Below, piece by piece: positions 1 through 26,898 of a stretch of 26,898 nt of DNA (the first letter of the stretch is position 1; every line of letters begins with the position of its first letter). The stretch spans positions 1 through 26,898 of IMG/VR virus record IMGVR_UViG_3300030406_000122; one strand, 5' to 3'. Below the pieces are notes generated by a model. It had not been told where the DNA came from. It worked only from the letters and a program-made list of their open reading frames with translations, and ran no database searches. The translations under genes were made by a program, and so were the position numbers. Source of the DNA: a virus.

Positions 1-23
1 GGCGACAACTGGGGAGAGGTTGG

Positions 24-470
24 CTAGTCCGCCAACGCTCTCATACGCGCTACCAAACGCTTGGCGCGGTTGGTGACTTGGTCATACCAGCGGCTGTCTA
101 CCATCTCGTCAGCTGCACGATTCCAGTCCCGTGCATCGACACCAGCCTTCATACCTTTGAAAGCACTTAAACGCGGACGCCCCATGTTAAACATCATGTT
201 TGCTATGATGAGTTGGCACTCTTCAGGCAAGTCATAGAAGTCTGGGTACAGAACCTCACACTCGTCCAACGTGACAGCAATATCAAGGTTGAACACCTGA
301 CGCACGCGCTCTTCATCGACGGGCGTACCAACAGGCTGGCCGTACTCTGGATCGTCCTCCACCACGAGATGTCCAATCCCGTATGTAGGTAGGCCGAGGT
401 GATCTAAGTAGATTTCAAACTTGCAGCCTTCGTCTTCTGCAAGCTCTTCACGAAGCTGATCTTTGTTCAT
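24..470 (-). CDS. T4-type lysozyme (glycoside hydrolase 24 muramidase)
   Basis: A 148-residue protein with the T4 lysozyme signature near its N-terminus: Glu14-Gly15, Tyr21-x-Asp23, then Gly26-x-x-Thr29-x-Gly-Ile-Gly-His34. Glu14, Asp23 and Thr29 match the Glu11/Asp20/Thr26 catalytic triad of T4 lysozyme, which cuts the MurNAc-GlcNAc bond of peptidoglycan. The C-terminal part keeps the family's Asn-Met-x-Phe-Asn-Met-Gly and a late Trp/Arg-rich helix region. There is no signal peptide, so it would need a holin, or would act from the virion. The start ATG overlaps the stop of the large ejection-type gene by four bases (ATGA), with AAGGA about 8 bases upstream. It is the last gene of the operon in this window. 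Family call is firm; whether it is the endolysin or a virion-borne enzyme is not settled. Confidence 0.93.
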   Translation of the reverse strand: MNKDQLREELAEDEGCKFEIYLDHLGLPTYGIGHLVVEDDPEYGQPVGTPVDEERVRQVFNLDIAVTLDECEVLYPDFYDLPEECQLIIANMMFNMGRPRLSAFKGMKAGVDARDWNRAADEMVDSRWYDQVTNRAKRLVARMRALAD

Positions 471-3400
471 GGAGTAGTCCTTCCAAGAGATTGCGCCAGT
501 GCTTGGGTTGCAGGATCCGGCAGCAGGATTGGTGAAACTTGTCCAGCCGTGCCTGTTGCGGCAGGCGCGACCTGTGGTGCTTGAGACATTGCCGCTTGAG
601 CCGCTTGCAATGTTTGATTAACTGTTGGTGCAAGTTGTCGTCTGGCTTCTTCTGTGATGGGTCTAGCCTCTTCTGCGCCTTGCTCTACAAGCATTCTACC
701 GCCTTGAACTGTCGCCGCAGACATAGTTTGCCAAAAGACTTGAAGACCCTGTGCAATCGGGTCATTAGACTTGAACTTACCGGATAAGAAGTCTTTGACC
801 TTATTCGGCTGACGAGAGGCCATCATCATTCGCAGCACCTTCGGCTGACGCAAAGCCTTTGACATCCCCGCGTATAACACCGCAGTTGGAAGCGCCGTAG
901 TCAGATTGCCCATAAGTTGAAAGATTCCCAGACCTAACGCAATGTTAGGTGCGGCAAGACCACCCTTGCCAGCAATCGCGGCGTTAGAAGCACGCACCAT
1001 GTTTTCTGCCATGGTGTTGAGACCTTCGGCAGCATTTTTGCCGAACATAGCGTTCAGTGTTTCATCTCCGTAAGAGCGGAGAACAGATTGTAACTTATTG
1101 CCCAAACGGCCTGACTTAAATGATTCAATGAAATCATCCGTCATCCGAATCTGTCCGCCCTCATCCACCGTAGCGCCGATTTGTTTCAAGACTCTACCCA
1201 TGGCGGCGTCTCGCACCAACTCCATGGTAGGCACTTCTCTGCCGTTGACGTTGGTGGTTCTGTTACCAAGAAACTTTTGTGCTTCTCTAATTGAAGCGGG
1301 GTTTCTGAATACCGTTTGTGCAATAACCTCTGGGTCTGTAGTGGACTCCAAAGTCCGCATAACTACGTTGCTGTCTACCGCTGCACGCCGCGCCTCTGCC
1401 GCTTGTAGATCTTGCAAAGCCTGACCAAGCGGTTTGCTCTGCAACTGTTGAACGACACTTGGAGAAAGATTGGCCTTGCCTCGCTCAAGCACCGTCAAAA
1501 TGTCGTTGACGGCTTTGAGGTCATCACCCAGCATCTTGTCCACTGTTGTGCCTTTTTGGCGAATGTTGGCAACCAACTTAATGGGGTCAATAACTTGTTG
1601 CCCCGTTGCTGGATCAATGACCAAGGAACGCTTAACTTGTTCTTGAATGTACATTCGAGACAGACCCTGACGCACAGTCTCGGCTTGTTCGGCCCCTGTG
1701 CCACGGATTGTGGCACGTTCAGCGGCCTCCGCCTCCAGATCTCTTGCAATTTTTTCAACTCGTCTGCGAGTTAGATCATCCGGCGGTAGCTTTTGTACGT
1801 CGTTCAAGGCTTGTTCGACGGTTCTGTTGCCGATCTTACGAGTCTTTAGAATACGAGTGCCTTCATCAAGATCTACAATTCCTGTCTTTGCCCCCAACGC
1901 TCGACCAGTCGGAACGCCACGAATGGCTTTCATAAGCTGATCAAAAGCCTCTGGATTGTCCTCTTGTATGATCTTGTCAAAGATGAACCGCATGTTCATC
2001 TGGCCGCTTTGCGCTTGTTTGACAATATCTTGAACAACGATGTTGTCAAACCGCCCGACACCATTTCGATAGAACCTGTTGGTTCTACTCAAAAGATTTA
2101 AAGCCTCGCCAAGTTCTTTGAATCCTGCCTCACCAGCATTCATTCGACCCTTTGTGATTGCGAGTCCAATCTCAGCTTCATCAAAAGCCTGATTCACAGA
2201 TGCTTTCAACGCACCAAGAGCGCCTACATTAACATCATTAAGGAGAGCTGGGTTGCGTGATGCATCCGTCAAACCAGTTCTAATTCTAGAAATCTCTTGT
2301 GCAGTAGCGAAATCTCCAAGTGCCTCTACCTGTGAAGCAAATTTAGTGGCGCCAATATCTGCAATGCTCTCTTGATTCAGCCTTTTTAACTCTGCTTTTA
2401 TACCCGCAGTGGGAATTATCTTTTGACCGCGTAGTTTTTCCGTTACGACGGTGTACAGACGGTCAACGTCCTCATCGAACACAGCCTTACGACGACGGAT
2501 CATTTCATCCAGATCTCTGGGGATGGTCTTGCCATCCTTTAAATTACGCATGATCTGATCAATCTCGCCTTTGACGGCATCATCCATCCGCATTTGAGCG
2601 TCGGCTAATTTTTGATCTGCGCCTTTATAAAATTCATCAATGTCGCGTTTAATTATCTCGTCAAGATTGTTGATCTGTGTGTCATCAACAATTCCAAAAG
2701 CACGCAAGTCAGCGATCACTTGATTAAGGTTGTCTGTCGCTGCTTTTTGATTTGGAAAAACGCCTTCATACACCGCTTGAAGGCGGTTAAGAATAGGACG
2801 GAAACTTTCACTTGTGGCGCCAGCAACCGTAGGACGATAGCCTTGATTGATTATTTCACGAGCCTGTGCGCGTAAGGCTTCATTGGCCTCGCCGCCTGGG
2901 CCTTTAATGATACGACCAAACAGCTTTGAAATGCCTCGACCAATGCCCTCCCCCAACAGACCAAAGGTGCCTTCATATGCCGCGTCACGCGCAATCTCAC
3001 CAGCGGACTGCATTTGCAATCCTTCGGCAGCTTCAATCCCTTCATCAAGTAATTTGCCCCCAGCCGTGGCCGCGCCTACGATCAACATGCCTGGTACAAA
3101 ACCCACACCAGAAGCGGCAATCGCGGCTCCAGTGCCGGCAATTATCGGCAGTGCAGTGGCGCCAGCAAACTCTTTGACATCGTTAAACGAGAAACCTTCT
3201 TCATCAATCGCAAGCTCACGACCCTCACCTAAACCAAGTTTAGTGCGGCCTTCCTGTGTAAGAATGTGCCGCCCAAGCGCATCAACACGATAACCGCCGT
3301 CGCCAACCACCGTGCGGAGGTAGTTGGACTTTTCTTCACCGGTATCCATGCGGCCAAACTGGAATCGAGAGAAGCCGCCAACACTATCCAAACCGGTGCG

Positions 3401-3679
3401 GTAGTCCACACCAGGTTCTTTGTATTTGCTAATAAATTCATCTTCAGTGAGTTGCGCCCCACTAACAGGATCAAAGCCTGCAAGTCTGCGCTGGCGCGAG
3501 TAATCACGAATTTCATCTAATGATGCGGTGGCGTAATCAATTTGAGTTTGAGTAGGCTGACTTCCGCCTCCTCCACCAAACTGATTTAAAATCGCTTGTT
3601 GTTCCTCGGCGGTAGGGGTGTCTCCGGCGATGTCAACTTGAACCTGACCCTGTGAGGTCTCAACAATAATTGAACCCAT
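467..3679 (-). CDS. large internal virion / DNA-ejection-type protein (1070 aa)
   Basis: A 1070-residue protein, the largest in the window. It opens with a short beta-type segment (SIIVETSQGQVQV) and a Gly-rich linker at about 35-40. Residues about 172-208 are a hydrophobic, Gly/Ala-rich stretch and about 898-938 another; the long middle is helical and charged. This layout, with the position between the tail hub and the lysozyme, fits the ejection proteins that short-tailed phages push into the cell envelope (the role of T7 gp15/gp16 or P22 gp16/gp20). I recognise it as a conserved type in marine phage genomes but know no enzymatic motif in it. ATG start with AGGAA upstream, eight bases after the preceding gene. 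Role is inferred from position and composition. Confidence 0.72.
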   Translation of the reverse strand: MGSIIVETSQGQVQVDIAGDTPTAEEQQAILNQFGGGGGSQPTQTQIDYATASLDEIRDYSRQRRLAGFDPVSGAQLTEDEFISKYKEPGVDYRTGLDSVGGFSRFQFGRMDTGEEKSNYLRTVVGDGGYRVDALGRHILTQEGRTKLGLGEGRELAIDEEGFSFNDVKEFAGATALPIIAGTGAAIAASGVGFVPGMLIVGAATAGGKLLDEGIEAAEGLQMQSAGEIARDAAYEGTFGLLGEGIGRGISKLFGRIIKGPGGEANEALRAQAREIINQGYRPTVAGATSESFRPILNRLQAVYEGVFPNQKAATDNLNQVIADLRAFGIVDDTQINNLDEIIKRDIDEFYKGADQKLADAQMRMDDAVKGEIDQIMRNLKDGKTIPRDLDEMIRRRKAVFDEDVDRLYTVVTEKLRGQKIIPTAGIKAELKRLNQESIADIGATKFASQVEALGDFATAQEISRIRTGLTDASRNPALLNDVNVGALGALKASVNQAFDEAEIGLAITKGRMNAGEAGFKELGEALNLLSRTNRFYRNGVGRFDNIVVQDIVKQAQSGQMNMRFIFDKIIQEDNPEAFDQLMKAIRGVPTGRALGAKTGIVDLDEGTRILKTRKIGNRTVEQALNDVQKLPPDDLTRRRVEKIARDLEAEAAERATIRGTGAEQAETVRQGLSRMYIQEQVKRSLVIDPATGQQVIDPIKLVANIRQKGTTVDKMLGDDLKAVNDILTVLERGKANLSPSVVQQLQSKPLGQALQDLQAAEARRAAVDSNVVMRTLESTTDPEVIAQTVFRNPASIREAQKFLGNRTTNVNGREVPTMELVRDAAMGRVLKQIGATVDEGGQIRMTDDFIESFKSGRLGNKLQSVLRSYGDETLNAMFGKNAAEGLNTMAENMVRASNAAIAGKGGLAAPNIALGLGIFQLMGNLTTALPTAVLYAGMSKALRQPKVLRMMMASRQPNKVKDFLSGKFKSNDPIAQGLQVFWQTMSAATVQGGRMLVEQGAEEARPITEEARRQLAPTVNQTLQAAQAAMSQAPQVAPAATGTAGQVSPILLPDPATQALAQSLGRTTP

Positions 3680-3687
3680 GACGTTTC

Positions 3688-5898
3688 CTACACATTCGCA
3701 GACGGAAGTCTAAATATTGGAAGTCCTTGAGCATTCGTCTCTCCGGTGTCAACCAATCCTAAAGTGCTCCGTTGACCAACTCCAAATGGTTCCAATCGTT
3801 TCTGCGACTCAGATAAAAGAGAAAGACCAGATCCTTCACCTTGACCAGGCAATATTCTATTAGCCAAACGATCCTCAATGCCCCGCATGTTGCTAGCGGC
3901 GCCAGCTTGATTTCGTCTGAACTCACTGATGACACTCTGTAATTTACCAGCCAATACATCTTCATCAATTGACGCTAAATTAAAGATGCCACCCTCTAAA
4001 ATAGCTGATTCAACATAGGCGTCCGCCAAAAACTGAACATCCCTGTTTGAAATTGAGTTTGCTGCTTGCACTCCACCAAGAGAAACAGGAATCAGCTTTT
4101 GAAATGATTGACGAACTGCCGCTTCAAACTCAGCTTTAGATTGATACTTTGCGCCAAGATCCAAGCCACCAGCGTTAGCTAGTTTGTTAGCAAGATCTTT
4201 TATGCCACCTTTAATACCTGTGATTGAACCATCGTCAGCCAAGGTTACCAAAGCCTTTTCCGTAAACTCGATTCCCACTTCAGAGTCGATGTAAACTTTT
4301 GCTTGTTTGGCATAATTTTCTTGAATGTCTGCTGCCGCTGTGTCGGTAAGAAGGAGTTCATCTCGCAACGCTTTAGTTGCGGTGGCGTTTGCTTTCAGAC
4401 GATCACGAACAGCCTTCTCTCCGTCCAAATACACATCAACATCAGTGAAGCCTTTAGGTAGTTTTCCATCAGATTCCAACAGATCTGTTGTAGAAATTCT
4501 TATTGTCTCGCCTTTTTTGTATGTCCTACCCTCATAGGTTACGTCACCAGTTGCGGCCAGTCGTATGAAGTTTCTGTCATCAAGTCGTTGTTGTGCAGAC
4601 AACTTCCCTGTTTCGGTCAAACCATACTGTAAGGCGGACAATTTAAGCTGACGATTGAACTCATCCTTTTTGCTCTTGTCTTTAATGAGCATGTCGGCAC
4701 CGCCTTCAAGAGCCGAAGCAATGTTTTGAATCGCTCGAGGACTCTTGCCTGCCGCCATGGCAAAACCAATCTTTGCAAGAACAAGACCACTGTCTAGACC
4801 CTCGTAGCCGGGAGCCTTATCCATAAATTCCTTGATGAATCCGTCTAGTGCAGACTTCTGATCTGCTTCGTTACCTTGATTGATTACGTTTTCAATCTCT
4901 TCTTTTGTAGACGGGACAACGCCAGTGGTGCCGGTCTCTGACGGATCACCAGATGCGTCAGTGCCGTCCGGTGGAGTCTTTGTGCCGTCCTTCATGACAG
5001 ACTGATCAACGGTAGCTTCGTCACGATCAGCCGCATCAACAGCAGCTTGAAGAGCTTCTTGCCCACGCATTTGATTGTCCAAAGCCGCTTCTATATTTTC
5101 TGTGTTGCCCGGTAATATGCCAGAGGGTTTCAGTTCAGCCTCTTCATTTGTGACCACAACGCCATCCCTAGCCATGGCTTCTCTAGCCAAGCGTTCATCT
5201 TCAAGACGTTGTTTAACGGCTGGGTCGTTGAAAAACTCTGGCCCTTCCGAATACTGGCGAGTAGTAGGAGTAGGACGAGGGCGCACCGCTGAAGGCGGAG
5301 GAAAACCACCTCGTGCGCTTTGAGACTGTAGATTGGTGAGATCCATTGTCTCAATACCCAAACTCTTCAGGTAATCTGAACTTAACTCCGGTGGACGAAT
5401 TGTGTCCGCAGGCAAAGATCCATCAGAAGACCCAAGTAAAAACTGCGCGGCTGAACCAGCTGCACCCTCTGTAAAACCGCGTATCTGTCCACCAGTTTCT
5501 GCCATTGGTCCGAGGAGAGCCTTGATGCCGGATCCTAAACGAGTGTTGCCAAAGGCTCCCATCGAATCGCCCAAGCCTTTTCTAGACAGGAATCCTTGTT
5601 CTGCACCTCTCAAGGCGCTGAACTCACTTGCTGTTATAGGCTCACCCGCAATGTAACGACGCGCAACTTCAGCCATGTTTGCTCTAGGCATCATGCTTTG
5701 AGAGAAATCAGGCGCCGAGTATGATCTCATACGCTGTCCAGCTACACCGGGAATAGTTGGTACGGCACCAAAAACCCTCCGCCTAGGAGGCAAAACGGAT
5801 CCACCCGTCTGGAACCTCTGCACGCTAGGTATACCCGCCGACTGATTCAGCGCGTTACGGGCGTTACGCTTGAACATCTTGCGGTTGTATACGCTCAT
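3688..5898 (-). CDS. internal virion protein, probable ejection-complex component (736 aa)
   Basis: A 736-residue protein with a basic N-terminus (MSVYNRKMFKRNARNALNQS) followed by Gly/Pro-rich, low-complexity sequence to about residue 330, then a more conserved helical part. Residues about 365-425 hold an Ala/Gly-rich helix with GFAMAAGKSPRAIQNIASAL, which I associate with structural proteins of marine phages that follow the tail hub. The C-terminal region contains a helical SVISEFRRNQAGAASNMRGI segment. No catalytic motif was seen. The ATG overlaps the stop of the upstream gene as TAATG, so the two are probably translated together. Most likely an internal or ejected virion protein; scaffold-like or other structural roles are possible. 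Confidence 0.62.
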   Translation of the reverse strand: MSVYNRKMFKRNARNALNQSAGIPSVQRFQTGGSVLPPRRRVFGAVPTIPGVAGQRMRSYSAPDFSQSMMPRANMAEVARRYIAGEPITASEFSALRGAEQGFLSRKGLGDSMGAFGNTRLGSGIKALLGPMAETGGQIRGFTEGAAGSAAQFLLGSSDGSLPADTIRPPELSSDYLKSLGIETMDLTNLQSQSARGGFPPPSAVRPRPTPTTRQYSEGPEFFNDPAVKQRLEDERLAREAMARDGVVVTNEEAELKPSGILPGNTENIEAALDNQMRGQEALQAAVDAADRDEATVDQSVMKDGTKTPPDGTDASGDPSETGTTGVVPSTKEEIENVINQGNEADQKSALDGFIKEFMDKAPGYEGLDSGLVLAKIGFAMAAGKSPRAIQNIASALEGGADMLIKDKSKKDEFNRQLKLSALQYGLTETGKLSAQQRLDDRNFIRLAATGDVTYEGRTYKKGETIRISTTDLLESDGKLPKGFTDVDVYLDGEKAVRDRLKANATATKALRDELLLTDTAAADIQENYAKQAKVYIDSEVGIEFTEKALVTLADDGSITGIKGGIKDLANKLANAGGLDLGAKYQSKAEFEAAVRQSFQKLIPVSLGGVQAANSISNRDVQFLADAYVESAILEGGIFNLASIDEDVLAGKLQSVISEFRRNQAGAASNMRGIEDRLANRILPGQGEGSGLSLLSESQKRLEPFGVGQRSTLGLVDTGETNAQGLPIFRLPSANV

Positions 5899-6791
5899 TA
5901 TCTTGCACCACCCAGACCGAGGAAGTTGCCTAATCCACCAAAGATGCCGCCTTCACCAAAGGCGCCAGCTTGTTGAAGTCCAGCTATACCCATGCCTATA
6001 CCGCCAAGCTGTGAAACGATGCTAGGAGAAGGAGCCGTCTCAGAGGTCAGCGTGCTAGTGGTAGACGGTACGCCACGGAAGATGTCAGACATAAAGCCAA
6101 TGCGCTGATACGGTTCAAACTGGCGTTCAAGAGCCGTGGCGCGTTGAGCGTCAATCTCGGCCTGTTGTTGCGCTTGTTCTTGAGCACCAAGCTGTGACAG
6201 GATTCCAACGTCGCGTGCCTGTGCCGCCTGTGCAGATTCACCCATGGCCGCTTGTTGCAGACCCAGCTTGCCAAACAGTTCAGCGCCCTGTTGCGCTCGA
6301 TCCTGCGCGGACTCAAACGCTTGTGCACGGAGCTGACCAGACTGCCTAGCAAAGGCGTCCGCCGTATTGCGCTGTAGTTCTTGCTCGGCCACCGCCTGCC
6401 GCGAACCCCCAAAGGCGCCGCCTCTTGCAGCCGCAGATCCGATGCGTTGACGCTCCATGTCTGCCTGCCGCTGTAGATCGGCAAGGCTCTGATCCACAAC
6501 CTGATCCACATATGGATTCATGTATTGCTGGTAGGCACCAGGCTGTAGCGCCGCTACGCCCTGACCAAGAGTCGCGGCACCAGCTTCCATCATCGGCTGA
6601 TAGGCACCCACACCAGAGATACCAAGCTGGATTGCCGCTTGCTGTGCCGGCGTCATGCCAGCTACCTGATAATCAGGAATCGTCGTGGGCATGTTGGCTA
6701 GAGCCGAGGTACTAGCAAGCAGATCCTTGAGGAAGGTCTCCTGATACTCCGGTAATACGGTTACCGCTTCGGTGCGTACTGTTTCAGCCAT
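5898..6791 (-). CDS. Gln/Ala-rich internal virion protein (297 aa)
   Basis: A 297-residue protein. Residues about 85-145 contain YMNPYVDQVVDQSLADLQRQ and then IGSAAARGGAFGGSRQAV, a pattern I know from conserved structural proteins in marine phage contigs. Residues about 100-225 are almost pure Gln/Ala/Glu/Arg helix, likely coiled coil, and the last 40 residues are Gly-rich and hydrophobic (GGIGMGIAGLQQAGAFGEGG). A long helix with a membrane-active tail suits an ejected protein. Both ends overlap neighbours as TAATG, tying it to the two flanking ejection-type genes. No enzymatic signature; function is inferred from context. Confidence 0.62.
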   Translation of the reverse strand: MAETVRTEAVTVLPEYQETFLKDLLASTSALANMPTTIPDYQVAGMTPAQQAAIQLGISGVGAYQPMMEAGAATLGQGVAALQPGAYQQYMNPYVDQVVDQSLADLQRQADMERQRIGSAAARGGAFGGSRQAVAEQELQRNTADAFARQSGQLRAQAFESAQDRAQQGAELFGKLGLQQAAMGESAQAAQARDVGILSQLGAQEQAQQQAEIDAQRATALERQFEPYQRIGFMSDIFRGVPSTTSTLTSETAPSPSIVSQLGGIGMGIAGLQQAGAFGEGGIFGGLGNFLGLGGAR

Positions 6792-7573
6792 TATGCCATC
6801 CTCTCAAACTTGTCCATCATGGCGTACATGCGCTTGGCACCCAAGTCGGTGTCGCCGTTTCCTGCGCCCTTGACGGCCTTCTTCGTCATTACAAACTCTT
6901 CGTCCGAGAGCCGTGCCTCCTGAACCTTTTTGCCATTCTGATAAATGCCGGCCTTGATGCTGTCTGAAGTGCCCGTCCCTGGACCTTCAATCAAACCACC
7001 TTGATTGAGCGTAACGATGCCGCCCATCGCCATGCCGTCACGAGCCTTAACTGCGGCCTCTAGTTCCTCAATCGAATCATAGGCTTTGCCTGTCACCGGA
7101 TCGACAAACAGTCCAGCAATCGGAGAGCCTTGATAGTCTGGACGCGATTCCAACTGCATCTCACCAGCTTCCTCAAGCTCTTCATCGCCTACACCGGCCA
7201 TGCCCAACAGTGAGGTGCCCACTACAAGGTCACCAACCGAGATGCCAGAGCCGAGAATCCCGCTCTTTGCCGCCTCTTGCGTGGCGGCTTTGGTAGCGGC
7301 TTCGGCCACTGCGGCTTCGGTTGCAGCCTTGGTAGCGGCGGCGCCGGTAGCAGATTGCGCGGCTGCTGGGCCTACCCCCATCGCACCAAGACCCGCAGTA
7401 GCACCGCCACCAAGGACTGCATTCTTAATCGCGTCTTTGGCGTCACCACCGGCTACAAGCGTGCCGATTCCAGAGCCAAGAGCCGCGTTTAGCGCAGCAC
7501 TACCAGCGGGGCCGAATAGAGCACCGCCTATTCCGCCTATAACTGGTAACAATGTTTTAAGATTAAGACCCAA
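6791..7573 (-). CDS. Gly/Ala-rich internal virion protein (about 260 aa)
   Basis: The N-terminal 100 residues are strongly hydrophobic and Gly/Ala-rich (TLLPVIGGIGGALFGPAGSA, then Ala/Thr/Glu repeats), as in membrane-active virion proteins. The C-terminal half is hydrophilic and ends in a conserved block with GPGTGTSDSIKAGIY, LSDEEFVMTKKAV and GAKRMYAMMDKFERM, which I recognise from marine phage structural genes. The reading frame is open to a TTG at 7588, but that codon lies directly beside GGAGG; a TTG at 7573 sits 8 bases after GGAGG and is the better start. It overlaps the upstream zinc-ribbon gene by 11 bases. Function inferred as ejection or internal head protein. Confidence 0.62.
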   Translation of the reverse strand: MGLNLKTLLPVIGGIGGALFGPAGSAALNAALGSGIGTLVAGGDAKDAIKNAVLGGGATAGLGAMGVGPAAAQSATGAAATKAATEAAVAEAATKAATQEAAKSGILGSGISVGDLVVGTSLLGMAGVGDEELEEAGEMQLESRPDYQGSPIAGLFVDPVTGKAYDSIEELEAAVKARDGMAMGGIVTLNQGGLIEGPGTGTSDSIKAGIYQNGKKVQEARLSDEEFVMTKKAVKGAGNGDTDLGAKRMYAMMDKFERMA

Positions 7574-7802
7574 GCGTTTTGCCTCCAAGAGACTGGGGAA
7601 CAGTTACGGAGATTGTGGTATCTCGTCTTTCTGCACCTGTCCATGGATTGCCGCAAACTGGGCAGTTACCATCAGGGTGACTAGCTATTTCTTCTGGAGT
7701 GTCCACTTCATTGCCACAGCTAGCGCAATACAGTTTATCAGAACTTGTGCTTGGTGACCACCGGCTCCCGTCTGACATCACAATTACGTTGTCATCCGAC
7801 AC
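7563..7802 (-). CDS. small zinc-ribbon protein (79 aa)
   Basis: A 79-residue protein with two Cys pairs, Cys26-x-x-Cys29 and Cys47-x-x-Cys50 (CASCG and CPVCG), spaced as in a zinc ribbon. The first 25 residues are polar (MSDDNVIVMSDGSRWSPSTS). The start is GTG: TAGTG overlaps the upstream stop by one base and GGAG lies 7 bases before it. Zinc ribbons of this kind bind nucleic acid or protein; here it sits between the tail-hub genes and the ejection proteins, so a structural or assembly role is as likely as regulation. The fold call is good, the role unknown. Confidence 0.75.
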   Translation of the reverse strand: MSDDNVIVMSDGSRWSPSTSSDKLYCASCGNEVDTPEEIASHPDGNCPVCGNPWTGAERRDTTISVTVPQSLGGKTLGS

Positions 7803-8032
7803 TAGACATCTCCTTCTACTTTTATCTTCAGGGTTCCTGAGTCTTGATACACATCTCCTACTTCTAGCGAAGATAAAGCATTTTGGTCAGGCAGTCCATT
7901 TATGCCCGTCAAAGGGTTGCGAACCTCGTTGATCAGAACCTCAAGCGTTCTGGCAAGCTGATTCATGTACGCTGGGTCATATTCCTCTGGAGCGACAGGC
8001 AGAATAGGACGGATAACTTTGGTGTTGCTCAT
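7802..8032 (-). CDS. conserved small virion-associated protein (76 aa)
   Basis: A 76-residue protein with an N-terminal VIRPILPVAPEEYDPAYMNQ motif, a helix (LARTLEVLINEVRNPLTGIN) and a short beta-like end containing GDVYQDSGTLKIKVEG. I recognise this as a short conserved gene that follows the gp10-like tail gene in marine short-tailed phages; its function is not known to me. ATG start, four-base ATGA overlap with the upstream hub gene. It could be a minor tail or plug component by position. Confidence 0.6.
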   Translation of the reverse strand: MSNTKVIRPILPVAPEEYDPAYMNQLARTLEVLINEVRNPLTGINGLPDQNALSSLEVGDVYQDSGTLKIKVEGDV

Positions 8033-9570
8033 CTGCGCCCATCCGCTCTTACATCAATTCTTGGAGCACCAAGCCGCCACTTCACATCCACCGCGTTGCT
8101 GGAAACCTTGAAGTTCAGGCTTCTGCCTCGTGCTCGGGTAAAGATCTGATTTGTGTATACGTCTGTGCTACTTTCGGTAACCACACCAGAAACCGTCTCT
8201 GTAATCGCCTTACCAGGGAAGTCACGGGACTGAATCGACAGGGTAGCCGCTGGGGTCGAGGTGTCAGAATCATTGAACGTGATGTCTGGTATCACGCGCC
8301 GCAGGAACATGAACTGTTCGCCATCGCCTATATCAAAGTCAGACGACTGCACAAAAGCGTTGATCGCAGAGCCGTCATCATTCAGCCCAAACTCATGATT
8401 GTACAGATAGCCACCCTCCACTGCCTGTGGGTAGCTACGCTGTCCTGCGCCTCGATCATTCCATGCGGTACGAGACAACTGTCCGTAATACCAGACCTTT
8501 TCGCCGTAGTTATAGACGACATATCGGTTTACTTCACCTGAAGCATTATTGGTCTGGGTAGGATAGAACCACCAGATCTCTGTCTCTGATGCCAAGGATC
8601 CAGCGTGGATCTTAAACGCCTGATTACGATTCAGGTCACTGAAGACATAGTCCCGCACCGAACAAGGCAACGCCTGAACACGACCATCATACACATAGAA
8701 GTTTTCCTGCCCCATCCAGAAGACAACGTCATTGACGCTGACTGCGGCATTGGGACTGGCAATTCTCACGTTATCAGCCAACAACGCAGTGCCGAAAGTG
8801 AACGGCGCACCCGTAAACTGAACAGAGTTCAGGCTTGTATCGGTCCAAACCAGAATCTCACGCCGTGTTCTGAGAGCGGTGATGATCTCGGAGCCTTGCG
8901 ACAGGCGGATGTCTCCCGCCGTGTTTGTCGCCGTAGGCGTCCAGTTGGCAGCGTCCTCTTGGTTAGAGAAGCGAATCAATAGCGGGTCTTGTTCGGTTGA
9001 GCCTAACGGATTAGCACCAAAAGCCAAGACATGCCTATCTACTTCAGAAACAAGAATCTTACGAGCAACGGTAGGTGTATTGCTGGCCCCTGACAAGTTC
9101 TCTAAAGGAATGGCTCGATTGTTCGTCAAACCTCCAGTGGCATCCCAGTAGTATACTCGCCCGTCCGCGACGTTGATGATCAGATCTTCACCAAAGTTGT
9201 CTGCGAACCACAGACGTAGGGTCTGACCCGCAAGATTACCTGCCGCACTGCCCCATGTAAAACGACCCCATGTGCCTGCGCCCCAACCAGAGCCAAGAAC
9301 CGTGGTATTCAAGCCGGTCTCAAGCAAATAAAACGCCGACGCCTGCCCCGCAGAAGAGTTCGTTTGATCTGCGGCGGAGGACAATGTGATGGTGTATGTG
9401 TTGGTCGCGGCGGATTGTACTTCAAATTCAGCCGCCAACGCTGAGTTCAATGCCGACGACAGACCAGACACATCCTCAAAGATCACGCGATCTCCTGTCA
9501 AGGCACCGTGCGCTGTATCGTTAACGGTTACAGTCGTGCTTCCGCTGGTTGTGGTGAATGTTATAGCCAT
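8029..9570 (-). CDS. tail hub, P22 gp10-like beta-propeller part (C-terminal half of a split gene, 513 aa)
   Basis: Residues 1-70 (ITFTTTSGSTTVTVNDTAHG...) form a beta domain that in intact relatives, as I remember them, lies inside a single ~650-700 residue protein. The rest is a beta-rich body resembling the DNA-stabilisation/hub protein gp10 of P22: a segment like REILVWTDTSLNSVQFTG, then NDVVFWMGQENFYVYDGRVQ, a VVYNYGEKVWYYGQLSRTAW strand pair, and YLYNHEFGLNDDG. It would join the connector to the tail fibres or needle and hold packaged DNA. The start is ATG at 9570, sharing its A with the stop of the N-terminal half (TGATG), with GGAG 7 bases upstream; a TTG one codon earlier is possible. 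It has no N-terminal hub motif of its own, so it must work with the upstream gene. Confidence 0.75.
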   Translation of the reverse strand: MAITFTTTSGSTTVTVNDTAHGALTGDRVIFEDVSGLSSALNSALAAEFEVQSAATNTYTITLSSAADQTNSSAGQASAFYLLETGLNTTVLGSGWGAGTWGRFTWGSAAGNLAGQTLRLWFADNFGEDLIINVADGRVYYWDATGGLTNNRAIPLENLSGASNTPTVARKILVSEVDRHVLAFGANPLGSTEQDPLLIRFSNQEDAANWTPTATNTAGDIRLSQGSEIITALRTRREILVWTDTSLNSVQFTGAPFTFGTALLADNVRIASPNAAVSVNDVVFWMGQENFYVYDGRVQALPCSVRDYVFSDLNRNQAFKIHAGSLASETEIWWFYPTQTNNASGEVNRYVVYNYGEKVWYYGQLSRTAWNDRGAGQRSYPQAVEGGYLYNHEFGLNDDGSAINAFVQSSDFDIGDGEQFMFLRRVIPDITFNDSDTSTPAATLSIQSRDFPGKAITETVSGVVTESSTDVYTNQIFTRARGRSLNFKVSSNAVDVKWRLGAPRIDVRADGRR

Positions 9571-10247
9571 CAACCTACTCCAACAGTGACGTAACCAGCG
9601 GCGCCGGTGGCTTCAAGACCTAGCGGGAAGAACCCTTCGTCAGCGGTTGGATCACCGCCGCTAGGCAGCGTCTTAACAGTGACAGTGCCAAGATCGCTTG
9701 TGATCTGTTCTGTAACTTCAGATATGATCAACCTGTGTTCCGCAGGCTCCAGATCACCCACCTGACCAGTGGCTTCCTCACCTGTCACAAGCACATGATG
9801 TGTGGTTTCAACAATGATGGATCCGACCAGACCGGCTACACCCGTAGCTTCCTCACCCGTTACGGCGACATTCTGAGTCGCTACGGCACCGGTGAAGATT
9901 ACAACGCTACCAACGCCCCCTGTTGCGGCGGAACCAGTGACAGCTTGAGGCAGAAGCACCGTGCGCCGAAACGGCGTGATGTCTCTGAATGTGCCAGATT
10001 CTTCTATGTATGCCTTGATGTGGGTGCCTACGAACAGTAGGTTCTGAGATGAGAGCGTTACAAAATCATGCAGCTCTCGAGCTGTGCCAAGAAACGTGGT
10101 GCTGTTTACTTTCTCCCAACCACCAATTCTTTCAACATATCCATAACGAAAGCGGATGAAGTTCCCATCAAACCATCCGCCCTCATTAGAATAGTTGGTG
10201 CCCTCGCGATTGATACCAGGGCGAAACTGGAGTTTGGTAAGAGGCAT
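9570..10247 (-). CDS. tail hub, N-terminal half carrying a repeat insertion (225 aa)
   Basis: Residues 1-95 begin MPLTKLQFRPGINREGTNYS and continue EGGWFDGNFIRFRYGYVERI-GGWEK, ending near RDITPFRRT. That is the N-terminus of the large gp10-like tail protein common in marine short-tailed phages, where it runs on directly into the beta domain that here starts the next gene. Instead residues about 102-225 are copies of a short repeat (VTGSAATGGVGSVV, VTGEEATGVAGLVG, VTGEEATGQVGDL, LGLEATGAAGYVTVGVG), after which the frame stops. The downstream half restarts in another frame at a TGATG junction. I read this as a hub gene split by repeat gain, with both halves still expressed; it could also be a recent disabling break. 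Confidence 0.75.
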   Translation of the reverse strand: MPLTKLQFRPGINREGTNYSNEGGWFDGNFIRFRYGYVERIGGWEKVNSTTFLGTARELHDFVTLSSQNLLFVGTHIKAYIEESGTFRDITPFRRTVLLPQAVTGSAATGGVGSVVIFTGAVATQNVAVTGEEATGVAGLVGSIIVETTHHVLVTGEEATGQVGDLEPAEHRLIISEVTEQITSDLGTVTVKTLPSGGDPTADEGFFPLGLEATGAAGYVTVGVG

Positions 10248-10250
10248 TCA

Positions 10251-10433
10251 TTACTCCGCTTCATCAATCGTCAGCGTACCGGACTTGACCTGTCGTTGAA
10301 TTTCGGCGTAGTGGCGGTTGTCCGGATCGAGGGGTACGAACACTTCAACGCTGTCAATAGTGGCGTTAATCCCCGCATTATTTCCGTCTTGTGCTAAATA
10401 TTGCGCCGCAGTGATGTTCATACTGTTATCCAT
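10251..10433 (-). CDS. small conserved tail-associated protein (60 aa)
   Basis: A 60-residue protein: MNITAAQYLAQDGNNAGINA, then a VEVFVPLDPDNRHYAEIQRQ segment and an acidic end. I recognise the VPLDPDNRHYAEI type from small genes next to tail fibres in marine phages, where they look like fibre-assembly factors; this is not proven. The ATG at 10433 has GGAG 8 bases upstream; a GTG at 10439 overlaps the preceding stop (GTGA) but lies only 2 bases from GGAG, so ATG is preferred. It follows the largest fibre of the array by a few bases, a usual place for a fibre-specific chaperone. Confidence 0.6.
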   Translation of the reverse strand: MDNSMNITAAQYLAQDGNNAGINATIDSVEVFVPLDPDNRHYAEIQRQVKSGTLTIDEAE

Positions 10434-10435
10434 CT

Positions 10436-11497
10436 TCACAACTCCGCATTAAAAGTAAACTTGCCGCTACTATTTGAATACATAGACCACGGGCCTGTGG
10501 CGGAGTTTTTTTGCATTTGCCACTGGTAAGCAATGGTTGATGTGCCGATTATTGAGGGTGCGTTGCAGTTGCTCAAGATAAAGCTGCCAACCTTTGTCCC
10601 TATTGGGGCGGCTCTCATAGCCACTGGGTGCTGCAATGTGTTCGCAGAAAAATTATTCGCTGATTGGTAGCCCTTCTGGCCCCAATCGTTCGTTGCTGTG
10701 CCGCCGCTTTCATAATAATACCTCTGACACCTAGCCAACTCATCGCCAAACGGCCGATGCTCAAACGCGGTGGCTTGGTCGCCTATCTCAAGCTGGACGC
10801 CGGTGATTTGCCAAGTTGCATTTGCGGTGGTGATAACACCATCTTGTGCATGACTCCCAGCCCAATTTGTGACGGTGTAGTTTGCCCAAGAGGTAGAATT
10901 TACGCTGTCAAAATCTGAACCTGCGGCTAAAGTCCAAGTAACTCTAAGTCCTTCGCCGTTATCGTTGTCTATTCCTCCACCACTAGTATCTCCAGCAAAA
11001 GTGACTGTTTTATATTCCCATGTATTTGCGGAAGATATCGTATAACTGGCGTTAATAATTCTAGCCGTATTGTCCGGTTTGTAAAGATTTACCCCAAACG
11101 TGCCTGTTTGAGACGATTTTACATAGAAACTAAGAGTTACACGTTTAGCACCTGACAAACCGTTTTGAAGATGCTGTAAGTTCTGCGCTTCAATTTTTTG
11201 TGCAAACCAAAACGCATCATTTGCATCAATCGCTGATTCTGCGGTTGTTGTGGTCAGCTTAAATGAGCTAGTAAACCCAGCAGGAGCATCAGAGACCTGT
11301 TCTGCCGTGTAAATATGTTGGTCACGACCAGCCGTCTGGACTGGAAATCTATCTACTGTTTTAAAGCCACCGCTGGTATTTCCTGTGCTTGACGTACCAT
11401 ACTGCGCCACCTGCATCGCACCATTGATAATCAGGTTCCTGTTCGACAACGCCGTCTGCGAACCAATCAGTGCGGCGAGTTCTGCTGCCTTACTCAT
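10436..11497 (-). CDS. tail fibre / receptor-binding protein with carbohydrate-binding-like domain (353 aa)
   Basis: The N-terminus contains SNRNLIINGAMQVAQYGTSS, the opening of a widespread phage fibre domain, followed by a jelly-roll-like region (about 90-245) with AKRVTLSFYVKSSQTGTFGV and WQITGVQLEIGDQATAFEHR. The C-terminal part begins ELARCQRYYYESGG, also typical of these fibres, and is a small beta domain that probably makes the tip. The 'QLEIGDQATAFEHR' ending of the jelly roll is shared with carbohydrate-binding modules, so it may bind host glycans. It is the largest of the fibre genes in the array. Start overlaps the previous stop (ATGA) with GGAG 7 bases upstream, encoded by the previous gene's last codons. 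Confidence 0.78.
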   Translation of the reverse strand: MSKAAELAALIGSQTALSNRNLIINGAMQVAQYGTSSTGNTSGGFKTVDRFPVQTAGRDQHIYTAEQVSDAPAGFTSSFKLTTTTAESAIDANDAFWFAQKIEAQNLQHLQNGLSGAKRVTLSFYVKSSQTGTFGVNLYKPDNTARIINASYTISSANTWEYKTVTFAGDTSGGGIDNDNGEGLRVTWTLAAGSDFDSVNSTSWANYTVTNWAGSHAQDGVITTANATWQITGVQLEIGDQATAFEHRPFGDELARCQRYYYESGGTATNDWGQKGYQSANNFSANTLQHPVAMRAAPIGTKVGSFILSNCNAPSIIGTSTIAYQWQMQKNSATGPWSMYSNSSGKFTFNAEL

Positions 11498-11916
11498 GCG
11501 AGATCTCCGTGTACTGCAATTCTAACGAAAGATACGTCACCATCAGCAGTTCCATCGCTATTATCTCCTGTTGATAATCCGTAGCGTTGCCTAAACGAAG
11601 AAGCAGTTTGAGAATTAGTACTGTTGCCAGATAGCATTGTACCCCTCGTCGTGCCGCCCGAATAAGAACCATCTGTTATTGAATAATTAGCATTGCCCAT
11701 ATTGTTTGTGAAAGAAGCACCATAATCTCCAGTACCCTCGTCCGTAGTAGCGGTCATGTTAAAGCTGTCACGAATTTCTGTATCTGAAGAATCAAATGTG
11801 GCCGCGCCGTTTAAGTTTAGCCAAGCCTTCGCACTACCCTGTGCAACAGTAGACAAGGCCACGCTGTTGTTCCCGCTGGCATCCTTCAGGGTGTTTACTC
11901 TGAGTTCACTGGCCAT
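11494..11916 (-). CDS. short tail fibre paralogue, 'GDLA' type (140 aa)
   Basis: A 140-residue member of the fibre family that starts with a MASELRVNTLKD motif (compare LRADTI, LNVDTI and LKADTL in sister genes), then AKAWLNLNG and a DSFN-x-(T/S) segment, and ends VRIAVHGDLA. The body is Gly/Ser/Thr/Asn-rich and beta-like. The start is ATG at 11916, inside a TAATG overlap with the C1q-like gene; longer frames to 11931 lack a better site. The last codons GGA-GAT-CTC-GCA double as the Shine-Dalgarno and spacer for the next gene, whose ATG overlaps the stop. Probably trimeric fibre or fibre-tip subunit; exact role unknown. Confidence 0.7.
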   Translation of the reverse strand: MASELRVNTLKDASGNNSVALSTVAQGSAKAWLNLNGAATFDSSDTEIRDSFNMTATTDEGTGDYGASFTNNMGNANYSITDGSYSGGTTRGTMLSGNSTNSQTASSFRQRYGLSTGDNSDGTADGDVSFVRIAVHGDLA

Positions 11917-12467
11917 TAGCCCAACCTCCACCCCTGCATTGCGCTACGCAAGAAACCATTGAATTCTTGCATATTATTATCAGAACCTGTGTTGTGAAAA
12001 ACCTCTGTCTTTACTATGTCTCCATCACTCAGGCTTGCGACCAAACTCAAATACATACCAGCGTTAGCTGTATTAGCAGGCGACTCACCTTCTGAAATAC
12101 GCGCAATGAAATTGGCATTAGAGCCAACACCCGTGTTTTTACTAATCGCCAAAAAGTTTTGAGTTCCCATATCTGCCATTTCAACCCAAGCACTTAACAT
12201 CCAGTAACCGCCACAACCTGTGGGGACGGTGTAGTAATAGTTGCTATTACTCCAGCCACTATGCGTGTCAAAAGTTCTTGTGTTACTACTGTCCAATAAA
12301 AAATGAGCTTTTGTCCATGTACCAGTGGAAATGGCTTGGTTGCCGTCATTAAGAGATACACTAAAACCAACAGGAGCAGCCTGCACGACTACTCCAGTGG
12401 AATTAATTGTCAAACCACCTGTGCCGTTAGTATGTTGAATATTTTCAACTTTGAGTACGCTTGCCAT
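11916..12467 (-). CDS. tail fibre tip with C1q/TNF-like jelly roll (183 aa)
   Basis: The first 30 residues (MASVLKVENIQHTNGTGGLT) are the attachment-type start shared by the array's fibres. Residues about 33-180 read like a C1q-like jelly roll: GFSVSLNDGNQAISTGTWTK, then a FDTHSGW-x-(5)-YYYTVPTGCGGYWML core, and later KTEVFHNTGSD. C1q-like heads form trimers and serve as receptor-binding tips in many phages, so this is a good candidate for a host-recognition protein. Both ends overlap neighbours as TAATG. The gene follows a GDLA-type fibre, whose end supplies GGAG ten bases before this start. Confidence 0.75.
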   Translation of the reverse strand: MASVLKVENIQHTNGTGGLTINSTGVVVQAAPVGFSVSLNDGNQAISTGTWTKAHFLLDSSNTRTFDTHSGWSNSNYYYTVPTGCGGYWMLSAWVEMADMGTQNFLAISKNTGVGSNANFIARISEGESPANTANAGMYLSLVASLSDGDIVKTEVFHNTGSDNNMQEFNGFLRSAMQGWRLG

Positions 12468-12868
12468 TATGCGAGGTCTCCGAATAAAAGGACGCTGTTT
12501 CTTTCGCTATCCCTAAAATCACCTGCGTAATACCAAGTGGCAAAAGGTGCAGCAGATGTGCTAAAGTCATTTTGTGCACTATATTTGCTTAACCAAGTAG
12601 CGTCGTTTACGTTTCCGTGTTCTCCTGCGAAACCCGATACGCCGTATAAAGAATCACTCATGGAACTTGTAATTGAAACCGTAAACAGTCCCTTGCTGTC
12701 ATCGTTTACGCTAGAAACATTCAAGCTGCCAACTTCAAGAGTTCCGACACCCGCAGGCGCAGCTTGATTGAACCTGCAACGTAACTTAGCAGCCTCTTGT
12801 TTTGTCAGAGTAACTGTACCTGTACCCGACTTATCTACAATGGTATCTACGTTAAGTTGGCTGGTCAT
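12467..12868 (-). CDS. short tail fibre paralogue, 'GDLA' type (133 aa)
   Basis: Starts MTSQLNVDTIVDKSGTGTVT and continues LTKQEAAKLRCRFNQ, closely parallel to the paralogue at 16262-16666 (LRADTIQ...AATLTKQHAAKAWVRYD). The middle has the family's SLNVSSVNDDSKGLFTV and MSDSLYGVSG pieces and the end is VLLFGDLA. The ATG at 12868 overlaps the previous stop (ATGA) and has GGAG upstream; the frame stays open 12 bases further but that start has no better site. Predicted to be a beta-rich, probably trimeric virion fibre subunit. Function is inferred from family resemblance and position in the array. Confidence 0.7.
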   Translation of the reverse strand: MTSQLNVDTIVDKSGTGTVTLTKQEAAKLRCRFNQAAPAGVGTLEVGSLNVSSVNDDSKGLFTVSITSSMSDSLYGVSGFAGEHGNVNDATWLSKYSAQNDFSTSAAPFATWYYAGDFRDSERNSVLLFGDLA

Positions 12869-13323
12869 ACGATGCTCCAATATCCGTTAACAGTGACGGT
12901 GGCACTCTGCGTAATCGGCCCTGCCGACACACCGTTCTCGTCGCTGTCAATCGTGATGTCTGCGCTGATCGTCTGACCGTTCAGGCGAATGATTGAGTTG
13001 TTACCCTTAAAAGGATATCGAGTATCTGATTCTCCCTTGGTATAGCTGTTCGCAATGGAGAATGTGTCGTATGCAACGATCTCAACTACGTCATTGAGTG
13101 ACGCCCCTGTGACCAGGACAACCGTTGTGCCCGTTGTCGCCGTGTAATCCGTCCCTGGCTTTAGAAGAACACCGTTCTGGTAAACATCCACATACCGCCC
13201 GTCTTGATAAGACAGCACCAACGAATCGGAATCGGATCCGCTGAAGCTCGTCTGCCCAGCCGTGGCTTGATACACGAAGCGGTTGCGAACACCGAACTCT
13301 GGAGATTTACCTATGTATGGCAT
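12865..13323 (-). CDS. tail fibre segment, 'MPY-G' type, copy 2 (152 aa)
   Basis: Starts MPYIGKSPEFGVRNRFVYQA, then a beta domain with VDVYQNGVLLKPGTDYTATT, a shape common in phage fibre shafts (F/Y-x-DG/NG followed by LxPGxDYT), and a C-terminal half with RLNGQTISADITIDSDENGV and GPITQSATVTVNGYW. The same order of parts appears in the gene at 16663-17118 (MPYTGNRPATHF..., VSVDGVVQDSNAYTLT, GPFTVASGVTLTVES), so the two are diverged copies. TAATG overlap with the tail assembly chaperone gene before it. Likely a fibre shaft or adaptor subunit. Confidence 0.7.
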   Translation of the reverse strand: MPYIGKSPEFGVRNRFVYQATAGQTSFSGSDSDSLVLSYQDGRYVDVYQNGVLLKPGTDYTATTGTTVVLVTGASLNDVVEIVAYDTFSIANSYTKGESDTRYPFKGNNSIIRLNGQTISADITIDSDENGVSAGPITQSATVTVNGYWSIV

Positions 13324-13595
13324 TATGGTTTCTCCGGCCAGGTCACATCATCAAGAGACGTAGCATTTTTTGTAATGTCACGCAGAGCTTGACGATAGGT
13401 TGTTTGTGCAGATGTCATGGTAAGATCAGAAGACGCCCACCAATCTGTTTCAGAAAGTCGATTATCACGTTCTTTGCGTAGCGCAGAAAGATTACGTTCA
13501 GCCGCACCATCTGCCCATGCCTGTTCTTCTGCTTGACGTTCTGCAATCTCAGCAGCAGTCATGTCAACTAGCTGGTCGTTTACATACTTTTTCAT
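13323..13595 (-). CDS. tail (fibre) assembly chaperone, copy 2 (90 aa)
   Basis: A 90-residue protein: charged helix at 12-45 (TAAEIAERQAEEQAWADGAA), then LRKERDNRLSETDWWASSDL, and an end YRQALRDITKNATSLDDVTW-PEKP. The 'LRxxRNxxLxxTDW ... YRQALRDI ... WPxKP' pattern is that of the small phage tail assembly chaperone family (Phage_tail_APC in Pfam, from memory). Such proteins help fold or trimerise fibres and are often beside them. It is a paralogue of 15394-15717, and the 3' ends of the two genes remain similar as DNA. ATGA overlap with the fibre gene upstream and TAATG with the one downstream. Confidence 0.8.
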   Translation of the reverse strand: MKKYVNDQLVDMTAAEIAERQAEEQAWADGAAERNLSALRKERDNRLSETDWWASSDLTMTSAQTTYRQALRDITKNATSLDDVTWPEKP

Positions 13596-14146
13596 TTTGT
13601 CACCCCATAAAGAGTGAATGCACCTGCCTCAATGTTTCCGCTGCTACACTTGAAATGTAAGCCTGTGATTGCCTCAAAAGAGCCGGACTTAAAGCCGCCC
13701 ATTACAACCGTACCCTGATGGTTTCCACTGGTGTTAATAAATGTTGTCTGTCCGTACAGAGAACAGGGATGTGTGGTGGAATTGGCAGGGCCAATCGTCA
13801 AAGCGCCACACATGCTTTCATTTGAAGCAGACCCAACAGAAGAGCCTATCTCCATAGTGTTCGCTGAATTACTGTTCACTAGAGAACCGCCACCTTCGTT
13901 GACCAGTCCATGTCCGTACACAGAGCCAGCTAATGCACTGCCGCTAGAATCAAGGAATCGTACAAAAACATTCACGTTGTCTGTGGCGGGGGTCAAAGTG
14001 AAATGGCACTGATAAAAATCGTATGTTGAACTCATACCAGTCAAGTCAACAGACGCAACAGCAGAGGAAACGGTGGTTGAGGAAATTTTTACAAGTCCCT
14101 TGGCATCGGCACTAATTCCACCCGCTTGAACTTTTGTCAGTGCCAT
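13592..14146 (-). CDS. tail fibre protein, beta-rich (184 aa)
   Basis: Starts MALTKVQAGGISADAKGLVK, then a jelly-roll-like body: SVDLTGMSSTYDFYQCHFTL, NVNVFVRFLDSSGSAL and a Gly-rich closing section GFKSGSFEAITGLHFKCSSG-NIEAG. This is a frequent fibre-tip arrangement in marine phages, in which the N-terminal 20 residues attach and the rest forms a trimeric head. It is directly followed (ATGA overlap) by an assembly chaperone gene, which supports a fibre role. Receptor unknown. Ten bases separate it from the upstream gene. Confidence 0.7.
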   Translation of the reverse strand: MALTKVQAGGISADAKGLVKISSTTVSSAVASVDLTGMSSTYDFYQCHFTLTPATDNVNVFVRFLDSSGSALAGSVYGHGLVNEGGGSLVNSNSANTMEIGSSVGSASNESMCGALTIGPANSTTHPCSLYGQTTFINTSGNHQGTVVMGGFKSGSFEAITGLHFKCSSGNIEAGAFTLYGVTK

Positions 14147-14156
14147 CTCTTACTCC

Positions 14157-14528
14157 TTATGCGTAAGGGCTATCACCCAGCACAGACGTATCCCAAGCTG
14201 CCTTGAGTTTGGCAATCGTATCTGCGTTAGTGATCGCAGATGCCGCCGGTGCGTCACGCAGGGCAGTTTTAGCGTTAACAGCCGCAGTCTTGGCAGACGC
14301 ATCATCAGCCTCTAGCGCCTTCATGTAGGCCACATCTTGTGCCTCTAAGAGAGGCTTGCGAACTTCACGGATCTTATCTTTAAAGATCTCCTTGGCCTTT
14401 GTCAGATCCTCGCTGATGACGCTGCCACTCAGAGACCATGCACCGCGAAAGTGACGGTCAGAAGGAACGGTAACCGTGGAAGCGTCAACCTGATTCCCGT
14501 CCTTGTCTACGATATATGTTGTCGGCAT
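14157..14528 (-). CDS. tail fibre assembly-type protein (123 aa)
   Basis: N-terminal 20 residues are beta-like (MPTTYIVDKDGNQVDASTVT), then SDRHFRGAWSLSGSVISEDL and a long charged helix (TKAKEIFKDKIREVRKPLLE), with ALRDAPAASAITNADTIAKL near the end. The layout of a short beta tip followed by helices resembles phage fibre assembly proteins (DUF4376-like type), and I recognise the HFRGAW...RxVRxPLLxxxDxxYMxAxE pattern from marine phage tail regions. It is distinct from the two APC-type chaperones in the array. Eleven bases from the upstream gene, ten from the fibre gene downstream, which may be its client. Confidence 0.65.
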   Translation of the reverse strand: MPTTYIVDKDGNQVDASTVTVPSDRHFRGAWSLSGSVISEDLTKAKEIFKDKIREVRKPLLEAQDVAYMKALEADDASAKTAAVNAKTALRDAPAASAITNADTIAKLKAAWDTSVLGDSPYA

Positions 14529-14539
14529 TTTCTGCTCCT

Positions 14540-15001
14540 CTAAGCTGCCAGTTCATCAGAGATACGCCAAGCGTTTCTCCACTCGCGTGTCTTCGGAAGC
14601 TGTTCCTTCCGGCAGATCACCATCTTCGGGCGGTTGCCCTCGTCCCACGACTGCCATACAGACTGTGGCACGTCCTTCTGGATAAGGTACTCGATAGCCT
14701 CTTCTTCGGTCATTGGCCCCATCGGTTCCGTATCATGCAGCAAGTAGCCGCGTGTGTGTTTCTTGAAGTCGGGCTGTGCCTCGTCCTTCGCTAGTTCCCA
14801 GTATACCCAAACCGGCGGCAATATCCCACCCTGCAACGCACAAGCCATCCAGTTGGGATCCGGTATCATTACCTTGACACACTCATCTACGTTGTCCTCA
14901 TAGACAACCCGATACTCAGACTGCACACCATCAAGGTTCTCTTTGGCCCAGCAGAGTCGGTCCCATAGATGTGTGCCTTTGAACTCTGGGGTCACTGTCA
15001 T
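14540..15001 (-). CDS. conserved phage protein of unknown function in fibre array (153 aa)
   Basis: A soluble, mixed alpha/beta protein of 153 residues, unlike the Gly/Ser-rich fibres around it: Trp- and acid-rich, with FKGTHLWDRLCWAKENLDGV, MIPDPNWMACALQGGILPPV, VYWELAKDEAQPDFKKHTRG and RPKMVICRKEQLPKTREWRN. I recognise the family as recurrent among fibre genes of marine phages but know no function. It has no signal, membrane segment or obvious catalytic motif. The start ATG overlaps the stop of a GELA-ending short fibre (ATGA) and uses GGAG coded by that fibre's last codons. It may assist fibre assembly or cap a fibre. Confidence 0.6.
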   Translation of the reverse strand: MTVTPEFKGTHLWDRLCWAKENLDGVQSEYRVVYEDNVDECVKVMIPDPNWMACALQGGILPPVWVYWELAKDEAQPDFKKHTRGYLLHDTEPMGPMTEEEAIEYLIQKDVPQSVWQSWDEGNRPKMVICRKEQLPKTREWRNAWRISDELAA

Positions 15002-15384
15002 GCGAGTTCTCCTACTATTTGTGCTGTCATGTAAACATTGTCATAAGATGATCTTTGCCCTTGAGTACCAGAGACGGAGAAAGTACGAACAGTAAGCACC
15101 GAAGTAGTCGGTAAATTGGTCTGCACTGCCATGTGATAAAATCTAATCATGCCGACCGCCGAATAATACGCATTGCTCATGGTATTATTAATATTTACCT
15201 GAAAAACGCCCTGATCTACATCTGTCAGAGACGACGTATTAAAGCTGTCCTCTAAAGTTGCTGGGTCATTTGAAGAGTCCCATGTTGCCCAAACCTTTGT
15301 ACTACCATTCACAACATAATTCGTATCCACCGAACCCGCAGTCGAGTGCGTCAGGGTATCTGCTTTGAGTGTTCCGAATGCCAT
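14998..15384 (-). CDS. short tail fibre paralogue, 'GELA' type (128 aa)
   Basis: Starts MAFGTLKADTLTHSTAGSVD, then STKVWATWDSSNDPATLEDS, FNTSSLTDVDQGVFQVNINN and MSNAYYSAVGMIRF, ending MTAQIVGELA. Each part matches the same position in the paralogues at 16262, 12467 and 11494 (LxxDT(I/L), KxW, D-S-x-N-x-S-S, M-x-x-x-x-Y, GDLA). It is shorter than a typical stand-alone fibre, so it probably works as one layer or subunit of a compound fibre. The last codons GGA-GAA-CTC-GCA form the ribosome-binding site of the next gene. Nine bases lie between it and the chaperone gene upstream. Confidence 0.7.
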   Translation of the reverse strand: MAFGTLKADTLTHSTAGSVDTNYVVNGSTKVWATWDSSNDPATLEDSFNTSSLTDVDQGVFQVNINNTMSNAYYSAVGMIRFYHMAVQTNLPTTSVLTVRTFSVSGTQGQRSSYDNVYMTAQIVGELA

Positions 15385-15393
15385 GTCTTATCC

Positions 15394-15717
15394 TTATGGT
15401 TTCGTCGGCCATGTTACGTCATCAAGAGACGTAGCACTGTCTGTGATATCACGCAGGGCTTGGCGGTAGGTTGACATTTCCGATGTCATTGTTTGGTCAG
15501 ACAAACCATAGTGGTCTGTATCAAGAAGACGTTGATTTCTTTCTGCACGAAGCATGTCTAGCTTTAGTGCATTCAGTAATTCTGTTTCCTTAGTGCCTAC
15601 TGCTGTTGCATCCCAATCTACAACAGCCCCGTTTGCATCTTTTGCAACGGCATTTGCCCCATCCCCCGATATAGTGACAACATTGTCATACAGCGCATAG
15701 ATTGCTTCATGCTGCAT
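15394..15717 (-). CDS. tail (fibre) assembly chaperone, copy 1 (107 aa)
   Basis: The first 40 residues are beta-like (AIYALYDNVVTISGDGANAV), followed by a helix with LKLDMLRAERNQRLLDTDHY and the family end YRQALRDITDSATSLDDVTW-PTKP. This is the same small tail assembly chaperone family as 13323-13595; the last ~27 residues of the two are almost the same while the N-terminal parts differ, as expected if the N-terminus is specific to the client fibre. It sits two bases after the fibre at 15720-16265, its probable client. Assignment to the family is firm by motif; the client is inferred. Confidence 0.8.
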   Translation of the reverse strand: MQHEAIYALYDNVVTISGDGANAVAKDANGAVVDWDATAVGTKETELLNALKLDMLRAERNQRLLDTDHYGLSDQTMTSEMSTYRQALRDITDSATSLDDVTWPTKP

Positions 15718-15719
15718 GG

Positions 15720-16265
15720 TTACCCTCCAATCTCCATCACCATTATTTGTGAGGCAGTCCGACCAGAATAGTCTTGGTCTTGGTCTGTCTTTCCTCGATT
15801 AATATAAAAAGTGCCGTCGTATGTGTGTCCTAAAGTTCCCTGCAACTTATAGGTTTGTTCTGACGTTGATGATGGGGAATCCAAAACAAACCCATTTACG
15901 TTTCCGATATCATAAGCATACGGAATACTGGCCGGTCGAAATATAGCATTGTTTCTTAGTTGCTCTGTGTTACCTTGGTCCGCAATTCCAATTGCCGTAG
16001 CCCCTCTTAAAAGTCGGATATGTATCGTTGCGGAGGTACTTTGAGATACGTTGATTGACCAAAATACAAGTATGTTACTGCTTGTAGATAAAGGTGTTAT
16101 TGCCACTGACATGCCGGGGATATCGACGTAAGTGTCAGTGCTGGAGGATGTAAAACTACCGACATCAGTTTTTATTGTGCGTTTAACTTGAAGAACATGG
16201 TTTGGAATATACACCCCACCATTAGTCGTCTTCTCGTTGATGGTATCTACAAGGATGGTGCTCAT
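15720..16265 (-). CDS. tail fibre protein with jelly-roll-like tip (181 aa)
   Basis: Starts MSTILVDTINEKTTNGGVYI-PNHVLQV, the attachment-like opening of the array, then a beta body: DTYVDIPGMSVAITPLSTSS, NILVFWSINVSQSTSATIHI, and a YKLQGTLGHTYDGTFYINRG segment ending in MVMEIGG. The order resembles fibre tips in which a 20-25 residue N-terminus is followed by a C1q-like or similar jelly roll. Start chosen at 16265 because it overlaps the previous stop (ATGA) and has GGAG 7 bases upstream; a TTG 18 bases earlier has no such site. Followed closely by an assembly chaperone. Probable receptor-binding subunit. Confidence 0.7.
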   Translation of the reverse strand: MSTILVDTINEKTTNGGVYIPNHVLQVKRTIKTDVGSFTSSSTDTYVDIPGMSVAITPLSTSSNILVFWSINVSQSTSATIHIRLLRGATAIGIADQGNTEQLRNNAIFRPASIPYAYDIGNVNGFVLDSPSSTSEQTYKLQGTLGHTYDGTFYINRGKTDQDQDYSGRTASQIMVMEIGG

Positions 16266-16666
16266 GCGAGGTCTCCAAAGCAAGCTACATTACAATCGTC
16301 ATGGTCTACGAGAGCCGCAGTCGCTAAATCAACACCTCTCATATTAGCTTGCGTTGTAGTTCTATACGGCGATGTTCCACTACCTTGCCAACCTGAAGAG
16401 TCCAAAGTTAGAGTGCCTCCAGAAGTCCCAGAAGCTGTGCCTGTACACTGAACAGACCAGTTCGTGTTAGCCATTGCACTAGACAATGTAATACCTTGCT
16501 TTCCGGCACCTGAACCATCTCTAACTGATGATATATTCAAGCTGTCGTTTATGCTGTCGGTGTTTGTAGCGTCATATCTTACCCACGCTTTCGCAGCATG
16601 TTGCTTTGTCAGCGTAGCTGCACCGCCGCCGGTACTTTGAATAGTATCTGCCCTCAACGTACTCAT
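16262..16666 (-). CDS. short tail fibre paralogue, 'GDLA' type (134 aa)
   Basis: Starts MSTLRADTIQSTGGGAATLT, then KQHAAKAWVRYDATNTDSIN, DSLNISSVRDGSGAGKQGIT and MANTNWSVQC, ending CNVACFGDLA. It is the clearest member of the short fibre family in this array and closest to 12467-12868 by shared KQ(H/E)AAK and FGDLA pieces. The protein is Gly/Ser/Thr-rich and beta-like throughout. ATGA overlaps at both ends couple it to the MPY-type gene before and the jelly-roll fibre after it. Its final codons carry the GGAG for that fibre. Structural role inferred. Confidence 0.7.
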   Translation of the reverse strand: MSTLRADTIQSTGGGAATLTKQHAAKAWVRYDATNTDSINDSLNISSVRDGSGAGKQGITLSSAMANTNWSVQCTGTASGTSGGTLTLDSSGWQGSGTSPYRTTTQANMRGVDLATAALVDHDDCNVACFGDLA

Positions 16667-17118
16667 AGCGTCACCAATGTCCCGCCGCTTTCAACAGTCA
16701 GGGTCACGCCACTGGCTACAGTGAACGGGCCTGTCACGTTTGCGTTCTCGGTTGCAAGGATGGTTATGTCGGTAGTTAGACTCTGTGCGTTGGTGCGGAA
16801 CAAACCGCCGCCCTTAAAGTTGCCCTTGTTGGCCGCTGGCGGCGTCACAGAACCTCGAGTCAGCCCTAAGAAGTTAATGAAGATATTGTTCGTTCCAGAG
16901 GAAGGTGCGTTTCCTGAACCAAACTCAATCGTAGTGGAGTTTGTTAGTGTGTAGGCGTTAGAATCCTGAACAACGCCATCCACAGAAACCAGGATGTCCT
17001 GAACGTCCGAGACCGCGTTGTCCAACGTGAACGAAGTCGTGGAACCGTTGCCGCTCTCCCGCTGAACTACGGGGATGTTTTCAAAATGTGTGGCCGGCCT
17101 ATTTCCAGTGTATGGCAC
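16663..17118 (-). CDS. tail fibre segment, 'MPY-G' type, copy 1 (151 aa)
   Basis: Starts MPYTGNRPATHFENIPVVQR, then SGNGSTTSFTLDNAVSDVQD and ILVSVDGVVQDSNAYTLTNS, the F-x-L-x-x-x-V ... V-D-G-V-x-Q ... Y-T pattern often seen in phage fibre shafts, and a C-terminal part with FRTNAQSLTTDITILATENA and GPFTVASGVTLTVESGG. The C-terminal third looks like a repetitive beta structure. Paralogue of 12865-13323. Eleven bases follow the upstream gene; the end overlaps the next fibre gene as ATGA. Likely fibre shaft or adaptor. Confidence 0.7.
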   Translation of the reverse strand: MPYTGNRPATHFENIPVVQRESGNGSTTSFTLDNAVSDVQDILVSVDGVVQDSNAYTLTNSTTIEFGSGNAPSSGTNNIFINFLGLTRGSVTPPAANKGNFKGGGLFRTNAQSLTTDITILATENANVTGPFTVASGVTLTVESGGTLVTL

Positions 17119-17129
17119 AATGCGCTCCT

Positions 17130-17456
17130 TTAGCTACTGATCGCATCCACTGCGGAAACCCATACATCCACAGAACTCGCAGCACTTGACTGAACCTTCA
17201 AAGCATCTCCTGATTGCAGGACAATTTTAGCACCACCATCCAAAACCTGTAGAGCTGACGCCGCCGGTATCGGAGCATCTTTAATTAAGAAATGGTCGTT
17301 TGAACTTACCGTTAAAAACACACTCACCGTAATTTGAGAAGTAGTGGTGTTAGCTAAGTTAATGCCAACCAATGTGTCGTTTGAGTCTGACGTATGTATC
17401 GCAACTGCTGATGTGCCTACGTTTCTTGCAATGTAGCGTTTAAAGTCCTGTGCCAT
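17130..17456 (-). CDS. small structural protein (108 aa)
   Basis: A 108-residue, beta-rich protein: MAQDFKRYIARNVGTSAVAI, LVGINLANTTTSQITVSVFL, HFLIKDAPIPAASALQVLDG and GAKIVLQSGDALKVQSSAAS. The order of strands reads like a small jelly-roll or capping domain, and I recognise this gene as a regular neighbour of fibre genes in marine phages. No catalytic motif. It is about ten bases from both neighbours. Probably a small tail or fibre-collar component; function is not established. Confidence 0.62.
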   Translation of the reverse strand: MAQDFKRYIARNVGTSAVAIHTSDSNDTLVGINLANTTTSQITVSVFLTVSSNDHFLIKDAPIPAASALQVLDGGAKIVLQSGDALKVQSSAASSVDVWVSAVDAISS

Positions 17457-17465
17457 TACCTTCTC

Positions 17466-18152
17466 CTAAAGGGCTATCGCCATTGCGATAGCAAATCCCG
17501 CTGTCGCTCCTGATGCTCCGCTTGACGCTGATGTCACCCTCCCATCAGCCGCTACAGTTATACTCGCGTTTGTATAGCTACCAGCCGAGACCCCTGAATT
17601 TGCGATATCCGTTGTGACTGACACATTTCCTAAGTTTGTCATTGGAGTAGCACTGGCGGTCACATCTCCAGTTAGCGTAATCGTTGGACTCTTTTCTACG
17701 GTGACGCCGCTCTCAATGGTGCCGCTAGACAGCGTCAAACTAGAAAAAGCGTCTACCGCCGCTCCAGAGCCATCCGTGTAGATGACCTTTGTTTCACCAT
17801 TAGGAATCGACGGGTTGGTGCCGGAACTGACGATTTCAATCGTCTGGCTACCAGAGGTAGCGTTCTCGATGAACCAAAGTTTGGAAACTGTGCTTGGCGC
17901 AAGCGTAACCGTCCGCGTGGCTGTCAGGCTTACTCCAGAGGTGATCTTCAAGTACATGGCACGGACACCGTCCGCCGCGCCGTCCGCCATTGTGATCGTG
18001 CTATTAGCATCGCTGGCTATTGCTTCTGTGCCATAGCCAAAGGCATCAGCAATAAGTTCAAGATTTGTGTTGGTCGTCTGGCCCCAGGTGCCTGACTGTT
18101 CGCCGTCAGCTATCTCTTCAAGACGAAGATTGTTTACATATGAACTCGCCAT
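17466..18152 (-). CDS. tail fibre protein (228 aa)
   Basis: Starts MASSYVNNLRLEEIADGEQS-GTWGQTTNTNLELIADAFGY, the well-known opening of fibre proteins in marine phages (LRLxEixxGxxSGTWGxxTNtNLelIaxA). It is followed by a beta domain with ADGVRAMYLKITSGVSL, VSKLWFIENATSGSQTIEIV and SIPNGETKVIYTDGSGAAVD, and ends in a repetitive beta region and a Gly/Ala-rich hydrophobic tail (ATAGFAIAMAIAL). In longer relatives this N-terminus attaches to the virion and the rest forms the shaft. Here the protein is short and probably ends before a receptor-binding tip, which other genes in the array may supply. Confidence 0.75.
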   Translation of the reverse strand: MASSYVNNLRLEEIADGEQSGTWGQTTNTNLELIADAFGYGTEAIASDANSTITMADGAADGVRAMYLKITSGVSLTATRTVTLAPSTVSKLWFIENATSGSQTIEIVSSGTNPSIPNGETKVIYTDGSGAAVDAFSSLTLSSGTIESGVTVEKSPTITLTGDVTASATPMTNLGNVSVTTDIANSGVSAGSYTNASITVAADGRVTSASSGASGATAGFAIAMAIAL

Positions 18153-18159
18153 TCATGCC

Positions 18160-20952
18160 TCACGCTGCTATGTCTTCCCAGTTATCGCTAACCCCTGTAG
18201 TGATAGTGCTCCAAGACGGAGACTGACTTGGCGACACAGCACTCCAAGATGGTGACTGACTCGGAACAATCTGACTCCATACCAAGACAGACCCAACTTG
18301 GCCTGTTCCGACTATACCAGTAGCCGGCACATTTGCCAATCCCGTGACAGTTGCCGAACCCAGTCCACTTTGAAGGGCATCTGAAGTGACCTGAACGTCT
18401 GCCGACGCAAGTGCAACAGCGGTTCCCTGCGATGCCGTCAGGCCAATGCCTGTAACATCTATGTTGTTGTTGGTAACTAGAGAAACTTCTCCAACAGATC
18501 CTGTGGCCTCTATTCCTGTGGCAGGAACATTGGCCTCGCCAACAACGGTTACAGAGTTGAGCCTTCCTGTGGCCTCTTCTCCCGTGAGAACCACAGTAAT
18601 ACCAATAACAACTGTGGTGCTTCCTACTTGGCCCGTGGCGTCTTCGCCAGCAACGGAAACAATGGCTTGAGCATCTACTGTTACAGAATCAACCTCGCCG
18701 GTTCCTTCTGCGCCGGTGACATCTATATTGTTGTTGCTTACAGGGACAACAGAACCAACTTCACCTGTGGCTTCCAAACCAGTCTCAGGAACATTAGCAT
18801 CCGCTGTAACGGTTTCATCACCGACTTCGCCTGCGGCTTCTGAACCAGAAACCGCTACATCCGCCGCCGCTACAACAGTTTCATCACCAACGGCGGAGGT
18901 GGCTTCCTCACCGGTGACATCTATATTGTTATTACTTACAGGGACAACCGAACCAACGCTGCCGGTTGCCTCCTTTCCGGTCTGCACCAGAATCTGTTGA
19001 GTAGTGACGGTTTCATCACCAACGGCGGAGGTGGCTTCTGATCCACTAACAGCGACCACAGCGGCGGCGTCTACGGTGACAGAGCCAACGCCAGAGCTGG
19101 CCTCCAATCCGGTCTCAGGAACAACCGCACCAGCGTCTATAGTGACAGAGCCGACCCCACCCGTTCCTTCTACACCGGTTTGAACTAGAACTTGTTGAGT
19201 GGTGACGATTTCATCACCAACTTCGCCTGTGGCCTCTACACCGGTTTGAACTAGAGTTTGCTGAGTGCTGACAGTTTCGTCACCAACTTCGCCCGTGGCC
19301 TCTATGCCAGTTTGAACTAGAGTTTGCTGAGTAGTGACAGTTTCGTCACCAACCTCGCCAGTTCCCTCCACACCGGTGACGGCGACGTTGAAGATCACTC
19401 TTGCGGTAACCGAGCCAACTGCACCGGTCCCTTCGGATCCGGTAACAGACAGGTTCTGTGCGGTGCTTAGAGTAACAGTGCCTACAGCGGAGGTAGCTTC
19501 AGATCCAGTAACAGAAACAACCGCAGCGGCAGAAGTCTGACCGCCAAAGTTACGAAGACCAAGAAGGTTGTTTTCATTGTCCGCGTTATCGTCTTCTACG
19601 ATAGCGCCGACTGGCACCTCTGAAACAAACCGCATACCCGCCGTTAGAGCGTAACTCTTCGCGTTTGGTTTGAGAGTATTGTCGGTTGTAGTGCTGGAGA
19701 TAAGCTGGAACTTAGTCGGGAAGTCTGATCCCGTGTTGCTTGTCGCAAGCTGTATCGTGTCTACAAGTGTGCCGCTGCTGTTATAGACCTCGATGTTGCG
19801 GCCATTTGTACCCGGCGCACCCATGAAGCATACAAATTCTGCTGCTTCAATAAGGCGAAACTCGTGAGCAAAACAGCCCTCCGGTATAAAGCTGGTTTTT
19901 TCACCACCGTCACTGTCCGCGATACTGAATGCCGCAGAGGCTTTGGCCGTTTGGTATCTATTACTTGGCCCAGTAAAGTCTGTACCCGCAGCAAAATTAG
20001 TGTTGATTGTGCTTATCGTGGAACTGTTACTGGTTCCGTCACTAGCAAATCTTGTAAAGGTTTGTGCCGTTCCACCGTACCCATCAACCAAAACCGCTGT
20101 TGCACTGCCTGACGCAAAGCCGTAAAGGAAATCAGTGGTTGCAGGGAAGAGTGACCTACTGTCGAAGGACAGATCATCGTTAGCGCTCTTGAACACCATA
20201 ATCGGAATATCAGAAAATATCGTATATTCAGGATCACTGGTATCGTCGCTGTAAGTTTGCGTTGTGGTTGCAGTGCTGCCAACACTCAAGGTTGTAGTCG
20301 ATACACCGTCCTTGAATATCTCTACAGATGCTGTGCCAAACAAGGCTCTCATCTGAAGTCTTACGCCAAAACGAGTATTTCGTATACCAAAGGATGTACC
20401 CGCCCAAGAGGTCGGAACACCTACCGTTTCGTTGTTGGCATTTTGCAGCGTAATCGGCTTGTTCGCCGATATTATCTTGTTTTCGTAGTCAGACGCGGAA
20501 ACCGCAAGTGTTCCACCTGCCGAACTTATCGTGCCAAGAGACACACCGTCAGCCGAAACTGTCGTGCTATCTTCATAAGCAATGACTGTAATATTTGGAT
20601 TATTATCGTCATCAGGTACGAAATATTCGGCGTTGAGGGCGCCGCCTAGCTCTGGGTTGCCTTGAGCCGCAAATCCAACAACGGAAACCCCTGCATTCGC
20701 GGCAACCGTTACGCTACCAACCGAACCAGTAGCCTCTAGACCAGTCTCAGAAACATTGGCAACGCCGGTTACAGTTACAGAACCTACGCCTGATGTGGCC
20801 TCCAAGCCAGTTTCTGGGATGTTAGCTTCTGCATCAACTGTTACGCTACCGTTGCTTGCGGTAGCCGAAACTCCAGACGCAACAACAGGTAAGGGGGAGT
20901 TCCACGCCCCTTCGGACCATGAACCCCGACCCCAACCTGTTATGTTAGCCAT
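18160..20952 (-). CDS. large repeat-containing virion protein (930 aa)
   Basis: The N-terminus ITGWGRGSWSEGAWNSPLPV and the C-terminus (VPSQSPSWSAVSPSQSPSWS, then NWEDIAA) are both known to me from structural proteins of marine phages. Between them lie three copies of a ~22-residue repeat (about 24-97), a globular beta domain (about 105-480, with NAEYFVPDDDNNPNITVIAY and FIPEGCFAHEFRLIEAAEFV), and nineteen more repeat copies (about 484-892). The unit has the form V-T-G-x-E-A-T-G-x-V-G-x-x-T-V. It is probably a virion appendage or tail protein whose repeats act as a variable-length stalk. ATG start with AGGAG 8 bases upstream. Length in relatives likely varies with repeat number. Confidence 0.72.
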   Translation of the reverse strand: MANITGWGRGSWSEGAWNSPLPVVASGVSATASNGSVTVDAEANIPETGLEATSGVGSVTVTGVANVSETGLEATGSVGSVTVAANAGVSVVGFAAQGNPELGGALNAEYFVPDDDNNPNITVIAYEDSTTVSADGVSLGTISSAGGTLAVSASDYENKIISANKPITLQNANNETVGVPTSWAGTSFGIRNTRFGVRLQMRALFGTASVEIFKDGVSTTTLSVGSTATTTQTYSDDTSDPEYTIFSDIPIMVFKSANDDLSFDSRSLFPATTDFLYGFASGSATAVLVDGYGGTAQTFTRFASDGTSNSSTISTINTNFAAGTDFTGPSNRYQTAKASAAFSIADSDGGEKTSFIPEGCFAHEFRLIEAAEFVCFMGAPGTNGRNIEVYNSSGTLVDTIQLATSNTGSDFPTKFQLISSTTTDNTLKPNAKSYALTAGMRFVSEVPVGAIVEDDNADNENNLLGLRNFGGQTSAAAVVSVTGSEATSAVGTVTLSTAQNLSVTGSEGTGAVGSVTARVIFNVAVTGVEGTGEVGDETVTTQQTLVQTGIEATGEVGDETVSTQQTLVQTGVEATGEVGDEIVTTQQVLVQTGVEGTGGVGSVTIDAGAVVPETGLEASSGVGSVTVDAAAVVAVSGSEATSAVGDETVTTQQILVQTGKEATGSVGSVVPVSNNNIDVTGEEATSAVGDETVVAAADVAVSGSEAAGEVGDETVTADANVPETGLEATGEVGSVVPVSNNNIDVTGAEGTGEVDSVTVDAQAIVSVAGEDATGQVGSTTVVIGITVVLTGEEATGRLNSVTVVGEANVPATGIEATGSVGEVSLVTNNNIDVTGIGLTASQGTAVALASADVQVTSDALQSGLGSATVTGLANVPATGIVGTGQVGSVLVWSQIVPSQSPSWSAVSPSQSPSWSTITTGVSDNWEDIAA
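18277..19515 (-). repeat. C-terminal coding repeats, nineteen ~22-residue units
   Basis: Nineteen consecutive degenerate units, most 21-23 codons long, each with a core like TG-x-E-(A/G)-T-(G/S)-x-V-G. Three units in a row remain close at DNA level with a strict 66-base period: the block starting TTTGAACTAGA on the plus strand recurs at 19179, 19245 and 19311. A second sub-family carrying Asn-Asn-Asn-Ile-Asp-Val-Thr-Gly recurs at about 18448, 18718 and 18919. The mix of near-identical and diverged copies points to repeated local duplication. Boundaries are approximate. Confidence 0.85.
20662..20883 (-). repeat. N-terminal coding repeats, three ~22-residue units
   Basis: Three units of the same repeat near the N-terminus of the 930-residue protein: ASGVSATASNGSVTVDAEAN, TGLEATSGVGSVTVTGVANV and TGLEATGSVGSVTVAANAGV, followed by a partial one (VGFAAQGNPELG). 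They are separated from the nineteen C-terminal units by a non-repetitive domain of about 380 residues, which looks as if it had been inserted into, or flanked by, one repeat array. Boundaries are approximate. Confidence 0.8.
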
Positions 20953-20968
20953 AGGAGACTCCTACAGC

Positions 20969-21418
20969 TTACGCAATGCGGATGATTGCTTGGCTTGCGT
21001 CAGCCGTTGGGAACTGAATCGTAAAGTCACCTGCCGTGGAGGTCTTGTCTCCACCAAAAGCAAGAACGATTACTGCATCAGTTGTGCCTGACCCACCGCC
21101 ACTAGTGGTGTTGTAGATCAACGCACCGTTTGCAGTGACAGTAGCTGTGCTAAATGTCAGGTCTGCAAAATCGGTAATAGCCGTGGTGCCACCACCTGGG
21201 ATAGACGGCGTGACGTTAGTCAACGTACCGCCACCAGCACTATAACCCGTGCCAGACGCCTCATTTGAGGTAGAATAGTCTGTTGTTGCTGCACCAAGAG
21301 ATGCAGAACTGGTAAACAGAGCAAGTTTGAACGTATGACCGCTCGAGTTGGTGAAATTGTGCTTACCTTGAAGCAGTTCCTGCTTGAAGGATGTGCACAT
21401 CGCTTGTTGAATAGCCAT
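20969..21418 (-). CDS. conserved virion structural protein (149 aa)
   Basis: Starts MAIQQAMCTSFKQELLQGKH, then NFTNSSGHTFKLALFTSSAS, a Gly/Thr-rich loop region, and a beta-rich end with VIVLAFGGDKTSTAGDFTIQ and FPTADASQAIIRIA. I recognise this family as a frequent virion gene of marine phages, lying between connector and fibre genes; its exact place in the tail is unknown to me. Start ATG follows the previous TAA directly (TAAATG). Sixteen bases separate its stop from the repeat protein. A tail-tube-like or collar role would be guesswork. Confidence 0.68.
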   Translation of the reverse strand: MAIQQAMCTSFKQELLQGKHNFTNSSGHTFKLALFTSSASLGAATTDYSTSNEASGTGYSAGGGTLTNVTPSIPGGGTTAITDFADLTFSTATVTANGALIYNTTSGGGSGTTDAVIVLAFGGDKTSTAGDFTIQFPTADASQAIIRIA

Positions 21419-21712
21419 TTAAAGCCTCCTTATTGCTTCAGCTAACTGCGGATGACCTGCATCCCTCAACGCATTATACACGGTTGTTCTATCACTACGA
21501 ATAGCCTCCCGCATATAAAAAGCCACAACAGTTTCCATGTGCTTTTGAAACGCTCTGGCTTGATCTCGAATACCTGGATGAGCGGCATCCGAAACTGAAA
21601 TTAATTTTGCTACGCATCGTTCAGCAACCTCTTCAGGCGTCCAACCACGAGATTCCGTAGTATGAACCGATACAATCGGAGTTTTTGGAACGTCTAGATC
21701 TAGCTTAAACAT
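21419..21712 (-). CDS. conserved small alpha-helical phage protein (97 aa)
   Basis: A 97-residue helical protein. The first 20 residues are MFKLDLDVPKTPIVSVHTTE, then RGWTPEEVAERCVAKLISVS, HPGIRDQARAFQKHMETVVA and a C-terminal MREAIRSDRTTVYNALRDAG-HPQLAEAIRRL. I know this pattern from the same place in marine phage genomes, without a function. It could be an assembly factor for the structural protein that follows. ATG at 21712 shares its A with the upstream stop (TGATG); a TTG one codon earlier is also in frame. Confidence 0.62.
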   Translation of the reverse strand: MFKLDLDVPKTPIVSVHTTESRGWTPEEVAERCVAKLISVSDAAHPGIRDQARAFQKHMETVVAFYMREAIRSDRTTVYNALRDAGHPQLAEAIRRL

Positions 21713-22356
21713 CAAGTTTTCTCTCTAATTATCAGACCTTCTCGGTAAGCATCCGTTGTCTCCAAAGCCTCACCGAAGTTTTTCAAGCGAATCAACGCCT
21801 GTTGAAACTGTTGATTGTAGTTTTGAAGAACGTCAGCCTCACCCTTCATGAAGGTGTAAGCCTCTATCAGGGAACCATACAACAGTGTCATAGGAGCGTT
21901 TGTACTTAACCAAGTGCTGCCGCTACTGGATTGAGCGGTTAAACTGGCAGGACGATAGGTGTAGTGCAACTCCGCTGTGAACGCCGCATTAGGAGTGGGC
22001 GACAACAGAAAGTTGTTGATGTCAAAGAAAGCGTAATACTTTGGAACACCCGTAGCACCTGTAGGATTGTACTCCTGCAAGTAGTTGACATCCTTATACA
22101 ACAGAAACTCTTTGCTACCACCGTTAGTGATAGACAACGAATACGGCGCTAGAAAATCGCTAGGACATGTAAGAAACTGATTAGAGGATGTGGTCGTGCC
22201 CGTCTGATTCTTGCGGAAGAAAGTCAGCGCCACGCTCTTCAAGATTCGCTCTTCAGCCTCAACAATGAAGGTGTCTAGGTTATTTACAAACGTAGTCTCT
22301 TGATTCTCACAGTAGTCTTGAATCGTTTGTTTTAGTTCGCTGAATGTAAATGCCAT
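21712..22356 (-). CDS. head-tail adaptor protein, SU10-adaptor-like (214 aa)
   Basis: Starts MAFTFSELKQTIQDYCENQE, then TTFVNNLDTFIVEAEERILK, a beta part with SNQFLTCPSDFLAPYSLSIT and LLYKDVNYLQEYNPTGATGV-PKYYAF, the HYTYRPASLTAQSSSGSTWL segment, and a C-terminal helical region (LIEAYTFMKGEADVLQNYNQ). Helical ends around a beta core, with the Y-x-Y-x-P-x-x-L motif, match the phage adaptor proteins that sit under the portal (SU10-type, gp4/gp11-like role). With the next gene upstream it would build the connector of a short-tailed phage. Assignment from memory of the family, not from a search. Confidence 0.75.
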   Translation of the reverse strand: MAFTFSELKQTIQDYCENQETTFVNNLDTFIVEAEERILKSVALTFFRKNQTGTTTSSNQFLTCPSDFLAPYSLSITNGGSKEFLLYKDVNYLQEYNPTGATGVPKYYAFFDINNFLLSPTPNAAFTAELHYTYRPASLTAQSSSGSTWLSTNAPMTLLYGSLIEAYTFMKGEADVLQNYNQQFQQALIRLKNFGEALETTDAYREGLIIREKT

Positions 22357-22656
22357 TTAAACCACCACTGTGACAGATCCTACGCTGCCGGTCATTTGCG
22401 CCTTATCCACTGGCGGAAAGACGTTATTGCCGACCGGAACGAATACATGGCCCTTTCCTGTATCAGGTCTAGGGTCGCGAAGAGCTTGTGGATCAACGAC
22501 TCTACGTCTCGGATCAAGCTGCGGATGTTTCTCTTCAAATTCATCAGAACCTACCTTCAAGCCATTCCATTCTACCCGCATGTCACGAAGACGATAGCGA
22601 AACCCAGACCGATCTGAGATTCCGTATGCGTCTTTGCCTGAAGCATAATTACCCAT
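22357..22656 (-). CDS. conserved small virion-associated protein (99 aa)
   Basis: Starts MGNYASGKDAYGISDRSGFR-YRLRDMRVEWNG, then EEKHPQLDPRRRVVDPQALR-DPRPD. This is a highly recognisable conserved gene of marine phages between the two adaptor genes, with no known function to me. The basic, Arg-rich first 65 residues suggest contact with DNA or with an acidic virion surface. The last 12 residues, MTGSVGSVTVVV, look like one unit of the repeat seen in the 930-residue protein and in the split hub. TAATG overlap with the upstream connector gene. Confidence 0.65.
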   Translation of the reverse strand: MGNYASGKDAYGISDRSGFRYRLRDMRVEWNGLKVGSDEFEEKHPQLDPRRRVVDPQALRDPRPDTGKGHVFVPVGNNVFPPVDKAQMTGSVGSVTVVV

Positions 22657-23321
22657 TACACCCTCAGATACTGGATGTCAGGCTGCAGCTTCAAAGACAC
22701 TCGATCCTCGTCCTCGTCAGCGGCTCGTTGAAACTCCTCTTCATAAACATTTTTCAAAAGTTGGATACGCTCCGGCGCCTTCTTCAGAGCGATGTAATAT
22801 GCCATGCCGGCAACCGCACAAGGCAAGAACCGGAAGGGCAACTCAACATTGTTCGTCAGTGCATCAGCATCTTCTATACGTCGTATGAAGTAATATACAA
22901 TCTGATCTGTACTATTTTCCGGTGTCGGCCAAAGCGTGATCTGTGGCGTGATCTGCCGATTAAAGAAGAACTGAGAAGGGCGACCCTGTGTCGTTTTGTT
23001 AGGGATCGACAAGTAATCGCCACGACTCAGTCGAGTCAGATCAAAGTCTGTGTTACTGCGCCGTAGAACAACTTCAAGAAGATCTACAACATCTGCACCT
23101 AGAGTTTCAGTCGCTTGATTATTTGTAAGCGTTATCGTTGCTTGCCTGACCGTCCAAAGGTTTACCCCTCTGTTCGCCCAATCTGCAAACATCAGATTCA
23201 TAGAGCGTCGAGCTGTTCGCGCATCGTAACCAGTGCGAACCTCTAGCCCACAACGCTCATACGCCTCTTCTATGATGTCCGAAACATCAAGATCAAAATC
23301 TCTAGAGTTAGATGTTGCCAT
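22656..23321 (-). CDS. head-tail connector protein, P22 gp4-like (221 aa)
   Basis: Starts with a helical region, DLDVSDIIEEAYERCGLEVR-TGYDARTARRSMNLMFADWANRGVNLW, which matches the P22 gp4 type of connector (helix, A-x-x-x-L-x-x-M-x-x-x-W-x-x-x-G). A beta part follows with DVVDLLEVVLRRSNTDFDLT-RLSRGDYLSI and QITPQITLWPTPENSTDQIV-YYFIRR, and ends in helices (LPCAVAGMAYYIALKKAPER). These proteins bind the portal after DNA packaging and begin the tail. ATG at 23321, preceded by a weak ribosome-binding sequence (AGAGATAAG). Family call from motif pattern. Confidence 0.78.
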   Translation of the reverse strand: MATSNSRDFDLDVSDIIEEAYERCGLEVRTGYDARTARRSMNLMFADWANRGVNLWTVRQATITLTNNQATETLGADVVDLLEVVLRRSNTDFDLTRLSRGDYLSIPNKTTQGRPSQFFFNRQITPQITLWPTPENSTDQIVYYFIRRIEDADALTNNVELPFRFLPCAVAGMAYYIALKKAPERIQLLKNVYEEEFQRAADEDEDRVSLKLQPDIQYLRV

Positions 23322-23327
23322 ATCAGC

Positions 23328-23483
23328 TTATCTCTTTGATTTGACCCGTCCGCCGCTACGGAAGCCGGCCTTTTTCTTTTTAGCAACCATCCCGCCGCCA
23401 CGAAGCATTACCTTCTTGCGAACAGAACCGCCGCCTCTCATCATCTTCTTGCCGTTCTTCATTCTCTTCATTGCACCTGGCAT
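23328..23483 (-). CDS. very small basic protein with RGGG repeats (51 aa)
   Basis: A 51-residue gene: begins MPGAMKRMKNGKKMMRGGGS and ends AGFRSGGRVKSKR. Nineteen of 51 residues are Lys or Arg and none is acidic. Three loosely spaced RGGG/RSGG units (MMRGGG, MLRGGG, FRSGG) alternate with Lys-rich stretches. Start ATG has GGAG 6 bases upstream and overlaps the end of the acidic protein gene by 16 bases; the stop lies 6 bases before the connector gene. I recall similar Met-Arg-Gly-Gly-Gly/Lys peptides in cyanophage and pelagic phage genomes. Strong charge suggests binding to nucleic acid or a packaged-DNA partner; function unknown. Confidence 0.75.
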   Translation of the reverse strand: MPGAMKRMKNGKKMMRGGGSVRKKVMLRGGGMVAKKKKAGFRSGGRVKSKR

Positions 23484-24016
23484 TTCAATCTCCTGTAATA
23501 GTCCTGCCGCTGCTGATATAGAGAGGAACCGTCATAATAATCTTCACAAGTATTATAGTAGCCCTTCTCTCTCAACTGATCCGAAGCCTCTTGCAACTTA
23601 CTTAACCGTTGCAAGAAAATCATCGCATAAGGCTCCTCGTCAGTCATCTCTATCTCATCGTCCAAAAGATCGTTGTCTTCTGCCTCTGGATGAAACCCCA
23701 TTAAGAACATGTCCTTAGTAGCAAATACACCCTCTGCAATATCTTTGTTCATATCATCTAAAAAAGCATACATATCATCTAGTTCTGGGTAACAATGATC
23801 CACCAATATGATCACTTCCTTTGAGTCATCCCAGTCTTCAACAGCTAAATACAGGCTGTCCCACTCTTCCGTATCCTTAAACAAAAATCCTACCTTATCT
23901 TCGGCCCAAGCCTTACGAGCAAAAGGACAAGCTGGCAAACCGTTGTAGTTTTCGTTTGTCTTCTCTAAGACAGAGGCCGACCACCTTTTCAACTCTTGAA
24001 TCACAGCTTCTTGCAT
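23468..24016 (-). CDS. acidic protein with LPACPFARKAW motif, function unknown (182 aa)
   Basis: A soluble 182-residue protein. Near the N-terminus it has GLPACPFARKAWAEDKVGF, a Cys-Pro-Phe-Ala motif that I have seen in unassigned phage proteins. The middle and C-terminal parts are strongly acidic (runs such as DDSKE, PELDDMYAFLDDMNKD, EAEDNDLLDDEIEMTDEE), and residues about 60-105 alternate hydrophobic strands and helices, possibly a small ferredoxin-like fold. It lies within a row of highly basic proteins, so it may bind or chaperone one of them. ATG at 24016, three bases after the upstream stop; a TTG just before is less likely. Confidence 0.65.
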   Translation of the reverse strand: MQEAVIQELKRWSASVLEKTNENYNGLPACPFARKAWAEDKVGFLFKDTEEWDSLYLAVEDWDDSKEVIILVDHCYPELDDMYAFLDDMNKDIAEGVFATKDMFLMGFHPEAEDNDLLDDEIEMTDEEPYAMIFLQRLSKLQEASDQLREKGYYNTCEDYYDGSSLYQQRQDYYRRLKCQVQ

Positions 24017-24019
24017 CAA

Positions 24020-24301
24020 CTACTTCTTCTTTCTTCTGCGCACAGCCTTGACGCGCCTAGGCTTGCCAGCAGGTTGACCCAGCCGTTTCTTCTGTGAAAT
24101 ACGAGACTTCTTCTCTTTGGAGGACAACTCCTTTGTTGTTTTGGGCGTCTTTGAAGAAATCCGCTTTGATGGGCGACAATAAGGGACACCACGTTTTTCT
24201 CCTTTCTGGCGCCCACATTTCTTGCCCGTGCGGACATCCTTCCAATCTTCCTTGAACCAACGCTTGAGTGCGAGTCCAGCTTTTGTCTTTCTAACCGCCA
24301 T
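24020..24301 (-). CDS. small basic protein, DUF5872-like (93 aa)
   Basis: A 93-residue, strongly basic protein: AGLALKRWFKEDWKDVRTGK-KCGRQ, GVPYCRPSKRISSKTPKTTK and a Lys/Arg-rich tail ending KAVRRRKKK. The 'GLxRWFxExWxDxxTGKxCGR...YCRPSxRxSxxTPKT' pattern is one I associate with DUF5872, known from phages and large algal viruses; the family name is from memory. Two cysteines (KCGRQ and YCRPS) about 16 residues apart could bind metal or cross-link. The ATG overlaps the stop of the 44-residue gene (TGATG). No function known; nucleic-acid binding is inferred from charge. Confidence 0.72.
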   Translation of the reverse strand: MAVRKTKAGLALKRWFKEDWKDVRTGKKCGRQKGEKRGVPYCRPSKRISSKTPKTTKELSSKEKKSRISQKKRLGQPAGKPRRVKAVRRRKKK

Positions 24302-24435
24302 CAGGATTGCTCCACAGCGCCCTTTGTGCGCTTACGTCTTTTTGGCAAGACGGCTCCGCAACCTCTCGCTACTGCGGTTCCTTTGATCCGCTTGCCTCGA
24401 AACTTGCGCTTCGGTCTTGTCGCCGGAACTCGCAT
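24301..24435 (-). CDS. very small basic protein with ARGCGAV motif (44 aa)
   Basis: A 44-residue gene reading MRVPATRPKRKFRGKRIKGT, then AVARGCGAVLPKRRKRTKGA and VEQS. Sixteen residues are Lys or Arg and only one is acidic. The ARGCGAV-x-x-x-RRK-x-TK element is one I remember from tiny proteins in cyanophage and pelagic phage genomes. The gene fits exactly between two TGATG junctions: its ATG shares an A with the stop of the 77-residue gene, and its TGA shares an A with the ATG of the 93-residue gene. That fit, plus the known motif, makes it real although a longer overlapping frame also covers this spot. Function unknown. Confidence 0.75.
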   Translation of the reverse strand: MRVPATRPKRKFRGKRIKGTAVARGCGAVLPKRRKRTKGAVEQS

Positions 24436-24668
24436 CAATAGGTCTTACCTTTGCGTTTAGATGAGCCAGTCTTTCTTTTAGACTTCTTACTCTTTCCTCC
24501 AGTTCCATAGTTTTTGGCTCCCACTTTTCGGCATTTAGCAATCGCTCCCGAAGCATACGCCGATGGAAAAACCTTATATCTTGCTTTAACCTTTCGGTAA
24601 CATGCATCTTTTGGCACTTTAACCCCCTTAGTTGTTTGCTTGGCGATAGATCTGCGCGAGATCGTCAT
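24435..24668 (-). CDS. small basic protein with conserved CYRKVKARYKVFPSAYASG motif (77 aa)
   Basis: A 77-residue protein with VKVPKDACYRKVKARYKVFP and SAYASGAIAKCRKVGAKNYG, a strongly conserved element in phage and algal-virus genomes, followed by a Lys/Ser/Gly tail (GKSKKSKRKTGSSKRKGKTY). The two cysteines (Cys in ACYRK and AKCRK) are about 24 residues apart. The tail resembles disordered DNA-binding tails. The start ATG has GGAGAAAGG just upstream and lies 41 bases inside the membrane-protein gene, an unusually long overlap for this operon. The function is unknown; structural or DNA-binding use in the head is inferred from position. Confidence 0.72.
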   Translation of the reverse strand: MTISRRSIAKQTTKGVKVPKDACYRKVKARYKVFPSAYASGAIAKCRKVGAKNYGTGGKSKKSKRKTGSSKRKGKTY

Positions 24669-24840
24669 TGCCTTTCTCCGCTAGAAACGCCTGCCACATG
24701 GGTTTGATCATCTCATAATTTGAGGCGACCTTCTCTTTCACAACAGCAGTATCCGTCTTGAGTTCAACGATAGAAATACCTATCCAACCCAAGAACGCCA
24801 AAGTCGCACCACTAATGATTGTGCTTAGATTCTTCAACAC
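24628..24840 (-). CDS. single-pass small membrane protein, holin or spanin candidate (70 aa)
   Basis: One membrane segment at about residues 5-26 (LSTIISGATLAFLGWIGISI) is followed by a charged helix (KTDTAVVKEKVASNYEMIKP) likely to form a coiled coil, and a short polar tail. One helix with a soluble coil fits a class III-like holin, an inner-membrane spanin or an XhlA-type protein. It is the only short membrane protein in the window and the lysozyme lies 24 kb downstream in the same operon. The frame is open to a TTG at 24864, but GTG at 24840 overlaps the previous stop (GTGTTGA) and has AGGAAAAGG just upstream, so I prefer it. Confidence 0.62.
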   Translation of the reverse strand: MLKNLSTIISGATLAFLGWIGISIVELKTDTAVVKEKVASNYEMIKPMWQAFLAEKGNDDLAQIYRQANN

Positions 24841-25118
24841 CGCCACCTTTTCCTTGCCTGACAAATACGCTTGTTGGGCGTTTTACGGCAATTGATGTTA
24901 TGCATCTTCATCTGCCCCTTTGAGCGGGAGCAATAAGAACTGCGGCGTTTCGCACGAGACTTGCTCGGCTTTTTCTCCGTTACAGCCGTTTGGAGCTTGC
25001 TGCCTGGATTCTTACGACGATACGCCGCGACTCCAGCTTTAGTCATTCCCGCCCCAGCTTTAGTGGGGCGGAAATTCTTTTTGTTGCGTTTAGGCATCTT
25101 TGCGGCTTTGCGAGCCAT
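24834..25118 (-). CDS. small basic protein, DUF6321-like (94 aa)
   Basis: Starts MARKAAKMPKRNKKNFRPTK, then GAGMTKAGVAAYRRKNPGSK-LQTAVT and a C-terminal part SYCSRSKGQMKMHNINCRKT-PNKRICQARKRWRC. The 'GMTKxGVAAYRRxNPGSKLxTAVT ... CxRxxGQMK ... RxARKRWxC' order is a conserved small family of tailed phages that I remember as DUF6321; the name needs checking. Four cysteines in the last 35 residues could form a metal site. The ATG at 25118 overlaps the previous stop (TAATG), which decides it over the longer frame reaching 25169. Strongly basic; role unknown, probably virion or DNA-associated. Confidence 0.73.
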   Translation of the reverse strand: MARKAAKMPKRNKKNFRPTKAGAGMTKAGVAAYRRKNPGSKLQTAVTEKKPSKSRAKRRSSYCSRSKGQMKMHNINCRKTPNKRICQARKRWRC

Positions 25119-25393
25119 TAGCCAAAGAAGCCTGTAATTGAGTCTATGTCGGTAAGTGTTACATGACACCCGTCTTCAAAAATGATTCCGTGGTCTGGTA
25201 TAGAAATCTGGGTGTCATCACCCGCCACAAATGTCATGGTCAACAGAGTTGTGCCGGATCCACCGCCACTTCTGAAGACAGCAGCAGGACTACCACTGCC
25301 GGCACTCCGAACAACAAACGACTTGAGACGAGTTCTACCGCCAATCAAGCTGCCTGTAGATGTCGCTGTTTTAGCAAAAATAGAAGCGGCCAT
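25118..25393 (-). CDS. small virion protein (91 aa)
   Basis: A 91-residue beta-rich protein: ASIFAKTATSTGSLIGGRTR-LKSFVVRSAGSGSPAAVFRS, LLTMTFVAGDDTQISIPDHG-IIFEDGCHVTLTDIDSITGF. The order of strands and the GIxFEDGxHVxL motif match a small structural protein that recurs near head genes of marine phages; I know no function. It is not basic, unlike the genes after it. TAATG overlap with the DUF6321-like gene, twelve bases from the decoration-like gene. Likely a capsid or tail-completion minor protein. Confidence 0.62.
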   Translation of the reverse strand: MAASIFAKTATSTGSLIGGRTRLKSFVVRSAGSGSPAAVFRSGGGSGTTLLTMTFVAGDDTQISIPDHGIIFEDGCHVTLTDIDSITGFFG

Positions 25394-25405
25394 GTTCGCC
25401 TCCTA

Positions 25406-25861
25406 TTACTGAGCGCCAGCTTCAGCCATTACATACGTTAGAACGCCGGTAAACGTACCACCAGTTGCTGCGGATGAACCAACCTTACCGGTTACAGTAG
25501 CGTCAGCTGCTAATCCGCCGGCGACTGCAAGCGCACCATTAGCGCCCACGATTGTACCAGCCGTATCTGCGTCAACTTCGTTGAACAAACCATCAGGATC
25601 AGCGGATGTACCGATATCAACAGTTGGATTGGTTCCACCAGTCGAACCACCGATAACCATGATTGAGATAGGAATCGCGCCTGCGGGGAGAGTTAGTGTC
25701 TGCCCAGAGGTCGCAGAGGTTCCAATCCGAACATTGGTCGCGCCTGATGCTGTAGGATCAAAAGAAATTTGCACACTTTGAGTCATCGGGACTGGGGTAT
25801 GTGTGCCTTTGGTGCCGCCGCCATAAGAACGAACTACACCTTGGAAGGTTGTGTTTGCCAT
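25406..25861 (-). CDS. probable capsid decoration / head structural protein (151 aa)
   Basis: A beta-rich, Gly/Thr/Ala-rich protein of 151 residues: MANTTFQGVVRSYGGGTKGT, SVQISFDPTASGATNVRIGT, LTLPAGAIPISIMVIGGSTG and TVDIGTSADPDGLFNEVDAD. Low charge, mostly strands, and a place directly downstream of the capsid gene's terminators fit a head decoration or stabilising protein. Start ATG at 25861 has AGGAG 6-7 bases upstream; a longer frame to 25882 lacks such a site. It is the first gene of the long operon, so promoter or readthrough upstream would set expression of everything to 24. Function inferred. Confidence 0.62.
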   Translation of the reverse strand: MANTTFQGVVRSYGGGTKGTHTPVPMTQSVQISFDPTASGATNVRIGTSATSGQTLTLPAGAIPISIMVIGGSTGGTNPTVDIGTSADPDGLFNEVDADTAGTIVGANGALAVAGGLAADATVTGKVGSSAATGGTFTGVLTYVMAEAGAQ

Positions 25862-25918
25862 TTTGTACTCCTGTCGTGGCAAGTGTCAGATCCACTCTGG
25901 ACCTGTCAGGGTACAAAC

Positions 25919-25947
25919 AGGATACACGAAAAAAGGTGGAGCCGCAA
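25919..25947 (-). promoter_or_regulatory. weak candidate promoter upstream of the long operon
   Basis: On the minus strand TTGCGG (25942-25947) and TATCCT (25919-25924) are 17 bases apart, which would give a start near 25911 and a leader of about 50 bases before the decoration-like gene. Both boxes are poor matches and the -35 box lies inside the second terminator hairpin. It is the only sigma70-like pair I saw in the gap; phage-specific promoters would not be seen this way. Confidence 0.2.
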
Positions 25948-25961
25948 ATTGTACGGCTCCA
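25929..25961 (-). terminator. intrinsic terminator 2 after capsid gene
   Basis: On the minus strand an 8-base stem TGGAGCCG/CGGCTCCA (plus-strand arms 25937-25944 and 25954-25961) with a 9-base loop is followed three bases later by six T residues (25929-25934). It lies about 45 bases beyond the first terminator, so capsid transcription would be stopped or attenuated twice. Confidence 0.8.
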
Positions 25962-26007
25962 AGTTTAGGGAGGAAACTACATGTGTAAGGTAGAACTACT
26001 ATAACAG

Positions 26008-26036
26008 AAAAAAGGGCGACTCGAAAGCCGCCCTTT
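26008..26036 (-). terminator. intrinsic terminator 1 after capsid gene
   Basis: On the minus strand an 8-base stem AAAGGGCG/CGCCCTTT (plus-strand arms 26011-26018 and 26029-26036) with a 10-base loop runs straight into more T residues (26008-26010), giving a TTTTTT end. It lies about 25 bases after the capsid stop codon. Confidence 0.85.
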
Positions 26037-26060
26037 CGCCCAGTTGGAGGACTAGGATTC

Positions 26061-26898
26061 TTATGCGCCCGGTGAACCGAATACGCAACGCGGATCTGAG
26101 AAGCCGAAGCTGTAACGCTCACGAGCCTTGAAGCGCATGTTACCGGTGTCGAAGTCTGCTTCCATCTGTGTAGACAAAGGCAGACGCTCAAAGTGGATGA
26201 AGCCACGGGGAGCATCGGTAAGGATGAAGAACGCATCCGTATCCGTAAGGAAGTCGTTGACATGGTAACCGTCAGGCAACATCCCCATAGAACGAATTGC
26301 GTTAACATCGTTGTCCGCAGTACCCACACGCAGGTTGGACACCATCAGGCGCTCTGCAACGAACTGAAGCTGACGAGGTATGATCAACTTCATGCCGCGA
26401 AGGGCAACCTTCAGGCCACGCTCATCAACGAAACCAGCGATGCTGATCAGAGCGTCCTCGAGTGAGGTCTCGTTCAAATCAGCGGCTGTGCTTGGCTCGT
26501 TAGCAAACGTGCTACCGTTCGTAAGCGGATGCGATGCGTCACAGAGTGCAACACCGTCACCGCCAGCAGACGCACCAGCCGTAAACGCATTGTTAAGAAT
26601 GCTAGCTGCTTTGACCTGCTTCGTGTGCGCCATTGAACGGGCAAGAGCACGAGTGTAGCGAGAGGAGAGACGATCATAGAGATTGTCTTCCACGGCTTCT
26701 TCCGTGATCGAAAACGCCAGTGCAATGGTTTCGTGGTTGTACCGAGCGGTGAATGCTTCGTTGGCATCATCAAAACTGATGGCGGAACCTTCCGACTTAG
26801 TCGGAGCGGCGCCAAAGCCACTCAACATGACCTCTTCCTCAAATGCTCGATCTGAAGACTCGGTGGTGTAGATTTCGGCGTGCTGGTTTTCATACCTG
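26061..26898 (-). CDS. major capsid protein (partial, N-terminus beyond window)
   Basis: The reading frame stays open to the window edge, so at least 278 residues are present and the N-terminus is missing. It begins RYENQHAEIYTTESSDRAFE and continues EEVMLSGFGAAPTKSEGSAI, ITEEAVEDNLYDRLSSRYTR, ALARSMAHTKQVKAASILNN, and ends KARERYSFGFSDPRCVFGSP. This order is that of the HK97-fold major capsid proteins common in marine phage genomes and sometimes labelled Mu gpT-like. It builds the head shell. An internal ATG at 26828 is not the start, because the conserved coding pattern continues upstream. The gene is separated from the rest of the operon by two terminators, in line with its need for much higher expression. 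Confidence 0.88.
   Translation of the reverse strand, partial: RYENQHAEIYTTESSDRAFEEEVMLSGFGAAPTKSEGSAISFDDANEAFTARYNHETIALAFSITEEAVEDNLYDRLSSRYTRALARSMAHTKQVKAASILNNAFTAGASAGGDGVALCDASHPLTNGSTFANEPSTAADLNETSLEDALISIAGFVDERGLKVALRGMKLIIPRQLQFVAERLMVSNLRVGTADNDVNAIRSMGMLPDGYHVNDFLTDTDAFFILTDAPRGFIHFERLPLSTQMEADFDTGNMRFKARERYSFGFSDPRCVFGSPGA

Follow-up and report, generated by a model that had tools for sequence, protein, structure and literature searches.

The window, the whole 26,898-nucleotide stretch of IMG/VR virus record IMGVR_UViG_3300030406_000122, contains an array of 17 contiguous genes that, judging from the sequences, probably encodes a compound receptor-binding apparatus on the tail of a podovirus-like marine phage, with exchangeable tips that carry position-specific N-terminal tags. 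Across related arrays, alignments indicate that the tag stays with its place and that different protein families share one tag in the same slot, and the bodies behind the tags are exchanged among places as well as among phage backbones.

Layout of the array and its components

All 17 genes lie on the minus strand and together cover ~99% of positions 10251-18152, with gaps of at most 14 nt or overlaps of 1-4 nt between neighbors (Q counted from the ATG at 10421), and 13 of the 17 proteins are 100-185 aa long; on these points, the original prediction was accurate. The single direction, tight packing and start-stop overlaps suggest joint expression. The genes are listed below in the order of transcription, with percent identities to the gp proteins of the SAR116 phage HMO-2011 (Puniceispirillum phage, NC_021864).

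A, 17466..18152, minus strand: 228-aa fibre-like protein directly preceding the array; phrog_31104, E 2.1e-17; C-terminal part similar to fibre gp43 (29% over 185 aa)
B, 17130..17456, minus strand: conserved array protein no. 1; phrog_1276; gp42, 68%
C, 16663..17118, minus strand: MPY-G adaptor 1; phrog_18673 (tail fibre), E 1.6e-27; gp41, 69%
D, 16262..16666, minus strand: GDLA-family fibre, place p1, tag MSTLRADTIQST; phrog_11355, E 1.8e-15; gp40, 53% over 83 aa
E, 15720..16265, minus strand: slot-2 tip, fibre C-terminal family, tag MSTILVDTINEKT; gp39, 28%
F, 15394..15717, minus strand: APC chaperone, partner of E; PF16778, 47.3 bits
G, 14998..15384, minus strand: GDLA-family fibre, place p3; phrog_11355, E 5.1e-11; gp37, 39%
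H, 14540..15001, minus strand: fixed, highly conserved protein; gp36, 82%
I, 14157..14528, minus strand: fixed protein right behind H, weakly chaperone-like; gp35, 75%
J, 13592..14146, minus strand: slot-4 tip, tag MALTKVQAGGI
K, 13323..13595, minus strand: APC chaperone, partner of J; PF16778, 51.5 bits
L, 12865..13323, minus strand: MPY-G adaptor 2; gp33, 86%
M, 12467..12868, minus strand: GDLA-family fibre, place p5, tag MTSQLNVDTIVDK; phrog_11355, E 2.2e-12; gp32, 41%
N, 11916..12467, minus strand: slot-6 tip, C1q family; gp31, 30%
O, 11494..11916, minus strand: GDLA-family fibre, place p7, tag MASELRVNTLKDASG; phrog_11355, E 1.3e-12; 41% identity to HMO-2011
P, 10436..11497, minus strand: slot-8 tip, fibre C-terminal family, tag MSKAAELAALIG; phrog_4492, E 1.6e-60; gp28, 46%
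Q, 10251..10421, minus strand: small partner of P, with a GTG start also at 10439; gp27, 53%

Gene order and families are shared with gp42-gp27 of HMO-2011, where 14 of the 17 window genes are collinear, and the core genes of the two phages are unrelated or nearly so, with a single weak match (t712 to gp45, 23%). Hence the array appears as a module on two podophage backbones. The fixed parts L, H, I, C and B are 68-86% identical between the two phages, and the tips E, N, G, M and O have diverged (28-41%). In slot 4, HMO-2011 encodes a GDLA fibre where the window has J and K, and it contains an additional gene, gp30, behind the C1q tip; its array genes carry no annotation beyond tail fibre, C1q or hypothetical protein.

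Among the fixed parts, L begins with MPYIG and C with GTG and then PYTG, and the two are 27% identical over 145 aa (E 6e-7), as expected of the pair of MPY-G paralogues that had been proposed. Against the N-terminal domain of the T7 tail fibre (PF03906), C scored 18.5 bits, below the cut-off of 25.2. The two proposed chaperones of the APC type are recovered as well, F and K both exceeding the curated PF16778 cut-off of 26.6 bits; the likeness of I is weak (11.6 bits, below that cut-off). H is probably an assembly or hub protein. Assignment to a known enzyme or chaperone was rejected, with no PDB sequence match and no PHROG for the window protein, and fold searches of H gave a best Foldseek E of 1.1 (none significant) and a best VIA Z of 2.1. 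Matches of 8 of 31 relatives to an HNH PHROG (best E 0.00044) were judged to be due to chance. A search of ten array proteins against NCBIfam yielded no match.

The tip bodies are of fibre-tip types. D, G and M have strict LxxDT-type starts, and the at least six fibre-type openings of the original prediction are reached only on a loose reading that admits E (LVDT), N (LKVENI), O (LRVNTL) and A (LRLEE). D, G, M and O all match the tail fibre profile phrog_11355; compared with PDB sequences, the GDLA profile gave a best E of 0.41. Of the two C1q/jelly-roll candidates suggested, N stands at the level of the family profile, which was built from 27 members and matches C1q proteins (cerebellin-1, E 1.8e-32), although a Pfam search with the window protein on its own gave no hit up to an E of 1; as a C1q protein, the second finds no support, given that the family of E aligns with the C-terminal end of orf22 (PDB 9efk, E 1.4e-29) and J matches only phrog_14820. 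P corresponds to the C-terminal part of the long-fibre family phrog_4492 (positions 775-1076 of 1096) and on its own has no PDB match. The proposed check for fibre folds, run for one model, suggested a resemblance of O to C-terminal domains of phage tailspikes and fibres, including the tailspikes of phiAB6 (Z 8.7, rmsd 2.9, 92 aligned) and Pam1 (Z 7.9, rmsd 1.8, 69 aligned), a marginal result because the best Z barely exceeds the values of models without clear relatives and the best Foldseek E, 0.78, is not significant.

In principle, much of the array could remain outside the virion as small assembly or accessory proteins, with a fibre made up of just the two adaptors plus one or two tips: F and K, and perhaps I and Q too, resemble chaperones or partner proteins, and no known fold matches H. 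We consider this very unlikely given that 8 of the 17 proteins are fibre-tip types (D, E, G, M, N, O and P by profile or fold, J by its tag) and that the places of these eight are maintained across lineages.

Conservation of the layout and place-specific tags

We surveyed IMG/VR loci retrieved using H, L, gp10, P and B of the window as queries, which makes the presence of H and L a consequence of selection; 395 loci formed 289 groups, with H on the plus strand in 140 and C, H and L in this order in 77. After exclusion of locus L146, which is without tips, 76 deduplicated arrays were counted. They start with adaptor C and three tips, continue with H, I and, in most cases, one tip, and end with adaptor L, three tips in most cases, and one final tip. 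Three tips lie between C and H in 72 of the 76 arrays, I directly follows H in all 76, and Q follows P in 28 of 33 cases. For H (153 aa), 597 relatives were confirmed among the 600 IMG/VR matches listed, and these at least 597 relatives, together with the collinearity with HMO-2011, argue against a chance assembly of the array.

In the GDLA fibres, the place is correctly assigned from the 31 N-terminal columns in 363 of 392 cases, against a shuffle mean of 15%. The core does so in only 75 of 393 and the hypervariable part in 84 of 388, although the latter signal (21.6%) is slightly above every shuffle (maximum 19.8%). The tags are also shared across families: in slots 2, 4, 6 and 8, which hold several families, cross-family neighbors by the first 14 aa were correct in 211 of 219 cases, compared to at most 76 in shuffles. 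Across all eight places, the figure is 266 of 480, because p3, p5 and p7 hold almost only the GDLA family and thus offer no right cross-family neighbor. Slot-2 tips of other families divide between the slot-2 and p1 codes, and that of HMO-2011 is among the misses. Motifs written after the data were seen mark slot 4 (62 of 70 tips in six classes vs 3 of 437 elsewhere, but only 13 of the 20 GDLA tips in this slot) and slot 8 (32 of 40 vs 1 of 467). Some place labels are wrong by the labelling rule itself, such as a ‘p7’ tip of locus L339 that has a slot-8 tag.

As a separate observation, endings of the types KQ.A, LQQG and NGSA fall at the first, middle and third place of the triads in both halves of the array, with the places separated; in these six places, 19-61% of members deviate from the strict patterns, which we note only as a lead.

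An alternative interpretation is that the tips are separate fibres that compete, or are alternatively expressed, for one attachment site, one or a few per virion, providing for a broad or switchable host range. Tip content indeed differs strongly between close relatives, and tip number varies: locus L003, 98% identical in gp10, has a four-tip short form without H, I and L at that locus, which implies that these three are dispensable. Competitors for one site should, however, share one tag rather than have one of their own at each place; 72 of the 76 arrays keep three tips between C and H; and the packing in one direction with start-stop overlaps suggests joint expression. Switching by inversion is not indicated either, because the array contains no inverted repeats longer than 22 nt, those present being 76-89% complementary. 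Thus, we consider alternative fibres unlikely. The original prediction left a choice between a branched multi-protein appendage and alternative tips carried together, and the former fits better, owing to the separate tag at each place and the nearly constant tip count from C to H.

Exchange of tip bodies and the gene junction

Compared to the closest relative, contig 3300035135_000026, DNA identity is 94.6-95.8% on both flanks of the array, and within it, alignment is limited to B, C, H, I and L plus the initial 30-168 nt of D, G, J, M, O and P. Hypervariation at the strain level was considered and rejected: in locus L318 (99.1% identical to the window), there were 0 differences within the array genes covered, and all 98 differences were outside the genes compared.

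Near-identical bodies in different slots sit behind slot-appropriate tags. One body was found with three tags at three places (p1 in locus L099, p3 in L097 and slot 4 in L102; 84-85% over 119-127 aa), and overall, there are 48 cross-slot body pairs at 65% identity or more. The body trees of E and P have no slot signal, and the bodies of N required 8 changes by slot compared to 8.9. By backbone, the E tree carries no signal (10 changes, shuffle mean 8.6), the P tree shows 6 changes vs 7.8, and for N, the labels are too few. The H tree groups in part according to backbone (8 changes vs 14.4 in shuffles, 3 of them forced by strongly supported branches), suggesting that the fixed part seldom moves.

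The shared gene junction GGAGAYCTMGCATRA also contains the ribosome-binding site of the next gene. Its codons (n=353) are strongly biased in comparison with gene bodies (GGA 97.2% vs 23.8%, GCA 88.7 vs 40.1, GAC 85 vs 32.9), with 70-87% agreement at its four-fold sites. The slot tags, the exchange across backbones, and this translation junction behind the GDLA ending go beyond the original prediction.

Conceivably, the 5' ends specific to each slot act as DNA barcodes for in-register recombination and also define translation starts, the tag peptide playing no part in docking. Exchange points map to the boundaries of the tag segment, four-fold sites are more alike in the tag (45-59%) than in the core (33-37%), and the junction is constrained as DNA; because tag codons retain some excess DNA similarity, recombination does seem to contribute. 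However, tag residues, 58-69% identical between backbones, outdo their own silent sites in conservation, unlike the junction, and unrelated tip families share tag residues across backbones, a protein-level similarity that a barcode alone does not require. We therefore regard a pure barcode as quite improbable.

We favor docking. Each tip would combine a place-specific N-terminal tag of ~12-31 aa with a receptor-binding body, the tag acting as a docking peptide for the tip's dedicated site on a hub based on the adaptors. Adaptors C and L would hold three tagged tips each, with an extra tip behind I (slot 4) and another at the end (slot 8). With separate docking sites, a tip could be replaced leaving its neighbors undisturbed, probably through recombination bounded by the conserved 5' segment of the tag and the shared junction; tips outside the GDLA family often appear to be accompanied by a small partner or chaperone gene of their own (Q or APC). 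We see about an even chance that the array is an eight-address plug-in platform, where short docking peptides, each for one site of a two-adaptor hub, allow unrelated tip folds (tailspike-like sandwich, C1q, fibre C-termini and others) to occupy a given place and unrelated ocean podophage lineages share a tip pool, recombining host recognition combinatorially. If the tags dock, marine phages of a widespread group would recognize their hosts through separately encoded, interchangeable tips rather than through one long fibre; this would explain the same recognition parts in unrelated phages, and the place of each tip could be read from a metagenome by a sequence code.

Comparison with known systems

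By title and the start of the abstract, no description of the array was found in the literature on fibre arrays, branched complexes, SAR116 phages or 9EFK, which is no proof of absence, and the word ‘fiber’ does not occur in PMC9038755, on HMO-2011-type phages. The HMO-2011-type Roseobacter phage CRP-1 shares backbone genes (coat, gp45, gp44 and gp43 relatives) but lacks the array, with one 1080-aa fibre where it would sit. Among related marine phages, metaviromic islands contain hypervariable genes for C1q, carbohydrate-binding and tail-fibre proteins, the fibre being conserved at its N-terminus and variable at its C-terminus (PMC3909814); the available portion of that article contains no position code or multi-slot layout. 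According to the accessible text of PMC10579305, Alteromonas phages A5, V22 and others have a fibre-chaperone host-recognition module common to unrelated backbones, a single fibre with a single chaperone, in contrast to a row of position-tagged tips.

By analogy, the array may work like the branched tailspike complexes of Ackermannviridae. As outlined in the available sections of PMC11414711, several receptor-binding proteins with variable C-termini are linked there by conserved N-terminal modules, four tailspikes being joined via whole XD and TD domains, and recombination at conserved 5' ends drives exchange. The array shares the conserved N-terminal module, the variable C-terminal part and, probably, the recombination at 5' ends. 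No gp10-like XD or TD domains were among its Pfam and PHROGs matches, although these libraries may hold no models of them. Unlike the complex as presented in those sections, the array has up to eight tips, mostly of 100-185 aa, with tags of only ~12-31 aa and two adaptors, and a single slot can take tips of several unrelated folds.

The array and its counterpart in HMO-2011

The window, a 26,898-base IMG/VR virus record, is part of the genome of a phage whose capsid protein has its closest relatives in Pelagibacter phage HTVC023P (70%), phage DSL-LC04 (67%) and others, and whose gp10-like tail protein shows 34-38% identity to relatives from those phages. The array comprises 17 genes, A to Q, about 99% of the stretch being coding, with gaps of at most 14 nt or overlaps of 1-4 nt. 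D, G, M and O all match the tail-fibre family phrog_11355 (the GDLA family, named for its C-terminal ending), C and L are MPY-G adaptors, and F and K score above the Pfam cut-off as tail assembly chaperones (APC).

Features of the array and its surroundings
18152-10251, minus strand: array genes A-Q
14540-15001: H, among the most conserved array proteins
13323-13430 and 15394-15501: 108-nt stretch common to chaperone genes F and K, 79% identical
18160-20952: 930-aa protein filled by a VTGxEATGxVGxVTV-type repeat
8029-10247: gp10-like tail protein in two genes, broken after the repeat-bearing stretch
9570-10247: N-terminal gp10 fragment, also matching the repeat
22357-22656: third protein, with the repeat seen by eye at its end

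The repeat looks as though it had spread among the tail genes, and the stretch common to F and K points to duplication or gene conversion inside the array. The gp10 split is common to the relative loci L003, L009 and L093; DSL-LC04, CRP-901, L012 and L048 have a single long gene.

In phage HMO-2011 (host Candidatus Puniceispirillum marinum), gp42-gp27 follow the same order as the array: 14 of the window's 17 genes (B-I, L-Q) are matched there in collinear order, gp34 takes the place of J and K, and gp30 is extra. Identities fall into two classes, 68-86% for B, C, H, I and L and 28-53% for those fibre proteins, or tips, that have a counterpart there (D, E, G, M, N, O, P); J is the eighth tip. 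Among the other window genes compared, t712 weakly resembles gp45 (23% over 107 aa). Low-identity matches to the HMO-2011 fibre gp43 or to gp25 came from the repeat-rich protein, from t969 and from part of the 1070-aa protein. Judged by gene order and identity, the array is a module common to the two phages. Besides HMO-2011, H relatives in the phage collection were found only in Mel-JY33, Nsp-JY18 and SI2 (45-48%); in IMG/VR, at least 597 were confirmed among the 600 matches listed.

Fixed places and exchanged bodies

A set of 395 loci, taken from annotated records, five viral scans and the window itself, collapsed to 289 groups; 77 arrays showed the order adaptor, H, adaptor, and 76 were analyzed after one was dropped (queries: H 28, L 27, gp10 7, P 7, B 5; the window and HMO-2011 were added). 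Because H and L served as queries, their presence in these arrays reflects selection; the other tips were unselected. I directly follows H in all 76, and a GDLA fibre stands after C in 72/76, before H in 69/76 and after L in 61/65. Between C and H there are three tip genes (p1, slot 2, p3) in 72 arrays and four in the other 4; between I and L (slot 4) there is one in 65, none in 6 and two in 5. Slot 4 is the most varied place (GDLA 19, E 11, E with APC 10, P with Q 6, N 5, J with APC 4, empty 6, other 15); p5, slot 6, p7 and slot 8 lie beyond L. Partner genes go with particular tips: Q follows P in 28/33 cases, and APC follows J in 5/5, E in 14/37 and N in 3/20, whereas neither follows a GDLA fibre (0/401).

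The window and contig 3300035135_000026 share 94.6% identity over 16589-19179 and 95.6-95.8% from 10273 downward. Within the array, what aligns is B, C, H, I and L together with the starts of six tip genes: 78 nt in D, 91 nt in G, 30 nt in J, 83 nt in M, ~165 nt in O and ~113 nt in P. No further array segments align. On this alignment, the tip genes have retained their starts and had their bodies swapped out. Across the relatives, one body recurs at 84-85% behind three different N-terminal tags (p1 in L099, p3 in L097, slot 4 in L102), slot 4 in L155 and slot 8 in L180 carry E bodies that are 83% identical, and 48 cross-slot body pairs reach at least 65% over 70 residues. Bodies are also common to the HMO-type and window-type backbones (L068/L195, 83%; L139/L158, 81%). 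The body trees of E (13 changes vs a shuffle mean of 12.3) and P (6 vs 5.6) carry no slot signal, and the H tree groups in part by backbone and shows three or more well-supported moves.

Place tags and the gene junction

When GDLA fibres were assigned to places by nearest neighbours, leaving out same-array pairs and pairs more than 90% identical, alignment columns 1-31 recovered the place in 363/392 cases, compared with 75/393 for columns 33-77 and 84/388 for columns 78-128 (shuffles: means 15-16%, maxima 19-21%). Core identity is equal within (0.34-0.43) and between (0.36) places, so the core's lost place signal is not simply saturation. In a stricter test on the first 14 residues, the neighbour had to come from another protein family; for slots 2, 4, 6 and 8, the own slot was found for 211/219 tips (2000 shuffles: mean 57.5, maximum 76). 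Against all places, 78/88 non-GDLA tips find their own slot, and over all places the test gives 266/480, because families other than GDLA are rare or absent at p3, p5 and p7. By motifs written post hoc, a MALTKV-like start occurs in 62/70 slot-4 tips (six classes) vs 3/437 elsewhere, and a MSKAAELA-like start in 32/40 slot-8 tips vs 1/467.

Across backbones, 58-69% of tag residues are identical and four-fold sites agree at 45-59% (33-37% in the core); because the residues are more alike than the four-fold sites, the tag is conserved mainly at the protein level, although its DNA also keeps some excess similarity. At the GDLA ending (n=353), codon choice is narrow compared with the bodies: GGA for Gly (97.2% vs 23.8%), GCA for Ala (88.7% vs 40.1%) and GAC for Asp (85% vs 32.9%). 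The DNA motif here, GGAGAYCTMGCATRA, places a ribosome-binding site ahead of the next gene, whose start, in the window, overlaps the GDLA stop or comes shortly after. By its sequence, GGAGAYCTMGCATRA is a translation junction, and it is a plausible candidate recombination site.

Tip identities, proposed working and known systems

The best structural alignments of the GDLA fibre model (mean pLDDT 83.7) are to C-terminal domains from tailspikes and fibres of phages (phiAB6, Z 8.7; Pam1, Z 7.9; AP22 gp53, Z 6.4), 9 of the 10 best chains being phage or pyocin fibres or spikes; Foldseek alone gave no significant match. At the family level, N is C1q; E is similar to the orf22 C-terminus in 9efk (E 1.4e-29). 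P is similar to the C-terminal region of long fibres and has relatives in phages that include those of Synechococcus and Prochlorococcus. The adaptor profile matches capsule depolymerase residues 106-171 (E 1.4e-7). The H model is confident (pLDDT 87.6) and has no match among solved structures in the PDB.

Shorter forms exist. L003, whose gp10 is 98% identical to that of the window, carries (L003:6090-9323) B, C, tips tagged p1, slot-2 and p3, then a slot-8 tip and Q, with no H, I or L between the last two tips; by gene content, this is a natural four-tip form. Among window-type loci that extend 8 kb or more ahead of gp10, 8 of 22 carry H, and the HMO-2011-type phage CRP-1 has one 1080-aa fibre at the array's place. 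Thus, each backbone has several solutions, and the array is one of them. Five loci in four bacterial genomes, including the Alphaproteobacteria Curvivirga and Cohaesibacteraceae, have H preceded by three GDLA-family fibres, with I in 3/5. The Cohaesibacteraceae contig (L405:762-6545) holds two GDLA-family fibre sets, of three and four genes, with the H relative behind the first.

Most likely, each tip is made as a small protein of its own, in some cases with a dedicated chaperone, and its N-terminal tag would seat it on an adaptor-based hub. Each adaptor would take three tagged tips, and slots 4 and 8 would hold further ones. Bodies would be freely exchangeable because the tag belongs to the site, not the tip. 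The sequences themselves establish the layout, the tags, the swaps and the constraint on the junction; docking, the hub, joint presence of the tips on one virion and an effect on host range are inferred. The proposed principle is similar to that of the branched tailspike complex of Ackermannviridae, from which the array differs in its size, the length of its tags, how many places it has and its cross-family tags.

Follow-up and report, generated by a model that had tools for sequence, protein, structure and literature searches.

Small basic proteins probably packaged in the heads of marine phages

Phage T4 carries basic internal proteins in its head, about 300 copies of each, which undergo processing by its prohead protease and show DNA binding at low salt (PMC9026906). 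The T4 prohead protease cuts after L/I-x-E (PMC9026906). Among cyanophages, the paper on Synechococcus phage S-SCSM1 describes 45 virion proteins detected by mass spectrometry and carries its authors' caution that some of them may be carry-over. Here, a 26,898-base virus record (the window, meaning the whole stretch of DNA analysed) was found to carry a cluster of five small basic genes, P1 to P5. We consider, with a rough probability of 0.55, that the products of P1 to P4 are head-internal basic proteins which bind the packaged DNA and probably leave with it.

The basic gene cluster

All likely genes of the window lie on the minus strand. The major capsid protein (26061..26828, minus strand; Pfam Phage_capsid_4) is of the HTVC023P type and is 70% identical to that of Pelagibacter phage HTVC023P, while its other closest relatives are DSL-LC04, 023Pt_psg01, HTVC027P, and Roseobacter phages CRP-901/902. 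From the capsid gene to the SU10-type head–tail adaptor (22656..23321, minus strand; Pfam PF24175, E 1.1e-14), the order is two neutral or acidic proteins, P1, a 78-aa ORF, P2, P3, P4, an acidic ORF, and P5, and neighbouring ORF ends in the cluster overlap or touch. This agrees with the earlier note, made from the letters alone, which had described a row of five basic proteins of 94, 77, 44, 93, and 51 residues beside capsid genes, overlapping or joined, with a membrane protein and an acidic protein among them; all of these ORFs are present between 23,328 and 25,118.

P1 (24834..25118, minus strand) has 94 residues, four cysteines, and a net charge of +31. P2 (24435..24668, minus strand) has 77 residues with a 'YxVxPSAYAxG...KC' module, two cysteines, and a net charge of +24, and P3 (24301..24435, minus strand) has 44 residues with a 'GTAVARGCGAV..RRKRTK' tail, one cysteine, and a net charge of +15. 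P4 (24020..24301, minus strand) has 93 residues, two cysteines, and a net charge of +31, and corresponds to the C-terminal half of DUF5872, with the motif 'WFkexWxDvxTGKxCGR...PxCRP'. P5 (23328..23483, minus strand) is a low-complexity, GG/K-rich protein of 51 residues with no cysteine and a net charge of +19. The cysteine counts of 4, 2, 1, 2, and 0 match the earlier description of one to four in four of the five, and the Lys+Arg counts of 16/44 in P3 and 19/51 in P5 are likewise as first reported. Lys and Arg make up 32–40% of P1 to P5 against 7.8% of the rest of the window, and the chance odds of each protein's content at that background are 9e-8 to 1e-17 (binomial P). Isoelectric points are 10.9–12 for the five, compared with a median of 4.8 and a maximum of 9.2 for the other 33 proteins of the window, and their summed net charge is +120. 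For P1 to P4, pN/pS is 0.17–0.25, close to the 0.16 of the adaptor gene, so these four are real genes under purifying selection; the estimate covers P1 to P4 and the adaptor, P5 and the acidic ORF being without relatives at 75% identity or more.

Two further ORFs, both with TTG starts, are interspersed in the cluster. The 78-aa membrane-type protein between P1 and P2 (24628..24864, minus strand) has a weak match to a PHROG of unassigned function. The 183-aa acidic protein (23468..24019, minus strand; DUF1415-like, Pfam PF07209, E 2.7e-6) lies outside the basic set, and only 17 of 67 intervals in relatives have it interspersed with their basic genes. Elsewhere, the window encodes a very acidic protein of 930 aa (18160-20952, net charge -80) in which a degenerate 'VTGxEATGxVGSVTV' repeat recurs many times; the genes at 9570-10247 and 22357-22656 hold this motif in shorter form.

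Protein families, predicted folds, and cysteines

P1 matches Pfam DUF6321 (PF19846) with E 6.2e-14 and 52.8 bits over columns 6–72 of 72, above the family cut-off of 28.5 bits. P4 matches DUF5872 (PF19197) with E 3.5e-16 and 60.3 bits (cut-off 27.5), covering only columns 49–111 of 116, while P2 reaches 14.4 bits (E 0.061) over columns 11–54, in the other half of this family, below its cut-off of 27.5 bits. P2 also matches phrog_727 (E 6e-17), a 450-aa phage family of which P1 and P2 match separate parts. P3 gave no match in a tblastn search of the phage collection; P3-matching ORFs in relatives number 103, of which 68 also match P2 in the same ORF and 10 match P4. P5 resembles a GG/K family which is present in 83 loci near P1, P2, or P4 (E 7e-5, with a low-complexity bias), and it is only weakly tied to the rest of the kit. 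The earlier note's statement that several of the proteins have conserved motifs of other phages is confirmed, while for algal viruses support comes from one paper that lists a DUF5872 protein in an algal virus. That listing is the sole mention of either DUF found in the literature, and no paper giving DUF6321 or DUF5872 a function was found in a search that covered few subscription journals.

AlphaFold predicts P1 to be a small, confident fold of three helices (pLDDT 85), while the P4 prediction is of low confidence (pLDDT 64). Sequence searches of the PDB with P1, P2, and P4 and a fold search of the PDB with P1 gave no match, and the good viral matches of the P1 fold are mostly DUF6321 proteins. 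With P1 predicted to fold, the term 'protamine' is only loosely apt. The suggestion of a packaged, protamine-like set holds in part: fused homologues are reported in virions, but P1 is a predicted three-helix fold with conserved cysteines, and not a disordered polyarginine.

The inner cysteine pair of P1 is complete in 69 sequences and wholly missing in about 235, with no clear single-cysteine sequence. The P2 pair is likewise present in 117 and missing in 89–96, while the P4 pair is kept in 311 of 314 distinct relatives and the P3 cysteine in 75 of 75. Trees show that cysteine states changed only one or two times, so the pairing is not taken as proof of disulfides; disulfides or metal binding by the paired cysteines are guesses from sequence. 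A second cysteine pair in P4 was considered and rejected, as a broader profile revealed an alignment shift.

Co-inheritance as separate genes

Several hundred IMG/VR loci were gathered with six anchors. In a non-redundant set of 67 complete intervals from capsid to adaptor gene, every interval has both P1 and P4, P3 is present in 49, P2 in 48, and P5 in 9, where the high counts of P1 and P4 arise partly by construction because loci were fetched by P1 or P4; a relative of the 78-aa membrane-type ORF is present in 35. Independent anchors give a cleaner picture: loci fetched with the P4 of Roseobacter phage CRP-7 contain P2 in 80/80 and P1 in 52/80, and those fetched with the P2 of phage C72C1, which has no cysteine, contain P4 in 79/80. 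Where two modules are separate genes, they are always on the same strand at a median distance of 160–1300 bp, and in phages of the window, CRP-7, and C72C1 types the separate P1, P2, and P4 genes are nearly always within 1.5 kb. The core P1, P2, and P4 modules are conserved in phages whose hosts are SAR11, Roseobacter, Prochlorococcus, and Synechococcus. Exceptions exist. Of 28 HTVC010P-type loci covered for 3 kb or more on each side of P1, 14 have neither P2 nor P4 near it, and in HTVC010P the P1 gene is away from the head genes. CRP-901 lacks these genes in its capsid-to-adaptor interval; its P2- and P4-type ORFs lie elsewhere, near a nuclease gene.

A check of whether the five genes co-occur, proposed in the earlier note, thus did not find scattered occurrence: unrelated phages keep P1, P2, and P4 close together, and other phages have them fused. 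A set of exactly five is another matter, for P1 to P4 are linked, but P5 is weakly tied and neighbouring phages swap in many further basic families. The capsid-to-adaptor interval of relatives holds small basic families which vary by phage, including GG/K repeats, KLHAxQA helices, and LYTDENP proteins (for example, L133 2005-5431 and L150 774-4204). In addition, the P2 start MTISRRSIAKQ resembles the leader (M-x-ISR-x-S) of another small basic family, MSISRSQMRQQISKPPQKKK...NCAKPKGFSERAYC, which is present in 110 loci, a likeness which suggests that leaders may recombine between small basic families.

Fusions and protease-type motifs

On cyanomyovirus-type contigs, the modules occur in single chains, with 43 distinct ORFs of the order P4-P2-P1, 15 of P4-P2, and 11 of P2-P1; the reverse order P2-P4 is a natural fusion in one ORF. 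P1 is the C-terminal module of the cyanomyovirus virion proteins. Four other small basic families of these neighbourhoods also serve as fusion modules, in 4, 9, 4, and 2 of 77, against 0/2222 control ORFs, except for one family with 2/2222, and those two look P2-like. When three of the fusion proteins were scanned against Pfam, DUF6321 was the only domain found, and none was enzymatic. Cyanophage fusions (loci L408-L487) repeat a cysteine module, CWxGYxxxGxxxxFGKxYNxCVK, which is also preceded by [LIVMF]xE.

Of 183 distinct contexts, 164 have [LIVMF]xE within the 10 residues upstream of a P1, P2, P4, or CWxGY module, compared with 178/1512 (12%) of the remaining windows in these ORFs and with 67 +/- 6 when the windows were shuffled, the motif having been widened from L/I to LIVMF after the sequences were seen and the module anchors picked by eye. 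The motif P values ignore the shared ancestry of the sequences; among mutually dissimilar contexts (fewer than 4 of 10 residues in common), the motif is present in 43 of 49. When only E-containing windows are considered, the counts are 164/178 before modules and 180/747 elsewhere, and the strict T4 form [LI]xE is found in 96/185 before modules and 91/1546 elsewhere. Because a T4-type protease acts on the prohead and the motif precedes the modules, a location in the head interior may be inferred. The motif precedes modules only in cyanophage fusions, and inspection of the window proteins revealed no recognisable N-terminal targeting propeptide.

Virion data from relatives

The 517-aa protein S-SCSM1_29 of Synechococcus phage S-SCSM1 carries P4 at residues 64–139, P2 at 208–250, and P1 at 443–517, and its virion assignment rests on the label 'virion protein' in the GenBank record. 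In S-CREM2, gp137 carries the P1 module and gp160 carries P4 and P2; the published mass spectrometry table gives four unique peptides for gp137 and seven for gp160, a low coverage (4.1% and 13.1%) from which retention of the basic modules in the head does not follow. S-P4 gp060 ('T4 GC0119') is annotated as a 'structural protein'. For HTVC023P-type phages, no virion proteomics was found in the literature. S-CREM2 gp160 (L167 25343-26236) begins with a stretch like the N-terminal arm of the capsid protein (L167 15482-16852), and GxxGFTGxxAxxGPxAGxDPxM is common to both and to SSCSM1_97, a 61-aa S-SCSM1 virion protein (L490 8122-8307). Judged by its sequence, this stretch may be a capsid-binding tag.

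A proposed modular head-protein kit and its alternatives

A packaged role is favoured because P1, P2, and P4 are co-located or fused and fused homologues are reported in virions. The computed support is co-location, fusion, punctuation by the motif, and conservation, while the presence of fused homologues in purified virions comes from published data and record labels. On this reading, the window would encode as stand-alone genes a modular kit whose parts are small, basic, cysteine-bearing head proteins, with P1, P2, and P4 as its core and P3 as an appended tail. The kit proteins would be made late alongside the capsid proteins, enter the prohead, and be kept in the mature capsid against the packaged genome, where they might locally neutralise or order its charge; at ejection, they would probably exit with the DNA. 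In T4-like cyanophages, the modules would be made as one long chain, [LIVMF]-x-E would mark the sites of cleavage by the prohead protease, and the resulting pieces would be what the window phage encodes as separate genes. That the stand-alone proteins behave like their fused homologues is inferred by analogy. Several points count against the packaged role: many cleaved T4 core fragments leave the head (PMC9026906), against modules staying inside; according to one paper, evidence is lacking that basic proteins do much to neutralise phage dsDNA genomes; P1 is predicted to be folded; HTVC010P-type P1 is often alone; and the window proteins lack a targeting peptide.

The proteins might instead be head-packaged effectors that enter the host along with the DNA and there target the nucleoid, RNA polymerase, or nucleases. 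The virion and protease-site evidence fits this equally, T4 IPI and Alt and the packaged multidomain 'polyvalent' proteins of other phages are precedents, and the interval is a swarm of swappable small families, as in arms-race loci. However, P1, P2, and P4 are conserved across four host groups and a DUF5872 protein is listed for an algal virus, whereas a host-specific target should make them diverge, and no enzymatic domain is present; we regard this role as rather unlikely. It is unlikely, too, that the modules are structural or assembly factors which bind scaffold, portal, or shell, their charge serving protein–protein contacts in assembly or as glue. The genes do lie among head genes or beside terminase, and both the capsid-like start of S-CREM2 gp160 and the annotation of S-P4 gp060 fit such a role, but a net charge of +15 to +31 in 44–94 residues is extreme for shell or scaffold contact, and the many relatives without P2 or P3 argue against an obligate scaffold role for these two. 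Both are live rivals that share most of the evidence with the packaged, DNA-binding role.

A further reading, which we hold to be very unlikely, is that these late proteins are no part of the virion but have their task inside the infected cell, perhaps on host DNA or RNA, and end up in virion preparations as contaminants. Basic proteins are able to adhere to virions, the S-SCSM1 authors' caution applies here, and the HTVC010P P1 gene is away from head genes, yet the modules are preceded by prohead-protease-type motifs, linked to head and terminase genes, and detected in two separate phage studies. A chance pile-up of five unrelated small genes in a mosaic region, to which the weak linkage of P5 and the many different small basic families of the interval might point, is hardly credible for P1 to P4, which are fused and co-located across unrelated phages.

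Should the kit order phage DNA, this would speak against the view that basic proteins play little part in genome packing. DUF6321 and DUF5872 are carried by ocean phages of several abundant hosts (pelagiphages, cyanophages, and roseophages), and the findings here provide both families with a shared, testable virion role, explain why they occur both as neighbours and in single chains, and name candidate cut sites for the modules in cyanophage chains. A more far-reaching proposal, which we put forward tentatively as a possibility, is a chromatin-like head kit of marine phages, in which recombining, folded, Cys-paired basic modules would order the genome; small podoviruses would encode each module in its own gene and T4-like cyanophages would make a polyprotein cut by the prohead protease, with at least the DUF5872 part shared with algal viruses. 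The relation between separate genes and polyprotein appears to be undescribed in the literature searched, which included few subscription journals.

Comparison with known systems

Protamines are Arg-rich and intrinsically disordered, whereas P1 is predicted to be folded; the P4 model is of low confidence, and P5 is of low complexity. Phage polyvalent proteins combine enzymatic and DNA-binding domains in one packaged chain (PMC5512222), unlike the three scanned fusions, which show DUF6321 only. Chlorella virus PBCV-1 also packages basic proteins with its dsDNA (PMC3281028), a likeness from which no relation is claimed, and its main candidates are larger (about 60–70 kDa) and partly kinases (PMC3281028). 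Like T4 IPI, IPII, and IPIII, the window proteins are small and basic (pI 10.9–12), and their fused homologues carry L/I-x-E-type motifs; the window differs in having several distinct Cys-bearing modules, each in its own gene, and no sequence match is claimed. Lacking a recognisable targeting propeptide, the window proteins may resemble the T4 internal proteins in their mode of action at most, and do not belong to that group.

Closer counterparts are the stand-alone P1, P2, and P4 of Roseobacter phage CRP-7 (gp65, gp64, and gp63) and Prochlorococcus phage P-SCSP2 (gp23, gp19, and gp22), which lie in one cluster, either next to the terminase gene or flanked by scaffold and capsid genes. These phages are of other types with other gene orders, and by eye no P3- or P5-like gene was recognised in them. 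The cyanomyovirus virion proteins with DUF6321 (S-SCSM1_29, S-CREM2 gp137/gp160, and S-P4 gp060) carry homologous P1, P2, and/or P4 modules, but within chains of 297–529 aa with linkers and protease-type motifs, whereas the window devotes one gene to each.
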